A stretch of DNA of 64,000 bases from Verrucomicrobiia bacterium. GTDB lineage: Bacteria; Verrucomicrobiota; Verrucomicrobiia; Limisphaerales; JADLHS01. The stretch is taken from contig WYBW01000124.1 of assembly GCA_011525685.1 (NCBI GenBank), positions 62,001-126,000 on the forward strand, in the 5' to 3' direction. Below the pieces are notes generated by a model that searched no databases, had not been told where the DNA came from, and saw nothing but the letters and a program-made list of their open reading frames with translations. A program made the position numbers and the translations under genes. The first letter of the stretch is position 1. Each line of letters starts with the position of its first letter. Positions 1 to 64,000 of the stretch are shown piece after piece.

Positions 1-2
1 CC

Positions 3-1364
3 AGCACCCTCGGCATCGTCATCCGTTCCCAACGTCACTTCGGCGTCATCTCCAAGGAACGCTTGGAATCCGCTCTTACGGAACTGGTCAGCCAGGGAGA
101 ATTGAGCGGCGTGGCCCTGCGCAACGCGGCGGGCGAAGTCGTCGCCTCCGCCGGCGTGCCCTTTGACGACCAGACCCGCGCCGCCGTCGGCCCGGCCGAA
201 CTGTGGAAAGACCAGACCGTCATCCTCATGAACCTGGTGGACCTGGGCGCCAACGTCCCGCGCGACCTGGAGCGTACCAATCCCCCGCTCGTGCTGTCCC
301 GTGACAACTTCATGCGACCCGGAGAAGCCAACCGCGGCGAACCATACCGCGAACGCCCGCCGCCACCGCCCCCTGATGAAATGCAAGCCAACGAAGACGG
401 CGAACTGGCTGCCCGTGGGCGCGGTCGTCCCCGCGGCGGATCGGACGGGCGACCCCGATTTGCCCGGCCTTTCTGGATGGACGAAGACGAGTACAAGACC
501 CTGATCCAAAAACAGGGCGTTCACAGTTTTGTTCTCGCCATGTCCACGCGACCGATGCACGAAGCCAGTCGCGCGGACTTCTGGATGCGGCTGCTCGTGG
601 TCACCTTCGCCACCGCTTCCGTGATCGGCATCGGCCTCGCTTGGGGGCACGTTGGTAAATCCGCCGATCTGCAGATCCGGCTGGTGCGCGCCAGCGAACT
701 GAACTCGCACTTGAAACGCATGAACGTGGCCGCCGCGGGATTGGCCCACGAAACCCGCAACCCCCTCAACATCATCCGCGGCCTCGCCCAGATGATCTCC
801 AAGCAGCCGGACACCCCGGACGAAATCCGCCGCAAATCCCAGGACATCGTTGCCGAAACCGACCGCGTCACCGCCCAACTCAACGAATTCATCAACTACT
901 CCCGCCCCCGCGAAGTCCGCCGCGCCCCGCTGCCCTTGAACGCCGCCATTGGCGAAGTCGCGCGCGCCCTCAGCTACGACCTGGAGGAAAAAAGTATTGA
1001 CCTGCAAATCCAGGGCGAAAACCTCGTCATTCAGGCCGACGAACAGATGTTTCGTCAGGCACTCTTCAACCTCCTGCTCAACGCCGTTCAGGCCGTCGGG
1101 CGGGGCGGGCAGGTTCAGGTCGTCGCCCAGAAGCGCAACGCCTCCGAAGCCGTGCTCGAGGTCCGCGACAACGGCCCGGGCGTGCCGCCGGACCGGCGGG
1201 CCGAGATCTTCAAACCCTACTTCACCCTCCAACAACAGGGCACCGGCCTGGGACTGGCCGTCGTCCAGCAAATCGTCCTTGCTCACGGGTGGGAGATCGA
1301 ATGTCTGGGCAATGAACCCCGCGGTGCCGTCTTCCGCATCACCCACTTGAAACTCGCCGCCTGA
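3..1364 (+). CDS. Two-component sensor histidine kinase, NtrB/ZraS type (5' end outside window)
   Basis: Autophosphorylating membrane sensor that should donate phosphate to the response regulator 19 bp downstream. The frame is open to the left edge: codons upstream of the TTG at 63 are uninterrupted, so the true start and probably a first membrane helix lie outside the window. A sensory, presumably periplasmic, part with a Pro/Arg-rich stretch (about 340-460) leads to a membrane helix (about 586-650). The kinase core follows: the H-box with the phospho-acceptor His in HETRNPLNIIRG (His codon 747-749), the N-box NLLLNAVQAV, the G1 box DNGPGVPPD and the G2 box GTGLGLAVV. H-box style and partner fit the NtrB/AtoS/ZraS class. 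The signal sensed is unknown. Confidence 0.9.
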   Translation, partial: STLGIVIRSQRHFGVISKERLESALTELVSQGELSGVALRNAAGEVVASAGVPFDDQTRAAVGPAELWKDQTVILMNLVDLGANVPRDLERTNPPLVLSRDNFMRPGEANRGEPYRERPPPPPPDEMQANEDGELAARGRGRPRGGSDGRPRFARPFWMDEDEYKTLIQKQGVHSFVLAMSTRPMHEASRADFWMRLLVVTFATASVIGIGLAWGHVGKSADLQIRLVRASELNSHLKRMNVAAAGLAHETRNPLNIIRGLAQMISKQPDTPDEIRRKSQDIVAETDRVTAQLNEFINYSRPREVRRAPLPLNAAIGEVARALSYDLEEKSIDLQIQGENLVIQADEQMFRQALFNLLLNAVQAVGRGGQVQVVAQKRNASEAVLEVRDNGPGVPPDRRAEIFKPYFTLQQQGTGLGLAVVQQIVLAHGWEIECLGNEPRGAVFRITHLKLAA

Positions 1365-1383
1365 ACGGGCTACCCTTGCGGAC

Positions 1384-2793
<1,410 letters not shown>

Positions 2794-2807
2794 GGGCCGC
2801 GCCGGGT

Positions 2808-3668
2808 TTACGAACTGGCGCTGGTGTAGCGACGCACGGATTGCCGCCAGACCCATTCCGAGACCATGGCGCACGCGAAACCCAGCGCGAGCAGAAGCAT
2901 CAGCGGGCGGAGATGCTCCAGCGTCTGGATCAGCACGCGCACCGGCACGTTGCTCACCAGCAGCATCGGCAGCGCGAACGTGAAGATTGCTTTGAACAGT
3001 CCCCGGAAGGCCTCATCCGGCATGCGGGCGATCTGAAAGAGGTTGTAGTACCCGTAAACGATGCCTTGGGCGCGCACCGTCCAGAAGCTGATCGTCGCCA
3101 GCATGAACATGAGCGAGTAGTGGATGAGAATCCCGACGACGCACAGCATCAGAAAGGCGAGCACCTGAAGGAAGGTGGGCATGAACTGAAGCTGCCACAG
3201 CGCGTAAACCATGACGGCGAGGGCCGACAGCGCGTTGACAAAGCCGCCGAGGTCCACCTGGCGCAGCGAGACGACGAACCGGGTGTTGACCGGCAACATG
3301 AGCAGAAAGTCGAGTTTGCCGGTGCGGATGAGTTCCGAAAGATTGGCGCAGTTGACCAGGAAGAACGCCTGGTAAATCTGCTGAATGAACTGGCTTGCGC
3401 CCACCAGCAAGACCACCTGCCACTTGGTCCACGAACCGATGGTTTCGGTGTGCAGATAAATGACGCCGATGAACGCCAGTTGCAGGCCGAACCAGAGCAG
3501 CTCGACGATGATCCAGAGGACGAAGTTGCCCTTGAACATCGTCTCCCGCGTCACGGAATTTTTCCAAAGGGCGGCGTAGATGGCGAAGTAGCGGAGCAAA
3601 CGTGCCCCGCCACTCCCGTGCAGGCGTTCGCTCTTTGCGGAGCACTCGAGCTGGGATCGCGAATTCAT
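2808..3668 (-). CDS. ABC-2 type transporter permease (COG3694-like)
   Basis: Integral membrane permease with about six hydrophobic helices, of the ABC-2/DUF990 (PF06182) kind used by uncharacterised exporters. Residues such as RTGKLDFLLMLPVNTRF are typical of this family. The longest reading frame starts at 3749, but 3674 or 3668 is much better: GGGAGG lies just upstream and the ATG at 3674 overlaps the TGA of the preceding permease gene as ATGA, so the pair is translationally coupled. In other genomes such pairs come with a separate ATPase (COG4586-COG4587-COG3694). No ATPase gene is next to them here, so the ATPase must be elsewhere or missing. Substrate unknown. Confidence 0.85.
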   Translation of the reverse strand: MNSRSQLECSAKSERLHGSGGARLLRYFAIYAALWKNSVTRETMFKGNFVLWIIVELLWFGLQLAFIGVIYLHTETIGSWTKWQVVLLVGASQFIQQIYQAFFLVNCANLSELIRTGKLDFLLMLPVNTRFVVSLRQVDLGGFVNALSALAVMVYALWQLQFMPTFLQVLAFLMLCVVGILIHYSLMFMLATISFWTVRAQGIVYGYYNLFQIARMPDEAFRGLFKAIFTFALPMLLVSNVPVRVLIQTLEHLRPLMLLLALGFACAMVSEWVWRQSVRRYTSASS

Positions 3669-3670
3669 GT

Positions 3671-4486
3671 TCATCCTCCCACGGCGGAGTATTTCTTGAT
3701 GCCGCGATGCCACGCCAGGCGCGCGAGCAGGTAAGCCAGGGCCACCCACGCCGCCTGCATGATGAGGCTTCTGACCAGTTCGCTGCCGGTGACTTTGCCC
3801 ATGTAAATCCCGACCGGGACGTAGAGCTGATAGGGGAACGGAGTCAGATACAGCGCCTGCTCCAGCGCCGGCGGCAGGATGTCCAGGGGAAACAAGTGGC
3901 CGCTGGCGATGTATTCAAAGGCGTAAAGGATGAAAATAAAAGTGGACACTTCCAGCACCCAGAACGCCAGCATCGCCATCATGTAGGAGAGAAAGAATTG
4001 CAGCAGCGCGGTCATCGCCAGGGAAATGACAAACCATCCGAAGGTGCCCCAGTCTGGTGGGAAGACGAAATACTGCCGCCAGTACAGGATGAACAGGGTG
4101 ATGGGGACGCAGGCCACGGCGAGATACGTGAGCCGGCCGGAGAGGAACAGGGTGAACCGGAACCACAGGTAGTCCACCGGCTTGAGCAAAAACTGGCTGA
4201 TGTTGCCGTCCTTGATATCGGCGGCAATCTGCCAGTCGTCCTCATTGACGGCCGTGAGCGCGTCCACCACCGTGACCAGCAGGTAATAGGAGATCATCTG
4301 CGCCAGCGTGTAGGTGGCCACGGTGGCCTCGTCCCCCTTGCCTTCGTAAATGGTGCGCCACAGCGACAGTATGGCCATGAGCGGCAGGAGGCCGAACAGG
4401 GCCCGCGCCAGGAAGTTGAAGCGATAGGTCAGATGGTTTTGCAGACCCACGTTCAACACATGCCAGTATTTGCGCAGGGCGGCCAT
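3671..4486 (-). CDS. ABC-2 type transporter permease (COG4587-like)
   Basis: First gene of the minus-strand permease pair; 271 residues, about six membrane helices. A motif around DIKDGNISQFLLKPVDY is characteristic of the COG4587/DUF990 permeases, which form a heterodimer with the COG3694 subunit encoded downstream. Its stop codon overlaps the start region of that second gene. The gene is divergent from the glucan phosphorylase gene, with about 120 bp between the two starts that must hold both promoters. The role is inferred from family only; no nucleotide-binding subunit is adjacent. Confidence 0.85.
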   Translation of the reverse strand: MAALRKYWHVLNVGLQNHLTYRFNFLARALFGLLPLMAILSLWRTIYEGKGDEATVATYTLAQMISYYLLVTVVDALTAVNEDDWQIAADIKDGNISQFLLKPVDYLWFRFTLFLSGRLTYLAVACVPITLFILYWRQYFVFPPDWGTFGWFVISLAMTALLQFFLSYMMAMLAFWVLEVSTFIFILYAFEYIASGHLFPLDILPPALEQALYLTPFPYQLYVPVGIYMGKVTGSELVRSLIMQAAWVALAYLLARLAWHRGIKKYSAVGG

Positions 4487-4609
4487 TTTGGGACAACGTA
4501 ACGACGGTGCCGGAGGATGGAAACAAGGATTTTTGTTTGCGAGGCACGGATTCGGCCACTACCGTTCCACCCTTCAGTGATTTGGAAGTTGAATCAAAGG
4601 TCTTGAACT

Positions 4610-6865
4610 ATGGCAAAGAAGCAATTGACCCCTGATGAGTTTAGCAGCCTGGTCGCCCGGTTGAACAAACTCTCGCACAAGGTCTCCTCCCTGGAACTGA
4701 ACGACTTGGTGGCCCGTCTGAACAAGCTCTCACGCAACCTCTGGTGGACCTGGGATCAGGAGGCCCAGGAGGTTTTTCAGGAGCTCTCCCCGCGCGGTTG
4801 GCAGAATCTTTACCACAATGCCGTGGCCATTCTGCACGAAGTGTCGGAATACGAATTGCGCGTGCGGCTCCAGGAACGCGACTTTGCCGGGCACGTGCAG
4901 CAGGTCTTGCGGGATTTCGACGATTACATGGGCGAGAAGAACACCTGGGCGGCCAAACACGCTCCGCAGTTCGCCAAAAATCCCGTGGCTTATTTCTCGG
5001 CGGAGTTTGGTTTTCACGAAACCCTGCCCATCGCCGCCGGCGGCCTGGGCATTCTGGCCGGCGACCATGCCAAGTCCGCCAGCGATCTCGGTCTCGGCTT
5101 CGTGGGCGTGAGTTTGTTTTATCGCGAGGGCTATTTTCAACAGGCCTTCGACGCGAACAACTGGCAGACCGAATACTACACGCTCCTCAATCCGAAGAAC
5201 CTGCCCGTCGAGCCGGTGCTCAACGACAAGGGCGAACCGCTGGTGTGCGAGGTGGACATCGGCATGAGCCGGGTGTTTTTCCAGGCCTGGCGCGTCAACG
5301 TGGGTCGCGTGCCTGTTTATCTCCTGGACGCCAACCGGCCCGAAAACGAGCAACATGCGCGCGACCTCACCCTGCGGGTTTACGGCGGCGACAGCACCAC
5401 GCGGATCATGCAGGAGGTGTTGCTGGGCATGGGCGGCGTGCGGTTGCTGCGCGCGTTGGGCGTGCAGCCCTCGGTCTTCCACATGAACGAGGGCCATGCG
5501 GCGTTTCTGACGTTTGAGTTGATTCGCGAACAAGTCGCCCAAGGCCGGACGCTCCAGGATGCCATCGCCGTAACCCGGAAGCATTGCCTGTTCACCACCC
5601 ACACGCCGGTCGAGGCCGGCCACGACCGGTTCAGTCCGGACTTGATGGATTATGCGTTGCACCGCTTCCGCACGCAGTTGCCCGAGGTCTTTCCTGCGCT
5701 GATGGCGCTGGGGCGCGTCAAGCCCGACGATCCGCACGAGCCGTTTTGCATGACGGTGCTGGCGCTCAAGATGTCCCGCGCCGCCAACGCCGTGAGCGAG
5801 TTGCATGGCCGGGTGAGCCGCCACATGTGGCATTGTTTGTATCCGGATCAGCCGGTGGAAAAGGTGCCCATCGGGCACGTGACCAACGGGATTCATCTCC
5901 TGGGTTGGATGAAGGGTACGGTGCGGCGGTTCTGGCGGCGCAAGCTGACCGGCCCGGCCGAGTCGCCCGCCGCGCCCGCCGGCAGCACCACCCGTTTCTG
6001 GCAGGCCCGGCCGGATTATGACTGGGCCACGGAGATGCAGTTGCCCGATTTCTGGGAGAAGTTGCAGGACGAGAAGTTTGTCACGGACGAGGAGTTGTGG
6101 GCTTTGCGTTACCGGCTGCGCCGCGAGTTGCTGGAGTTCACCCGGCGCCGCCTGCTCCTGCAGCAGCAACGGGTGACGCACGGCGATTTCATCGCGTTCG
6201 ATCATTTGCTCAATCCCGACGCGTTGACCATCGGGTTTGCGCGGCGTTTTGCCACATACAAGCGCGCGCCGCTCATCTTCCAGCAGATCGAGAAGATTGT
6301 GCAGCTCACCCGCGACCAAGCCCGCCCCGTGCAGTTCATCTTCGCCGGCAAGGCGCATCCGCGCGACGACGATGGCAAGCGCTACATCCAGCACATCATT
6401 CATCTCAGCAAGTACAGCGACTTGAAGGGGCACCTGGTGTTCATTGAGAATTATGATGTGCATGTCGCGCGGCAGATGCTTTCCGGCTGCGATGTCTGGT
6501 TGAACAATCCACGCCGACCGCTCGAGGCCTCGGGCACCAGCGGCATGAAGGCCGGCTGCCACGGCGGCCTCAACCTGAGCATCCTGGATGGCTGGTGGCG
6601 CGAAGGCTACAACGGCGAGAACGGTTTTGCCATCGGCGAGGATTCTCATCCCGATTCGGTCGAGGAGCAGGACCGGTTGGACAGCGCCAACTTGTTCAAG
6701 GCGCTCACCGAGGAGGTGATCCCGTGTTTCTTCGAGCGGGATGATCAGGGGGTGCCGCGCCGCTGGATTCGCAAGATCCGTCAGGCCATGGTGACGCTCG
6801 TGCCGCAGTTCACCACCCATCGCATGGTGCGGGAGTACGTCGAGAAATATTACCTCACGAAGTAG
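4610..6865 (+). CDS. glgP: Alpha-glucan (glycogen/starch) phosphorylase, GT35
   Basis: Cytoplasmic PLP enzyme that releases glucose 1-phosphate from the non-reducing ends of alpha-1,4-glucan. At 751 residues it has the size and order of the shorter bacterial GlgP branch (DUF3417 N-terminus). Visible landmarks are NLWWTW near residue 43, PVAYFSAEFGFHE, AAGGLGILAGDH, HMNEGHAAF, TTHTPVEAGHDRF, HVTNGIHL, GFARRFATYKR, FAGKAHPRD and the PLP-lysine region EASGTSGMKAG. The N-terminus is odd: LVARLNKLS occurs twice (residues 14-22 and 33-41), a tandem duplication of the helix normally present once before the NLWW motif. The gene stands alone; no other glycogen gene is visible. Confidence 0.95.
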   Translation: MAKKQLTPDEFSSLVARLNKLSHKVSSLELNDLVARLNKLSRNLWWTWDQEAQEVFQELSPRGWQNLYHNAVAILHEVSEYELRVRLQERDFAGHVQQVLRDFDDYMGEKNTWAAKHAPQFAKNPVAYFSAEFGFHETLPIAAGGLGILAGDHAKSASDLGLGFVGVSLFYREGYFQQAFDANNWQTEYYTLLNPKNLPVEPVLNDKGEPLVCEVDIGMSRVFFQAWRVNVGRVPVYLLDANRPENEQHARDLTLRVYGGDSTTRIMQEVLLGMGGVRLLRALGVQPSVFHMNEGHAAFLTFELIREQVAQGRTLQDAIAVTRKHCLFTTHTPVEAGHDRFSPDLMDYALHRFRTQLPEVFPALMALGRVKPDDPHEPFCMTVLALKMSRAANAVSELHGRVSRHMWHCLYPDQPVEKVPIGHVTNGIHLLGWMKGTVRRFWRRKLTGPAESPAAPAGSTTRFWQARPDYDWATEMQLPDFWEKLQDEKFVTDEELWALRYRLRRELLEFTRRRLLLQQQRVTHGDFIAFDHLLNPDALTIGFARRFATYKRAPLIFQQIEKIVQLTRDQARPVQFIFAGKAHPRDDDGKRYIQHIIHLSKYSDLKGHLVFIENYDVHVARQMLSGCDVWLNNPRRPLEASGTSGMKAGCHGGLNLSILDGWWREGYNGENGFAIGEDSHPDSVEEQDRLDSANLFKALTEEVIPCFFERDDQGVPRRWIRKIRQAMVTLVPQFTTHRMVREYVEKYYLTK

Positions 6866-6954
6866 CTGCCGGCTCCTGCTCTTCGTCGTAAGCTTGATCC
6901 AAATCCTCCCGGTGCGGAGGGAATCAGGATCAGTAGAAAGCTGGAGATTAAGAA

Positions 6955-8130
6955 ATGCCGGCGCTGCCCGATATCAAGTCCCAGACGCGCGAGGAACTGG
7001 CCACGCGATTCGCGGAATGGAAACAACCCGCCTACCGCGTCCCACAGTTGCTCGAATGGCTTTATCTCCATCGCGCGACGGACTGGGACGCCATGACGAA
7101 CCTCCCCAAAGCGCTTCGCCAGAAGCTGCGCGAGCACTTCACGCTTCAGACGCTGGAGTTGCTCCGCAAGCAGGGCGCGCGCGACGTCACGCAAAAATTC
7201 CTCTGGCGGCTGGCGGATCATTCGCTCATCGAGAGTGTGCTCATCCCGGCAAACCCGGCGCTTTACGGCGAGGCCAGTGACCGTCACACGTTGTGTGTCT
7301 CCACCCAGGTCGGCTGTGCGTATGGTTGCAAGTTTTGCGCAAGCGGATTGGATGGCTGGAAACGCAACCTTTTGCCGCATGAGATCGTCGAACAGGTCGT
7401 GGCGGTGGAGCGGTGGCATGATGCGGTCGAGCGGGAGAAAAGGAGAAAAGGTGAGGAGGAGAATTCCCCTGATCCCCTTTTCCCCTCGGCACCCGCTTCT
7501 ACCTCACCGCAGCAAGCCTCCGAGCGGTTGATCAACAACCTGGTCATCATGGGCATGGGCGAACCGCTGGCCAACTACGAGAATTTGCTGAAGGCGTTGC
7601 GCCTCCTGAACGCGCCCTGGGGAGGCGGCATTGGCGCGCGGAAAATCACGATTTCCACGAGCGGGCTGGCTCCGCAGATCCGCCGGCTGGCCGATGAACC
7701 GGAGCAGTTCCGGCTGGCGGTGTCGTTGCACGGAGCCACAGATGAGGTGCGTTCCCGGATCATGCCGGTGAATCGGAAGTTTCCGCTTCGGGAACTGAGC
7801 GCCGCGCTGGAGGATTATCAATCGAGGAAGGAACGGATGATCACGTTTGAATACATCCTGATCGCCGGGGTGAACGATTCCTTGGAGCAAACCAGGCCGC
7901 TGGCCGCGCTGGCGCGCCGGTTGAAAGCGAAGGTGAATTTGATTCCTTACAACCAGGTCCAGGGGCTGCCTTGGGAACGCCCAGCCGACGAAATCTGTGA
8001 AGCTTTCCTGGCCGCCTTGGAGAAACAGAAGGTCATCGCGACGTTGCGCCGGGAAAAGGGGCACGAGATTGACGCCGCCTGTGGTCAGTTGCGGTTGAAA
8101 ACAGAGCGTGAACTTTCCGAAGGGAAGTGA
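6955..8130 (+). CDS. rlmN: 23S rRNA (adenine2503-C2)-methyltransferase RlmN
   Basis: Radical-SAM enzyme that methylates C2 of A2503 in 23S rRNA (and A37 of some tRNAs). The [4Fe-4S] motif CAYGCKFC, the GMGEPL motif, KITISTSG, the LAVSLHGAT segment, NLIPYN and the C-terminal ACGQLR with the second catalytic Cys are all present. GGAG lies about 9 nt before the ATG. The protein carries an in-frame insert of roughly 25-30 residues between VERWHDAVE and ERLINNLVIMGMGEPL (about 7436-7516), rich in Lys/Glu, then Pro/Ser. Its DNA is a purine run followed by a pyrimidine run that can fold back on itself, so it looks like a domesticated palindromic repeat. 391 residues against about 350-380 for the family. 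Confidence 0.95.
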   Translation: MPALPDIKSQTREELATRFAEWKQPAYRVPQLLEWLYLHRATDWDAMTNLPKALRQKLREHFTLQTLELLRKQGARDVTQKFLWRLADHSLIESVLIPANPALYGEASDRHTLCVSTQVGCAYGCKFCASGLDGWKRNLLPHEIVEQVVAVERWHDAVEREKRRKGEEENSPDPLFPSAPASTSPQQASERLINNLVIMGMGEPLANYENLLKALRLLNAPWGGGIGARKITISTSGLAPQIRRLADEPEQFRLAVSLHGATDEVRSRIMPVNRKFPLRELSAALEDYQSRKERMITFEYILIAGVNDSLEQTRPLAALARRLKAKVNLIPYNQVQGLPWERPADEICEAFLAALEKQKVIATLRREKGHEIDAACGQLRLKTERELSEGK

Positions 8131-8142
8131 TAGCCTCAATTC

Positions 8143-8358
8143 ATGAAACGACGTTCGCCCACGCAACCCTTGCCCAAACGCGCGGCCCGAATGCTTGCCA
8201 AACTGAAGCGGGTTCGTGGGTTGACCGACGCTGAAAAATCCGTGTATGCGCTTGGCCTCGCCGCCACACCCGAAGAAAGATGGGAACTCGCCGAAAACTT
8301 CATCCGGTCGCTCGGTTATTGGAAGCCCTTGAAAAGGAAGACATCCGTTTCATGTTGA
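8143..8358 (+). CDS. Small basic protein preceding a nucleotidyltransferase-like gene
   Basis: 71 residues, strongly basic at both ends, with the internal segment ATPEERWELAENFIRSLG. It starts 12 bp after the rlmN stop and its last 79 bases overlap the next gene in another frame. Small proteins with a PEERW segment directly ahead of a nucleotidyltransferase-fold gene are a pattern I recall from other genomes, suggesting a two-component unit, perhaps toxin-antitoxin-like, but no function is proven. A frameshifted single gene is the alternative. The short tail after KPLKRK is a plausible natural C-terminus, so I prefer two overlapping genes. Confidence 0.6.
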   Translation: MKRRSPTQPLPKRAARMLAKLKRVRGLTDAEKSVYALGLAATPEERWELAENFIRSLGYWKPLKRKTSVSC

Positions 8359-8771
8359 TCGGCATGTCCGCCGCGATTGTCCAGGGCGTCATGGAGTCAA
8401 CACTCGATGTGGACCTTTGGGTGGACTTGTCGCCGCGGCAATATATGCGCGCGCAGAATGTCGCCATCAAGACGGGTGGGACGATGGGGGCGAACACCGT
8501 GGCCTACCTCGAGGATGGAACACCAGTGAATTTTGTTTTCGGCGATGTCGCCGGCCTGAGCCCGTTCGCGAGAGAATTCAAAAACACGCGGCGACTGAAC
8601 TTTGGCGGTAAGCGAATCCCGGTGCTCAAGCTGGAACGCATCCTGAAGAGCAAGGAAACCCTCAAGCGCGACAAGGACCTCGCTCACATTGTTCAGATTC
8701 GTAACCTGCTGCGATGCCAACGCGCGTTGAAGTCCGAGACCGCGGGTGCTCGGAAGCGAAAGAGCACATGA
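8280..8771 (+). CDS. Nucleotidyltransferase-like protein (AbiEii/DUF6036-type fold)
   Basis: 163 residues. The segment IRFMLIGMSAAIVQG followed by STLDVDLWVDL matches the G-S/G...DxD signature of small nucleotidyltransferases found in abortive-infection and toxin-antitoxin modules; the DVD pair would bind metal. The tail is Lys/Arg-rich. The ATG at 8280 gives a helix before the motif; 8352 is an alternative start. Its last four bases ATGA contain the hisH start, so it is translationally coupled to a histidine biosynthesis gene. That is an unexpected partner. The second acidic residue usually needed for catalysis is not obvious, so activity is uncertain. Confidence 0.6.
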   Translation: MGTRRKLHPVARLLEALEKEDIRFMLIGMSAAIVQGVMESTLDVDLWVDLSPRQYMRAQNVAIKTGGTMGANTVAYLEDGTPVNFVFGDVAGLSPFAREFKNTRRLNFGGKRIPVLKLERILKSKETLKRDKDLAHIVQIRNLLRCQRALKSETAGARKRKST

Positions 8772-9385
8772 TTGCGCTCCTCGACTACGGCTCCGGCAAC
8801 CTGCGCAGCGTCCACAAGGCGCTGCTCAAGGTCGGTGCGAACGTGCGCATCGTCCAGCATCCTGATGGGATGCGGGACGCCCGCGCTGTCGTGCTGCCCG
8901 GCGTGGGTGCGTTTGATGACTGCATCAACGCCCTGCGGAAGCAGGAACTGCTGGAAGCCTCACGGGAGTTCATCAAGTCTGGGAGGCCGTTCCTTGGCAT
9001 TTGTGTCGGCTACCAGGCCTTGTTCGAGAAGAGCGAGGAATTCAACAGTTGCGCCGCCGGACTGGCCATCTTGCCTGGCAAAGTGGTCCGGTTTTCTGAA
9101 CGAAGCGGACTCAAGATCCCGCAGATTGGCTGGAATCAACTTGAAATCGTGCGGCCGGATTGTCCGCTGTATCGAGGCGTCGCCAACGGCAGTTACGTTT
9201 ACTTCGTCCACAGTTTCTTTCCGAAACCGGCGGACGAAGCCATTGTCGCCACGCGCACGGAGTATGGCGAGACGTTCGCGTCGTCTGTCTGGCGTGACAA
9301 CGTGTTCGCCACGCAGTTTCACCCGGAGAAAAGCCAGAAGGTGGGGTTGCAGTTGTTGAGCAACTTCGTGGCGCTCGCCTCCTGA
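8768..9385 (+). CDS. hisH: Imidazole glycerol phosphate synthase subunit HisH
   Basis: Glutaminase subunit that feeds ammonia to HisF in the fifth step of histidine synthesis. The frame opens at 8714, but the family start is ATG 8768 (MIALLDYGSGNLRS), which overlaps the stop of the upstream gene. Class I amidotransferase residues are visible: nucleophile Cys79 in GICVGYQ (the family more often reads GICLGMQ) and the His-Glu pair in TQFHPEKSQ. GVGAFDDC and the oxyanion region are normal. About 205 residues, normal length. No hisF, hisA or other his gene lies next to it, so the pathway is dispersed in this genome. Confidence 0.95.
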   Translation: MIALLDYGSGNLRSVHKALLKVGANVRIVQHPDGMRDARAVVLPGVGAFDDCINALRKQELLEASREFIKSGRPFLGICVGYQALFEKSEEFNSCAAGLAILPGKVVRFSERSGLKIPQIGWNQLEIVRPDCPLYRGVANGSYVYFVHSFFPKPADEAIVATRTEYGETFASSVWRDNVFATQFHPEKSQKVGLQLLSNFVALAS

Positions 9386-9577
9386 TCTTAATTGCGCCTT
9401 GTGGATTGGGTCATGACTTGGTTCAGGATCAAGACTTCGAGTCAAGGCACGAGTCGAAGCAGCGCTTGCGCGCGCACGGGTTCTTCGCTACTGTCCCTGC
9501 GTCAGCACTGTTTGAACCCAGAGTGATTGATTTCTGTCTGACGATTAACCGAAAACCAAACACTGAACACTGAAATT

Positions 9578-10189
9578 ATGGCACACGAACTACCCCCGCT
9601 GCCTTACGACAAGGCGGCGCTCGAACCCCACATTGACGCGACGACCATGGAAATCCACCACGGTCGCCATCACAAGGCCTACGTGGACAACCTCAACAAA
9701 GCCATCGCCGGCACGCCGCTGGAGAACAAATCCCTGGAGGCGTTGATTGGCGACCTGGCTTCCGTGCCCGACAACATCCGTGGACCGGTGCGCAACAACG
9801 GCGGCGGTCATTGGAATCACTCATTCTTCTGGAAGCTCATGGCGCCGAAAGCGGGCGGCGCACCCACCGGCAAGCTGGCCGACGACATCAAGGCCGCCTT
9901 TGGCAGTTTCGCCGATTTTCAGGCGAAGTTTGAAGCCGCAGGGTTGGGCCGCTTCGGCAGCGGTTGGGCCTGGCTTGTCTCCAACGGCGGCAAGCTGGAG
10001 ATCGTTTCGACCGCCAACCAGGACAATCCGCTCATGGGCAAAGCCATCGCCGGCTGCGAGGGCAAACCCCTTCTGGGCGTGGACGTTTGGGAACACGCCT
10101 ACTACCTCAAGTATCAAAACAAGCGGGCCGATTACCTCAAAGCTTGGTGGAACGTGGTGAACTGGGCCGAGGTCGCCAAGAACTATTGA
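9578..10189 (+). CDS. sodA: Superoxide dismutase [Mn/Fe]
   Basis: Converts superoxide to hydrogen peroxide and oxygen. The four metal ligands can be placed: His27 in MEIHHGRHH, the His of HWNHSFFW, and the Asp and His of [25 protein letters not shown] with GSGWAWLV resembles the manganese type more than the iron type, but the metal cannot be settled from sequence. There is no leader, so it is cytoplasmic. 203 residues, normal. Single gene with its own promoter region (9386-9577) and a strong terminator 22 bp after the stop. Confidence 0.96.
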
Positions 10190-10211
10190 CTCGCCCACCA
10201 GGGATTACCCC

Positions 10212-10247
10212 AGGCGCGCTGACGATGGTCGGCGCGCCTGATTTTTT
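10212..10247 (+). terminator. Rho-independent terminator of the superoxide dismutase gene
   Basis: Perfect 8-bp stem AGGCGCGC (10212-10219) with GCGCGCCT (10232-10239), a 12-nt loop, then GATTTTTT. It lies 22 bp after the sod stop codon. Confidence 0.85.
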
Positions 10248-10350
10248 GGACGGCGCCGGCAGAGGGCAGCGACGACTGCTCTTTCGTTCTCTTATCCCTG
10301 ACGAAAACGGCGTCCAGGGAGTGCCAGGCTTGTCTTGGGCGACGTTGGAC

Positions 10351-10481
10351 GTGGGACAGGCGTCGCGCCTGTCTCCAACTTCGAAGTAAGCCTCGCCGGG
10401 AAATGATTCCTCAGACCTCGTCCCGGCACAAAAGCGTGATGCAGATGTTTAAGATAGAAACCAGCGAGACGCCTGTCCTAC
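10351..10481. repeat. Pair of inverted short palindromic repeats (GACAGGCG family)
   Basis: Two copies of a palindrome around GACAGGCGTCGCGCCTGTC: 10351-10376 in one direction and a shorter copy at 10464-10481 in the other. They border a stretch with no gene (10382-10463). A third copy is at 13406-13430. The stretch from the sod stop to 10497 (307 bp) holds the terminator and these repeats and nothing else that I can see. The right copy lies 15 bp past the stop of the minus-strand repair gene, so it could also serve as its 3' hairpin. Confidence 0.7.
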
Positions 10482-10496
10482 AGGATGGCCGTGAAA

Positions 10497-11372
10497 TCAC
10501 GCTGCCGCTCTCGCCGCTTCCCAACCCAGAATCGCGCGCTTACGATCCACGCCCCAACGATAGCCGCCCAGCAAACCACTCTCGCGAATCACGCGATGAC
10601 ACGGAATCAGATACGCAATCGCGTTTTGCCCAACGGCGCTGCCGATTGCGCGCGCTGCGCGTGGTGCGCCGATCATTTCTCCCACAGCTTGGTAAGTGGT
10701 CACCGAGCCAGCAGGAATTTTCAGCAGCGCTTGCCAGACCTTGATTTGAAAATTTGTTCCCATGAGCAGCAGGCCCAGCGGGCGTTGCGCAGGCTTGTCC
10801 AGATCAGCAAAAATCCGGGCTGCAACCGGGCCGCAAATCTTGGGACCCTCGCGGACAAGCGCACCGCACCAATGCGCTTTGAGTTCGCGGACGGCTGTGC
10901 GCCCGTCGCCGTTGCCCAGAAAACTGAGCCAACAAACGCCGCGATCCGTCACGCCCAACAGGCAAGAGCCAAATCGGGTTGGGTGAATGCCGTAGCTGAT
11001 TTCAATGCCTCCGCCACGGGACTTGAATTCGCCGGGTGTCACCGCCTCTGCCGACACGAACAAATCGTGCAGCCGTCCCGGGCCGGACAATCCCGAGTCC
11101 AACGCCACCTCAAGTAATCCCTTCGCGTCGCGCAGTTGTTGTTTCGCGTGCTCGACCGTCAGGAACTGCAAAAAGCGCTTGGGGCTGATACCCGCCCAAC
11201 GGGTGAACACGCGCTGGAAGTGGTATTCGCTCATGTGCGTGGCGCGGGCCGCGCGCGACAGGTCCGGCTGCTCTGCGGCGTGCGCACTCAGGAAAGCGAT
11301 GGCCTTCTCGATGCGCCGGTAATCCATCGCGGCTTGGGAGAGAGCGACGGCGTTTGCGCCTGTTTGATGCAT
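10497..11372 (-). CDS. Bifunctional AraC-type HTH / methylated-DNA--protein-cysteine methyltransferase
   Basis: Suicide repair protein removing O6-alkyl groups from guanine, fused to an AraC-type DNA-binding region. Residues about 15-105 form the two helix-turn-helix units (DLSRAARATHMSEYHFQRVF). The rest is an Ogt/Ada-C domain with the alkyl-acceptor PCHRVI and the preceding GTNFQIKVWQALLKIPAG and YQAVGEMIG segments. Unlike E. coli Ada it lacks the N-terminal zinc/Cys methyl-phosphotriester domain, so the usual Ada switch for transcription activation is absent; how it senses damage is unclear. 291 residues, a known reduced form. It lies 69 bp downstream of the ABC-F gene on the same strand. 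Confidence 0.92.
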   Translation of the reverse strand: MHQTGANAVALSQAAMDYRRIEKAIAFLSAHAAEQPDLSRAARATHMSEYHFQRVFTRWAGISPKRFLQFLTVEHAKQQLRDAKGLLEVALDSGLSGPGRLHDLFVSAEAVTPGEFKSRGGGIEISYGIHPTRFGSCLLGVTDRGVCWLSFLGNGDGRTAVRELKAHWCGALVREGPKICGPVAARIFADLDKPAQRPLGLLLMGTNFQIKVWQALLKIPAGSVTTYQAVGEMIGAPRAARAIGSAVGQNAIAYLIPCHRVIRESGLLGGYRWGVDRKRAILGWEAARAAA

Positions 11373-11441
11373 GGAGACAAACTACTTCCAGACTCGCATC
11401 GCGCCCACCCGATTCTTGCGGAGTTTGCCAGGCTGAACGGT

Positions 11442-13361
11442 TCAAACCGTCGCCAACTCACCCGCCGCTGCTTCCCATTCGGCAGTGGCGACCGGCAATC
11501 GCTCGTGAATCTCCAGCAGTTCCCGATTGATCTGCATCGCGCGCCCGCCCGTCGTGTAGGTCTCCGGCTTCTCCAGTTCTGCGGTCAGTTCCCTCTCCCT
11601 CGTTTCCAGTTCCGCGATTTCCGCCTCCAGGACAGTGATGCGTTGTTGGATTTTCTGTCGCTTGCGCGAGCGCTGCTGCCGTTGTTCCGCCTCTAACCTT
11701 TTCAGTTCTTTGCGCGACGCGATAGGGCTGACCTGCCGGTCAGACTGGACGCGTGGCAGTGCGTCGCTGCCAGACGAGGTCAGTGCCGTGCGAGCGCTTT
11801 GCGAAGTCTTGTCGAGGTAATACTGGTAGCCGCCGGTGAAATGCCTTAGTTGCCCGGCTTCCACCCGGACGACGTGATTCGACAGGGCGCGGATGAAATG
11901 CACATCGTGGCTGATGAAAATCAACGTGCCCTCGAATGGCTGCAGCGCTTCGATCAACGCGTCCACGCTGGCGAGGTCCAGGTGCGTGGTGGGCTCATCC
12001 ATCAGCAAGAGATTGGGCGGGTCAAGCAGCAGTTTCACCAGCGCCAGGCGGCTTTTCTCACCACCGCTCAACACGCTGACCGACTTGAATACATCGTCGC
12101 CACGAAACAGGAAACTCCCCAGCACCGTGCGGACAAATTGCTCGGTGACGCGCTGCGGCGTGTCGAGGGCCTCCTCCAGCACGGTTCGTTTCGGATCAAG
12201 CATGGCCGAGCGATGTTGCGCGAAATAGCCGGACCGCGCGTTGTGGCCCAGCTTGCGCACGCCGGCCTGGGGTTCCAGCACGCCGGCCAGCAACTTGAGC
12301 AAGGTGGACTTGCCTGCGCCGTTCGGTCCCACCAGCACGATGCGTTGCCCGCGCTCCGCGACAAAGTTCAGGTTCTCATAGATCAACCTGCTCGCGGGAT
12401 GCTTCACGCTGTCCGAAGGCACTCCCTCTCCCATCGGATGGGTGAGGGCAGGAGTGAGGGAGCTTCCATAACCAAACTTCACGTTCTCCAGTGTGATCAC
12501 CTTCAGCCCGCTGCGTTGGGGTTGCGGAAAGCGAAAGCCCACTGTCGCTTCCGGCCCCTCGGGTGTTTCCACCAGCTCTTCCTTGAGCCGCTCGATTTGC
12601 TTGAGCTTGCTCTGTGCTTGCGTGGCCTTGGTGTTCTTTGCTCGAAAGCGGTCCACGAACAGTTGCAGCCGGTCAATCTCGCGTTGTTGCGCCTTCGCCG
12701 TGGCGACCAACGTGGCTTCGGTGGCCGCGCGTTGCTCGAGATATTGATCGTAGTTGCCGGTGTAACGGAGCAACCGGGACTGGCGCAACTCGGCGACGTG
12801 CGTGCAGAGTTGGTTGAGGAACTCGCGATCGTGGGAGATCAGCAGGATCGCGCCGGGATAACTGCGGAGATAATCCTGAAACCACAAGAGCGTTTCGAGG
12901 TCGAGGTGGTTGGTTGGCTCGTCCAGCATCAACAGGTCCGGCTCTTCGGCCAGCAAGCGCGCCAGATGCGCCCGCATCACCCAGCCGCCCGAAAGTTCGC
13001 GGGCCGGACGATGGAAATCGCCCTGCTTGAATCCGAGGCTGGCGAGAATCTGTTTCGCCTTGGCCACGAATTGTCCGTCGTGCTCGTGTTCGTGCGGCAC
13101 GGCGATGTCCAGGACGAGTTCGTTGCCGGCGGGTTCGCTCTCCTGGGGGAGATAACCAAAACGCGTGCCGCGTATGAAGGAAACCTCGCCTGCGTCCGGC
13201 TGTTCTTGTCCGAGGACAACCTTGAGCAACGTGGTCTTGCCGGCGCCGTTCGGTCCGACCAATCCCACCCGCTCGCCCCGTAGCAAGGTGATCGAAACGT
13301 CGTCGAACAACTTCCGTTCGCCAAAGCGCTTTTGGAGTCCGGCAACCGTCAGCATGGACAT
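11442..13361 (-). CDS. ABC-F family ATP-binding protein (Uup/YheS type)
   Basis: Soluble tandem ATPase of the ABC-F class, which act on ribosomes or in DNA metabolism and have no membrane part. Two cassettes: Walker A GPNGAGKTT then GPNGAGKST; signature LSGGW in the first and LSGGEK in the second; Walker B LLMLDEPTNHLD and LLMDEPTTHLD; and a C-terminal coiled coil rich in Glu/Arg/Lys (about residues 545-635). Two stretches look foreign. About 25 residues at the start of the second cassette (DNA about 12405-12475) come from a CCCTC/GAGGG palindrome. A Ser/Arg stretch just before the coiled coil (DNA about 11730-11810) contains the hairpin GGCAGTGCGTCGCTGCC. Both stay in frame. 639 residues. 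Confidence 0.93.
   Translation of the reverse strand: MSMLTVAGLQKRFGERKLFDDVSITLLRGERVGLVGPNGAGKTTLLKVVLGQEQPDAGEVSFIRGTRFGYLPQESEPAGNELVLDIAVPHEHEHDGQFVAKAKQILASLGFKQGDFHRPARELSGGWVMRAHLARLLAEEPDLLMLDEPTNHLDLETLLWFQDYLRSYPGAILLISHDREFLNQLCTHVAELRQSRLLRYTGNYDQYLEQRAATEATLVATAKAQQREIDRLQLFVDRFRAKNTKATQAQSKLKQIERLKEELVETPEGPEATVGFRFPQPQRSGLKVITLENVKFGYGSSLTPALTHPMGEGVPSDSVKHPASRLIYENLNFVAERGQRIVLVGPNGAGKSTLLKLLAGVLEPQAGVRKLGHNARSGYFAQHRSAMLDPKRTVLEEALDTPQRVTEQFVRTVLGSFLFRGDDVFKSVSVLSGGEKSRLALVKLLLDPPNLLLMDEPTTHLDLASVDALIEALQPFEGTLIFISHDVHFIRALSNHVVRVEAGQLRHFTGGYQYYLDKTSQSARTALTSSGSDALPRVQSDRQVSPIASRKELKRLEAEQRQQRSRKRQKIQQRITVLEAEIAELETRERELTAELEKPETYTTGGRAMQINRELLEIHERLPVATAEWEAAAGELATV
12405..12475. 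repeat. In-frame palindromic repeat inside the ABC-F gene
   Basis: ACTCCCTCTCCC followed by GGTGAGGGCAGGAGTGAGGGAG makes an imperfect fold-back. It encodes extra residues (about LTPALTHPMGEGVP and flanks) between the first strand of the second ATPase cassette and the strand before Walker A, where ABC-F proteins normally have only a few residues. It belongs to the same CCCTCACCC/GGGTGAGGG style as the 196-bp element at 15711-15906. Confidence 0.65.
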
Positions 13362-13405
13362 TAAAGTGAGACAGCGATTCCCGCCTGGCTCAGACTCTGG
13401 AAATT

Positions 13406-13430
13406 GGAGACAGGCGCGACGCCGGTCCTA
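13406..13430. repeat. Short palindromic repeat (GACAGGCG family) at a gene's stop codon
   Basis: GGAGACAGGCGCGACGCCGG then TCCTA, the third copy of the repeat at 10351-10376. Its last three bases are the TAG stop of the minus-strand NIPSNAP gene. Confidence 0.65.
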
Positions 13431-13868
13431 CTTCAGCGGCGAGTAATCCGTCGCCGAGAGGAAGACCACGTCCGCCTTTTCCACGAGCCGGCCGTTCGCT
13501 TCCGATTCGGCCTTGGCTTTCTTCCACTCCGGGTCGTTGACGAAGGCGTCCCAGGATTTCTTGGCGGCCTCGCGGCTTTTGTGGGCCAAAATATAAACCA
13601 GCGTATTTTCCGAACCTTTGTCCTTGTCCTGTGGGATCCAGAACCCGACCAGTTCCATGCCATGCTTCTTGAACAGCTTGCAGGTATGGTCGCGGAAACG
13701 TCGGTTCATGTCCTCGAACTTGCCGGGTGCGGCGTAATAGGTCCGCATTTCGAAACAGCGGGAATCCTTGGCGACGGACGGGCTGGCCGGAGTTGCATCC
13801 TTTTCGGCTGCCGGGAGTGCAAGAGTGGTCGCGATGACGATGAACATTGAAGCGAGCAGTGTTTTCAT
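13428..13868 (-). CDS. Secreted NIPSNAP family protein
   Basis: 146 residues with a Sec leader ([20 protein letters not shown]) and a single ferredoxin-like NIPSNAP domain: [24 protein letters not shown], then [31 protein letters not shown] and the closing strand. NIPSNAP domains are dimeric alpha/beta barrels of unclear function; secreted forms are common in Verrucomicrobiota and Planctomycetes. The stop codon coincides with the edge of a palindromic repeat, so the last residues may be repeat-derived. Monocistronic by position. Confidence 0.9.
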
Positions 13869-13995
13869 AAGTTGTAGATTTGTTGGTGGCGATGGTCAGG
13901 CATCCGGTTGCTGGCGGCGAGCAAAAATCGCTTCTGCCCGGTGGTGGCGGGCGGTGCGCTGGGTTAAAGCCGGTGCGACCTCGCGATTTCTTGCT

Positions 13996-14208
13996 GGGCG
14001 CATCTCATTTTCTTGCAGGGGGCGCCGAGGCGATGCCGTAGCGCGGACTTCCAGTCTGCCGGGTCGCGGATTGCCAATCCGCAAACGCGGCGAATTCCTG
14101 GCCTGCCACGCCGTGCCTGGGCCCGCCGACTGGAAGTCGGCGATACCGCAGGTGGGGAAACCTGCGCTACGCCAGGAATGCCTGCCTGCAATCAACTGAG
14201 ATGCGCCC
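13996..14208. mobile_element. 213-bp non-autonomous transposable element (MITE-like), copy A
   Basis: Ends are imperfect terminal inverted repeats starting GGGCGCATCTCA on the left and ending TGAGATGCGCCC on the right; similarity continues to TTGCAGG inside. It is flanked by TTTCTTGCT (13987-13995) and TTTGTTGCT (14209-14217), a 9-bp target duplication with one mismatch. The core, 14038-14170, is a string of hairpins between GTAGCGCGG and CTGCGCTAC. Copy B at 34168-34380 is the reverse complement, the same length and nearly identical. It codes for no plausible protein; the frame running through it on the minus strand is repeat translation. The gap 13869-14307 holds only this element and the promoter of the next gene. 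Confidence 0.85.
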
Positions 14209-14307
14209 TTTGTTGCTGGAAACCAGCCTCCGCGCTTGTCATTTGCCGGTCCAGCGGGTATTTGCATCGGGTATCAACACGTAACAACCAGACCAGTAGA
14301 ACGCACC

Positions 14308-15228
14308 ATGCCCAACCCTTGGACCGGAAAAGGCAATCCTTACACCCGCAAGGAAGTCATCGAACGCCTGCGCGCCACGCTGGAGCGCGGGGACGCCATC
14401 ATTGCCGCGGGTGCCGGCACCGGAATCAGCGCCAAGTTCATCGAGCGCGGCGGCGCCGACCTGATCATCATCTACAACTCCGGCCGCTTCCGCATGATGG
14501 GCCACGGCTCGACCTGCGGCATGATGGCCTACGGCGACGCCAACGCCATCGCCATGGAGATCGGTGAATACGAGGTGCTCCCGGTGGTCGAGGAGGTGCC
14601 GGTGATTTGTGGCGTGCATGCCACCGACCCGCGCCGCCGCATGTGGCACTGGCTCGGCAAAGTGAAGGAGATGGGCTTCAGCGGCGTGAACAATTTCCCC
14701 ACCCACACCATCGTGGACGGCCACTTTCGCGGTGTGCTCGAAGAAACCGGCATGAGCGTGCGCAAGGAATACGAAATGGTTTCGCTCGCGCGGCGGATGG
14801 ATTTGTTTTCCATCGTCTATGTGGGTTCGGCGGAGGAAGCGGTCGAAATGGCCAAGGCGGGCGCGGATGCGATCATCGCGCACGTCGGCACGACCGTGGG
14901 CGGTTCGATCGGGGTGAAGAAAGCCGTGGTCACCTGGGAATTTACGCTCAAGCGGACGCAGGAAATCATTCAAGCCGCAGGCCGGGTGCGGAAGGACATC
15001 CTCTTCCTCTGCCACGGCGGTCCGATCAACACGCCCGCGGACGCGGAGCGTGTTTTGAAAAACACGGATGCCGTCGGCTTCGTCGGCGCCAGCTCGCTGG
15101 AACGGATGGGAGTGGAGGCCTCGCTGACCAACCTCACGCGCGAGTTCAAGAAGTTGAAAGCGCCGGCAGCGAAGGCGTTTGGCAAAAAGCGGCGTCCAGC
15201 CGCCGCACTCCAAAGCCTGCGGCGATAA
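14308..15228 (+). CDS. Phosphoenolpyruvate hydrolase family TIM-barrel protein (Tm-1 C-terminal domain homologue)
   Basis: 306 residues, single TIM barrel of the PEP_hydrolase/TIM_br_sig_trns family, which corresponds to the C-terminal half of the plant Tm-1 protein. Recognisable segments are GDAIIAAGAGTGISAKFIERGGADLI, the IYNSGRFRMMGHGS loop, FPTHTIVDGHFR, GADAIIAHVGTTVGG and LFLCHGGPINTPADAE. The ATG at 14308 starts the family N-terminus MPNPWTGKGNPY. It is first in a plus-strand run with a cupin, the ThuA giant and UPF0261, at gaps of about 20, 20 and 300 bp. The last 14 or so residues (KKRRPAAALQSLRR) are encoded by a GCGGC/GCCGC palindrome and look added by a repeat. Substrate is not known. 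Confidence 0.88.
   Translation: MPNPWTGKGNPYTRKEVIERLRATLERGDAIIAAGAGTGISAKFIERGGADLIIIYNSGRFRMMGHGSTCGMMAYGDANAIAMEIGEYEVLPVVEEVPVICGVHATDPRRRMWHWLGKVKEMGFSGVNNFPTHTIVDGHFRGVLEETGMSVRKEYEMVSLARRMDLFSIVYVGSAEEAVEMAKAGADAIIAHVGTTVGGSIGVKKAVVTWEFTLKRTQEIIQAAGRVRKDILFLCHGGPINTPADAERVLKNTDAVGFVGASSLERMGVEASLTNLTREFKKLKAPAAKAFGKKRRPAAALQSLRR
15185..15224. repeat. TTGGAGTGCGG-family palindromic repeat forming the 3' end of a gene
   Basis: AAGCGGCGTCCAGCCGCCGC followed by ACTCCAAAGCC. It has the same core as the repeats at 21123-21290 and 45887-45960 (reverse TTGGAGTGCGGCGGC). Here it supplies the last codons of the TIM-barrel protein. Confidence 0.7.
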
Positions 15229-15245
15229 TCATCCCATCTCTTGAT

Positions 15246-15677
15246 ATGACAATTGACCAACGCCGCTTCGTCACCGCCGCCGAGAAGGTGGATTTCCTCT
15301 CCCCCTGGACATTGGAAGAGTGGCTCTGTCGCTCCGACGTTGTGCCGAACAAGGAACTGCTCATGGTTCGGGCCAACATGGAAGCCGGCCGTTCGCATCC
15401 TTTTCACACGCATCCGACCCGCGAGGAGATCATCTACGTGCTGTCGGGGCGCGCGGAGCAATGGATCGGGCAGGATCATCGCATCCTCGGTCCGGGCGAG
15501 ATGGTGTTAATTCCGAAGGGCGAGGTTCACGGAACTTACAACCCGTTCCGGGAGCGACTCGTTTTTCTCGCCATCCTCGCGCCGGCCAACGCACCCGAAC
15601 CGGGCATCGTGGACGTTTCCACTGAAGAGCCGTGGGCTTCGCTGCGTCAGAAGCACGGATTGCCAAACTGCAAATAG
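15246..15677 (+). CDS. Cupin domain protein
   Basis: 143 residues, one beta-barrel cupin_2 domain. The metal-binding motif is HPFHTHPTREEIIYVLSG, followed by the second motif around GPGEMVLIPKGEVHGTYN. There is no leader, so it is cytoplasmic. It starts 17 bp after the TIM-barrel gene and ends 21 bp before the frame of the ThuA giant, so co-transcription is likely. Likely a small isomerase or a sensor of a sugar or acid derivative; the sequence does not fix the ligand. The reading frame runs upstream through the previous gene, but ATG 15246 fits the domain border. Confidence 0.88.
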   Translation: MTIDQRRFVTAAEKVDFLSPWTLEEWLCRSDVVPNKELLMVRANMEAGRSHPFHTHPTREEIIYVLSGRAEQWIGQDHRILGPGEMVLIPKGEVHGTYNPFRERLVFLAILAPANAPEPGIVDVSTEEPWASLRQKHGLPNCK

Positions 15678-15698
15678 ACGCGTCTGGATTGAATTTTT

Positions 15699-18600
15699 AT
15701 GATCAACACTCGCCCTCACCCCGGCGTTCTCCCCCAAGCAGAGGGAGAATTGTTCGCCGTCACCTCGCCTTGCAACGCTTCGGGTCGCTCGAAGGTCGCC
15801 TGCTTCAAGCAGCCGATTCGCAGCCGGATGCACCAAGGCCGTGCAAGAGCTTGTACCGCACGACTACCACCCCCTCTCCCCGGGGGAGAGGGCCGGGGTG
15901 AGGGCGAGCGTCAACACAGATCTCAAAGCCGATTAGTCCAGACCGCGTGGCGTTTGTTGCTCTTAATGGTGCTGCTCGCAACATTCACCACTCACGCCGT
16001 CGAGCCGCTCCGCGTTTTCATCCGGAGCGGTCCGAAGACCCACGGGCCGGGTCAGCATGATCACCCGCGTTTCCTGCGCGAGTGGACCCAACTGCTCAAC
16101 GAGCGCGGTCTGAGGGCGCAGGGAGCGAACGAGTTCCCCGGGTCCGCGCAGCTCGATCAGACCGATGTGCTGATCATTCACGCGCCGGACGGCATGAAGA
16201 TCGTCGGCGAGGACCGTGAAGCACTGGAAAAATTCCTCCAACGCGGCGGTGGAATGGTGGTGATCCATGCGGGCGTGGTGGGCGGGGATCAACACGCCTG
16301 GGTCAGGAAAGTCATCGGCGGCGCCTGGCGCTGGGCGTCACCGGACCTGCCGCGCGAACGAGCGACGAAGTACCTCGAAGGTGAAGTCGGTCTTTGTTGG
16401 CTGGACACCGAGCATCCCATCAGCCGCCAAATGTCCAACTGGGACTGGAAAGACGAAATCTACTACGACATGGACATGTCACCGGAAGTTGGCGTGCTGG
16501 CCGCGAGCTTTCATAATGTCCACATCATCGCGCCACAAATTTGGACTTATGAGAAAACCATGGACGGTGGCACGACACCTTACCGCGCGTTCGTCAGTCT
16601 GCCCGGGCACGAATACGTTTCGTTCAACACGCCGCAATATCGCACCGTATTGCTGCGCGGGATTGCCTGGGCCGGCAAACGGGCCAACGTGGATGAATTC
16701 TGCAAGCCGGATGAACTGGCCTCGCTCCGTTATCCGCCCGGCGGGCCTCGGCCCGCGGCGGAAGCGCTGAAGACCTTCGAGTTGCATCCCGAGTTCAACG
16801 TCACGCTGGCAGCCGACGAAAATCTGGCCGAAAAAATCATGTCGCTGGATTGGGATCCGCGGGGCCGCCTCTGGGTGGTGGAGACACCCGAGTATCCCGG
16901 TGGTCGCGACGTGCATCGCAACGATGCCCGCATCGCTCCGTGGCGGACTCGCGAGCCGGACAAGTTTCCGGCGGGTCGCAAGGAGCCGCGACCGCCCCGC
17001 GACCGGGTTTCCATCCTCGAGGACACCGACGGCGACGGCATCATGGACAAGAAGACGGTCTTTGCCGACGAACTGGAACTGCCCACCTCGCTCGTGTTCT
17101 ACAAGGACGGGGTGATCGTCTCGCAGGCGCCGGACATCCTGTGGATTCGCGATACCGACGGCGACGGCAAGGCCGACAAGCGAGAAGTGCTGTTCACCGG
17201 CTGGGGCACGTTTGACACCCACGCCGTCATCAGCAACCTCCGTTGGGGGCCGGACGGCTGGGTTTATGGCAGTGTCGGTTACAGCGCCGGTGACGTGACC
17301 TCCGGCGACGGCACCAGGAAGTTTGGCCGCATCACGGCGGGCCTGTATCGCTTCCGCCCGGATGGTTCGGCGCTCGAGCAGTTTGCCTCCGGCTCGTGCA
17401 ACACCTGGGGCTGCGAAGTGGCGCCGGACGGCGAAATCTTCTTCTCCACCGCCACCTGTGGCGAGCCAATCCTTCACGTCGTGTTGCCGGAGAGAATTGT
17501 CAGCCGCGCCGGCATGCCCGGTGTGCGCGCCGTCAAACCCATCATCGAGGAAAACAAGGTATTCCCGGCGCGCCAGGAAACCCGGCAGCCCTACCTGCAG
17601 ATTGACTGGGTCGGCGCCTGGACGGCGGCCTCGGGTTCCACCATCTACGACGGCGGGGCCTGGCCTGAGAAGTGGCAGGGACCGTCCTGGTCGTTCTTTC
17701 TGCACGAACCCACCGTCTGGCTGACGCATCATGAGTTTCTTGACCCCGCCGGCGTGAGCTATCAAGGCCGGCGTGAAGCAGGCCGTCAGCAGAAACACTT
17801 TCTGGCCAGCACGGACTATTGGTTCAAGCCGATCCACAGTCGTGTCGGACCGGACGGCGCGTTGTATCTCGTGGATTTTTACAACCAAATCGCCGTTCAC
17901 AATGACACGCGCGGACCGCCGCACGGCGCGCGCAATGCCGCCACCCGGCCCGACCGGGATCATCACTTCACGCGACTGTACCGCATTCAGCACAAGGAGG
18001 CGCGACGGTTGCTCCCGTTTGAACTGAGCAAGGACAAACCCCAGCGCCTCGTCGCGATGCTGGATCATCCGAACGGCTGGGTGCGCGCCACGGCCAACCG
18101 ATTGCTCAGTGAGGGGGCTGGCCGTTCGGTGCCGGAACTCCTCCGCACCCAGGCCGGCCGGGGAAGCACAACCTATGGGCGGATGCAGGCGCTCTGGGTT
18201 TTGCACAACCTGGACCTGCTCGAACCGGAACTGCTGCTCGCAGCGGCGCAGGATTCGGATGCGGTGATCCGGAAGAACGCCATGCGCATCGCGGCAGACC
18301 GTGACCACAGCGCGAACGAACCCCCACCGGGGCTGGTGCGGGCCCTGCTCGCCGACCCGGATCAACGCGTCCGCATAAACGCGCTGATCGCCGGCACCAG
18401 CCTCCCGCCCACGCGCGAACTGGCCGAGGCGCTCGTCGAGGCGTGGCCCACGTTCCAGGATCGTCACCTCGAGGCGGCCGCGCTGGCCATCACGGCCCGC
18501 GACCCGCTGCTCTATCTCGACGCGGCACTCGATGCGGGAAATCCGACGCCGCTCTCCGGAATGGTGACCCAACTCGCCCGTCAAGTCGGCAATCAGAACA

Positions 18601-21056
18601 ACCCTGACTCGGCCCGTGCGCTCGTGCTCGCTCTCGCCGCAAAACCGGCTTCCGCTGACGCGCTCAAAACCGTCGCGCTGCAATCCCTCACGGCGACGCT
18701 GCGCCCCGGGGTGAAGCCGGAGGCCAGTCCCGCGCTGGGCACCGCCTTGCGCCAACTGCTCGCGTCTGACCAAACCGCCGGCGCGGTGCTGCCGCTGGTC
18801 GCACGTTGGGACTTCGCCGGTCAAGTTGGGGACGCCACCAGATCGGCGGTTGCAAAAGCCGCGGCGCGGTTGACGGACCAATCGCTGTCCGATGCGGAGC
18901 GGGGGCAAATCGCCATGAACCTTCTGGGCGTGCGCGCGCTGGACGCGAGCATCGTGCCCGCCGTGGCCGCGTTGGTGGGCGGAAACGCCAGTCCCGGCCT
19001 GCAACGCCGAGTGATCGAGGCCCTTGGCACGACGGATGAGGCCGCGGCCGGCCAGGTGTTGTTGGCTGCCCTGCCGCAATTGGATTACGACCTGCGCGAA
19101 GCTGCCTTCGGCCAGTTGCTCAAACGCGCGGACTGGTCGTCGTTGGTGGTGCAAGCCCTGGCGGACCGCAGACTGGACACGGCCGTGCTCGGGCCGGGGA
19201 ATTTGCATCGCCTGCGCACCCACCCGGACGCCGCGGTCGCCACTCGTGCGGCGGCGGTGATTACCGAACTCAAGGGACCGGAACAAAAGGAGAAGGAGGC
19301 GCTGATCGCGAAGTTGCGTCCGGAGGTCATCAAACCCGGCAACGCCGCCCGCGGGGCCAAACTCTACACGGAGAACTGCGCTGCGTGTCACAAGTTCAAG
19401 AACGAGGGGGCCGACTTTGCTCCCAACCTCACCGGCATGGGCGCCCACGGGCCGGAAGACCTGCTCATCCACATCGTGGACCCGAATCGCGTGGTCGAAC
19501 CCAACTATGTGTCGGTGAGCATCGAAACCAAGGATGACCTCAGCTACGATGGCATGGTCTTGCGGGAGAACAACGCCGTCGTTGTGTTGCGCAACCAGAC
19601 CGCTGAAACCGAGATTCGCAAGGACAACATTGCTTCCCGCCGCAGCACGGGCCGTTCGTTGATGCCCGAAGGTTTCGAGCAACTCGGCGTCGAGGGCTTG
19701 CGCGACCTGTTGACCTACCTTTGCGCGGACGAGCAGCGCTTCCGCATCCTCGATCTTGGCGGGGCCTTCACCGCGGACACCTCGCGCGGCATTTACATGA
19801 CGCTGGAGTCGCGCGACGAATCGCTCCGCTTCAAGAAATGGGGCACGATCAAACATCGCGACGTGCCGTTTGACATCGTGAACCCGGCGCGCACGGCCAC
19901 GGGCAGGAACGTGATCGTGTTGCAGGGCGGCTCCGGCATGGCGCGCAACTATCCGCGTCAGGTCGAGGTCAAGGTGGGATTGCCGGTGACGAAACTTCAC
20001 TTCCTGGGCGGCGTGGCCGGATGGGGGAGTCCGTTGGGTCGGGCCAACGAACCGGTGGCCAGGGTGATCGTGCAGTTCGCGAATGGAGAGAGCGAGGAAA
20101 TCATCCTGCGCAACGGCGTCGAGTTCGCGGATTACATCGGGCGCTTCGATGTGCCCGGTTCCGAGGCGCTGCCCAATCTGGACGACCTGTTGCACCAGGG
20201 CCGGCAACTGCGCTACTTCGCAAAGCCACTCAAGAAGCGCGGCGTGGTCGAGAAATTGACGCTCGCCAGTTACGCCAACGAGGTCGCGCCGACCTTCGTC
20301 GGCATCACAGTGGAAACGGGCGAGGGAGCGCCCGGCGTGGGCGCAACTCCGGCCGACAGCGCCGCGATTGTCGCCCCCGCCGCACCGGCGTCACCGAAGT
20401 TCCAATGGGGAGCTGGCCTCAAGGTCTTGATCATCGGTGGTGGTGACGCGCATGACTATGAGCGTTGGTTCAACCAGGCCGATGTGAAGACGCTCAACGA
20501 CACCGGCGGCATCAGCGCGAATTACACCGACATTACCGGTGGCCTCGCGGACGTGATCGCCGGTGTGGACGTGCTGATCGTCAGCAACAACAAGCGGTTC
20601 ACCGACGAGGCCACGAAGCAGGCCATCACCAAACACATCGAGAATGGCAAAGGCTTCATCGGTCTGCATCCCGGACTGTGGTACAACTGGCGCGACTGGC
20701 CGGAGTACAATCGCGTGCTGGTCGGCGGCGGCTCGCGCGGACACGACCGATTGGGCGAATTCGAGGTCGTGGTGACGGAGACCGCTCATCCGCTGATGCG
20801 GAATGTGCCCGCGAAGTTCACCATCAAGGACGAATTGTACTGGTTTGAACCCGATTCACAGGGCACGCCCATCAAGGTGTTGGCCACGGCGCATTCGAAA
20901 CAGAAGAACCAAGCTTACCCGCAAGTGTTCATCGTCCAACACGCGAAAGCCCGCGTGGTGGGCTTGACGCTGGGCCATGACGGCGACACGCACCATCATT
21001 CCGCCTACATTCAGTTGCTGCGCAACGCGGTGCTGTGGGTGGCGGGCAAGAACTGA
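15699..21056 (+). CDS. Secreted giant: ThuA - membrane-bound dehydrogenase propeller - HEAT - cytochrome c - ThuA
   Basis: Frame of 1785 codons. In order: leader WRLLLLMVLLATFTTHA (about 82-98); first ThuA domain (100-330); TIGR02604-type dehydrogenase/NHL propeller (360-760) with calcium loops DTDGDGIMD and DTDGDGKAD; HEAT-like repeats (770-1190); haem-binding cytochrome c (1215-1350) with CAACH at 19378-19392 and a likely axial Met in RSLMPEG; a beta-rich region (1350-1520); an Ala/Pro linker; and a second ThuA domain (1574-1785). ThuA domains are linked to trehalose or other sugar use. It is probably a periplasmic sugar oxidase passing electrons to haem. The first ~75 codons read through a 196-bp repeat, so the real start is probably a non-ATG codon near 15900-15966. 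Confidence 0.85.
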   Translation: MINTRPHPGVLPQAEGELFAVTSPCNASGRSKVACFKQPIRSRMHQGRARACTARLPPPLPGGEGRGEGERQHRSQSRLVQTAWRLLLLMVLLATFTTHAVEPLRVFIRSGPKTHGPGQHDHPRFLREWTQLLNERGLRAQGANEFPGSAQLDQTDVLIIHAPDGMKIVGEDREALEKFLQRGGGMVVIHAGVVGGDQHAWVRKVIGGAWRWASPDLPRERATKYLEGEVGLCWLDTEHPISRQMSNWDWKDEIYYDMDMSPEVGVLAASFHNVHIIAPQIWTYEKTMDGGTTPYRAFVSLPGHEYVSFNTPQYRTVLLRGIAWAGKRANVDEFCKPDELASLRYPPGGPRPAAEALKTFELHPEFNVTLAADENLAEKIMSLDWDPRGRLWVVETPEYPGGRDVHRNDARIAPWRTREPDKFPAGRKEPRPPRDRVSILEDTDGDGIMDKKTVFADELELPTSLVFYKDGVIVSQAPDILWIRDTDGDGKADKREVLFTGWGTFDTHAVISNLRWGPDGWVYGSVGYSAGDVTSGDGTRKFGRITAGLYRFRPDGSALEQFASGSCNTWGCEVAPDGEIFFSTATCGEPILHVVLPERIVSRAGMPGVRAVKPIIEENKVFPARQETRQPYLQIDWVGAWTAASGSTIYDGGAWPEKWQGPSWSFFLHEPTVWLTHHEFLDPAGVSYQGRREAGRQQKHFLASTDYWFKPIHSRVGPDGALYLVDFYNQIAVHNDTRGPPHGARNAATRPDRDHHFTRLYRIQHKEARRLLPFELSKDKPQRLVAMLDHPNGWVRATANRLLSEGAGRSVPELLRTQAGRGSTTYGRMQALWVLHNLDLLEPELLLAAAQDSDAVIRKNAMRIAADRDHSANEPPPGLVRALLADPDQRVRINALIAGTSLPPTRELAEALVEAWPTFQDRHLEAAALAITARDPLLYLDAALDAGNPTPLSGMVTQLARQVGNQNNPDSARALVLALAAKPASADALKTVALQSLTATLRPGVKPEASPALGTALRQLLASDQTAGAVLPLVARWDFAGQVGDATRSAVAKAAARLTDQSLSDAERGQIAMNLLGVRALDASIVPAVAALVGGNASPGLQRRVIEALGTTDEAAAGQVLLAALPQLDYDLREAAFGQLLKRADWSSLVVQALADRRLDTAVLGPGNLHRLRTHPDAAVATRAAAVITELKGPEQKEKEALIAKLRPEVIKPGNAARGAKLYTENCAACHKFKNEGADFAPNLTGMGAHGPEDLLIHIVDPNRVVEPNYVSVSIETKDDLSYDGMVLRENNAVVVLRNQTAETEIRKDNIASRRSTGRSLMPEGFEQLGVEGLRDLLTYLCADEQRFRILDLGGAFTADTSRGIYMTLESRDESLRFKKWGTIKHRDVPFDIVNPARTATGRNVIVLQGGSGMARNYPRQVEVKVGLPVTKLHFLGGVAGWGSPLGRANEPVARVIVQFANGESEEIILRNGVEFADYIGRFDVPGSEALPNLDDLLHQGRQLRYFAKPLKKRGVVEKLTLASYANEVAPTFVGITVETGEGAPGVGATPADSAAIVAPAAPASPKFQWGAGLKVLIIGGGDAHDYERWFNQADVKTLNDTGGISANYTDITGGLADVIAGVDVLIVSNNKRFTDEATKQAITKHIENGKGFIGLHPGLWYNWRDWPEYNRVLVGGGSRGHDRLGEFEVVVTETAHPLMRNVPAKFTIKDELYWFEPDSQGTPIKVLATAHSKQKNQAYPQVFIVQHAKARVVGLTLGHDGDTHHHSAYIQLLRNAVLWVAGKN
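15711..15906. mobile_element. 196-bp element with perfect 15-bp terminal inverted repeats (CGCCCTCACCCCGGC)
   Basis: CGCCCTCACCCCGGC at 15711-15725 is exactly inverted at 15892-15906. The sequence TCAACAC lies outside both ends (15703-15709 and 15911-15917), a possible target duplication. An inner hairpin CCCTCTCCCC/GGGGAGAGGG sits near the right end. It lies at the extreme 5' end of the giant gene. Removing it and one TCAACAC would put the frame from ATG 15699 into a stop (TAG) after nine codons, so that ATG is an artefact of the insertion. Confidence 0.7.
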
Positions 21057-21122
21057 GGGCGGCGAGCCGTCCGCTTTACAGCAACCGTTAGCAGACAAGA
21101 TGTCAAGTGCCCAGACGGACGG

Positions 21123-21290
21123 AAAGCCTTGGAGTGCGGGGGGTTGTCCCCGCTTTCCCTGCTTGAGCGATTCGGCGTTCAAACAGGGCCGCGTCCAGTG
21201 GCCCGGGGGTGCGGTTGAGCCGCGCTTTGTATTCGACGGCGACAAGTCGCCTGCCGAAAGCGGCGTCGAGCCGCCGCACTCCAAAGCCTT
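21123..21290. repeat. 168-bp repeat unit with inverted ends (TTGGAGTGCGG family)
   Basis: Left end AAAGCCTTGGAGTGCGG (21123-21139) and right end CCGCACTCCAAAGCCTT (21274-21290) are inverted with 15 of 17 positions matching. Inside are further GC-rich fold-backs. I see no clear target duplication. It fills most of the 296-bp gap between the ThuA giant and the UPF0261 gene; no gene is visible in the gap. Confidence 0.65.
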
Positions 21291-21352
21291 TGTCGTGGCC
21301 GCGTGTGTCCTCGCGGATTGTTTGCACGCTGTTTGCCAAAGCTGAAATTCCT

Positions 21353-22570
21353 ATGCCCGCGATTGCCATCCTCGGAACGATGGACACGAAAGGCGACGAG
21401 CACGCCTTTGTGGCCGAGCTGATTCGTCAGCGTGGGCACGAGGTGCTGGTGATTGACGTGGGCACGCTGGGTGAACCACGCCTGCGACCTGACATCACCC
21501 GCGCGGAGGTGGCCGCGGCAGCGGGCGTGGACTTTGCGCAACTGGCCGCGAAGCAGGACCGCGGCGAATCGGTGACCGTCATGTCACGCGGCGCGCCGGT
21601 TGTCTTGGCCAAGCTCGCCGAGCAAAAGCGCATTGACGGCGTGATCTCACTTGGCGGCGGTGGCGGCACGGCCATTGCCACAGCAGCGATGCGCGGGTTG
21701 CCCATTGGTTTTCCGAAGCTGATGATGTCCACGCTCGCCAGCGGCAACGTCGCTCCCTACGTCGGTGTGAAGGACATCGTCATGTTTCCCAGCGTGGTGG
21801 ACGTGGCTGGGCTGAACCGCATCTCGCGCCCGCTCCTCGCCCGCGCCGCCGGTGCGATTTGTGGCATGGTGGAGACGCAGCCGCCGGCGGTGGCGGACAA
21901 ACCCATCATCGTCGCCAGCCAATTTGGCAACACCACCCGCTGCATCGAGCGGGCCAGGGCGCTGCTGGAAGCCGCCGGTTATGAGGTCATTGTTTTTGCC
22001 GCCACGGGCGTTGGCGGACGAACGATGGAATCCCTCATTGAAACGGGGTTGGTGGCCGGCGTGTTGGACATCACCACGACGGAATGGGCGGATGAACTGG
22101 TCGGCGGCGTGTTGACGGCCGGTCCCACCCGCCTTGAAGCCGCTGCCCGCCGCGGCGTGCCGGCGGTGGTTTCGACTGGTTGTCTGGATATGGTCAACTT
22201 CGGTCCGCCCGACACCGTGCCCGCAAAATTCGCCGGGCGGAAATTTTACCAGCACAACCCGCAAGTGACACTGATGCGCACGACGCCGGAGGAGTGCGCC
22301 AAGCTGGGCGGCATCCTCGCCGAGAAGTTGAACCTGTCCACCGGGCCTGTGACGGTAGTCTTGCCCTTGCGCGGCGGCAGCGTCATCGGTGCCTCGGGCG
22401 GCCCTTTTCACGACGCTGCGGCCGACGCAGCGTTGTTCGCTGCGCTGAAAGCCGGGTTACGGGCTGAGATCCCGGTGCAGGAACTCGACTGCACCATCAA
22501 TGATGCCCCGTTTGCCGAAGCCGCTGCGACGGCGCTGCTCCAGTTGCTGCGAAAACACCGGGAGGCTTGA
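21353..22570 (+). CDS. Tm-1-like ATP-binding domain protein (UPF0261)
   Basis: 405 residues, the full UPF0261 family, equivalent to the N-terminal half of plant Tm-1. The start is ATG 21353 (MPAIAILGTMDTKGDEH); the frame opens at 21209 but that part is repeat. Family marks are ILGTMDTKG, ISLGGGGGTAIATAAMRGLPIG, the ASGNVAPYVG loop, MVETQPP, VVSTGCLDMVNFG and LPLRGGSVIGASGGPF. Bacterial UPF0261 genes commonly neighbour a PEP-hydrolase-like TIM barrel, as here 6 kb upstream in the same direction. The biochemical role is unproven; nucleotide binding is inferred from the plant protein. Cytoplasmic. Confidence 0.9.
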   Translation: MPAIAILGTMDTKGDEHAFVAELIRQRGHEVLVIDVGTLGEPRLRPDITRAEVAAAAGVDFAQLAAKQDRGESVTVMSRGAPVVLAKLAEQKRIDGVISLGGGGGTAIATAAMRGLPIGFPKLMMSTLASGNVAPYVGVKDIVMFPSVVDVAGLNRISRPLLARAAGAICGMVETQPPAVADKPIIVASQFGNTTRCIERARALLEAAGYEVIVFAATGVGGRTMESLIETGLVAGVLDITTTEWADELVGGVLTAGPTRLEAAARRGVPAVVSTGCLDMVNFGPPDTVPAKFAGRKFYQHNPQVTLMRTTPEECAKLGGILAEKLNLSTGPVTVVLPLRGGSVIGASGGPFHDAAADAALFAALKAGLRAEIPVQELDCTINDAPFAEAAATALLQLLRKHREA

Positions 22571-22808
22571 GTCGCGTCGCTGCGCTGGTCGCGGGACAAA
22601 GAAGTTCTCCTGAAGCCAGGCGGCTGACGCGTCCCCCACCTATATCCTCATTCATTGCGAGCATCAGAAGTGCTGTTCGCGAGGAAGTCAACAATCAGAT
22701 TATGTGATTGACGTGTCTGGAACTCAGTCTAGGATGACATTGGACGGCAACGGGGTTGCGGTCCAGGTGAGGTCACAACTAACCAAACTTAAAATCGAAA
22801 GGGCTCGA

Positions 22809-25034
22809 ATGAAACTTCTCCAAACTTTCTCGTCACGGGGCGCTGTTTTCCCGGCACTGGTGGTGGCGGGATGCCTGACTGTTCCCGCCGTGCGGGCAGT
22901 GTCCTACCATGAAGTCGTTCTCGCGGATCAGCCATTGGTGTATTACCGGCTGGAGGATCCGGCTGGTTCAATGATGGTTACCAACGCTGTCAACCCGGAC
23001 ACCTTCTACGCGTTTGTCATCCCGGATGAGTACTTCGAGTGGCCAAAGTTTGAGCAACCCGGCATTGGGAGCAATTCCGTCAGCTTTCATCTCTACACTC
23101 CCGATGGTGGAACTCCGCAGAGATCGAGGATTGAACTGCCGTTCACACCGGAGATCAACCAGGCAGGACCGTTCACAGCGGAATGCTGGGTGCGTCCGAC
23201 CAGTTGGGGCAGTGACTATCGTTGTCCGCTGGGTAACTTCGGCGGTTGGGGTGCGTCTCCCACACCGGGCTGGCACTTCTACCAAACCCCCGGAGAGGGC
23301 GCGACCTCCACCTGGATCTGGGTGCAGAAGGGAGGCAACATCTGGCTGGGAGGCAATCCCGTGACCAAGAACAAGTGGGATCACCTGGTCGCCACTTACG
23401 ATGGCACGACCGTCCGATTCTACGTAAACGGCGTGCTTAGTGGCTCGGCGGTGGACACCGCCCCGGCGCCCAACACCAGTCAACCTCTATGCATTGGGTG
23501 GAGTCCCGCCGGCGGATGGGTCTTCGACGGAAGCGTGGATGAAGTTGCAATCTATGCCACCGCTCTGACGGAGGCGCAGATCCAGATGCATTACCAGGTG
23601 GGACTGACCAATTTCTACAGCGGTCCGATTCCCGCCTACGTGACTCAGGATCCGCTGCCGGTGTCGGCTTACGCTGGGCGCACCGCCACATTCGTCGTCG
23701 GCGCGGACGGCAGCACACCATTGTCCTATCAATGGTACAAGGGGAATGTTCCCATTGATGGCGCCACCAGCGACACCCTGCGGTTCACGTGCGCTTACTC
23801 TGACAACGGGGCGACTTACAAGGTGGTCGTGACCAACCTTTACGGCTCCGCGACGAGCGCACCGGCGGCGCTCACCGTGATGACGGACCTGACATTAATT
23901 TCCAGTCCGGCCTCCATTACCCGCAGTGTCGGCAGCAAGGCGGCCTTCATCGCCCAGGCTGGCGGAGCGCTGCCAGTGACCTATCAATGGTACAAAGGGA
24001 CGACGCCGATCCCGGCGGGCACAAATCAGATGTTGTGGCTCTCGGACGTTCAACTTGCTGACGACGGCACGACGTATTACGCGAGGATCTCGAATCCCTG
24101 GTCGAATACCAACAGCGAAGCGGCCATGCTCACAGTGGTTCCAAGGGCGTTGGAGGTGCCAATGACGGGTTATGCCAGAGTCATCAAGGCGGACGATCCG
24201 GTCGCGTTCTGGCGTCTGGATGAACCCGAGGGCAGCATCACGGCTGTGGATGCGATTGGCAGTTTTGATGGAACCTACACGCCGGGCAGCGGCACCATCA
24301 CCTACCAGGTCCCGACGGGTATTCCCAATGAAGGCAACAAGGCGTTTGCCGTGACCGGCGGAGCCCGGGTTGCCGTGCCTTGGGCGCTGGAACTCAGCCC
24401 GCGCGGTCCGTTCACGGCCGAGGCTTGGTTCATGCCCGCCTCACTGCGGGCGGATGACCTGGACTACCGCACGGTCTTTTCCTCCATGGGATTCGGCCCC
24501 GGCGGCACTGGCCCGCACGGGTGGTTGCTTTATCAGCAACCGAACAACCGGTTCGCTTGGGTGCTCTTTAGCCAGGGTTGGCTGAGTTCGTTTATGGGCG
24601 ATCCCGTCTCCGTCATCGAGGCAAACACCTGGTATCACATGGCACTGACTTACGATGGATCGCTCTTCCGCATCTACGTCAACGGCCAACTCACCGCCTC
24701 GCAGGCCTACGATTCGTTCATCCCGAATCTGGATGGCGCGATCAACCTGGGCTGGCGCAGCGACAACGGCTGGAATCCATTCGATGGCACGCTGGACGAC
24801 GTCGCCTTCTACAACAAGGCGCTGACGCTTGAACAAGTCCAGGCCCACTATGCCGCCACCGTACGACTGGGGATTTCCCGGTCCGGCGACAGCATCACGC
24901 TCACCTGGCCGTTCGGCACTCTTCAGCAGGCGGACAATGTGGCGGGCACATACACCGACCTGCCCTCGGCAACTTCGCCGCACACGATCCTAATGGGCGC
25001 GACGCCGAAGTTCTATCGCGTCAAAGTGCAGTGA
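22809..25034 (+). CDS. Secreted LamG-Ig-Ig-LamG surface protein
   Basis: From ATG 22809, about 741 residues: a leader (FPALVVAGCLTVPAVRA), LamG/concanavalin-like domain 1 (about 25-285, with PFTAECWVRPTS and WDHLVATYDGTTVRFYVNG), two Ig-like domains (about 290-370 and 375-455, each with SYQWYKG or TYQWYKG), LamG domain 2 (about 465-680, with PFTAEAWFMPAS and WYHMALTYDGSLFRIYVNG), and a C-terminal beta-rich segment ending KFYRVKV. No catalytic residues are recognisable; probably glycan binding or adhesion outside the cell. The two LamG domains look like an internal duplication. Similar C-terminal segments occur in the next two genes. The 238 bp upstream hold no gene. Confidence 0.85.
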   Translation: MKLLQTFSSRGAVFPALVVAGCLTVPAVRAVSYHEVVLADQPLVYYRLEDPAGSMMVTNAVNPDTFYAFVIPDEYFEWPKFEQPGIGSNSVSFHLYTPDGGTPQRSRIELPFTPEINQAGPFTAECWVRPTSWGSDYRCPLGNFGGWGASPTPGWHFYQTPGEGATSTWIWVQKGGNIWLGGNPVTKNKWDHLVATYDGTTVRFYVNGVLSGSAVDTAPAPNTSQPLCIGWSPAGGWVFDGSVDEVAIYATALTEAQIQMHYQVGLTNFYSGPIPAYVTQDPLPVSAYAGRTATFVVGADGSTPLSYQWYKGNVPIDGATSDTLRFTCAYSDNGATYKVVVTNLYGSATSAPAALTVMTDLTLISSPASITRSVGSKAAFIAQAGGALPVTYQWYKGTTPIPAGTNQMLWLSDVQLADDGTTYYARISNPWSNTNSEAAMLTVVPRALEVPMTGYARVIKADDPVAFWRLDEPEGSITAVDAIGSFDGTYTPGSGTITYQVPTGIPNEGNKAFAVTGGARVAVPWALELSPRGPFTAEAWFMPASLRADDLDYRTVFSSMGFGPGGTGPHGWLLYQQPNNRFAWVLFSQGWLSSFMGDPVSVIEANTWYHMALTYDGSLFRIYVNGQLTASQAYDSFIPNLDGAINLGWRSDNGWNPFDGTLDDVAFYNKALTLEQVQAHYAATVRLGISRSGDSITLTWPFGTLQQADNVAGTYTDLPSATSPHTILMGATPKFYRVKVQ

Positions 25035-25058
25035 TGGAGCTGGTGCAGGGGCACATTC

Positions 25059-25084
25059 ACGGGCCGGGGTTCATACCGGCCCGT
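25059..25084. terminator. Bidirectional hairpin terminator between convergent genes
   Basis: Perfect 9-bp stem ACGGGCCGG / CCGGCCCGT with an 8-nt loop, followed by TCTGTTT on the plus strand. It lies 24 bp after the LamG gene and 24 bp before the end of the convergent DUF4434-SUMF1 gene. Confidence 0.8.
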
Positions 25085-25108
25085 TCTGTTTCGGCGGACG
25101 GCTATAGA

Positions 25109-27082
25109 TCAATGGGCAACCGGGGCGAGCACGATTCTAAACCCGACGTTGGAAGTGCGCGCACCCGGGGGATAGCCCATTCGCCAACTTGACCGGCAAT
25201 ACGTCGCCGGGAAAGACCAAGCCCCGCCGCGGATGGCCCGGTAAGCACCGTTCGTCGAACCAAGGAGATCTGTCGCCGGCTCGTTCGGAGCGCTCGATAT
25301 CCAATCCCAGCACCACTCGAAGACGTTTCCGTGGATGTCGGCCAAGCCCCAAGGATTGGGCAGTCGCCCGCCAACAGGGTGTGTGGTGGCGCTGCTGTTG
25401 GCGTTATACCAAGCATAGCTCCCCAACAGGGACGGATCATCTCCAAAGCTGAACCAGTTCGTCGTGCCCGCCCTCGCGGCACACTCCCATTCGGCTTCTG
25501 AAGGCAGCCTATAGGTGTGAGTATCAGGAAGCCGGCCCGCTCGACGCTCCTGTTGAGCAAGTCGCGAGCAGTATTCCATGGCATCGTTCCAGGAAACCCG
25601 TTCCGCCGGGCAATTAAGGTCGCCGGCGAAGCTGCTTAGGTTGGTACACATCAGGTTTTGATATTCCGATTGCGTGACTTCGTGCCGGCTGATCCAAAAG
25701 CCGCGCGTCAACGTGACCGTGAGTTGAGGAAGTTCGTCGGGAGTCTTGCCTGGGTCGCTGGCTGGGGTGCCCATCTGGAATGTCCCCGGAGGTATCCAGA
25801 CCATTTCTTCCAGAGGCTGAAGTCTGGGCAGCTTCCGCACTCTGAAGAAACGGGCGTGCGGCTGCGGGGTCACTTCCTCGACCACAGAAAACATCGTTCC
25901 TTGGGTTGCAACGTTCGCGGCCAGCGGTTCCCAAGCAGCGTCGGCGAGGTTGGTTTTCCATTGAACCTCGAACAAATCACCCGAGGCGCCCGGCCAGCGG
26001 AGAGTGAGATTGCCGGCGGCCACATTTGCTGAAATCAACGGAGAGCCCCACGGCGCAAAATCCTGGTCCACGAATGCGGCCTTGTAGTCTGCGAACAACT
26101 GCTGCATGCGGCTACTCTTTTCCAGGTTCCAACTGCTTAAAAAAGCCACCGGGTTCATGTAATGCACGAAGTCGAACGTCACAAACCGCTGCACGAACGG
26201 CGCCGTGGCTTCAAACTGATTCCGAAGCCGGGATGCGGTACAGGGCATGTAGGCCGAACCCTCGATGGCGAAACATTCCAGGTTGGCCCACAACTCGACC
26301 CCGGTAGCCGCGCACGCGCGCTGAAAAGCTTGGGCGTAAGGTGAAACGTGTTGGATGATGTGGCTTTCCCACTGTTGCGCACCCACGCTGTCCTGCAACA
26401 TCACAATGCCGATGCCGGTCTTGTCCAGGAGTTGGGTGTAAACCCGTTCCACGTCGCAGGGTGGCGGCCGTGAGCTGTTGATGAACGGCGAAATCGCCAG
26501 GGGCACATCGCCCGAAACCAGGTTGCAGGCCTGACTCACACCCTGAAAAAACGAGCGTAACCGGTTGATTTCGGCCGCCGAATAGTTCGCCGTCCAAGGT
26601 TCATACGGCAGATACCAGCCGGCGAAAGATGGATGGCGATTTCCACTGAGGTAGCGGGTCCAAGCCTGCGTCGCCACGTCCGCCATCCGGGTCTGCGTTT
26701 CGTACAGGAAATTGCTCGCCAGCATGTCATGATTCCAATTGGGCAGGTAGAGACCGAGGAAGACTCGGAAGCCGTTGGTGTCGGCAAATCGCAGGATCGT
26801 TTCCGTGGCATCGGGTTCACCGCTGGGACCGATGAAGGAATGTAACGCGCCATCGCTGTTCTCGCGCACCAGCATCTGGATCACCACCGTGTCCATCCTG
26901 AGTTCCTGCATTTTTCCCAGGATTCCCTGCCAGTCTGCCGGCGACCACGTCTGCATCTCATCCCAGTACTGCACGAAGCTGCCGTTTAATCGGGCCACGG
27001 AGGAGGCCGCCGAACTCGGAACGGCAAGGCAACAGTTCAGCGCGGCCATCATCCACCCCATCCCTTTGAAGAAGCTGCTCAT
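25109..27082 (-). CDS. Secreted DUF4434-like TIM-barrel protein fused to a formylglycine-generating-enzyme-like (SUMF1) domain
   Basis: About 657 residues from ATG 27082 (a longer frame opens at 27229). A leader (MGWMMAALNCCLAVPSSAAS) is followed by a DUF4434-type glycosidase-like domain (about 30-345; NGSFVQYWDEMQTWSPADWQ, GLYLPNWNHDM, WYLPYEPW, FDFVHYMNP). Next come a short beta-rich segment (about 355-425; LTLRWPG...FFRVRK) and a SUMF1 domain (about 430-650; MVWIPPGTFQMG, HEVTQSEYQ, RLPSEAEWECAARAG, DIHGNVFEWCWDW, RGGAWSF, NVGFRIV). Most bacterial SUMF1-fold proteins of this sort are not sulfatase activators; the copper-site cysteines of true FGEs are not evident here. Probably a secreted glycan enzyme. 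It is divergent from the GHL10 gene, with about 150 bp between starts. Confidence 0.8.
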   Translation of the reverse strand: MSSFFKGMGWMMAALNCCLAVPSSAASSVARLNGSFVQYWDEMQTWSPADWQGILGKMQELRMDTVVIQMLVRENSDGALHSFIGPSGEPDATETILRFADTNGFRVFLGLYLPNWNHDMLASNFLYETQTRMADVATQAWTRYLSGNRHPSFAGWYLPYEPWTANYSAAEINRLRSFFQGVSQACNLVSGDVPLAISPFINSSRPPPCDVERVYTQLLDKTGIGIVMLQDSVGAQQWESHIIQHVSPYAQAFQRACAATGVELWANLECFAIEGSAYMPCTASRLRNQFEATAPFVQRFVTFDFVHYMNPVAFLSSWNLEKSSRMQQLFADYKAAFVDQDFAPWGSPLISANVAAGNLTLRWPGASGDLFEVQWKTNLADAAWEPLAANVATQGTMFSVVEEVTPQPHARFFRVRKLPRLQPLEEMVWIPPGTFQMGTPASDPGKTPDELPQLTVTLTRGFWISRHEVTQSEYQNLMCTNLSSFAGDLNCPAERVSWNDAMEYCSRLAQQERRAGRLPDTHTYRLPSEAEWECAARAGTTNWFSFGDDPSLLGSYAWYNANSSATTHPVGGRLPNPWGLADIHGNVFEWCWDWISSAPNEPATDLLGSTNGAYRAIRGGAWSFPATYCRSSWRMGYPPGARTSNVGFRIVLAPVAH

Positions 27083-27231
27083 AAAACCCGTCGGCTTCTG
27101 CCTCAGCCAACATTTCAGTTGGTAGCATAATCGTCCCGTGCGGGCCAGCATTCTGTGAAGTTGTGCAATCGCACTCGCAATCGCACTTGCATTTGGCAGT
27201 GCGCCATCCACCTTGATACCGGGGTGCATGA

Positions 27232-30111
27232 GTGATGCAGTCTTGTTCTAGAACGCTTTTTTGGACGCCGTCCGGGTTTCGCCGCGTAACCGCTTTGGTG
27301 GGAATGAGTCAGGCGTGCGTGGCGTTTCTGCTCTTTTTTGCGCCATCCAGCATTCGGGGCGCGGCGCTCATCATTGACGATTTTGCTTATACCAACACTG
27401 CGGCGGCGCGTCTGGCGTGGATCGCCGGCAGTGCGCCACCCGTGAGCATGGCGTCTTCGGGTGAATGGGGAGTGGAACTCGTCTTGACTCTCCCTTGCGA
27501 CTTTGCCGTGCGAGACGGGCGCTGTTACTGGGACCGCACCGTCTCACTCGACCTGGCGTCGTTCACCGACTTCGCGCTGGAGGTGTATGCGCCCGACCCC
27601 GGTGCAATTTCGTATTTCACCCTCTACTTCCGCTCCGGTTCAGGCTGGTATGGCGCATCCGCCTCGATCAGCCAGGTTGGCTGGCAAACCCTGCGCTTCT
27701 CGAAGACTGACTTCATTCCCGAAGGAACCCCGGCGGGTTGGTCTCAAGTCAACGGCATCCGACTTTCACCGTGGAAAGCCGCCTCACGCAACACCTACCT
27801 GGCCGCCCGTTTGTTGCGAACATTCACGCCACCGGTGCTGTTGGTGCATGACGGCCAGAGCAGCAATGCGCGCATCGTTCAGGAGACCATAGATCGCCAC
27901 CTGGACTGGTTGGGCCGCTACAGCATTGACTGCGGTGTGATTTCACGGACAGCAGTCGAGTCCGGATTGCCCGCGGATGCGCGGCTTGTGATTCTGCCTT
28001 ACAACGAAAACATCTCTGAAGCCGAGTTCACGGGGCTGGAGAGCTTTGTCGCCGCCGGAGGCAAGCTCTTCGTCCATTACCTGCTGCCCTCCCGCTTGGA
28101 ATCCCTGCTTGGCATTCGCAGAACCGGTTGGAGCCAGGGAGATTTTTCCGCATGGCATTTTTCAGATGCATCCATCCCGCACCTGCCGGCGCGTGTGCTG
28201 CAGGCATCTTGGAACATCACCTTCGCCGTGCCCAACGGCGCGCTGAACTCTCGTGTCAGCGCCACGTGGGAGAACAGCCAGGGCGCGTCCACGGGACGCG
28301 CAGCCTGGCTGACGAGCGATCACGGCTGCTTCCTCTCGCACGTGCTGTTGGGCGATGACGCTGACCAGAAATCCTATGCTTTGCTATGTTTGGTTGGCTA
28401 CTTCCTGCCGGAGGTCTGGCCGAGTGCCGCCGCAGGCGCCATTGAGAAGATTGGGCGTGTCGGACCTTATCAGACCTACACCGAAGCCGAAGCTGCCATC
28501 CGCCGCGACGCGGCTGTCACATTGCGTGCGCCGCTGGTGGAGATGGAACTCCAGGCAGCCTCGGCCGAACGTGTTCGCGCGCTCGAGGCTGCGGCAGCGA
28601 CGAATCATCCCCAAGCCATTCTTGCCGCGCAATCCGCCCAAGCTCACTTGAAGCAAGCCTATTTCCTCAGCCTGAAACCCGTCACCCCGGAGTTTCGCGC
28701 GATCTGGGAACACCACGCCACCGGCCCGTTTCCAGGCAATTGGCTTGCGGCGGCGGACGCGCTGGCCACCAATGGATTCAACGCCGTTTTCCCCAATATG
28801 CTCTGGGCTGGTCTTGCCCACTACCAGAGTTCGGTGCTGCCACACTCCTCCGAGTTCGCCACTTATGGCGATCAAATCACGGCCTGCGTGAACGCCGCTC
28901 ACGCTCGTGGCGTGCAGGTTCATGTGTGGAAGGTGAACTGGAACTTGAGCGGCGCGTCCCAGTCGTTCATTGATGGCTTGCGGGCCGCCAACCGCACGCA
29001 GGTTTCACGCAGTGGGCAGCCGATTGAGTGGCTCTGCCCCTCGCATCCGGACAATTTCGCGCTCGAAACCAACTCGATGCTGGAGGTGGTGCGCAACTAC
29101 GACGTGGACGGAATCCACTTTGATTACATCCGCTATCCTGACAGCGACTACTGCTATTGCACCGGTTGCCGCGACCGTTTTCAGCAACAGACCGGACATC
29201 CCATCAGCAACTGGCCGTCGGATGTTCTTGCTCCCGGACCGCTGCGGAATGCTTTTCTGGACTGGAGGCGCCAACAGATCACCCGCCTCGTGGCCGCCGT
29301 GCATGCGGGTGTCAAGGCCCTCAAACCCGCCGTCCAAGTTTCCGCCGCCGTGTTCCCGGACGCCAACAGCGCCTTCGACGGAGTGGGACAAGACTGGCGT
29401 CTTTGGATCACGAACGGAATTGTGGATTTCCTGTGCCCCATGGATTACACGACCAGGCTGGATCAGTTCACGAACCATGTTGCCCAGCAACTCACCTTTG
29501 CCGCCGGGCGCATCCCTGTTTACCCTGGAATTGGGGCCTTCATACTTGAACCCGATGGCGTGCTTGCACAACTCCAACACACACGCTCCGTGAGGACCGG
29601 CGGATTCATCGTCTTCGAGCTGGGCCCCGGCACCGTGACCAATCTGCTCCCCGTCATTCGCGCCGGTGCCACCGCGCCCGACGAGCCCGATACGGACAAC
29701 GATCTCTTGCCTGACACTTGGGAGGGCCATTGGTTTACAAACTTGTCCGTTGCGGGACTGAACTCGAATTTCGATGGCGACCATTGGAGCGATCATGCCG
29801 AATACGTGATCGGTAGCGACCCCACCCGCGCTGCCGGCGGCTTGAACCTGCAAGCCCGCATGGTGGAGAATTCGCTGGAAATATCCTTTACCGGTAGGGC
29901 GGCCTTGGGGCCGGGTTACCAAAATGCTGCACGCCATTACCGGCTTGAAAGCGCTTCGGATGTGTCCGGGGCAGGGGACTGGTCAGCGGTTCCAGGCGGC
30001 GTGGATCGCACCGTTGCCCCGGACTTCGAGGTTGTCGCGTTTTCTGTCCTGCCGGCAGTTGGTCATCCCACCTTCTTTCGTGTCCGTGTCTGGCTGCAAC
30101 AGAAACCGTGA
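27232..30111 (+). CDS. Secreted GHL10 (glycosyl-hydrolase-like 10, DigH-type) multidomain protein
   Basis: 959 residues: a leader near ACVAFLLFFAPSSIRGA; an N-terminal carbohydrate-binding-like beta domain (50-200); a class-I amidotransferase-like or ThuA-like fold (about 200-390); a helical linker; and the GHL10 TIM barrel (about 490-800; EFRAIWEHH, FNAVFPNMLW, HVWKVNWN, GIHFDYIRYPD, VQVSAAVFPD, FLCPMDYT). Then come a thrombospondin-3-like calcium segment (DTDNDLLPDTW...FDGDHWSDHAEYVIGSDPT) and a C-terminal beta segment ending TFFRVRV. E. coli DigH in this family cleaves denuded peptidoglycan; other members act on other glycans. FDYIRYP is the family active-site motif. The substrate here is open. 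Confidence 0.82.
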   Translation: MMQSCSRTLFWTPSGFRRVTALVGMSQACVAFLLFFAPSSIRGAALIIDDFAYTNTAAARLAWIAGSAPPVSMASSGEWGVELVLTLPCDFAVRDGRCYWDRTVSLDLASFTDFALEVYAPDPGAISYFTLYFRSGSGWYGASASISQVGWQTLRFSKTDFIPEGTPAGWSQVNGIRLSPWKAASRNTYLAARLLRTFTPPVLLVHDGQSSNARIVQETIDRHLDWLGRYSIDCGVISRTAVESGLPADARLVILPYNENISEAEFTGLESFVAAGGKLFVHYLLPSRLESLLGIRRTGWSQGDFSAWHFSDASIPHLPARVLQASWNITFAVPNGALNSRVSATWENSQGASTGRAAWLTSDHGCFLSHVLLGDDADQKSYALLCLVGYFLPEVWPSAAAGAIEKIGRVGPYQTYTEAEAAIRRDAAVTLRAPLVEMELQAASAERVRALEAAAATNHPQAILAAQSAQAHLKQAYFLSLKPVTPEFRAIWEHHATGPFPGNWLAAADALATNGFNAVFPNMLWAGLAHYQSSVLPHSSEFATYGDQITACVNAAHARGVQVHVWKVNWNLSGASQSFIDGLRAANRTQVSRSGQPIEWLCPSHPDNFALETNSMLEVVRNYDVDGIHFDYIRYPDSDYCYCTGCRDRFQQQTGHPISNWPSDVLAPGPLRNAFLDWRRQQITRLVAAVHAGVKALKPAVQVSAAVFPDANSAFDGVGQDWRLWITNGIVDFLCPMDYTTRLDQFTNHVAQQLTFAAGRIPVYPGIGAFILEPDGVLAQLQHTRSVRTGGFIVFELGPGTVTNLLPVIRAGATAPDEPDTDNDLLPDTWEGHWFTNLSVAGLNSNFDGDHWSDHAEYVIGSDPTRAAGGLNLQARMVENSLEISFTGRAALGPGYQNAARHYRLESASDVSGAGDWSAVPGGVDRTVAPDFEVVAFSVLPAVGHPTFFRVRVWLQQKP

Positions 30112-30322
30112 TGCCGGAAGCGGTGCGGTCCGGTGTTCTGTTTCCACGAAGCCCGCGAGCCAAACCAAACCGCCAACGGGCAGGTCTCGCTTGTATGTTC
30201 AACCGCCTTGCTTCCTCACTGTAAGGACTAACTCTGCGCCTTGGATCGGCCTGCCAGTGCCCAGCTCCATTTGCAGGGGGCGCCTCTTGACCGCACCACC
30301 ATTGAGCAGGTAACTGCTAACT

Positions 30323-30437
30323 GTAGCGCAGGTTTCCCAACCTGCGGTATCGCCGATTTCCAATCGGCTGGCTGTGCGAAGTAACGCAGTCTGCGGGTAG
30401 GAAACCCGCGATACCGCAGACTGGAAGTCTGCGCTAC
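30323..30437. repeat. Hairpin-array core module (GTAGCGCAG...CTGCGCTAC), copy C
   Basis: 115 bp with inverted ends GTAGCGCAG and CTGCGCTAC. Inside is a row of small hairpins such as GCAGGTTTCCCAACCTGC and GCCGATTTCCAATCGGC, and a final GCAGACTGGAAGTCTGC. It is the same core as in the 213-bp elements. A decayed outer arm may remain on the left (TTGCAGGGGGCGCC near 30274) and on the right (AAGATGCGCTC near 30448). The whole 489-bp gap 30112-30600 holds this module and the rpsP promoter region; I see no gene. Confidence 0.75.
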
Positions 30438-30600
30438 GGTGGTTCCAAGAAGATGCGCTCATTCGCAGATTTGCAGGTCGAGCCTAAAACAGGACTTGCA
30501 AAGCCGGTCGAGGTTGCTAGTCTCTGCCTCCCTTTTCGGGGACAACCAATCGGTGCGCGGCTCGAAAGACCGGTCGCGGACCTTGTTTAGAAGCAATTTT

Positions 30601-30858
30601 ATGGCAGTTCGAATCCGCTTGAAACGCATCGGAGCGAAGAACGCTCCGGTGTTTCGTATTGTTGTGGCCGACAGCCGCAGCCCGCGCGACGGCAAGTTCA
30701 TCGAGGAACTGGGCACGTACTGGCCGCGGAAGAAGAGCAACAAGGTCCATTTCAATCTGGAGCGCGCCCAGCATTGGCTGGGCAAGGGGGCGCAGCCCAG
30801 TGAAACCGTCGCGAGTTTCATCAAGAAAGCCGCCAAGGCCGCTGCCGCCGCGGCGTGA
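30601..30858 (+). CDS. rpsP: 30S ribosomal protein S16
   Basis: 85 residues. Family N-terminus MAVRIRLKRIGAKNAPVFRI, then VADSRSPRDGKFIEELGTY and the C-terminal Ala/Lys tail. It is an essential small-subunit protein that binds 16S rRNA early in assembly. First gene of the rpsP-khpA-trmD-rplS operon; khpA follows after 9 bp. Confidence 0.98.
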   Translation: MAVRIRLKRIGAKNAPVFRIVVADSRSPRDGKFIEELGTYWPRKKSNKVHFNLERAQHWLGKGAQPSETVASFIKKAAKAAAAAA

Positions 30859-30867
30859 GGATCGGCC

Positions 30868-31113
30868 ATGCAGGCCTTTCTCGAATACGTGGTGAAAGGG
30901 TTGGTGGCCAACCCCGAGGCGGTGACGATCACGCCGGTGGAGCGGGAAGGCACCACGGTTTATGAGTTGCGGCTGCATCCGCAGGACGTCGGCAAAGTCA
31001 TCGGCCGGCAGGGGATGACGATCAACGCCATCCGTTCGTTGCTGCTGGCCGGCAGCGCCAAACAGGGCCTGCGCTGCACGCTGGAAATTGTCGAGGACCA
31101 GCCCGCCGGCTGA
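30868..31113 (+). CDS. khpA: KH-domain RNA-binding protein KhpA (YlqC/DUF3147-type, UPF0109)
   Basis: 81 residues, a single type II KH domain with the RNA-binding GxxG loop as VIGRQGMT. It usually sits between rpsP and the rRNA/tRNA maturation genes and helps fold or regulate RNA. GAGG lies 7 bases before the ATG. It ends with EDQPAG, as usual for the family. In many genomes rimM comes next; here trmD follows directly after 46 bp. Confidence 0.95.
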
Positions 31114-31159
31114 CGACCGCCGGCGAGCCAAACGATCCCGTTGCCGGGACGGAAGGCCA

Positions 31160-31828
31160 ATGAAAATTGACGTGCTGACGCTCTTCCCCGCCATGTTTGC
31201 GGGGCCGCTGGATGAAAGCATCATCAAGCGGGCGCGCGCCGACGGTCTGCTGGAGTTGCAGATCCACAATCTGCGGGACTACGCGCATGACCGGCACAAG
31301 ACGGTGGACGACCGGCCTTTCGGCGGCGGGCCGGGAATGTTGCTGAAGCCGGAGCCGATTTTTGAGGCGGTGGACGCGCTCGCCGGAGAAAGCGCGCGAG
31401 TGGTGCTGCTTTCGCCATCCGGGCGGCGGTTCACGCAGACCATTGCGCACGAACTGGCGCACGTGAAGCACTTGCTGCTGGTCACGGGTCACTATGAGGG
31501 TTTTGACGAGCGCGTGCGGGCGCACCTGGCCGATGATGAGTTGTCCATCGGCGATTACGTGCTGACCAATGGCGCGTTGCCCGCCATGGTGTTGATTGAC
31601 GCCGTGGTGCGGTTGATTCCGGGCGTGCTCGGGGACGAGGAGAGCGCGTTGCAGGAATCGTTCACCACCGGGTTGCTCGAGTATCCGCAATACACGCGGC
31701 CGGCGGAGTTTCGGGGCATGAAGGTCCCGGAGGTCCTGCTCTCGGGGAATCACGCCGAGATCGCGAAATGGCGCTCCCACGAGGCGCGCCTGCGGACGAA
31801 GGAACGGCGGCCGGATTTGTTGAGATAG
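31160..31828 (+). CDS. trmD: tRNA (guanine37-N1)-methyltransferase TrmD
   Basis: 222 residues from ATG 31160 ([15 protein letters not shown]); GGAAGG lies just upstream. SPOUT-fold enzyme methylating G37 of tRNAs reading CNN codons, essential for reading-frame maintenance. Marks: [11 protein letters not shown] near residue 52, [35 protein letters not shown] in the knot, [10 protein letters not shown]-like [12 protein letters not shown] and [10 protein letters not shown]. The catalytic Asp/Glu region of the linker is present. Third gene of the operon, 36 bp before rplS. Confidence 0.97.
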
Positions 31829-31864
31829 AGCGGACCGCAACGGGCGGACCAGACCAGAACTTTT

Positions 31865-32242
31865 ATGAACCAGGCATTATTGGACAAAATCGAATCGGAG
31901 CAGTTTCGCAAGGACCCCACCGACTTCGGGGTCGGCGACACCGTGCGCGTGCATACCAAGGTTGTGGAAGGTGACAAGGAGCGCATCCAGATTTTCTCGG
32001 GCGTCGTGATTGGCCGGCGCGGACACGGGTTGAACGAGACGTTCACCGTGCGCCGCATCAGTTATGGCGAAGGCGTCGAGCGCGTGTTTCCGCTGCACTC
32101 GCCCCGCGTGGACAAGATCGAGGTTGAGCGCAAAGGCCACGTCCGTCGCGCGAAGCTGACCTACCTCCGCAAGCGTCTCGGCAAGGGAGCCACGCTGGTG
32201 AAGGAGAAGGAAAGCCGGGCCACGGTCGAGACGGCGAAATAG
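31865..32242 (+). CDS. rplS: 50S ribosomal protein L19
   Basis: 125 residues with the L19 core [52 protein letters not shown] and [18 protein letters not shown]. Large-subunit protein at the subunit interface. Last gene of the operon; it converges with hisS, leaving 17 bp, and I see no hairpin terminator there. Confidence 0.98.
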
Positions 32243-32259
32243 TCGTCCTGCCCGTCGCT

Positions 32260-33501
32260 TCATCTACCCAGTCGCCTCACCGCCTCGGCGGTGGAGCAGA
32301 CCCACGCTTCCCGCGATTTCAGATTCCGGATATTCACGGTTTCGTCGGCCTCGATTCTGGCGGTGTAAGCGGCCTTCAATTCCTGCGCCCGTTTGAACTG
32401 CTTGTCGGGCTTCGTGGGCGTCAACGCATATTCGACAGCCAATCCGGCCGAGCGCAGTTCCTGAACCAGTCCAAGCGATTGCGCCCGCAAGGATTCTTCT
32501 TCGATCAACACGAACACATCCACGGACGGATCGAACCTCGGCAACAACCCGCGCGCCTTGAGCAATTCCAGGAGCACCACGTCACCTAATCCGAACCCCA
32601 GGGCCGGCAGGCTCACTTTGCCGCCGCTGATGAGCTTGACGAGATTGTCATAGCGCCCGCCGCCGGCAATGGCCCGGAATTCGCCCTTCCGGTCAAACGC
32701 CTCGAACACCGGCCCGGTGTAGTAGGCCAGCCCCCGGATGACGTGATAATCCACTTTCACGAACTCCCCCAACCCCCGGGCCGCGAGATTTTCCAGGATG
32801 GCTTCGAGTTCGGGCGTCGGCTCGCCGGTCTCGATGAAACGGTTCACCTCCTCGAACGAGAACCCAAGCGCCTTGAGCTTGCTCTCGCTTACCTCCGGTT
32901 CTTCGCGCTCAAGTTTGTCCACGAGCTGAAAGAACTCGTAAGCCTTTGTGGCGTCCGGGCAACGCGCGGAGAAATAATCCTGCCACGCATTGCGGCTGCT
33001 GAGGCGGATGACGAAATCCTCCGCGCTCAGACCGAACGAGCGCAGGGTGTCAATCAACAGCGCGATCAACTCGGCGTCCGCCGCCAGGTCCGTCTCGCCA
33101 AAGATGTCCGCGTTGAACTGGAAATGCTCGCGCAGGCGGCCCTTTTGCTGACGTTCGTAACGAAAGAGCTGCGGGATCGCGAACCACTTGATCGGTTTCT
33201 TGTAGGCGCGTTCGTGCGCCGCTACCATCCGCGCGAGCGTGGGCGTCATTTCGGGCCGCAGGGCGACCGCGCGGTCGCCCTTGTCTGTGAAGTTGTAAAG
33301 CTGCCCGACGATTTCATCGCCGCTCTTGAGCGTAAAGAGTTCGAGCGGCTCGAGCGGCGGACCGTCGTACTCGCGGAAACCATAGCGCCGGGCGGTTTCA
33401 CGCCACTTGACGAAGATGTACTGGCGCGCGTCCGCGCTCCACACGTCTTTGTGCGGCAGCGGTTCAGGATAGAAGTCTCGGAAACCGGGCAAACGTTCCA
33501 T
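32260..33501 (-). CDS. hisS: Histidine--tRNA ligase
   Basis: Class II synthetase charging tRNA-His; 413 residues from ATG 33501 (MERLPGFRDFYPEP); the frame opens at 33741 but the extension has no family character. Motif 1 region; motif 2 RYERQQKGRLREHFQFNADIFG; the histidine-specific YHVIRGLAYYTGPVFEAF and RAIAGGGRYDNL; motif 3 LPALGFGLGDVVLL; and the anticodon-binding C-terminal domain. The usual GTRD is GFRD here. The 246 bp upstream to the HU gene hold no gene that I can support. Confidence 0.95.
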   Translation of the reverse strand: MERLPGFRDFYPEPLPHKDVWSADARQYIFVKWRETARRYGFREYDGPPLEPLELFTLKSGDEIVGQLYNFTDKGDRAVALRPEMTPTLARMVAAHERAYKKPIKWFAIPQLFRYERQQKGRLREHFQFNADIFGETDLAADAELIALLIDTLRSFGLSAEDFVIRLSSRNAWQDYFSARCPDATKAYEFFQLVDKLEREEPEVSESKLKALGFSFEEVNRFIETGEPTPELEAILENLAARGLGEFVKVDYHVIRGLAYYTGPVFEAFDRKGEFRAIAGGGRYDNLVKLISGGKVSLPALGFGLGDVVLLELLKARGLLPRFDPSVDVFVLIEEESLRAQSLGLVQELRSAGLAVEYALTPTKPDKQFKRAQELKAAYTARIEADETVNIRNLKSREAWVCSTAEAVRRLGR

Positions 33502-33747
33502 AAGGCCCGCCGAGGTTAGAGGCGGTGGAGCAAAAGGCAAAACGAAACGAAGCCACCGCGCTTCCGACCGGAATGGAAGGCGCCGCTTGGAGCGCGAATC
33601 CCAACCCGGCTTTCCGCCCAAACCGCTGGATGACAAGCATGAGATTCTGATGAAATTCCCTGCCGCCCTGTAAGCGGAGTCGGAACCCGACCGGGCGATC
33701 GCGCATCTCACCCACAGCTTCTTTTGAAGACCGTCACCCAAGCCAGC

Positions 33748-34068
33748 TCACTGGGCCGGCGGCGCGGCGGGAGGCGGTGGGGCGAGTTTGAGCACATCGG
33801 CCCGCATCTCCTTGCCCGGCTTGAACTTCACCACGCAACGCTGCGGAATGGGCACGTCTGTTTCCGGGGCATTGGGATTGCGCCCGATGCGCGCTTTGCG
33901 AACCTTGACCTCAAAGACGCCGAAGTTGCGTAGCTCCACCTTGTCGCCTTTGGCCAGCGCCTCGGCGATGTAATCCAGCGTCTTCTGAACCACGTCCAGA
34001 ACCTGCTGCTGAACCAGCCCCGTTTCGTTGCTAATGCGAATGACCAGGTCCCGCTTTGTCAGTGTCAT
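33748..34068 (-). CDS. HU/IHF family DNA-binding protein
   Basis: 106 residues. MTLTKRDLVIRISNETGL, the dimer helices, GDKVELRNFGVFEVK, then the DNA-binding arm KARIGRNPNAPETDVPIP, and FKPGKEMRADVLKL. It is slightly longer than normal HU because of an Ala/Pro tail. RNPNAPETDVPIP is more IHF-like than HU-like. A nucleoid protein that bends DNA. It lies upstream of hisS on the same strand, with MITE copy B just beyond its start. Confidence 0.93.
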   Translation of the reverse strand: MTLTKRDLVIRISNETGLVQQQVLDVVQKTLDYIAEALAKGDKVELRNFGVFEVKVRKARIGRNPNAPETDVPIPQRCVVKFKPGKEMRADVLKLAPPPPAAPPAQ

Positions 34069-34167
34069 AGGGTTAGGGGGTTAGCGTTTATGTTGGTCTT
34101 GCCGGACGATCTGTATAACTCCTTTGTCCCCAGCGGTCAAGCAAGGAAATCGGGCGGTTGTCTGGCA

Positions 34168-34380
34168 GGGCGCATCTCAGTTTATTGCAGGCGGGCATTC
34201 CTGGCGTAGCGCAGGTTTCCCAACCTGCGGTATCGCCGACTTCCAGTCGGCCGGCCCACGCACGGCGTGGCAGGCCAGGAATTCGCCGCGTTTGCGGATT
34301 GGAAATCCGCGACCCGGCAGACTGGAGGTCTGCGCTACGGCATCGCCTCGGCGCTCCCTGCAAGAAAATGAGATGCGCCC
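34168..34380. mobile_element. 213-bp non-autonomous transposable element (MITE-like), copy B
   Basis: Reverse-complement twin of the element at 13996-14208, the same length to the base and with only scattered mismatches. Terminal inverted repeats begin GGGCGCATCTCAGTTTATTG on the left and end ATGAGATGCGCCC on the right. It is flanked by a perfect 9-bp direct repeat TGTCTGGCA (34159-34167 and 34381-34389). The inner hairpin core runs 34206-34338 between GTAGCGCAG and CTGCGCTAC. The gap 34069-34422 contains nothing else I can recognise. Confidence 0.9.
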
Positions 34381-34422
34381 TGTCTGGCAAGAACCACAGC
34401 CCGAACCGGCCTCGCGCCCGCG

Positions 34423-35370
34423 TCAGGAGGCTGTTTCCAACTCGGCTAACTCTTCCGGAGTCAACCGAAACTCCGCCGCGCCGATGATCCCCTCAACCTG
34501 CCGGGCATTTCGCCCGCCGACAATGGCAGCAGTCACGACCGGATTGCGCAGCGTCCACGCAATGGCGACTTCGCCCGGAGACCGGCCATGGCGCGCTCCG
34601 ATGCGGCGAAGACGTTCGACGAGGGCGAGGTGTTGCGAAAGCTTCGGCTCTTGAAACTCGGCGTTCTTCTTGCGCCAGTCCGTCGAGGGCAGATTGGCGA
34701 TGCGTTCTCGCGTCATCGCGCCGGTCAACAAGCCCGAGGCCATGGGGGAATAGACAATGACACCGATGCTCTCACGCGCACAGTGCGGCAGCACTTCCCT
34801 CTCGATGTCGCGGCGGATGAGGGAATAAGGGGGTTGCAGCGATGTCACCGGGGCGATTTTCTGCGCGGCCTTGAGTTCGTCCACCGAGAAATTGGACGTC
34901 CCGATCCAGCGGACCTTGCCCTCCTGTTGCAAAGCGGCGAGCGTCTCCCAACCCTCGACCGTTTCCGCAAGGTCGTCCGCCGGCCAGTGAATCTGGTAGA
35001 GGTCAATGGTTTCGACCCGCAACCGGCGCAGGCTTTGCTCGACTTCGCGGCGGATGGATTCGGACTTGAGTGAGTAGCCCACTTCGCGTTGGTCATTCCA
35101 AACCATGCCGCACTTGGTGAAGACGTAGGGACGTTGGTGCGGCCAGGCCGCCAGCGCCTTGGCCACTACCTTCTCCGAGTGTCCGAGGCCGTAAACCGCG
35201 GCAGTGTCAATCCAGTTCACCCCCAGTTCCAAGGCGCGATGGATGGCGGCAATAGATGCTTCGTCATCCTGGACGCCCCAACCGTAGAGCCAATCACCAC
35301 CGACCGCCCACGCGCCGAAACCGATGGGCGTGATGGACAGGTCTGAGTTGCCCAGCAGTCGCGTTTTCAT
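34423..35370 (-). CDS. Aldo/keto reductase
   Basis: 315 residues from ATG 35370 (MKTRLLGNSDLSITPIGFG); 35385 is an alternative start, and the frame continues further upstream without family similarity. NADPH-dependent TIM-barrel reductase. The catalytic tetrad is visible as Asp and Tyr in WIDTAAVYGLGHSE, the Lys of VFTKCG and the His of YQIHWP. The cofactor region is GEVAIAWTLRNP...VGGRNARQVE. Members act on varied carbonyls; the substrate is not predictable. Divergent from the oxidoreductase gene at 35516, with about 130 bp between starts. Confidence 0.92.
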   Translation of the reverse strand: MKTRLLGNSDLSITPIGFGAWAVGGDWLYGWGVQDDEASIAAIHRALELGVNWIDTAAVYGLGHSEKVVAKALAAWPHQRPYVFTKCGMVWNDQREVGYSLKSESIRREVEQSLRRLRVETIDLYQIHWPADDLAETVEGWETLAALQQEGKVRWIGTSNFSVDELKAAQKIAPVTSLQPPYSLIRRDIEREVLPHCARESIGVIVYSPMASGLLTGAMTRERIANLPSTDWRKKNAEFQEPKLSQHLALVERLRRIGARHGRSPGEVAIAWTLRNPVVTAAIVGGRNARQVEGIIGAAEFRLTPEELAELETAS

Positions 35371-35515
35371 GGATGGTATCGTCATGCCGCCAGCGTAGCG
35401 GGCCTGCGCGAAGAGGAAAGCTTCGTTTGAAGCCCGTGCCTTGGCGGCTTCAACCTGACCCATTCCCGGCAAGCCGGGGTTGCGCGAGCCAGCCGCGGCG
35501 GTTAATACTCCCGGC

Positions 35516-36913
35516 ATGAACACTTCGCCCATCACTGTTTCGTCCGGCGCGAGCTTCAACATCAGCCGGCGCCGTTTTCTCCAGTCCACCTCCGCAATCG
35601 CCGCGCTGGCGGCGTTGCGTTCGCTCGGCGCGGATGCGCTCGATATTGTTCATGGCAAGACCCGGCGCGTGGGCCTCATTGGCGCCGGCTGGTATGGACC
35701 CAGTGATTTATGGCGGCTGGTTCAAGTGGCACCGGTCGAGATCGTTTCCATCTGCGATCCAGACAAGAACATGCTGGCCAGCGCCGTCGAAATCGCCAGC
35801 CAGCGGCAGAAGTCCAAAAAGAAGCCGCGCGCCTATAACGATTACCGCGAGATGCTCAAGGAAAAGGACCTCGACATCGTGATCATCGGCTCGCCGGATC
35901 ATTGGCACGCGCTGCACTGCATCGCGGCGCTCGAGGCTGGCGCGGATGTCTATTGCCAAAAGCCCATCAGCCGTGATGTGCGCGAGGGCGAGGCGATGCT
36001 CGACGCGGCGCGCAAGCACAAGCGCGTCGTGCAAATCGGCACGCAACGCAAGAGCACGCCCCATCTCATTGACGCCAAGAAGCAGGTCATTGAAGCCGGC
36101 CTGCTGGGAAAGATTGGCCACGTGGAGATGTGTTGTTATTTCCACATGCGGGCCAACGGGAATCCTCCGCTCCAGCCCGTGCCGGATCACTTGGATTACG
36201 AAATGTGGACCGGCCCCGCGCCGCTCCGGCCTTACGACGGCTCGCCGCATCGCCGCTGGTGGCGCACGTTCATGGAATACGGCAACGGCATCATGGGCGA
36301 CATGTGCGTGCATACGCTGGACACGATCCGCTGGATGCTTGGCCTCGGCTGGCCCAAACGCATCACTTCGGCCGGCGGCATTTACGTGCAGAAGGACGGC
36401 AAGTCGAACATTGCCGACACGCAGGCGGCCACGTTCGAATTCGACAACTTCAACGCCGTCTGGCAGCACCGCACCTGGGGCACGCCGCCCGATCCGGATT
36501 ACCCGTGGGCGTGGTTCATTTACGGCGAGAAGGGTACGCTCAAGGCCAGCACCATGCGGGCGGATTTCATCCCGCACGATCGCAACGCCAAGCCGATTCG
36601 CTTCGAGTGCCTTTACGAGCGCGAGCAATATCCCGAAGATGTGACCGAGAAGGACATCGAATTGAACGCCGCCCCCGCCACGCGCCGGCACATGCTCGAC
36701 TTCCTCGCCGCCATTGAGAAGCGCAGTCGTCCGGTCGCGGATATCGAGGAGGGCCATATTTCCACGGCAAGCTGCATCCTGGCGAACGTCGCCATGGAAA
36801 CCGGTCGGCCCGTGGTTTACGACCCGAAGAAGCGCGTGGTGGTGGGCGACCGCGAAGCCACCAGGATGTTGCGCAAACCGTATCGCTCGCCCTGGAAACA
36901 CCCTGCGGCGTGA
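35516..36913 (+). CDS. Tat-exported Gfo/Idh/MocA family oxidoreductase
   Basis: 465 residues from ATG 35516. The twin-arginine leader SRRRFLQSTSAIAALAAL is followed by the Rossmann NAD(P) domain (RRVGLIGAGWYG, VSICDPD, IVIIGSPDHWHALHCIAALEAGADVYCQKPIS). The EKP-type lysine is carried in CQKP; then the C-terminal substrate domain (GDMCVHTLDTIRWML). Secreted Gfo/Idh proteins are numerous in Verrucomicrobiota and Planctomycetes and carry their cofactor through the Tat route. Likely a sugar or inositol-type dehydrogenase; substrate unknown. The small secreted gene 45 bp downstream may be co-transcribed. Confidence 0.92.
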   Translation: MNTSPITVSSGASFNISRRRFLQSTSAIAALAALRSLGADALDIVHGKTRRVGLIGAGWYGPSDLWRLVQVAPVEIVSICDPDKNMLASAVEIASQRQKSKKKPRAYNDYREMLKEKDLDIVIIGSPDHWHALHCIAALEAGADVYCQKPISRDVREGEAMLDAARKHKRVVQIGTQRKSTPHLIDAKKQVIEAGLLGKIGHVEMCCYFHMRANGNPPLQPVPDHLDYEMWTGPAPLRPYDGSPHRRWWRTFMEYGNGIMGDMCVHTLDTIRWMLGLGWPKRITSAGGIYVQKDGKSNIADTQAATFEFDNFNAVWQHRTWGTPPDPDYPWAWFIYGEKGTLKASTMRADFIPHDRNAKPIRFECLYEREQYPEDVTEKDIELNAAPATRRHMLDFLAAIEKRSRPVADIEEGHISTASCILANVAMETGRPVVYDPKKRVVVGDREATRMLRKPYRSPWKHPAA

Positions 36914-36958
36914 CACAGAAAACCAACGACTCACAAACCGCCCGAAGTCCAAGTCCGC

Positions 36959-37513
36959 ATGAAACCCTCAAAGTCTGCCTCGTGTCTCCGCTCCCTGCCC
37001 CTTGTCGCCGCGTTCAGCGTTGCCATCAGTCTTTTGGCGGCCGACCAACCGCCGCTGGATCCGAACCTCGAGCCGCTGCGCCCCTGGCTGGGAAAGACCT
37101 GGAAGGGTGAGTTCAAAAACTCCACGCCGGAAAATCCGATCGTGGACATCTCCCGTTGGGAACGGGCCTTGAATGGAAAGGCGGTCCGCATTCTTCATTC
37201 GGTGAATGACGGCGCTTATGGCGGCGAGTCCATCATCATGTGGGACGAGGAGAAAAAGTCACTGGCCTACCATTACTTCACGACGGCGGGCTTTCGCACC
37301 ACCGGCACGATGACCTTCAAGGACGGCAAGATTCTCTCGCATGAGAAGGTCACCGGCAACGCCAGCGGGGTCACCGAAGTTCGCAGCACGGCCCAGGCGC
37401 GTTCCGACGGATCGCTCTACGTCAAGACGGAGTACTTCAAAGACGGAGAGTGGACTCCGGGCCGCGAGACCACCTATCGCGAAGACGCCAACGCAAAGGT
37501 CATTTTCAAGTAG
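36959..37513 (+). CDS. Small secreted protein, DUF1579-like/lipocalin-type beta barrel
   Basis: 184 residues with a Sec leader ending SVAISLLAADQ. The mature part reads as one antiparallel barrel: LRPWLGKTWKGEFKN, SRWERALNGKAVRILHSVNDG, ESIIMWDEEKKSLAYHYFTTAGF, TGTMTFKDGKILSHEKVTGN and the final TYREDANAKVIFK. This resembles secreted DUF1579-type or lipocalin-like small barrels, but I cannot name a function. It follows the Gfo/Idh gene by 45 bp. Confidence 0.7.
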   Translation: MKPSKSASCLRSLPLVAAFSVAISLLAADQPPLDPNLEPLRPWLGKTWKGEFKNSTPENPIVDISRWERALNGKAVRILHSVNDGAYGGESIIMWDEEKKSLAYHYFTTAGFRTTGTMTFKDGKILSHEKVTGNASGVTEVRSTAQARSDGSLYVKTEYFKDGEWTPGRETTYREDANAKVIFK

Positions 37514-37614
37514 TCTCTTTCGGGCGAAGAACGCTGCTAATAATAACGCCTGCCGTCCCCTCCCTGAAGGGAGACGGCAAGTTGAAGAGAGTCTGATCGA
37601 GTCGAGAATAGGGC

Positions 37615-38049
<435 letters not shown>

Positions 38050-38105
38050 CTACCGCTTGTAATGCGGCCCTGCGCTCACGTTTCCAGCGCCATTGCCACT
38101 GACCC

Positions 38106-39030
38106 ATGCCCCGCCTCTCCCTCGCCAAACTCGAACGCCATCTCTACTCCGCCTCCGTCCGCTCGTCGAAAACGATCCCGGCGTCCTCGACCGCTGGGTG
38201 GACGCCATCGCCGACGCCGTGGAGGACGACGACCAGGCCGGCCCGACCTTCGATCCGTTCAGTCACAAACTCGTCCGCCGCTCCATGAGCGATTACCTCG
38301 AGCGCATCGCCACCGCCAAGGCCGACATCGCCCGGCTCAAGGGCGAGAAAGAAGCCTTCGAGCAGAGCAACGCACCCGACGATGCCGATGAGGAGGAACT
38401 GGCCGGCTGAAATTACGCCAAAGACCTCGAACGCCAGATGCGCGAACTCAAGGCGGAGAAAAAGGACGCGCGCAAGGAGCTCGCCAAATTGGAAAAGCAG
38501 GCCGCCCGCGCCGTAGCGCAGACTTCCAAGTCTGCTGTATCGCAGGTTTCCCAACCTGCGACGCGTGCGAAAAAGGGGCGCGTTCGGTGGGCGGACGGTC
38601 TGCCGATTTGGAAATCGGCGATACGGCAGGTTTGGAAACCTGCGCTACGCTCCGGACGCAACTCCAGCCCGTGCTCGACCAACTGGCCGCATTCGAGGCC
38701 GCCCTCCGGCCCTACGAACAGACCAAGGCACAACTCGCCGAGGCCCGCGCCCGTTTCCGCACGCTCACCGACGAGTTTGTGGATGAACTCAAGCGGCGCT
38801 GCGGCGGGATGAACGACGACCAGAAACGCGCCCTCGTCCTCGAACTCTCCGCGCAGGACGTGCAGGCCGGCCTCGCCGCCGCCGCCGCCGAGAAACGCCA
38901 GGAACTCGACCGCTTTCTCGAAGGGCTGTGGGACAAGTATCGGGTGACGTTGACGGACTTACGAAATCAGCGCGTCACGCTTGAGCGTTGTTTGGACGAC
39001 TTCCTGAGGGACCTGAACTATGCGCGTTGA
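38106..39030 (+). pseudogene. hsdM: Dead type I restriction-modification methyltransferase gene (hsdM)
   Basis: Three scars. (1) The HsdM-like N-terminus MPRLSLAKLERHLYSA (from 38106) is followed, after a frame change, by the extreme C-terminal region (DRWVDAIADAVEDDDQAG, FDPFSHKLVRRSMSDYLERI), so the catalytic methylase core with its NPPF motif is deleted. (2) A TGA at 38408-38410 sits where the family has Trp (EELAAWNYAKDLERQ-like). (3) A 136-bp hairpin-array module (38513-38648) is inserted, and the reading resumes in another frame (LRTQLQPVLDQLAAFEAAL...LWDKYRVTLTDL...DLNYAR). It overlaps the hsdS start by 11 bp, as in live operons. Confidence 0.85.
38513..38648. repeat. Hairpin-array core module, copy D, inserted in the dead hsdM gene
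   Basis: 136 bp between GTAGCGCAG and CTGCGCTAC with inner hairpins GCAGACTTCCAAGTCTGC, GCAGGTTTCCCAACCTGC, GCCGATTTGGAAATCGGC and GCAGGTTTGGAAACCTGC. No 9-bp target duplication is apparent at its borders and the outer arms seen in copies A and B are missing. Its presence in a coding frame shows it moves or is copied. Confidence 0.8.
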
Positions 39031-40009
39031 ACCAACACCGCTACCCCACGATTGGAGTTGGACCACGCTCGGCGAGATCTCAAAGAACGGGGGCGATTAT
39101 GGAAGCGGGGCGGCGGTTTTGCCCTACAACCCGCACCTGCCTCGTTACGTCCGAGTAACCGACACGACAGATAACGGGAAGCTTGACCCAAACTCCAAGG
39201 CGAGCATCACCAGAGCTGACGCCAGTGGCTATTTCTTCACTTGCGGTGATCCCTCATTTGCTCGCTCTGGGTCAGTGGGAAGGACATATCTTTACAACTC
39301 TGGCGACGGAGAGTGCGCCCACGCCGGCCATGTCATCAAGTTTGCGTTGAATCCCGTCCTTTGCTCGCCGGGTTTTGTCGCGCAGTGGACGCGGTCATCC
39401 TTCTATTGGCGTTGGATTGCCAGCACATTTCGCCAAGGCGCGCAGCCCAACATCAATGCTGCCGGGTATCGAAAACTACCAATCCCAGCACCAAAGGTAA
39501 CAGAACAATCCCGCATCGCTTTGGTGCTCGACACGGTGGACGAGGTGATCGCGCAGACGGAGGCGGTGATTGGGAAGCTGCGGCAGTTGCGCGCCGGCCT
39601 GTTCCACGACCTCCTCACCCGCGGCCTCGACCAGAACGGCCAACTCCGCGACCCAATCGCCCACCCCGAACAGTTCCAACCCTCCCCCCTCGGCCCAATC
39701 CCGAAGGAGTGGCGCGTCGCTGAGCTTCGTGAGGTCGCCGAAGTCGGTTCAGGTGCTACTTTGGGCCGGAATTTCGACAAAGGAGGCGCTCAAAGCGGTG
39801 GAGAAAACGAAGGCGGCGGTGCGCGCGTTTGTGGAGCACCCGTTCCACCTCGTGAAGATTCTCTTTGGGCATCGGAAAGTGAGGTGTCGCGGGTTGGCCA
39901 AGAACGGGCATCAACTCTATGTGCTCTTTGGACTGGCCAACGTGGTGATTGGGGCGCGAGCACGAGTCACGGCCTGAAAGAACGTGAAGCCACCGGGTTG
40001 AAGCGGTAA
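39020..40009 (+). pseudogene. hsdS: Truncated type I restriction specificity subunit (hsdS), first half only
   Basis: The frame carries one target-recognition domain (about residues 8-165: DWSWTTLGEISKNGG, GDPSFARSGSVGRTYLY, KLPIPAPKVTEQSRIALVLDTVDEVI) and the central conserved helix (LRQLRAGLFHDLLTRGLD). It then begins the second half (GPIPKEWRVAELREVAEVGSGATLGRN) and leaves HsdS sequence near 39772. The remaining codons translate transposase DNA in the wrong frame. A complete HsdS needs the second target domain and second helix (about 400-450 residues). With hsdM dead and no hsdR visible, the system should be inactive. Confidence 0.8.
39774..39977 (+). mobile_element. C-terminal remnant of an IS5-like transposase
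   Basis: In the frame ending at 39977: KAAVRAFVEHPFHLVKILFG, HRKVRCRGLAKNGHQLYVLF, GLANVVIGAR. This is the DDE transposase C-terminus, with the catalytic Glu of VEHPF, as in IS5/IS4-related families. The N-terminal two thirds are absent. It cuts into hsdS. The region 40010-40426 holds no gene; a weak hairpin with seven T sits near 40082-40112. Confidence 0.8.
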
Positions 40010-40426
40010 AAAGTGTCGAAGAAAAGCCAATCCGCCCCGCCTTCGATGCCTGAGGGACCGCCCACCCGAGGCGACCGAGACGAAGCACCGCTGCGTGCGG
40101 GGCGTTTTTTTGTCAGCGCCAACGCCCATTTGGAATCCAGGCTTGGTTCAGCGTCTCCCTAAATGTGAAGTTCGGTTGGAACTGCTCCTCAGTTTGAACC
40201 GAAGAGAAGGTATGCCTCAGAAACTCACTCGTACCTCAAGCGAGAAGCCGCTTCCGGACTCCAGGAATCATCATCGCTTAATTCCCTCGGAACGTGACTG
40301 CCTGGTTCGCTCATGAACCAGACGCGGCCAGATGGTCTCGTCTTTCGGAATCCCACATCGCCGTCTGATGGTTCTTTTGATGTCCAAAACTCGTCGTTGG
40401 CCGGAAGTATTGGTAGAACTGGACCA

Positions 40427-40978
40427 ATGGCGGCAGATTCAGAGCGACGGGTTGACGATCCAAACGCGGCACAGCAGCGTTTTCTCTCACTGTTCCTGCG
40501 CAGTGAACGGGAGGTTTTTCGCTATGTGGCCGCCTTGGTGCCGAACGTTACCGACGCTGAAGACATTGTGCAACAGACCGCGCTGGCGCTGTGGGAAAAG
40601 TTTGAGGCCTATGATCCCGCCCAACCGTTCACGCCTTGGGCCTGCCGGTTTGCCCTGAACAAGGCGCGTCAGTGGATCGAGCGGCGGCAACGCTGGCAGG
40701 CGCTGTTGGACCACGGTCTGGCGGAGGAATTGGCGTTGCGGCGACAGGAGTTGCAGCCGGAGTTTGAGCGGCGGCTGAGACACTTGGAGCATTGTTTGGA
40801 GAAGCTGCCCCCGGACCAGCGCTCGCTGGTTGAGGGCTATTATTACGAGCGCAGCGATGTTGAATCGCTGGCGGAACGCTCCGGCAGAACTGTGGCGGCA
40901 ACCTACAAGATGTTGCAACGCATCCGGCAGGCGCTCCAACTCTGCGTGGAACGTCACGCCAAACCGGAGACGGCATGA
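40427..40978 (+). CDS. ECF-type RNA polymerase sigma factor (Verrucomicrobia/Planctomycetes subfamily)
   Basis: Promoter-recognition subunit, 183 residues from ATG 40427 (MAADSERR); the frame opens at 40313. Region 2 is FLRSEREVFRYVAALVPNVTDAEDIVQQTALALWEKF; region 4 is LEKLPPDQRSLVEGYYYERSDVESLAERSGRTVAATYKMLQRIRQAL. No extra C-terminal domain. ATGA overlap with the FecR-like gene shows translational coupling; FecR-type membrane proteins commonly restrain their sigma partner. It probably drives the carbohydrate locus downstream, an inference from position. Confidence 0.9.
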   Translation: MAADSERRVDDPNAAQQRFLSLFLRSEREVFRYVAALVPNVTDAEDIVQQTALALWEKFEAYDPAQPFTPWACRFALNKARQWIERRQRWQALLDHGLAEELALRRQELQPEFERRLRHLEHCLEKLPPDQRSLVEGYYYERSDVESLAERSGRTVAATYKMLQRIRQALQLCVERHAKPETA

Positions 40979-42612
40979 CGCTCTCCTTCCCCTCTCCCGA
41001 ATTTGACGACGCCGTGGCGGCGGTGTGCCACGGTTGCGCCACCGAAGCCGAGATGCTCGCTTTGAACGAGTTGCTGCGGAGCGATGCGCTCGCCCGGGAC
41101 GAATACCTGCTTCGGGTCGAGTTGCACACCCGGTTGGCATCCGATCGCGATCTCTTTTTCAAGCCACGGGACGAGGGCGAAGGTTGTCTCTTGCCAGAAA
41201 TCAACGCCGGTCGCCGGCACAATACCCTTGCTGTGAAACCAGCGGTGCCGGCGACCAGAAGGAGAATGGTGCAGGTGATGGCGCTGGCGGCCTGCCTTCT
41301 CCTGACCGCCGCAGGTGTATGGAGTCTGTGGTTCAAGCCGTCCGCGACCCGGCAGAGAGTCGCTGGCAACTCCGTCGCCATGCTGGTTCGTGCGGTGGAT
41401 GCGCGGTGGGGGCCAAGCACGGTTTCGGTGCGCGTGGGCAGTGCGCTGGAGCCGGGCTGGCTGCGATTGGAATCCGGCCTGGCCCAGGTGGTTTTTTACA
41501 GTGGCGCGCGGGTGGTGATGGAAGGCCCGGCGGAGTTGCAGCTTATTTCCCCGACCGAAGCCAACTGTCCAACGGGGCGGTTGTTGGTGGAGGTGCCCGA
41601 ACCGGCCCGCGGCTTTCGCCTGAAAACCGATCAACTCGAGGTGGTGGATCTCGGTACGGCCTTCGGGATCAACGCGACGCGCGGTCGGTCGGAGGTTCAT
41701 GTCTTCAGGGGTGAAGTGGAAGTGCGGGCGGGAGCGAAATCAAAGCATACGTTGGGCGCAGGACAAGCCGCCGCAGCCCAAGGTGGCACATCACCCCGTC
41801 TCATGGCCGCGAACACGGCGGCGTTTGATTCGTTGTTTGCATTTCAAGAGCGCTCGCTGGCCGCGGACGCCTTCCGCTATGAACAATGGCAGTTTGCCAA
41901 TGCGAGGTTGCATCAAGACCCGTCGCTGCTGGTGCATCTGGAATTTCAGGACCTCGACACCGCGGACTGGACGCTCCGCAACTCGGCTGCGGGCAACCGG
42001 TCGTCGCCCGGGGCAACTGTCGTGGGCGGTCAGCGCACAGAAGGCCGCTGGCGGGAGAAGCAGGCGCTGGAATTTCAAAGTGTCAACGACCGCGTGCGCC
42101 TGGTCGTGCCCGGCGAGTTCGAGTCGCTGACGCTTTCGACCTGGGTATCGGTCAAGGGCCTGGACCGGCAGTTGAATTCATTGTTCATGAGCGATGGATT
42201 CGAGCCGGGCACGGTGCATTGGTTGATTCGTCACGATGGCGTTCTGGGCCTGACGGTGTTCGGCCCGGACCCGGGGAAATTCCAGATTCTGGCCAGTCCG
42301 CCCGTCATCACGCTCGACCAATTCAGCCGCTGGCTGCACCTGGCCGTCGTGTTGGACGGGAAATCGAAGCGCGTGACACATTACGTGAACGGAGTGCCGG
42401 CCAGTGAAACCGCTTTGCGCATCCATCCGCCGTTTCGCATCGGCGTGGCCGAATTGGGAAACTGGAACACCAGCGGTTTCCCGGGCCACGATGCCGCCCT
42501 TCTGCGCAACTTCCGCGGCGCGATGGATGAATTCAGTCTGTTCAACCGGGCGCTGGGCGACGATGAAGTCCATGCACTTTATACCAACGGCAAGCCGCAG
42601 CCCGATCCGTAG
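40975..42612 (+). CDS. FecR-domain transmembrane protein with C-terminal LamG domain (putative anti-sigma/sensor)
   Basis: 545 residues: a short cytoplasmic part (1-95) that could hold the sigma factor, one membrane helix (about 97-119, MVQVMALAACLLLTAAGVWSLWF-like), a FecR domain (about 155-265; SGLAQVVFYSGARVVMEGPA, LEVVDLGTAFGINATRG, VHVFRGEVEV) and a LamG domain (about 320-540; FESLTLSTWVSVKG, HLAVVLDGKSKRVTHYVNG, MDEFSLFNRALG). The order suggests the LamG part binds a glycan outside the membrane and passes the signal to the coupled sigma factor. That is inference from architecture. Start overlaps the sigma stop (ATGA). Confidence 0.88.
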   Translation: MTLSFPSPEFDDAVAAVCHGCATEAEMLALNELLRSDALARDEYLLRVELHTRLASDRDLFFKPRDEGEGCLLPEINAGRRHNTLAVKPAVPATRRRMVQVMALAACLLLTAAGVWSLWFKPSATRQRVAGNSVAMLVRAVDARWGPSTVSVRVGSALEPGWLRLESGLAQVVFYSGARVVMEGPAELQLISPTEANCPTGRLLVEVPEPARGFRLKTDQLEVVDLGTAFGINATRGRSEVHVFRGEVEVRAGAKSKHTLGAGQAAAAQGGTSPRLMAANTAAFDSLFAFQERSLAADAFRYEQWQFANARLHQDPSLLVHLEFQDLDTADWTLRNSAAGNRSSPGATVVGGQRTEGRWREKQALEFQSVNDRVRLVVPGEFESLTLSTWVSVKGLDRQLNSLFMSDGFEPGTVHWLIRHDGVLGLTVFGPDPGKFQILASPPVITLDQFSRWLHLAVVLDGKSKRVTHYVNGVPASETALRIHPPFRIGVAELGNWNTSGFPGHDAALLRNFRGAMDEFSLFNRALGDDEVHALYTNGKPQPDP

Positions 42613-45615
<3,003 letters not shown>

Positions 45616-45792
45616 CCGGACACGACACCCGCAGCCGGCAGACCTGGAAAAAGGGTTTGTTGCGAACTTCTGGCGCATCGGGCGTTCGCGACCTTTGCGT
45701 GAAGTTGTCGGGGCGGCGAAGGGTCTCTGCTCAACCGTGATTACTGGCAGTTCGAGTAAAGAAGTCGGCGATTCTTAAACCTGCACGATGAA

Positions 45793-48369
45793 ATGTCATT
45801 CCTCAGACTAGAAGACATCACTTTCCGCATCTCCACTTGGCTGACCGTGCCGGAGCGTGAGTCCGGGTTCGTTGTCGCGGTCTCGTCTTGGAGTGCGGCG
45901 GCCCTCCGCCGTTTTCGCGCCGTGTGCTGGCAAACGAAGCAGCAGCGGAGGGCGGCCGTAACCCAAAACGCAGGCGCGCCCACGTTGCTTGCCTGCATCC
46001 TGCCATTCCTCGCACTTTGCCTGACGCTGCCCGCCCGCGCCGCGGACTCGCCATCGCCGGCCACTGCGGCACAATTTGTCCCGCTGACCTCCGTCCGCCT
46101 CCTCGCCGGCCCTTTCGCCGAAGCCCTCAAAGCGAATCAAAAGTATTTGCTCGCGCTGGAACCGGATCGTCTCCTGTCGCCGTTTTTTCGTGAAGCCGGA
46201 TTGGAGGCCAAGGCCCGACCCTACGGGAACTGGGAGAGCATCGGCCTGGATGGTCACACGGGTGGCCATTATCTCTCGGCGCTCGCAACCATGATTGCTT
46301 CGCGCGCCGACACGCCGGACGGTGAATTAAAACGGCGACTGGATTACGTGGTGGCTGAACTGGGCCGCTGCCAGCAGGCGGTTGGTGATGGCTACCTCGG
46401 TGGCGTGCCTGGCAGCCGGGAACTGTGGTCAGCCATCGCAACCGGACGCGTGGGCGTCATCAATCGGAAATGGGTGCCGTGGTATAACCTGCACAAGACC
46501 TTTGCCGGCCTGCGGGACGCCTACTGGCTCACCGGCAACCAGCAGGCCCGCGAAATCCTGATTCGCTTTGGCGAGTGGTGCGAAAAACTCACGTCCGGTC
46601 TTTCTGACGACCAGATGCAACGGATGCTCGGGCAGGAACACGGCGGCATGAACGAGGTGCTGGCGGACATCTATGCCATCACTGGCGATCAAAAGTATCT
46701 TCGCCTCGCGCAGCGTTTCAACCACCGTGCGATTCTCGACCCGTTAAAGCGCCGCGAGGACCGGCTCACCGGCCTTCACGCCAACACGCAGATTCCCAAG
46801 GTCACCGGCCTGGCCCGTCTCGCCAATCTTACCGGCGACGCCGACGCCGAGGCTGGCGCGCGATTCTTTTGGGAAAATGTCACCGGCAAGCGGAGTGTGG
46901 CCTTTGGCGGGAACAGTGTTTCGGAGCACTTCAACGACCCGAAGGATTTCAGCCGCATGTTGGAACATCGCGAAGGCCCGGAGACGTGCAACACCTACAA
47001 CATGCTCCAGTTGACCAGGCAACTGTTCGTCTCCCGGCCTGACGCCGCTTACGCCGACTATTACGAGCGCGCCCTGTACAATCACATCCTCGCCTCCATC
47101 AACGTCGAGCGGCCCGGTTTTGTGTATTTCACCCCGATCCGGCCGCAGCATTATCGCGTGTATTCGCAGCCGGACAAATGTTTCTGGTGTTGCGTCGGAA
47201 CGGGCATCGAGAACCCGGGCCGGTTTGGCGAATTCATCTTCGCCCAAGCGACCAACGGGCTTTACGTCAACCTCTTCATCGCTTCCGAAATCACCGTCAC
47301 CAACCTCGGCCTGACGCTCCGGCAGGAAACCGCGTTTCCTGACGAACCGCGCACGCGACTGACGCTGAAGCTCGAGCAGCCCCGCACCTTCTCGCTCTAC
47401 GTGCGGCATCCCGGCTGGATCGCGGCGGGCGACTTCGCATTGCGCTTAAATGGCCAACCTGCCGGGGTGGCCTCCGCACCCTCGTCCTACGCCGAGCTTC
47501 GCCGCGATTGGCGCGACGGCGACACGGTGGAAGTCGCGCTTCCGATGCGCACCACCGTTGAGCGGCTTCCCGACGGTTCCGACTGGGTGGCGATCTTGCG
47601 CGGCCCGATCGTGCTGGCGTCGCCGGCGGGCACCAATGAGCTGCGCGGACTTTACGCCGATGACAGTCGCATGGGTCAGGTGGCGGGCGGCCCGTTGGTG
47701 CCGATGGAGCAAGCGCCGGTACTGCTCGCCAGTGCGAGCGATGTGTCACAGCACGTCAAGTCAGACCCCGCCGCTGGACCACTGCACTTCCGCTTGACTG
47801 ACGTCGTTGAACCGCCGGTGTCCGAGGGCCTGCCGCTCATTCCGTTCTTCCGTTTGCACAACGCACGTTACCAGATGTACTGGCAACTGACGACGAAGGA
47901 GCAACTCGCCGCCCGGAAGGAACGCCTGGCCGCCGAGGAACGCGCCAAGGCCCTGCGCGACGCCAACACGCTGGATCGCGTCGCTCCCGGCGAACAGCAA
48001 TCGGAGGTGGAGCACGACCTGGCTGGAGAGGGCATGGCGACCGGCATCTTTGAAGGCCGTCGCTGGCGGCACGGGCGCTCGTTTCAATACACGCTCGACC
48101 CGCGCGGCGAGAAGGCGGTGGACCTCGTCGTCACCTACTGGGGCGGAGATCGCGATCGGAACTTTGACGTCTTCGCCAACGGCAAACTGCTGGCGACCGA
48201 ACACCTTGATGGCTCCAGGCAGGGCCAATTCTTTGAAAAGCGTTACCCGCTTCCCGCGGACGTGCTCGCCACCGCGACCAACGGTCGCGTGAGCGTCCAA
48301 TTCAACGCGCCCAAGGGGCTTGCCGGCGGTGTCTTCGACGTGCGGCTGATGAAACCGGATTCGCCATGA
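45793..48369 (+). CDS. GH127 beta-L-arabinofuranosidase-like protein (DUF1680)
   Basis: Retaining glycosidase family that uses a zinc-bound cysteine nucleophile. Key residues match the family: the Glu and Cys of EGPETCNTYN and the paired cysteines in CFWCCVGTG. The (alpha/alpha)6 barrel precedes beta domains, and a C-terminal extension (about 690-858) carries another beta domain. A Sec leader (LLACILPFLALCLTLPARA) begins near residue 65; the 60 or so codons before it read through a TTGGAGTGCGGCGGC repeat, so the true start is probably a non-ATG codon near 45985. It acts on beta-L-arabinofuranosides of plant glycans. 177 bp after the esterase gene, 76 bp before GH43. Confidence 0.9.
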   Translation: MSFLRLEDITFRISTWLTVPERESGFVVAVSSWSAAALRRFRAVCWQTKQQRRAAVTQNAGAPTLLACILPFLALCLTLPARAADSPSPATAAQFVPLTSVRLLAGPFAEALKANQKYLLALEPDRLLSPFFREAGLEAKARPYGNWESIGLDGHTGGHYLSALATMIASRADTPDGELKRRLDYVVAELGRCQQAVGDGYLGGVPGSRELWSAIATGRVGVINRKWVPWYNLHKTFAGLRDAYWLTGNQQAREILIRFGEWCEKLTSGLSDDQMQRMLGQEHGGMNEVLADIYAITGDQKYLRLAQRFNHRAILDPLKRREDRLTGLHANTQIPKVTGLARLANLTGDADAEAGARFFWENVTGKRSVAFGGNSVSEHFNDPKDFSRMLEHREGPETCNTYNMLQLTRQLFVSRPDAAYADYYERALYNHILASINVERPGFVYFTPIRPQHYRVYSQPDKCFWCCVGTGIENPGRFGEFIFAQATNGLYVNLFIASEITVTNLGLTLRQETAFPDEPRTRLTLKLEQPRTFSLYVRHPGWIAAGDFALRLNGQPAGVASAPSSYAELRRDWRDGDTVEVALPMRTTVERLPDGSDWVAILRGPIVLASPAGTNELRGLYADDSRMGQVAGGPLVPMEQAPVLLASASDVSQHVKSDPAAGPLHFRLTDVVEPPVSEGLPLIPFFRLHNARYQMYWQLTTKEQLAARKERLAAEERAKALRDANTLDRVAPGEQQSEVEHDLAGEGMATGIFEGRRWRHGRSFQYTLDPRGEKAVDLVVTYWGGDRDRNFDVFANGKLLATEHLDGSRQGQFFEKRYPLPADVLATATNGRVSVQFNAPKGLAGGVFDVRLMKPDSP
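45887..45960. repeat. TTGGAGTGCGG-family repeat in the 5' leader of the GH127 gene
   Basis: TTGGAGTGCGGCGGCCCTCC on the left and GGAGGGCGGCCGTAAC on the right fold on each other. It is the third site of the family (others 15185-15224, 21123-21290). It lies ahead of the real signal peptide and gives a false N-terminal extension. Confidence 0.65.
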
Positions 48370-48445
48370 CGGAGAAGTTTCAAGCAATTGTCTCGGCGAG
48401 TGACGCCATCTGTGCGACTGATCACAACGTGGAGAATCATTTCGT

Positions 48446-50020
48446 ATGACCCAATCGCGTACGCTACTTGCAACGCTCTTCTTGAGCGCCGCCCTCCACG
48501 CCGCCGAGCCAGGGACACTGGCAAGGAATCCCATCATTCACGCCGATGTGCCGGACATGGCGATGATCCGGGTGGGCGACACCTACTACATGAGCAGCAC
48601 CACGATGCATCTCAGTCCGGGGTTGCCCATCATGAAATCCACGGACCTGGTGAACTGGGAAATCGTCAGCTACGCCTACGACACGCTGGCGGACAACGAC
48701 GCGCTGACGCTGCAAAAGGGGAGGAACGCTTACGGCGCGGGTTCGTGGGCCAGCAGTTTGCGTTACCACAAGGGCACGTTTTACGCGACGACCTTCTCCA
48801 GCACTTCCGGGCGGACGCACATTTACCGGACCACAGACATTGAAAAAGGTCCGTGGGCGGAGAACTCGTTTCGGCCCTCGCTGCACGATCACTCGCTTTT
48901 CTTCGATGACGACGGGCGCGTCTTCATGCTCTATGGCGTGGGCAATCTCCGTTTGGTGGAGTTGAACGAGGACTTGTCGGGTTTGAAGGTGGGTGGTTTT
49001 GACGCGGTGGTGGTCACGAATGCCCACTCCGTGGTGACGATGAACGTCGGGTTGCGGGCCGAAGGTTCCCAACTCATCAAGCATGACGGGAAGTATTACC
49101 TGTTCAACATCTGCTGGCCGCGCGGCGGGATGCGCACCGTGGTGATTCATCGCGCGGACAAACTTACCGGGCCGTGGGAAGGCCGCCTGGGGTTGCAGGA
49201 CAAAGGCGTCGCGCAGGGCAGCATCATTGACACACCAAGTGGCGAGTGGTTTGCGTATCTGTTCCGGGATTTCGGCGCTGTCGGACGCATTCCCTATCTC
49301 GTGCCGATGCAATGGGAAGACGGCTGGCCAGTCATTGGCGTGGACGGCAAGGTGCCGGACGAACTGAATCTGCCGCCGAGCAAGGGACTTTTTCCCGGCA
49401 TCGTGGCTTCGGATGAATTTGATCGGAAAGCAGGCGAGCCGGCGCTGCCGCTGGTCTGGCAATGGAATCACAACCCGGACAACGCGCTCTGGTCGCTGAC
49501 GGCGCGTCCGGGTTTTCTGCGCCTGACGACAGGCCGCGTGGACGAACATTTTCTCGCCGCTCGCAACACACTCACCCAGCGCACCATCGGCCCGGAGTCT
49601 TCGGGCACGACCGCGCTGGACGCCAGCGGCCTGAAGGACGGCGACTTCGCGGGGTTGGCGCTGTTGCAGAGGCAATACGGGTTGGTGGGCGTGAAATCCG
49701 AAGGCGGAGCGAACTTCGTCGTGATGGTCAGCGCCCAATCCGATTCGCCGGTGGAGGCGGCGCGCGTGGCGTTGAGCCAAAACAGTCTTTATCTGAAAGC
49801 GGAGTGCGATTTCAAGGACCGCGCGGATCGCGCGCGTTTCTATTACAGTTTGGATGGCAGGGCGTGGACGGCCATCGGCAATGAACTGAAGATGAATTAC
49901 ACGCTGCCGCATTTCATGGGCTACCGGTTCGGGTTGTTCCACTACGCGACTCGGACCGCCGGCGGGCACGCGGATTTTGACTTCTTCCGAATTACTGAGA
50001 GACTCAGCAGTGCGAACTAA
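48446..50020 (+). CDS. Secreted GH43 glycoside hydrolase (xylosidase/arabinofuranosidase)
   Basis: 524 residues; leader MTQSRTLLATLFLSAALHAA. A five-bladed propeller (about 25-305) with the catalytic base Asp in NPIIHADVPDMAMIRVGDTYYM, the pKa-tuning Asp in LHDHSLFFDDDGRVFM and the acid Glu in RAEGSQLIKHDGKYYLF. It is followed by a C-terminal beta-sandwich (about 325-520), as in GH43 subfamily 12-type enzymes. It most likely trims xylose or arabinose from arabinoxylan oligosaccharides. GH10 follows after 18 bp, so the two are co-transcribed. Confidence 0.92.
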   Translation: MTQSRTLLATLFLSAALHAAEPGTLARNPIIHADVPDMAMIRVGDTYYMSSTTMHLSPGLPIMKSTDLVNWEIVSYAYDTLADNDALTLQKGRNAYGAGSWASSLRYHKGTFYATTFSSTSGRTHIYRTTDIEKGPWAENSFRPSLHDHSLFFDDDGRVFMLYGVGNLRLVELNEDLSGLKVGGFDAVVVTNAHSVVTMNVGLRAEGSQLIKHDGKYYLFNICWPRGGMRTVVIHRADKLTGPWEGRLGLQDKGVAQGSIIDTPSGEWFAYLFRDFGAVGRIPYLVPMQWEDGWPVIGVDGKVPDELNLPPSKGLFPGIVASDEFDRKAGEPALPLVWQWNHNPDNALWSLTARPGFLRLTTGRVDEHFLAARNTLTQRTIGPESSGTTALDASGLKDGDFAGLALLQRQYGLVGVKSEGGANFVVMVSAQSDSPVEAARVALSQNSLYLKAECDFKDRADRARFYYSLDGRAWTAIGNELKMNYTLPHFMGYRFGLFHYATRTAGGHADFDFFRITERLSSAN

Positions 50021-50038
50021 ACCACTCCCCTGACCTTC

Positions 50039-51169
50039 ATGATAAAGACACACTTGACGGCTCTTGTCGCCGGAACGCTCGCCTGCGGAATCCTCACCAA
50101 CGCAAGCGCTCAACCCGCGCTGAAGGACGTTTTCACAAATGACTTCCTCATCGGAGCCGCGTTGAACCCGAGGCATTTCTCCGGCGATTCCAATGATGAA
50201 GTCCTGATCGTTCAGAAACATTTCAACACCATCACGGCGGAGAACGCGATGAAGTGGATGCACCTCCAGCCTCGGCAAGGGGAGTTTGCCTTCGCTCAGG
50301 CGGATCGCTTTGTCGAGTTTGGCCAAAAGCATGGCATGACCCTCATCGGCCATACGCTGGTCTGGCATTCGCAAACGCCGCGCTGGGTGTTCCAGGATCA
50401 GGGCGGTGAATCCCTGACGCGCGACGCCTTGCTGGAACGGATGCGCGAACACATTCACACCGTCGTCGGTCGCTACAAAGGCAAGGTTCACGGCTGGGAC
50501 GTGGTGAACGAGGCGCTGAACGACGACGGCACGTTGCGCCCGTCGCCGTGGCTGCGAATCATCGGCGAAGATTATCTGGTGAAGGCGTTCCAGTTTGCTC
50601 AAGAGGCCGATCCGGGCGCGGAGCTTTACTACAATGACTATTCGCTCGAAGGCGATCGGAAGCGTGCCGGAGCGCTCGACCTCGTCAAGAGACTCCAAGC
50701 CGCCGGCGTCAAGCTTACCGGCGTCGGCTTGCAAGGGCATTATCACCTGGAGCGGCCCTCCGCCCGGCAGATTGATGAAACCATCGCCGCCTTCGCCGAC
50801 CTCGGGCTTAAAGTCATGATCACCGAGCTGGACGTGAACGTCCTGCCGACACCCGGCTCCGGCGGAGCGGATGTCTCCACGCGATTCGGCGCGGACCCGA
50901 AACTGAACCCCTATCCCGAAGGTTTGCCGGAGGAAATGCAGCAAAGCCTCGCCCGGCGCTATGCGGAACTGTTCAATATTTTCCTCAAACACCGGGAATC
51001 GGTGACCCGGATCACGTTCTGGGGTGTCAGTGACCGCAGTTCCTGGTTGAATCACTATCCGGTTCGTGGGCGGACGAATTATCCGCTGCTGTTCGATCGG
51101 AACGGGCAGCCGAAAGCTGCCTTTCATGCGGTTGTTGACGCGGGCCGCGCCTTCTCGCGGGCCGACTAA
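50039..51169 (+). CDS. Secreted endo-1,4-beta-xylanase, GH10
   Basis: 376 residues with a Sec leader (LTALVAGTLACGILTNASA). Full GH10 barrel: FNTITAENAMKWMHLQP, LIGHTLVWHSQTPRWVF, the acid/base Glu in DVVNEAL, LYYNDYSLEG, GVGLQGHYHLE, the nucleophile Glu in VMITELDV and the closing FWGVSDRSSWL. It cleaves the xylan backbone; a single domain without a binding module. An insert GSGGADVSTRFGADP follows the nucleophile strand. It lies between the GH43 and PL10 genes in the same direction. Confidence 0.95.
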   Translation: MIKTHLTALVAGTLACGILTNASAQPALKDVFTNDFLIGAALNPRHFSGDSNDEVLIVQKHFNTITAENAMKWMHLQPRQGEFAFAQADRFVEFGQKHGMTLIGHTLVWHSQTPRWVFQDQGGESLTRDALLERMREHIHTVVGRYKGKVHGWDVVNEALNDDGTLRPSPWLRIIGEDYLVKAFQFAQEADPGAELYYNDYSLEGDRKRAGALDLVKRLQAAGVKLTGVGLQGHYHLERPSARQIDETIAAFADLGLKVMITELDVNVLPTPGSGGADVSTRFGADPKLNPYPEGLPEEMQQSLARRYAELFNIFLKHRESVTRITFWGVSDRSSWLNHYPVRGRTNYPLLFDRNGQPKAAFHAVVDAGRAFSRAD

Positions 51170-51212
51170 CAAACCGCATCAGGGCGGCAGAGCGCGAAAC
51201 TGGAAGTCCACT

Positions 51213-52286
51213 TTGATTACGACGTCGCCATGTCTTGGGGCCGCGAAGCAGCGGTTGGCCATCTTGCTGGTCTGCGCCGCCGCCGTTACGGTTCTGGCCC
51301 AGAACAGCCAGCGCGCGGGGGCGCTGCTCAAACAATCGGACGAGTGGTTTCGCAGCGAAGAAGGCCGGCGCGCGACAGACAACGTCCTGTCCTGGCAATC
51401 ACCTGCTGGGAGCTGGCCCAAGAATCAGAGCACCACCCACGCGCCTTACACCGGTGATGCCAGCGAACTGAAAGGGACGTTCGACAATGGCGCGACCACG
51501 GATGAGCTCCGCTTTCTGGCCCGCGCCTTTCGCGTCACACGGGATGAGCGCTGCCGCCAGGCCGTGCTCAAGGGCCTGGACCATGTCCTGTCCGCGCAAT
51601 ATCCCTCCGGCGGTTGGCCCCAGTATGCGCCGCCGCCCGCCACTTCGTATCATCGCCACATCACCTTCAATGATGGCACCATGGTTCGCTTGCTGGACTT
51701 GCTGCGCGAGGTGGGGACTTCAACGCAATTTGATTTCGTGGACCAGAGCCGGCGTCAGTCCGCTCGCGAGGCTTTTGACCGGGGAATCGCCTGCATCCTC
51801 AAGTGCCAGATTGTCGTCAACGGCACACTGACGGTTTGGTGCGCCCAGCATGATGAGAAGGACTTCAGCCCGCGACCGGCTCGCTCCTATGAGCTAGTCT
51901 CGTTGAGCGGGGCGGAGAGCGCCGGGATTCTTCGCTTCCTCATGTCGCTGGATCATCCCAGCCCGGAAATCATCCGCGCCGTCAAGGCCGGTGCAGCCTG
52001 GTTTGACTCCGCCAAGATCACCGGCTGGCGCCAGACGCGGCAGGGGGGAAACAAGGTCATGGTCGCCGACGCCGATGCTCCGCCCCTGTGGGCGCGATTC
52101 TATGAGATCGAAACCGGCCGCCCGCTCTTCTCGGGTCGGGACGGCGTGGCAAAATACGATCTCGCCGAGATCGAAGCCGAGCGGCGCAACGGCTACGCGT
52201 GGTATGGGTCTTGGGGTGAACAGGTCGCGGCGGACCATGAGAAGTGGTCGCGGAAATGGCTCAAGCTGGAAACAGCAGCGCCCTGA
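51213..52286 (+). CDS. Secreted pectate lyase, PL10 family
   Basis: The frame opens at 51066 inside GH10, but a TTG at 51213 with a leader right behind it (KQRLAILLVCAAAVTVLAQ) fits better, giving about 357 residues. PL10 (alpha/alpha) toroid features: SPAGSWPKNQ, GTFDNGATTDELRFLA, YPSGGWPQY, the likely calcium/substrate segment HRHITFNDGTMVRLL with catalytic Arg, WCAQHDE, ARSYELVSLSGAES and the closing WARFYEIETGRPLFSGRDG. It splits polygalacturonate by elimination. It extends the locus from xylan to pectin. Confidence 0.9.
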   Translation: MITTSPCLGAAKQRLAILLVCAAAVTVLAQNSQRAGALLKQSDEWFRSEEGRRATDNVLSWQSPAGSWPKNQSTTHAPYTGDASELKGTFDNGATTDELRFLARAFRVTRDERCRQAVLKGLDHVLSAQYPSGGWPQYAPPPATSYHRHITFNDGTMVRLLDLLREVGTSTQFDFVDQSRRQSAREAFDRGIACILKCQIVVNGTLTVWCAQHDEKDFSPRPARSYELVSLSGAESAGILRFLMSLDHPSPEIIRAVKAGAAWFDSAKITGWRQTRQGGNKVMVADADAPPLWARFYEIETGRPLFSGRDGVAKYDLAEIEAERRNGYAWYGSWGEQVAADHEKWSRKWLKLETAAP

Positions 52287-52403
52287 AACAGTTCCGCGGT
52301 GCGACAACGTGTTCAGTCCACAAAACCGTGAGAGCCGCCGGGCGCGTTTGGGGGCGCGTAAGGACACTCGACACCACACCGCCGGGGCGGTTAAATTCCC
52401 TCC

Positions 52404-53012
52404 GTGAGTGCCGGCAGCCGACCCCCCAAAGCGCAGCCGCCGTTGATTCTCGCCTCGGCCTCTCCGCGGCGGGCAGGATTGCTGGAGGAGATTTGGCCTC
52501 GGTTCAGAGTGGTCCCCAGCGACGCCCCCGAGATCCATGACGATCAATTGACGGCCTGGGAAATGGCGCAGATGAACGCTTATCGCAAGGCGCGCGCCGT
52601 GGCCAAGCGGTTTCCCGACGCGCTGGTGCTGGGAGCCGATACCCTCGTGTATCTGGATCGCGAGACCAAATTGTTCGGCAAACCCGCCACCCAGGCCGAG
52701 GCTTTCCGGATGTTGGAACAGTTGGAGGGGCGCACGCACGCGGTCATCACCGGGGTCTGCCTCGTGCATCTGCGCGAACATCGGCAGCGCGTGTTCGCCG
52801 AGTGGACCGACGTGCGGTTCCATCCGCTGACCGCGCGGCAGATTCGCAAATATCTCGCGTTGATCAACCCGCTGGACAAGGCCGGCGCGTATGCGATCCA
52901 GGAACACGGCGAACTGGTGGTCGCGGAAATCTCCGGTTCCTACAGCAATGTGGTGGGCCTGCCGGTGGAACGGGTTCGCGAAGTGTTGGACGAGTGGCAG
53001 CGGACTCCGTGA
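52404..53012 (+). CDS. Maf-like nucleoside triphosphate pyrophosphatase (septum formation inhibitor family)
   Basis: 202 residues from GTG 52404. House-cleaning enzyme hydrolysing non-canonical nucleotides such as dTTP/UTP (YhdE type) or m7GTP (YceF type). The Maf signature ILASASPRRAGLL, the metal-binding/catalytic Asp in LGADTLVYL, GKPATQAEAFRML, the TGVCLVH strand and DKAGAYAIQEHGE are present. Cytoplasmic. It begins 117 bp after PL10 and closes the plus-strand run; its link to the sugar locus is positional only. The 184 bp after it are GC-rich with small fold-backs and no gene. Confidence 0.92.
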   Translation: MSAGSRPPKAQPPLILASASPRRAGLLEEIWPRFRVVPSDAPEIHDDQLTAWEMAQMNAYRKARAVAKRFPDALVLGADTLVYLDRETKLFGKPATQAEAFRMLEQLEGRTHAVITGVCLVHLREHRQRVFAEWTDVRFHPLTARQIRKYLALINPLDKAGAYAIQEHGELVVAEISGSYSNVVGLPVERVREVLDEWQRTP

Positions 53013-53196
53013 GAGAATCCCCCAAGCCACCGTTTGCGCTTTGAGCACCTGAACCGCATGACAGGCGGGTAACGCCGGTTTTCCATCCGGCGACGCGCGC
53101 GCCAACCGGAAAGTCGGCCTTGCAGACCGGCGGTTCGTGGGAAGGTGGGACGGTCACTGTCGTCTCTCCCTCGTGGTAACGCGCAGCGTCTCGCGG

Positions 53197-54567
53197 CTAA
53201 CCACGCGCGAGTTCCGGCCATAGCATTGCGCCGAGCCGCTGGCCTTTGGCGAAGAGTTCCAGATCAAACTTTTCATTGGGTGAGTGGGCGTTGTCGTCGG
53301 GCAGCGCCAGGCCGAGCAGCAGGGTGTCCGCCCCAAGGATTTTTTTGAACTGGTTCACGATCGGGATCGAGCCGCCCTCGCGCAGGAGGACCGGCTCGCA
53401 TTGGAAGGCGGCCCGCAGCGCGCGCAGGGCGGCTTGGGCGTTGGCGCTGCGCGGCGAAACCATGTAGGCCTCCGCGCCGTGTCCGCCGCGAATTTCCAGG
53501 CGGACCGTCGGCGGACAATGCCGTTTGAGAAACGCCCGGACCGCCCGCGTCACCCGGGCGGGGCTTTGATGGGGCACGAGGCGGATCGTGATCTTGGCGC
53601 TCGCCCAAGCGGGCACAATTGTCTTGCTGCCCTCGCCCTGATAGCCGCTGGTCAGGCCGTTGATTTCAAACGTGGGGCGCGCGGTGCGTTGTTCATTCGG
53701 TGTGTAACCTCGTTCGCCAAACAGTTTGGGCACCCCGAGGAACTTGCGATACTTGCCGGCCTCGAAGGGAATCCGGGCCATTTGCTTTCGCTCGAAGCTC
53801 GTCAGCGGCGCCACGTCGTCGTAAAAACCGGGGATCACGATGCGGCCCGCGTCGTCGCGGACCCCGGCCAACAAGCGGCTCAAGGCCATGGCGGGATTGT
53901 CAACCGAGCCGCCGAAGATGCCCGAGTGCAGGTCACGGGAGGGGCCATGCACGATGATTTCCAGCGCCGCGATGCCGCGCAACGCATAGGTGAGGGCGGG
54001 CAGGTTGCGCGCCGGGATGCCGGTATCCGAAATCACCACCGCGTCGCAACGCAATCGCGCGCGGTGCTCCCGCAGGAAATCGGCGAGGCTCACGCTGCCG
54101 ACCTCCTCCTCGCCTTCGAGCACGAAGGTCAGGTCGCACGGCAGCTCCGTGCCGGTTTTGAGATAGGCTTCCACCGCCTTGAGATGCGCGAGGTTCTGGC
54201 CTTTGTTGTCGCTGGCGCCCCGGCCGAACAACGAACCGCCACGACGGGTTGGCTCGAAGGGCGGTGTTTTCCAAAGCTCGAGCGGTTCGGGCGGTTGCAC
54301 GTCGTAATGGCCATAGACCAGGAAATGGCGGCGTCCCGAAGCTTTCCCGCGGCGTGTGTTGGCCAGCACCACCGGGTTGCCGCGTGTGGGACACAACCGC
54401 GCCTCCAATCCGATCTGTTGGCAGTGCCGCACCAGCCATTCAGCACAGTTTCGCAAATCTTTGGCGTGTGCGGGTTGAGCTGAGACGCTGGGAAATCGCA
54501 CGTACTCACACAGCTCATCCACGAATCGCTTTTGGTTGCCCTTCAGATAATCCAGAACGGATTGCAT
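53197..54567 (-). CDS. M20 family dipeptidase (CNDP/PepV-like)
   Basis: 456 residues from ATG 54567 (MQSVLDYLKGN); the frame runs back to 54927 without similarity. Two-zinc metallopeptidase with no leader. Metal ligands and catalytic residues: YGHYDVQPPEPLELW, RGASDNKGQNLAH, EGEEEVGS, the Asp of VISDTG and the C-terminal His of HSPNEKFDLEL. The lid domain contains HGPSRDLHSGIFGG. Family members cleave dipeptides such as carnosine or peptides with beta-amino bonds. It follows the GH116 gene by 125 bp on the same strand. Confidence 0.93.
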   Translation of the reverse strand: MQSVLDYLKGNQKRFVDELCEYVRFPSVSAQPAHAKDLRNCAEWLVRHCQQIGLEARLCPTRGNPVVLANTRRGKASGRRHFLVYGHYDVQPPEPLELWKTPPFEPTRRGGSLFGRGASDNKGQNLAHLKAVEAYLKTGTELPCDLTFVLEGEEEVGSVSLADFLREHRARLRCDAVVISDTGIPARNLPALTYALRGIAALEIIVHGPSRDLHSGIFGGSVDNPAMALSRLLAGVRDDAGRIVIPGFYDDVAPLTSFERKQMARIPFEAGKYRKFLGVPKLFGERGYTPNEQRTARPTFEINGLTSGYQGEGSKTIVPAWASAKITIRLVPHQSPARVTRAVRAFLKRHCPPTVRLEIRGGHGAEAYMVSPRSANAQAALRALRAAFQCEPVLLREGGSIPIVNQFKKILGADTLLLGLALPDDNAHSPNEKFDLELFAKGQRLGAMLWPELARG

Positions 54568-54692
54568 GGGCAGGAGTATCGGGAAACCACAACAATTGCC
54601 AAGCGCAATGGCGGGATGGTCCGGCGTGCTTGGCTTCGGACCATCCGGTCTGTGCGAATCTGCACAACCGATGCCCGCAACCTCGGCGCGAT

Positions 54693-57263
54693 TCACCCCA
54701 GCTTGATGGCCCGACACTCGATGTTGCCCGCCTTGACCTCGAGGAACGGCTTGCCGCGTTTCACGCCCACGGTGCCGTAGCCGGTGGCCGTGGAGATGAA
54801 ACTGCGGAAGTCCCCTTTGACCTTGGGCTGGAGGTGGAGAGTCTTCTCCACGGCATCGTAACGCGCGCCGCTCAACCCTTGCAGCAGGGCGTAGCTGGAC
54901 ATGGCCCGCGCGTACCAGTGGCCGCACTCGTATTCATTGAACGGATTGCGTACGCGGCCATCGTAGCGGTCGCGCGCGGCGCGCACGATGTCGAGGCCCT
55001 CGTTCACGTGCCCCATCAGCATCAAATGGGACGCCACTTGATATTCGATGCCAGTCCAGACTTCGTTGGAATAGACGAACGGAAGCGAAAGCTCGCCGCC
55101 TTTGGGCCAGGTGCAAAGCAACAGTCCGCCCTCCGCGCCGCAGGCGTAGCTCGGGCGCTGTGGGTTCGGATGCGCGGTGAGATCGTGCTTGAGGTTGTAC
55201 TTGTGGATGGCTTTCAAGTGACTCGCGACTTTCCGCGCGTCGCACACCTGTCCCACGCCGCAGACCAGCGCCAGCCAGGAGCCAAGCACGCCATCGGCGA
55301 GACAGCCGCGGCCATATTGGTATTTCGGCCCTTCCTGCTCCAGCAAGGCGCGCGCTTCCGGCGTGTAGTCGCCCACCATGCTTTTCACTTCGAGCGGATT
55401 CTGCGCGCGCAAGTTCTTCCATTCGACCTTCTGGATGAAGTATTCGCCGTCGAACAACTCGGTCTCCATCCGCCGCAGCCCCTTTTCCAACAAGTCGGCA
55501 TAAAGCGGAACGGCGTCGCCCAACGCTTCGCCCATGAGCGTGGCGGCTTTCAGTGCGCCGAGATAGAAACTCGTACACATCCCGTCCGGTCCCCAGAACT
55601 CGATGTCGTAGGTGTTGTGATGCGGTTCTTCGAGCCAGCCCTTGTGGCCGGGATCCCAGGACTCGATGCAGTAGTTGAGACTCGACTGCACCTTGGGCCA
55701 GAGCCGCCGCAGCCATTCGGTGTCGCCGCAGATGCGCCACTCGCGATAGACCTTCATGATGCCACCAAGCTGGCCATCGGCCGCCGCGTGAAAGTCGTGC
55801 GCCACGGGCCGGATGGGCAGCGCGCTGCGAAACTGCTGGTGGCCGCGCTCGTCCTGCGACGGGCCAAACTCGGTTTCGCGCAAAGAGCGTTCCAGCGCGG
55901 GGAACAGATGCGGAACGGCCTGCGCGTAGTTCCAGACGTGCGTGCAGGAGCCATGGCAGCAACCGCCGCCGTCGGAGCAACCCTCCCAGCCCCAGAACTT
56001 TCCGTCCGCCTGTCGCATCACTGTGGGCGATTTCAGAATGGTGAGGTTGGCGGCGACCGCTTCGATTGCCTCCGGCGGCAGCGTCGTATCGTAGAAACAA
56101 TCGCTGAACCGTTGGGAGTGCTGTCGGAGTTCGGAGTAATGTTCGCGCCAGTAGTTCGTGGTCTCGGTGATGTCCTTGAATCGGCCGGCGTACCAAGGCG
56201 TGTATTTGTCCGGGGAAGCCGCAACCCCCTCGGGGTCCTTGCCGATGCGCAAATTCGTCCTGCCCACGTGCCACGCCAGGCGCAGTACCACGGTCTTCGA
56301 GGCGCGTGGCGCCAGCGAGAACGGGACAAACAAGGTCGCCCCTGGTGACGCCCCCCCTTCGGTCACGGGCGGGCCATCGTAGCACTTTCCCTCGGCGATC
56401 TCCTTCCACGCGATGGTGAGCGGGTCAAACCAGCCGCCGCGAAACCACGCGTGGTTCACCTTCACCGCCGGATCATCCACTGCGGCGGTGAACGCGCCTT
56501 CCTCCCACCCACGATCCGGCGGCGCGGCGCACCACAGCAGGAAACCACCGGGCGTGGATTTCACGGCGCGCGCGTTGTTGCCAAAGGCCATGAAGTTCTT
56601 TGCGCTCCAGGAGAACACGGCCTCGCGTGGTTGGTTGGTCCGGTTGGTGAAGCGATACTCCAGCGCGGCCACCGGCAGGCTCGAGTTGTCCGCGTCGCCC
56701 GGCTCGAACGGGCTCCAGCCGGTGATCTCCACGGCCAGCGGCACGTCCTTGTCCTTCAATTCAATCGTCGCGAACGGAAACCGCGCGCGGAAGACGGCCT
56801 CCCGAAACCGCGGCAGGCCAAAGGCCGAGCCGGAGGCGCCGTTGCCGCTGCCGCCCTGGCCGAACTTTTTCCAGCCGGGCACCGGGCCTTCCAGCACGCG
56901 CGCCACGTTGGAATCGCCTTTGACGCATATCGCGCCAAAGGTCACCGGTTCGTGAAACACCTCGGGTCGGTGGCGCAGCGACACATGCGAGAGCGCGCCC
57001 GTGCCTTCAAGGCAAATCATCCCCGCTCCAATGCCGCCCAGCGGGAACGCGACGCGGTTCAATCGTTCGCCGGAATACTCGCCGTTGTAGTTCGCCCTGG
57101 CGCGCGCGCGGCTACGGGAGGAGGCAGAAGCCGCCGAACTGCCTCCCGTTTGCGCCGCAGCGGGCGCCGCGACACCACCCACACCCAGAACGCCGATGCC
57201 CGTGGCCGAGAGTTTGAGGAATTCCCTCCGTTTGATGCCCGACCCATTCTTGTTGCGCGCCAT
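54693..57263 (-). CDS. Tat-exported GH116 beta-glycosidase (glucosylceramidase/beta-xylosidase type)
   Basis: 856 residues. The Tat leader (KRREFLKLSATGIGVLGVGG) is followed by the GH116 N-terminal beta-sandwich (about 65-370; VAFPLGGIGAGMICLEGTGALS) and the (alpha/alpha)6 catalytic domain (about 385-850). The domain contains the region of the nucleophile Glu (THVWNYAQAVPHLFPALERS), the acid/base region EPHHNTYDIEFWGPDGMCTS and the terminal YECGHWYARAMSSYALLQ. Archaeal and bacterial members split beta-glucosides and beta-xylosides, so xylo-oligosaccharides are a fitting substrate beside this locus. It is encoded on the opposite strand and probably regulated separately. Confidence 0.9.
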   Translation of the reverse strand: MARNKNGSGIKRREFLKLSATGIGVLGVGGVAAPAAAQTGGSSAASASSRSRARARANYNGEYSGERLNRVAFPLGGIGAGMICLEGTGALSHVSLRHRPEVFHEPVTFGAICVKGDSNVARVLEGPVPGWKKFGQGGSGNGASGSAFGLPRFREAVFRARFPFATIELKDKDVPLAVEITGWSPFEPGDADNSSLPVAALEYRFTNRTNQPREAVFSWSAKNFMAFGNNARAVKSTPGGFLLWCAAPPDRGWEEGAFTAAVDDPAVKVNHAWFRGGWFDPLTIAWKEIAEGKCYDGPPVTEGGASPGATLFVPFSLAPRASKTVVLRLAWHVGRTNLRIGKDPEGVAASPDKYTPWYAGRFKDITETTNYWREHYSELRQHSQRFSDCFYDTTLPPEAIEAVAANLTILKSPTVMRQADGKFWGWEGCSDGGGCCHGSCTHVWNYAQAVPHLFPALERSLRETEFGPSQDERGHQQFRSALPIRPVAHDFHAAADGQLGGIMKVYREWRICGDTEWLRRLWPKVQSSLNYCIESWDPGHKGWLEEPHHNTYDIEFWGPDGMCTSFYLGALKAATLMGEALGDAVPLYADLLEKGLRRMETELFDGEYFIQKVEWKNLRAQNPLEVKSMVGDYTPEARALLEQEGPKYQYGRGCLADGVLGSWLALVCGVGQVCDARKVASHLKAIHKYNLKHDLTAHPNPQRPSYACGAEGGLLLCTWPKGGELSLPFVYSNEVWTGIEYQVASHLMLMGHVNEGLDIVRAARDRYDGRVRNPFNEYECGHWYARAMSSYALLQGLSGARYDAVEKTLHLQPKVKGDFRSFISTATGYGTVGVKRGKPFLEVKAGNIECRAIKLG

Positions 57264-57400
57264 AAGTGTCCCCTTTCGCAGACCAAACCTGAGTCTCTTT
57301 TAGACGAGGACCAGGCTTCAGAGCAAGAGAGTAAAATGGCCCCGGGAGGTCGGAGAGGGTGGCCATAAAGCCTGGTGCAAGCCAATGATTTTGGTCGAGG

Positions 57401-57537
57401 TCCGAACTCCGAAATACCGAAATCCGAAAGAAGCCTGATGTCCGATTCTGTGCGGCAAGGGCACGATCGGACAGCCAAGCCACTCGAGCTTCGGGTTTCG
57501 GAATTCCTTCGGCTCTCGGATTTCGGAATTCGGATTC
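57401..57537. repeat. Repeat with CCGAAAT-type inverted ends
   Basis: TCCGAACTCCGAAATACCGA with AATCCGAAAG on the left (57401-57430), and the inverse series TTCGGAATTCC, CTCGGATTTCGG, AATTCGGATTCG on the right (57489-57537). It is more A+T-rich than its surroundings. It fills the middle of the 368-bp gap 57264-57631, which has no gene. Confidence 0.55.
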
Positions 57538-57631
57538 GTGCTCAACCGTCTGCGAAGTTAAATCCGTCGGCGCTGGAAGGCGGGACGCTGAGTGTGGGAT
57601 GGATCCCGTCGGGCAACGGGCGTTCCCAGTT

Positions 57632-58204
57632 TTAGTTCCGCTTCTTCACCATGGTCCCGGGTTCTTGAAACATTTCTCCCAGGTGCTTGAGGACAAAACG
57701 TTGCAGTTCGCGCGTCGTTGCGGTCAGCACGGTGGCATCGTCCTGCTTCCGATGAGCCAACGACTTCGGATTGGCTTTCAGGAACTTCTCCAGCCAATCG
57801 TAATCACAATAAGCCAGTTGCAGTTCCGGTTCAATTTGCGGCACGCGCATCAGCAAATGACCGGGGAACAACGCCGCCCCGACCAAGTCGGCCTGGTCCG
57901 GCGCGAACTCGCACTCGGTCGGAATGAGATCGAGAAAGTGCTCGTTCTTGAGTTTGAACAACCGCGCCGCGAACCTGCCCTTCTTGCCGTTCCTTTCCCG
58001 CACAATGAGCTTGTAACCCTTGTCGTCGCCCGGTTCGAAGGTCCAGGTTTCTGGCTCGGACGAATCTTCCTTCGCCAGCCATTCCCCCAGCAGACGCGCG
58101 TCAAAGACGACGTCCTTCTCCGTGTAAAACGGATGCACGGAGGGAATGCACGCGCTGAACAGCAGAGCCAGCGCCGCCGCCAACAACAGGACGCGCGTCC
58201 TCAT
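57632..58204 (-). CDS. Lipoprotein of unknown function
   Basis: 190 residues with a lipoprotein leader; the lipobox LFSAC places the lipidated Cys at residue 19. The mature part: SVHPFYTEKDVVFDARLLGEW (a start common to small lipoproteins of this phylum), a beta-rich half (ETWTFEPGDDKGYKLIVRER), DLIPTEC, FPGHLLMRV, YDWLEKFLKANPKSLAHRK and VLTATTRELQRFVLKHLG. I do not recognise a function. A broken paralogue lies at 61100-61525. The gene starts 20 bp after the thioredoxin-TPR gene, so the two likely form an operon. Confidence 0.8.
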   Translation of the reverse strand: MRTRVLLLAAALALLFSACIPSVHPFYTEKDVVFDARLLGEWLAKEDSSEPETWTFEPGDDKGYKLIVRERNGKKGRFAARLFKLKNEHFLDLIPTECEFAPDQADLVGAALFPGHLLMRVPQIEPELQLAYCDYDWLEKFLKANPKSLAHRKQDDATVLTATTRELQRFVLKHLGEMFQEPGTMVKKRN

Positions 58205-58224
58205 GACCTTGCCCGGAGAACCTG

Positions 58225-59313
58225 CTACTCGACGTCCGGCAGTTCGCCTTTCTTGTAGCTGGCGAGGAATTTCTCGAATGTCGCCTTCGTTTCATCGTCG
58301 GCCAGTTCCACCGCTTTTTGCTCGGTTTCAATGGCCTGGCTCTTCTTGCCGTTCATGAATTGCGCCCGGGCCAGGGTGTCCAGAATGTTCGGGTCCTTGC
58401 CCTTGGCAGCCTTGTTGGCTCGCTCGGCAATCTTCTCGGCGAGAGCAAGGTCGCGCTTTTCCAGTTCAGGGCTGGCCACGATGGTCCAAGCCAGTTGATT
58501 CTGCATCATCGCGTTGTCGGGATCGGAGTCGCTCAGGTCCGACATCACCTTGTAGGCCGCATCATAATCGCCACGGCGGGTGTGGATGTGGAAGCGCATC
58601 ATGCCGAGGCCGGACTTCCGGTCGGCTGGCAGCAGCTTTTCCATTTCGCCAATGACTTTCTCCGCGTCGTCCCATTGCTGCTGGTTCATGTGGGTGTTGA
58701 GCTTCCGGGAAAGCCCCATCAACTGGGCGCGGTCCTTTTCCTCCTGTTCCTTCTCCGCAACCGCCTTGGCCACGTCGTATCGGCCGGTGATGATTTCCTC
58801 CAGCACCTGCTCCTTCAGCGACATCGGGTGGCCGATCCAAACGATCTTGCCTTGTTTGTTGACGACAAAGGTGGCCGGGATGCCGCTCTGGGCGGCGGCT
58901 TTCATCCAGGTGGTGGCCATCGCTCCTTCCGGGTCATCGCTCTTGTCATCCAGCGCCACGCGGTAGGTCATCTTGTCACCCATCTTTTTGACGAACGGCT
59001 CGACCAGGCTTTCGTCGCGCTCCCAGACGTCCTGGCCGATGACGACCAAGCCCCGATCCTTGAACTTCTCATGGAGTTCGTTGAGATGGGGAATCGCCAC
59101 CCGGCAGGGACCGCACCAAGTGGCCCAGAATTCCACGATGTAGGTTTTGCCACGCTCCAGCTCCTTCACCGGCTCGCCCTGAATCCACTTGCCCGCCCGG
59201 AGTTTCGGGGCGTCATCGCCAATCTTGAGTTTCGGTTCCTGGGCGGAGGCATTGAGGGCGCAAGCCAGCCCCGCCACCACCGTCATCGTTTGAAGCCACG
59301 TCTGGGTTTTCAT
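58225..59313 (-). CDS. Secreted thioredoxin-like protein with helical TPR-like C-terminus
   Basis: 362 residues from ATG 59313 (the frame opens at 59454). A Sec leader (MTVVAGLACALNASAQ) is followed by a TlpA/ResA-type thioredoxin fold (about 25-190) with the redox pair WCGPC in VEFWATWCGPCRVAIPHLNEL, the cis-Pro in SGIPATFVV and GKIVWIGHP. A helical, lysine/glutamate-rich C-terminal half (200-362) resembles TPR repeats (AIETEQKAVELADDETKATFEKFLASYKKGE). Probably reduces or handles periplasmic disulfides, with the helices binding a partner. It is divergent from the PQQ-propeller gene; the 440-bp gap 59314-59753 must hold two promoters and shows no gene. Confidence 0.88.
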   Translation of the reverse strand: MKTQTWLQTMTVVAGLACALNASAQEPKLKIGDDAPKLRAGKWIQGEPVKELERGKTYIVEFWATWCGPCRVAIPHLNELHEKFKDRGLVVIGQDVWERDESLVEPFVKKMGDKMTYRVALDDKSDDPEGAMATTWMKAAAQSGIPATFVVNKQGKIVWIGHPMSLKEQVLEEIITGRYDVAKAVAEKEQEEKDRAQLMGLSRKLNTHMNQQQWDDAEKVIGEMEKLLPADRKSGLGMMRFHIHTRRGDYDAAYKVMSDLSDSDPDNAMMQNQLAWTIVASPELEKRDLALAEKIAERANKAAKGKDPNILDTLARAQFMNGKKSQAIETEQKAVELADDETKATFEKFLASYKKGELPDVE

Positions 59314-59753
59314 AATTTTTCTTTGGGATGGGAACTGCGCGCCGCCCGGTTCCCGGGTTCGGGTGGCGCTTTTGGTTTCGGGAGTCGGCGTTCGCCAGCG
59401 CGGGCTACCGGAGTTTTCACAGGCATCGGCGAACTCAGGAAGGACACAGTTCATTCCCGAGTGAATTGATCGTCCCTTTTAACCCTTCGTCACCGACCGG
59501 CTTACACGCAAACGCGTGCCGGTCAAGTGATTTCTCGCCTTGCTCGCCGCGCGCGACCATCCGGCAGGGTCGAATGGCCACGAAACTGCCAGCGAACGGC
59601 TCACACGATTGTGTCACGGGCCAACGGTAGCGGAATCCCGACCGGGTGGCGAATTGATAAAAACGGCCCGCCCATTGATTTTGCAAATGCCGCACCGGCT
59701 GATTCATCGGATTGCGCTTCGTCCAGCAATCGCGTAGTAAGTGAGCACACACG

Positions 59754-61058
59754 ATGCGCGCTCTCTACCCATTGATGGTGGCCTGGCTGCTGCTCAACGC
59801 CTGGCGTTGCGCCGCGGACTGGCCGGACTTTCGCGGCCCCTGGCACAACGGTCACGTCTCGGCGCCGGCCGAAGGAAGAACGTTGGGACTGCCCGTTAAA
59901 TGGAGCGAGCGCGAGAATGTGAAATGGAAGACGCCCATCCCGCACTCCGGTTGGTCCACACCGGTCGTGCTGAGCGGCCAGATCTGGCTCACCACAGCGA
60001 CGGAGGATGGAAGAGAGTTTTTCGGCATCTGCGTGGACGCAGCCACAGGCAAAGTCCTGTTCAACGAAAAGCTGTTTCAATGTGACACGCCCGAACCGCT
60101 GGGCAACAAGGTCAACGGATACGCCTCGCCCTCGCCCGTGATCGAGCCGGACCGGGTGTACCTGCACTTCGGCAGCTACGGCACAGCCTGCCTCGACACG
60201 AAAGATTTCAAAGTGCTCTGGAAACGCGACGACTTGCCGTGCCGCCATTATCGCGGACCGGGTTCCTCGCCGGTGCTGTTCAAGGACTTCTTGATCCTCA
60301 CGATGGACGGGGTTGACGTGCAATATCTGGTCGCGCTCGACAAGCATACGGGCAAGACCGTCTGGAAAACCGATCGCACGACGGACTGGAACGACCTCGG
60401 CCCGGATGGCAAACCGGCCGCCGAGGGCGATTTTCGCAAGGCTTACACGACACCGATCTTCATCGAAGCCGGTGGTGTCGTGCAGATGATCAGTTCCGGA
60501 TCGAGAGCCGCTTATGGATACGAGCCTTCCACCGGCAAAGAGCTTTGGAAAGTGAGTTACGGCGGTTACTCCACGGCGGGCCGGCCCGTATTTGGGAAAG
60601 GGTTGGTTTTCATTTCCACCGGCTTTGGCAAGACCGAGTATCTGGCAATTCGCCCGGATGGCCGGGGCGACGTTACTGATTCGCACATTGTTTGGCGCAC
60701 CTCTCGTGGCGTGCCGAAACTCCCGTCGCCGGTGCTCGTGGATGACTTGCTGTTTCTTTTGGGTGATAACGGAGTGATGCGGTGCGTCGAAGCCGCGACG
60801 GGCGACGAAGTCTGGCAGGAGCGGGTCCTGGGCGAGTGTTACGCTTCGGTGATTTATGGCGACGACAACCTCTATTGCTTTGACCAGACTGGAAAATCCG
60901 TTGTGCTCAAGGCGGGGAGGACATACGAGGTCGTTGGCACGAACACGCTGGACGATGGCTTCATGGCTTCACCGGCCGTGTCGGGCAGGGCATTGATTCT
61001 GCGGACGAAGAAAAATCTTTATCGGGTCGAATCGAGCGAGAAGGCGGAACTCAAGTAG
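59754..61058 (+). CDS. Secreted PQQ-like beta-propeller protein
   Basis: 434 residues, Sec leader MRALYPLMVAWLLLNAWRCAA. The mature protein is a repeated-blade propeller of the PQQ_2/PQQ_3 type. Blade signatures recur: CVDAATGKVLF, CLDTKDFKVLWKRDD, ALDKHTGKTVWKTDR, GYEPSTGKELWKVSY, CVEAATGDEVWQERV. It starts with DWPDFRGPWHNG, the usual opening of this family in Planctomycetes and Verrucomicrobiota. No haem motif or obvious quinone-dehydrogenase catalytic residues; a scaffold or binding function is as likely as an enzyme. Confidence 0.9.
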   Translation: MRALYPLMVAWLLLNAWRCAADWPDFRGPWHNGHVSAPAEGRTLGLPVKWSERENVKWKTPIPHSGWSTPVVLSGQIWLTTATEDGREFFGICVDAATGKVLFNEKLFQCDTPEPLGNKVNGYASPSPVIEPDRVYLHFGSYGTACLDTKDFKVLWKRDDLPCRHYRGPGSSPVLFKDFLILTMDGVDVQYLVALDKHTGKTVWKTDRTTDWNDLGPDGKPAAEGDFRKAYTTPIFIEAGGVVQMISSGSRAAYGYEPSTGKELWKVSYGGYSTAGRPVFGKGLVFISTGFGKTEYLAIRPDGRGDVTDSHIVWRTSRGVPKLPSPVLVDDLLFLLGDNGVMRCVEAATGDEVWQERVLGECYASVIYGDDNLYCFDQTGKSVVLKAGRTYEVVGTNTLDDGFMASPAVSGRALILRTKKNLYRVESSEKAELK

Positions 61059-61099
61059 CTGGCCTTTGAGGCATGGCGAGCCGGGACCGATGGCGGTGA

Positions 61100-61525
61100 T
61101 TACGACTGCGTCCAGTCCTGCTGCGTCTCGCGGTCAGCCTTGCGAACCATCACGCCCGGTTTCTCGAACAATTCCTCTTCACCGAGATGTTTCAGCGCGA
61201 ATCGCTGCAACGCCTTCGTAGGCGGTCAGCACGATGCGGTCGCTCTCCTTGTGATGCGCCAGTGCCTTCGGGTTGGTTTCCAGATGTTTTTGCAGCCAGT
61301 CGTAATCGAAACCGGCAGGTTGCAATTCCGATTCGAGCTGCGTCACGCGCATGAGCAAATGGCCTGGAAACATGGCAAAGGCCACCAGCTCGACCTGGTT
61401 CGTTGCGTAAATGCATTCGCTCGGAACGAGGTCGAGGTAGTAATCTTCCTTGGGCTCGAAGAGACGCACGCTGAATTCAACCTGCCTGGTGGCGGCACAT
61501 GCTGCTGTCTGGTAAATCTGCGCGG
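61100..61525 (-). pseudogene. Decayed paralogue of the lipoprotein at 57632-58204
   Basis: The open part (61469 down to 61179: RLFEPKEDYYLDLVPSECIY, FPGHLLMRVTQLESELQP, YDWLQKHLETNPKALAHHKE) aligns along the second half of the upstream lipoprotein. The frame breaks near 61212-61220; a shifted frame then gives LQRFALKHLGEEELFEKPGV and MVRKADRETQQDWTQS and ends at the stop 61100-61102. The 5' half with the signal peptide and lipobox is missing; sequence upstream of 61469 (RQVEFSV) still aligns for a few residues and then runs into the barrel gene's end. Confidence 0.75.
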
Positions 61526-61526
61526 C

Positions 61527-62198
61527 TCAAAACTTCGCGGTAAATGCCAGGCAGATGGAATGCATCCGGACTGAGTCCACCCCGACTCGGAAGTCCGGAC
61601 CCGTCCACCAATCCACGTCCCATTCCTGTTCCGCAGTGGCCAGGAAACGGTAAATCAGGCCGATGCCACAACGCTCGTTGAAATCGTATCGCAAACCGGC
61701 AAACGCCTGCGCCGCCGGGACGAAGTCGCTTCCCGAACCATCCGACTCACTCCAATAATAGTAATAATCGTTGCCGAAGCTCAGGGCGCTGAACACACCG
61801 CCCGCGCCAATCCCGGCAAACGGCACCAACCGGCCTCGCGGGTATTCGACCACGACGTTCACCATCATCAGGAGTTGGCTGAGAGACGAGTCCGGATACG
61901 ACCAGTTGCCCACGGATTCAACCTCATTCGCGGTGAGACCCAGTTCGGCTTCCAAGGCGATCCAGGGTCTGATTCGGTAACCCACCGCCATATCAAACTG
62001 GAAGCCGGCCGATAGTTCCATTTCACCACCGGCAGTTACCGGGCCGTCTATTCTTGAAAGGCTTGGGTTTTGCGGGATCGTGCCGCCCATATCCAATCGG
62101 AAGTGCCACTTTTCCGATTGCACGTAACTTTCCTGACCGCTCGCCGGCCAGGTGAGGCAAGCGGCAAATACCAAAATCAGGTTTGTAACCGTTTTCAT
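61527..62198 (-). CDS. Outer-membrane beta-barrel protein (OmpA/OmpW-like fold)
   Basis: 223 residues from ATG 62198, preceded by GAGGAAGGA at good distance (62228 is a worse start). A Sec leader (LILVFAACLTWPASGQ) is followed by alternating amphipathic strands: KWHFRLDMGGTIPQ, GFQFDMAVGYRIRPWIALEAELGL, PFAGIGAGGVF, PAAQAFAGLRYDFNERCGIGLIYRFL, ending SICLAFTAKF with the terminal Phe needed by the BAM machinery. Eight strands is a likely count. No specific porin family recognised. Confidence 0.85.
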   Translation of the reverse strand: MKTVTNLILVFAACLTWPASGQESYVQSEKWHFRLDMGGTIPQNPSLSRIDGPVTAGGEMELSAGFQFDMAVGYRIRPWIALEAELGLTANEVESVGNWSYPDSSLSQLLMMVNVVVEYPRGRLVPFAGIGAGGVFSALSFGNDYYYYWSESDGSGSDFVPAAQAFAGLRYDFNERCGIGLIYRFLATAEQEWDVDWWTGPDFRVGVDSVRMHSICLAFTAKF

Positions 62199-62343
62199 GG
62201 TGATTCCTTCCTCACATTGTTCATCCACACTTTGCTTTCACATTACGCGTCGGCCTTTGGCGATGGTTGGATTTTGGATTCCGTGAGTGAGTTCGCCGAG
62301 CGGGTGGCTTGCGCCATGCCAGCCACCCACCCACTTCGGTTTC

Positions 62344-63768
62344 TCAGTTTGTAGTCAAAGGCACAGTCAGGTCGTTGTCGGCCGGCGGCGGATCGGTCCA
62401 CATGCCCCAGAGCAGCAATCCCAGCGAGTGCAGTGGTTCAGGGCTGCCAACGAACGAATTCAACACCGCTTGCGTAGTGGCATCCGGTGTTTCGTCGCCG
62501 GCGTATGCGGCGAGGATGGCATCCGTCACAAAAGGCTCGAGCAACACCGCCTGGTCATGAGGGACGCCGAACCCGTATTCGAGTTGATAGGTGGCCAGGG
62601 CTGGCAGCCGCGCACGCAAGTCCGCCTCGGCATACTCTTGGAACGGCATACCGGCTGTGTCTGCCGCGATGTCCGTCACGCGCCGGCTTTCAATGCTTAA
62701 CTGACCGTCAGGCTGAATGGTCACCAAGCGATAGGCGCACGGAAACGAAACAAGCGAGCTGGTTGCCACATCGCAGAGCGGCGATACCGGCGTGAGCGTC
62801 CGGTCGCATAGATAACTGGCATCCTGGGCGTGGTAGTGTCCGGTGAAGACCACCCTCAATCCTGCGCTGGCGAGCGTCAGGTTCACCGCCGACCACTCGC
62901 TCACCAAGTAATCCGGGAACAACAGCGGCTGGACGACAAAGTCCGGATTCACACCGTGGTGCATGAACGCGATCACCTGCTTGCCGCGTGCCTGAGCCTG
63001 CTGCAGCTTCGCCTGAATCCACGCAAGTGTGCTGGGGGAAAGTCTGCCACCGACCACGGGATAGCCCAGTTGTTCGTTCTCACTGGCATCAGTTGAATCA
63101 ATCCCGATCAACCAAAGCCCGCGCACGGGTTCGACCACGTAGCTCAACGAATCCACATCGCAATCCAGGGCCTGCCCATAACCGAAGCGCTGGTAGATCG
63201 CACGGAAGACCCGCGGGCTGACGTTGGGCACGGGCCGGGTGGTGTCGCCGATGAAAGCCACCGCATCCGGATTGTTGAGATCATGATTGCCCGGGACCAC
63301 GAAAGCCTGGATGCCATGGCGTTCGAGCTTTGCCAGGTGCCTTGCCATCAAGAGGTGATTCACCAACTCGCCGTCTTTGGTGAGATCGCCCGGGATGATG
63401 ACAAAGCTCACCTGCTGCTTGATGACACTTTCCAGTGCCGATTCGAGGATCGCTTCACTCTCGCGTAGTAATTTCGGATCCTGGTTCAAGTAGGCTTCGA
63501 AGGCCGCGCCGGAAGTGCCCAAGCGGACCGAGTAAAGGTGCGGGTCGGAGATCACGGCGAACCGCACCGATGAGGGAGTCGGCGGGACTTTGTGGCGAGC
63601 GCCTCCGCCTCGCTCCGTCACTGGGCCCGCTTCCGCAAACCAGGCGGACGCCGCCAGGGTCAGGGTTAAGATCAGAGCGGCTGCAAAACGCAACCTTCGG
63701 TTTGACACGCTATGAGTTGCCTGCGCATCCCAGCGTGGTGAGGGTTTGAACTGCTCAGCAATTTTCAT
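62344..63768 (-). CDS. Secreted calcineurin-like metallophosphoesterase
   Basis: 474 residues with an N-terminal hydrophobic segment (LRFAAALILTLTLAASAWFAEAG). All dinuclear metal motifs are in order: FAVISDPHLY (D-x-H), PGDLTKDGE (GD), GNHDL, FMHHGVNP and TGHYHAQD. It fits the secreted phosphodiesterase/phosphatase group (acid sphingomyelinase or purple-phosphatase related). A C-terminal extension of about 150 residues follows the catalytic core. Substrate unknown. It lies upstream of the barrel gene on the same strand with 145 bp between. Confidence 0.9.
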   Translation of the reverse strand: MKIAEQFKPSPRWDAQATHSVSNRRLRFAAALILTLTLAASAWFAEAGPVTERGGGARHKVPPTPSSVRFAVISDPHLYSVRLGTSGAAFEAYLNQDPKLLRESEAILESALESVIKQQVSFVIIPGDLTKDGELVNHLLMARHLAKLERHGIQAFVVPGNHDLNNPDAVAFIGDTTRPVPNVSPRVFRAIYQRFGYGQALDCDVDSLSYVVEPVRGLWLIGIDSTDASENEQLGYPVVGGRLSPSTLAWIQAKLQQAQARGKQVIAFMHHGVNPDFVVQPLLFPDYLVSEWSAVNLTLASAGLRVVFTGHYHAQDASYLCDRTLTPVSPLCDVATSSLVSFPCAYRLVTIQPDGQLSIESRRVTDIAADTAGMPFQEYAEADLRARLPALATYQLEYGFGVPHDQAVLLEPFVTDAILAAYAGDETPDATTQAVLNSFVGSPEPLHSLGLLLWGMWTDPPPADNDLTVPLTTN

Positions 63769-63875
63769 GGTTTTGTTTGGTTGTGGTGGGTGATGGTTGC
63801 GCCAAAGTCAGCCCCACCAGCCGGCTTTGGCGAAAGGGACAAGTGGCTTCGGCAAAAGTTGGAAAGGGAATCAAG

Positions 63876-64000
63876 ATGGCCGCGGACACTCTTTGGAACA
63901 AAGCCATGTTTGCTCTACAAGTTGGCGGCCTGACCGAGCGGGAGCAGTTGATCTGGTGGAAACGGGTTGGCGTGCCAGAATCAGTGGGAATCGCCGACGA
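63876..64000 (+). CDS. Start of an unidentified gene running off the window
   Basis: ATG 63876 with GGAAAGGGAA 5-14 bases upstream begins a frame open to the edge (MAADTLWNKAMFALQVGGLT, then EREQLIWWKRVGVPES). 41 residues are too few to assign a family. The good ribosome site is the main support. Confidence 0.4.
   Translation, partial: MAADTLWNKAMFALQVGGLTEREQLIWWKRVGVPESVGIAD

Follow-up and report, generated by a model that had tools for sequence, protein, structure and literature searches.

A probable ISKra4-family MITE with a REPIN centre, positioned upstream of predicted promoters in a Verrucomicrobiia bacterium

Complete insertion sequences of the ISKra4 family (p-MULT 4) with 24-bp terminal inverted repeats (TIRs) and 9-bp target site duplications (TSDs) occur in the bacterial order analysed here. 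Insertion upstream of sigma-A -35 boxes is reported for part of the ISKra4 group and for TnGBS and ISLre2 elements; the TnGBS type inserts at a distance of 15-17 bases, and promoters can lie on either side of those ISKra4 members that have near-perfect inverted repeats (PMC3942029). Miniature inverted-repeat elements (MITEs) such as Nezha, Correia/NEMIS and MITEPsy1 are short, non-coding, TIR-bounded and multicopy, create TSDs and have no transposase of their own. REPINs, in turn, are pairs of GTAG-tagged palindromes in inverted orientation that belong to the RAYT system (PMC3116915, PMC3733652). None of these components is new in itself, be it the ISKra4 element, the MITE, the REPIN or the targeting of promoters. 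A chimera of an ISKra4 MITE and a REPIN was not described in the literature we found, which covers the field in part.

Here, we describe a 213-bp repeat that resembles all three systems. It has the TIRs, the TSD length and the either-side placement upstream of (here predicted) -35 boxes of the ISKra4 family, but it is much shorter, contains no transposase gene and has only the ends in common with these insertion sequences. It is built and distributed like the MITEs named above; its interior, however, is a second mobile repeat and not a remnant of the parent insertion sequence. The core has the inverted GTAG-tagged layout of REPINs, and doublets homologous to it flank a RAYT gene of this genome, but unlike free REPINs it is enclosed by foreign TIRs and accompanied by TSDs and promoter targeting.

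The analysed stretch of 64,000 nucleotides (the window) contains two full copies, one on the forward strand at 13996-14208 and one on the reverse strand at 34168-34380. A preliminary description had reported them as a near-identical inverted pair, and pairwise alignment of 13996-14208 with the reverse complement of 34168-34380 gave 204/213 identical positions without gaps, with coordinates that proved exact. Of the 213 positions, 4 in the 14-kb copy and 5 in the 34-kb copy depart from the consensus of the repeat family. The 14-kb copy is flanked by TTTCTTGCT (13987-13995) and TTTGTTGCT (14209-14217), which agree at 8/9 bases as had been noted, and the 34-kb copy by a perfect 9/9 pair of TGTCTGGCA (34159-34167 and 34381-34389). 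The earlier reading of a short non-coding inverted-repeat element that inserted independently with 9-bp target duplications is supported, and the pair with its TSDs is confirmed. In the 14-kb copy, the left TIR GGGCGCATCTCATTTTCTTGCAGG occupies 13996-14019 and the right TIR, the reverse complement of which is GGGCGCATCTCAGTTGATTGCAGG, occupies 14185-14208 on the reverse strand. Between them lies the core, at 14038-14170 on the forward strand and, in the second copy, at 34206-34338 on the reverse strand. The interior is strongly folded (z -6.9); a search of the window against Rfam returned no match.

To place the pair in its genome, we collected copies from the 6.73-Mb assembly of this GC-rich genome (199 contigs, 97.8% complete). 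An initial search yielded at least 42 matches, with 40 of 226 candidates scored, and sampling of the loci fetched from the genome gave 49 distinct full copies. A count of the 12-bp end GGGCGCATCTCA over the 6.7 Mb gave 111 occurrences, far more than chance would produce, as the reversed control pattern was present once. Among the 46 copies with both flanks available, an exact 9-bp TSD was seen in 24 and an 8/9 match in a further 12 (36/46 in total), while a good TSD was absent in about 10. No other duplication length was common in this set, and deliberately mispaired flanks matched at 8/9 or better in 0.05% of pairings. Divergence from the family consensus has a median of 2.8% and ranges from 1.4 to 10.3%. 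With a length of 213 bp, no coding capacity, a TIR identity of 21-22/24, TSDs of 8-9/9 in most scorable copies and 49 copies, the repeat has the properties of a MITE.

Several variants accompany the full copies. At L041 (1-327, contig C42) and L034 (501-850, contig C55) copies occur in head-to-tail pairs 8-10 bp apart; at L041 the spacer GCCAGACT is found again behind the second copy, which would fit a tandem insertion with a shared TSD. Two REPIN-like cores in tandem lie between ends of the same kind in a 334-bp relative (L060, 1679-2012, contig C166), and an 80-bp internal-deletion copy retains both ends and part of the core only (L046, 1933-2012, contig C45). At L042 and L058 (2001-2012 in each) a lone GGGCGCATCTCA end adjoins an unrelated interior and a second end was not found; these are possibly remnants of other ISKra4-type elements. 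Contigs C48, C51, C80, C99, C106, C107 and others of the same genome begin 115-173 bp before a TIR, which indicates that the MITE is largely responsible for the breaks in the assembly and that the true copy number exceeds our count. Many contigs indeed end inside copies, some of which are thus incomplete, as would be the case if the repeat were an artefact of assembly or of segmental duplication. For the two window copies this explanation is refuted, and its overall probability is negligible: the TSD differs from site to site, the flanks are unique and a congener is collinear across the 14-kb site.

The ends of the repeat were traced across the order, where the TIR pattern was detected in 38/196 genomes and included pairs about 1.47 kb apart. 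These pairs delimit insertion sequences of 1473-1500 bp that encode a protein of 473-482 amino acids. One of them, L114, comes from a family-level relative of the genome of the window. It is a complete 1500-bp insertion sequence that encodes a 482-aa protein, has the TIR GGGCGCATCTCAGTTTCTTGCAGG at either end and is flanked by a perfect TSD of 9 bp, AACCTGATC; TSDs of 9 bp were likewise found for L115 and L119. The proteins of L114 (E 1.8e-61) and L098 (E 8e-62) pass the cut-off of the ISKra4 transposase profile NF033572, and that of L099 falls below the NCBIfam ISKra4 cut-off. The MITE has TIRs of about 24 bp of the GGGCGCATCTCAGTTTCTTGCAGG type, its left end being identical to the L114 end at 22/24 positions and similar to the ends of L098 and L099. 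TIR type and TSD length hence both correspond to ISKra4 elements, and the lack of a transposase gene within the 213 bp sets the repeat apart from an ISKra4 insertion sequence proper.

Autonomous elements with these ends were found in relatives only. Protein and HMM searches of the genome's own assembly detected no ISKra4 transposase, and 20 further stretches around TIR matches in this genome held MITE copies, deletion and double-core variants and two single ends, with no insertion sequence among them. The transposase may have been lost from the genome or may be hidden in contig breaks. A resident DDE transposase of another family that makes 9-bp TSDs, for example one of the IS4/IS903 type, might instead have moved the repeat, since the genome has seven DDE_Tnp_1 matches, one of them an intact IS4-family gene. 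We give this proposal very little credence: at none of the 7 DDE_Tnp_1 loci are matching TIRs positioned as the ends of an insertion sequence, two of the loci have exact TIR matches nearby that belong to adjacent MITE copies, and TIR match and promoter offset (see below) both indicate ISKra4. An IS4/IS5-type parent was rejected on the same observation, as none of the seven loci has these TIRs as its own ends.

The interior has a distribution of its own. BLAST of the element against relatives produced matches at positions of about 41-177 only, without the TIRs, in 28/57 genomes including its own. The matching core begins with GTAGCGC and ends with GCGCTAC, and consists of two GTAG-tagged palindromes in inverted orientation, the layout described for REPINs (PMC3116915, PMC3733652). 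It matches TIR-less doublets in its own genome and in relatives as well as both flanks of a RAYT gene. Two related free REPINs without TIRs lie in the window itself, at 30323-30437 on the reverse strand, where a TSD is absent too, and at 38513-38648 on the forward strand. An arm pattern specific to the REPIN occurs 59 times in the genome and 0 times in the control, and MITE copies account for a minority of these occurrences. The RAYT gene of the genome (L136, 1102-1839) has copies of the core on both sides at 80-84% identity. Its product matches NF047646 with an E value of 6.6e-21 at 74.7 bits, just below the curated cut-off of 80 bits, matches Y1_Tnp above the cut-off and contains the HUH motif NHVHV.

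These observations could also mean that RAYT moves all 213 bp as one long REPIN or BIME, with the outer repeats as an additional pair of REP-like palindromes. In favor of such a scenario, the core is a RAYT-associated REPIN and the genome has a RAYT gene, while an ISKra4 transposase was not found in the assembly. We nevertheless consider it very improbable. Sixteen TIR-less REPINs from the same genome start with GTAG or TTAG and nearly all end with CTAC, so that free copies have the boundaries of the core and not those of the element. Their flanks scored 0-5/9 for a TSD, and no promoter peak was seen for them at any offset (largest z 2.3). Both traits are present in the TIR-bearing copies and are therefore properties of the unit delimited by TIRs, not of the REPIN inside it. 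Whereas REPINs have neither TIR nor TSD, the whole element has both, and it shares its ends with ISKra4 elements, for which 9-bp TSDs were likewise seen.

The placement of the repeat was examined in 43 copies, whose flanking DNA was scanned away from each end with the pattern TTGACA-N16..18-TATAAT and scored on the better side; promoter boxes are accordingly predictions based on the E. coli consensus. A single sharp peak was obtained, in which the first base of the -35 box lies 28 nt from the element end (offset 27, i.e., 18 bp past the 9-bp TSD). With the better of the two sides taken for each copy, the score averaged 6.86 at this offset (z 12.1), and at all other offsets 4.04 with an sd of 0.23 and a maximum of 4.95. 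As the choice of the better side inflates all offsets equally, the contrast between offsets stands. The aligned sites read cTTGnC at 27-32 (T 97%, T 79%, G 84%), followed by a weaker TAnnnT at 51-56. The better predicted promoter lies to the right in 27 copies and to the left in 14, with a tie in 2, and 18/43 copies have no promoter scoring 7 or more at offset 27. The same offset of 27 ranked first of 190 (z 6.4) when 17 related elements of other genomes were scored. The spacing of 18 bp past the TSD is near the published value, for which the reference point may differ (PMC3942029).

Both window copies follow this pattern. Beyond the right end of the 14-kb copy, a predicted -35 box TTGTCA (14236-14241, forward strand) starts 28 nt from the element and is followed after a 17-bp spacer by a predicted -10 box TATTTG (14259-14264), which is partly conserved in the element-free congener. 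From the -10 box it is 44 bp to the start codon ATG (14308) of a PEP_hydrolase family gene (PF09370, E 7e-104; 14308-15228, forward strand). At the second copy, a predicted -35 box TTGACC (34135-34140, reverse strand) lies 27 bp from the element, with a predicted -10 box TATACA (34112-34117, reverse strand) after a 17-bp spacer; the gene downstream is HU/IHF-like (PF00216, E 9e-27; 33748-34068, reverse strand, start at 34068).

Such fixed placement beside predicted promoters, including that of the HU-like gene, together with the strongly folded interior, would also be expected if the unit had been co-opted as a regulatory or insulating module, acting through its hairpins or through the loss of upstream activator sites, with copies kept by selection. 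Transposase targeting alone, however, explains the placement. Mean column conservation is near equal in ends and core (0.966, 0.963 and 0.950), and with a median divergence of 2.8% from the consensus this leaves selection not visible. We therefore regard co-option as unlikely.

The history of the two window copies was compared with what the preliminary description had proposed. The TSD mismatch had been taken as a sign that the 14-kb copy is the older one, an idea that was not borne out: the two copies are nearly equally far from the consensus, so that a single TSD mismatch is no clock of age. The suggestion that the inverted copies could recombine holds in principle, but no sign of such an event was seen. 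Window positions 9577-25032 are collinear and on the same strand with 63622-78104 of contig C67 of G001, the only congener, across the 14-kb copy; an inversion ending at 14 kb has thus not become fixed relative to G001. Synteny with this contig breaks within 25032-35488 of the window, and the block that matches next is located on a different contig, in inverted orientation. A comparison with a relative lacking the element had been proposed, and G001 has no element at the 14-kb site. Its intergenic DNA gave a modest alignment over the junction (p about 0.04 in an anchored test); free-floating similarity of the left half at this site alone was not significant (p 0.36). A search of the congener for clean empty sites, in 60 pieces of 20 kb, met intergenic DNA that was too diverged; only the 14-kb junction aligned, and weakly.

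Taken together, the repeat is very probably a non-autonomous ISKra4-family MITE (Mutator-like, p-MULT 4) with a REPIN at its centre, moved in trans by an ISKra4 transposase and directed to promoters. The features behind this reading, namely TIRs and their identity to ISKra4 ends, TSDs, copy number, REPIN core, RAYT association and spacing to predicted promoters, were all read from genome sequence. The unit would have kept only its ends of about 24 bp from the parent insertion sequence, and its centre would be a REPIN of the host RAYT/REP system. Either an insertion or an internal rearrangement may have brought the REPIN in between a pair of ISKra4 ends, and the unit would then have multiplied. 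An ISKra4-type transposase would recognize the ends in trans, insert the unit and duplicate 9 bp, with preferred targets that have a sigma-70-type -35 box 18 bp beyond the duplication and hence 27 bp from the element end. Once in place, the element may influence the neighboring promoter.

Related combinations occur elsewhere in the order. Four MITEs from other genomes (L093, L095, L103 and L104) share these TIRs and have perfect TSDs of 9 bp, and their palindromic cores are different ones. In genome G102, doublets of the form TCATTAACAC...GTGTTAATGA exist with and without TIRs, and the core arms occur TIR-less. At L213, L214 and L217 of this genome, the doublets are arranged as TCATTAACAC-palindrome...palindrome-GTGTTAATGA; they are REPIN-like, lack a GTAG tag and are found free as well as inside the ISKra4-type MITE L212. 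In G095 the whole GTAG-containing core was found with and without TIRs, and some of the TIR-less copies may be decayed MITEs. Tentatively, this could reflect a recurrent partnership across the order, in which ISKra4 ends repeatedly enclose REP-type doublets of the host; if true, it would provide REPINs with a second, promoter-directed route of spread.

MITEs of DDE transposons and RAYT-dependent REPINs are normally treated apart, and here one contains the other. The finding extends the known promoter targeting of ISKra4-type elements to a MITE in Verrucomicrobia. Through the transposon part, the REPIN comes to lie upstream of predicted promoters at a constant spacing throughout the genome, and these dozens of sites offer a natural set for asking whether promoter-proximal REPIN hairpins alter expression.

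Follow-up and report, generated by a model that had tools for sequence, protein, structure and literature searches.

The window analysed here, a whole stretch of 64,000 nucleotides, contains on its minus strand a gene for an HU/IHF-type DNA-binding protein and, just upstream of the predicted promoter of that gene, a 213-bp element that we call MITE-A (Table 1). An earlier sequence-only reading had placed the element and the two flanking copies of TGTCTGGCA at exactly these coordinates, and the 9-bp direct repeat is indeed perfect and brackets the element to the base. The inverted ends it described are likewise real; their length had been quoted as 12 bp and is actually 24 bp with two mismatches (GGGCGCATCTCAGTTTATTGCAGG / GGGCGCATCTCATTTTCTTGCAGG). 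The termini read GGGC...GCCC and thereby show the conserved terminal C/G of p-MULT 4 elements. Short, bounded by terminal inverted repeats and devoid of a transposase ORF, the 213-bp element qualifies as a MITE. The array of hairpins in its interior is supported by folding (z = -8.5 for the whole element as RNA and -9.9 as DNA; z = -5.8 for the core by itself), and an Rfam search with MITE-A gave no match.

Table 1. Positions of MITE-A, its parts and neighbouring features in the 64-kb window.
Feature	Position	Strand	Details
MITE-A, second copy	13996..14208	-	target-site duplication TTTCTTGCT/TTTGTTGCT; same 64-kb window
MITE-B	30278..30460	+	183 bp; different ISKra4-like ends (GGGCGCATCTTG...ACCACC type); REPIN core
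HU/IHF-type DNA-binding protein gene	33748..34068	-	PF00216; downstream of predicted targeted promoter
Predicted -10 box	34112..34117	-	TATACA; 17-bp spacer
Predicted -35 box of targeted promoter	34135..34140	-	TTGACC; first base 27 nt past element end
Target-site duplication, left copy	34159..34167	.	TGTCTGGCA; perfect 9 bp
MITE-A, full-length copy	34168..34380	+	213 bp; from sequence and genome copies
Left terminal inverted repeat	34168..34191	+	GGGCGCATCTCAGTTTATTGCAGG, 24 bp; also found on full-length ISKra4-family IS
REPIN-like core	34206..34338	+	133 bp; two inverted GTAG-tagged REPs, two inner hairpins (GTAG...CTAC)
Core hairpin 1	34210..34229	+	CGCAGGTTTCCCAACCTGCG; preceded by tag GTAG (34206-34209)
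Core hairpin 2	34235..34251	+	GCCGACTTCCAGTCGGC
Core hairpin 3	34294..34310	+	GCGGATTGGAAATCCGC
Core hairpin 4 with its inverted tag	34317..34338	-	GCAGACTGGAGGTCTGC...CTAC
Right terminal inverted repeat	34357..34380	-	GGGCGCATCTCATTTTCTTGCAGG, 24 bp; also found on full-length ISKra4-family IS
Target-site duplication, right copy	34381..34389	.	TGTCTGGCA; perfect 9 bp
Stand-alone REPIN (GTAG...CTAC)	38513..38648	-	within window; no transposon ends

Together with its duplication MITE-A measures 222 bp (74 codons), and three of its frames are open. Such a unit lengthens spurious ORFs, and gene callers may falsely extend the N-termini of neighbouring genes. In-frame insertion into genes was considered and rejected: 9.5% of shuffled sequences have at least three open frames as well, and in those reading frames that were tested Pfam domains begin downstream of the element, which places the copies upstream of genes.

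The host is a bacterium of the Verrucomicrobia, and its assembly is a 6.73-Mb draft in 199 contigs. A whole-genome search with the 213-bp sequence, proposed earlier as a check, returned about 40 full-length copies with identities of 92-97%; more than 50 dispersed copies were found altogether, and 53 full-length copies were extracted and examined, 51 of them with both flanks. Further copies lacking target duplications had been named as evidence against transposition; almost every copy has such a duplication, which is a perfect 9-mer in 27/51 copies and has at most one mismatch in 40/51. When flanks were re-paired at random, perfect duplications numbered 0.83 on average and five at most. Exact duplications are 9 bp long in 27 copies, 8 bp in three and never longer. 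The genome contains 111 occurrences of the 12-bp end versus one of the reversed pattern used as control, and numerous contigs begin or end within the MITE-A repeat. Individual copies differ from the consensus at about 3 to 28 positions, and target duplications persist even in divergent copies, so the family spread either over an extended period or repeatedly.

Two kinds of unusual copies were also seen. Direct tandem dimers, 8-10 bp apart, occur at two places (L143/L228, G000:C42:1-327; L226, G000:C55:16140-16489), and the spacer of the C55 dimer, CATGCGGTC, matches in reverse complement the target duplication of another copy (G000:C71:17738-17949). These dimers may be left over from an intermediate, circular or dimeric, that carried donor flank, or may have been created by the assembly. 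An 80-bp derivative (L058, 1433-1512) combines a single REP hairpin with two left-type ends and apparently arose by internal rearrangement.

Sites without the element were sought in 1.0 Mb of sequence of the single congener (G011). Both flanks are syntenic there for three insertion sites, and the element is present in none of the three intergenic regions, the opposite of what would have been expected had relatives shared it at the same place. The intergenic DNA at these sites is too diverged to give base-exact pre-insertion junctions. For the window copy, a base-exact empty site was sought in the same congener, in which synteny is lost to the right of the copy.

A full-length insertion sequence with the same terminal sequence, another of the proposed checks, was found in G009, a species of the host's family (C365:9935-11434; JALOTT010000324.1, MAG Prado240). 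This 1,500-bp IS carries the 24-bp ends of MITE-A at both edges; its own two ends are identical over 28 bp, a perfect 9-bp target-site duplication (AACCTGATC) lies on each side, and one protein of 482 aa is encoded. The protein scores 208.5 bits against NF033572 (NCBIfam, ISKra4 family), passes the cut-off of 205 and is an ISKra4-family (Mutator-like DDE) transposase. Only the 24-bp ends match between the IS and MITE-A; no internal sequence is common to the two. Common ends, 9-bp duplications and an ISKra4-family transposase together identify MITE-A as an ISKra4-derived MITE. The original description of a non-autonomous, transposing inverted-repeat element with a 9-bp duplication is thus supported both by the genome copies and by an IS with the same ends. 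The exact 24-bp end is present in 15/320 genomes of the order, in 14/118 genera, and this patchy spread suggests horizontal movement. The claim that a gene-less element depends on a transposase encoded elsewhere is correct in principle; in the host draft assembly, however, neither a match to the 482-aa ISKra4-family protein nor one to the family profile was found. Either the MITE-A copies are orphaned in the host, or the IS sits in an assembly gap.

Two results go beyond the sequence-only reading, namely the promoter-phased insertion and the REPIN identity of the core. For the former, flanks were scanned outward from the element ends for a -35/-10 pair, and the best matches clustered at one position. 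The TTG of the -35 box begins exactly 27 nt past the element end in 31/54 copies, whereas other offsets average 1.9 copies and never exceed 6 (binomial P ~2e-28), and the TA of the -10 box falls at offset 50-51 (A at offset 51 in 21/31). With a weight matrix (promoter score of at least 4, offset 26-28, one side of the element) a promoter-like pair is detected in 41/54 copies versus 0-5 at other offsets. Of these TTGs, 24 lie beyond the left end of the element and seven beyond the right (p = 0.003). Beside the second copy in the window, the predicted promoter TTGTCA (14236-14241) N17 TATTTG (14259-14264) reads into a PEP-hydrolase-like gene. The phasing is also found in an independent test set. 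It comprises 26 flanks beside elements that share these ends, almost all of them in other species of the order, and the promoter pair is at offset 26-28 in 12/26 flanks versus 0-1 at other offsets. Several full-length ISKra4-type ISs are promoter-phased too; the nearest one, the IS of G009, is not itself positioned at a promoter. An ORF follows 21/24 predicted promoters versus an also high 33/45 in the background (p = 0.23), and an association of predicted promoters with downstream ORFs was therefore rejected. Our data show MITE-A insertions upstream of predicted sigma70-type promoters, at a single fixed distance from them. Relative to the expected transcription start, the duplication lies ~54-62 bp upstream, which we take to be around the upstream edge of the polymerase alpha-subunit contacts. 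For the ISKra4 group the -35 box has been reported at 13-17 bp from the junction (PMC3942029), a range outside which MITE-A falls with its 27 nt (26-28); if both studies count alike, its -35 box lies ~10 bp further out, close to a full turn of the helix.

How the promoter is sensed is a question of its own. The transposase may read it as DNA alone, RNA polymerase having no role, which we regard as possible if somewhat doubtful. A fixed distance is expected under this account as well; the -10 signal argues that a long span, the entire promoter, is recognised or required, and does not separate naked from polymerase-bound DNA. Very little probability, by comparison, goes to the view that the association is survival bias, with intergenic insertions persisting and promoters being intergenic. 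Most copies do lie upstream of genes, as such a bias predicts; it should, however, spread the distances, and the signal appears only at 27 +/- 1 and not at neighbouring offsets, here and in other genomes.

The second result concerns the interior of the element. The sequence-only reading had rightly noticed a hairpin array and called it unusual for a MITE; what it missed is that the array is explained as a captured REPIN. In an alignment of the core with stand-alone REPINs the similarity begins at GTAG and stops at CTAC, and the same four-hairpin architecture is found in related genomes without ISKra4-type ends. Apart from the stand-alone unit in the window, further units occur in the host genome (L175, L180, L199 and others). 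GTAG-tagged palindromes are known, and passages of one published study attribute them to RAYT transposases and report them from the PVC superphylum (PMC3733652). The Y1 transposase family has eight matches in the host genome. One of them, a RAYT-like gene (G000:C1, locus L174, 1093-1836), reaches 30.8 bits with PF01797 (cut-off 23) and 74.7 bits with the RAYT model NF047646, just under the cut-off of 80. In the tagged-hairpin table, GTAGCGCAGACTTCCAGTCTGC / GTAGCGCAGGTTTCCAACCTGC units like the REPs of the core stand on either side of this gene, and these matching REPs assign the MITE-A core to its REPIN type. MITE-A is thus a composite that unites two transposition systems. As a precursor, an 80-bp MITE lacking the REPIN was sought, and none was found. 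Three more Y1 transposase genes (L168, L172, L173) are each flanked by their own distinct tagged hairpins (GTAGCCCACGGC..., GTGGGACAGGC..., GTAGGACAGGC...), which suggests that several RAYT/REP pairs coexist in one genome.

The presence of a RAYT-like gene flanked by core-type REPs might invite the view that the RAYT (HUH) transposase that handles the core, and not a DDE transposase, moves the whole element. This is highly improbable, since the 9-bp duplications lie exactly at the ISKra4-type ends, unlike the outcome of HUH/Y1 transposition, and stand-alone REPINs terminate at GTAG/CTAC and not at the 24-bp ends. To our knowledge, HUH/Y1 transposition (IS200/IS605 family) creates no target duplications. 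A plain REP/BIME array, terminator or attenuator with coincidental flanking 9-mers would fit a genuine REP-type hairpin array beside a gene promoter, and is by now refuted for practical purposes by ~53 copies with exact common ends, by perfect duplications of differing sequence in 27/51 of them and by ends common to a full-length IS.

We therefore consider it highly probable that MITE-A is an ISKra4-group MITE (p-MULT 4, Mutator-like), mobilised in trans, inserted next to promoters and carrying a REPIN core from the host's pool. As the host draft genome contains no ISKra4 transposase, the enzyme that moved the copies is one we infer: an ISKra4-type transposase, now missing from the assembly, would have recognised the 24-bp ends in trans. 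Insertion would have taken place just upstream of promoters, probably through sensing of promoter DNA or of bound RNA polymerase, and at such positions would be mild for the host. The core would derive from the host's RAYT-mobilised REPIN pool: a RAYT may have inserted a REPIN into a smaller MITE, or transposon ends may have arisen to the left and right of a REPIN. The composite would then have been amplified by the DDE transposase.

MITE-A is not the only element of its kind. MITE-B is a second, older ISKra4-type MITE family, whose window copy has a degraded target-site duplication (ATTTGCAGG/ATTCGCAGA) and a core spacer that differs from that of MITE-A. Copies on other contigs (L248, L253, L254, L255, L257, L258, L194) include some with a perfect or one-mismatch 9-bp duplication. 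At a further locus (L192, about 1409-1561) one MITE-A end and one MITE-B-like end surround a REPIN core, a hybrid that probably formed by recombination through the REPIN. Other genomes of the host's family harbour MITEs with ISKra4-type ends as well, and their hairpin cores are quite different: a 183-bp family with one-mismatch 9-bp duplications in G006 (L087, L220), a family in G011 (L216, L218, L230, L232) whose core sequence is repeated ~35 times in that genome, and a 217-bp element with no clear duplication in G002 (L219). Whatever the reason, hairpin cores recur with ISKra4-type ends. The hairpin core might be selected cargo, with ISKra4-type ends repeatedly recruiting host-specific hairpin arrays and the element acting as a mobile, promoter-addressed regulatory boundary. 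We think this unlikely; it draws on the observation that cores differ among four genomes belonging to a single bacterial family and on the second REPIN-carrying family in the host. If true, arrays placed 27 bp upstream of promoters would be ready-made insulators against upstream read-through that leave the promoter intact.

In MITE-A a DDE Mutator-like and a HUH/RAYT transposition system, unrelated to each other, meet in a single small element. Its insertion is base-exact relative to predicted promoters across dozens of natural insertions in one genome, which makes promoter sensing by a bacterial transposase directly testable. The elements could also act as natural promoter markers in a phylum with few mapped promoters.

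Like the classical bacterial MITEs (NEMIS, RUP, ERIC, MITEAba12), MITE-A is short and non-coding and has IS-derived ends and target duplications. We know of no classical bacterial MITE that is promoter-phased or carries a REPIN, and our literature searches for promoter-phased or REPIN-carrying MITEs found none. Mutator-like superfamily elements have inverted repeats of 18-39 bp and direct repeats of 8-9 bp (PMC3942029). With the ISKra4 group, p-MULT 4 (Guerillot et al. 2014, PMC3942029), MITE-A shares the transposase family (NF033572), near-identical left and right inverted repeats, direct repeats of 8-9 bp and insertion upstream of promoters, with the promoter on either side of the element. 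Unlike the ISKra4 ISs described there, it has no transposase gene, keeps the -35 box at 27 nt instead of 13-17 bp and contains a REPIN core. MITEs are nowhere mentioned in the paper according to a word search. Insertion upstream of sigmaA promoters was reported for some members of the group and not all (PMC3942029), so promoter targeting is not a defining character. As targeting is already published for this transposase group, the 27-nt distance is a variant of a known property. With REPIN/RAYT systems (PMC3116915, PMC3733652) MITE-A has in common the GTAG...CTAC inverted pair, the hairpins and a RAYT-like gene with the same flanking repeats, and passages of these studies describe terrae (Verrucomicrobia) as enriched in GTAG-tagged REPs. 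A further parallel is offered by the GTAG-15 dimers of Anabaena variabilis, in which REP dimers are nested in a larger palindrome and empty palindromes were not found; unlike for MITE-A, the passage on them mentions no target duplications, parental IS or promoter phasing (PMC3733652). In contrast to known REPINs (PMC3116915, PMC3733652), the REPIN of MITE-A lies within the ends of a DDE transposon and is duplicated with them.
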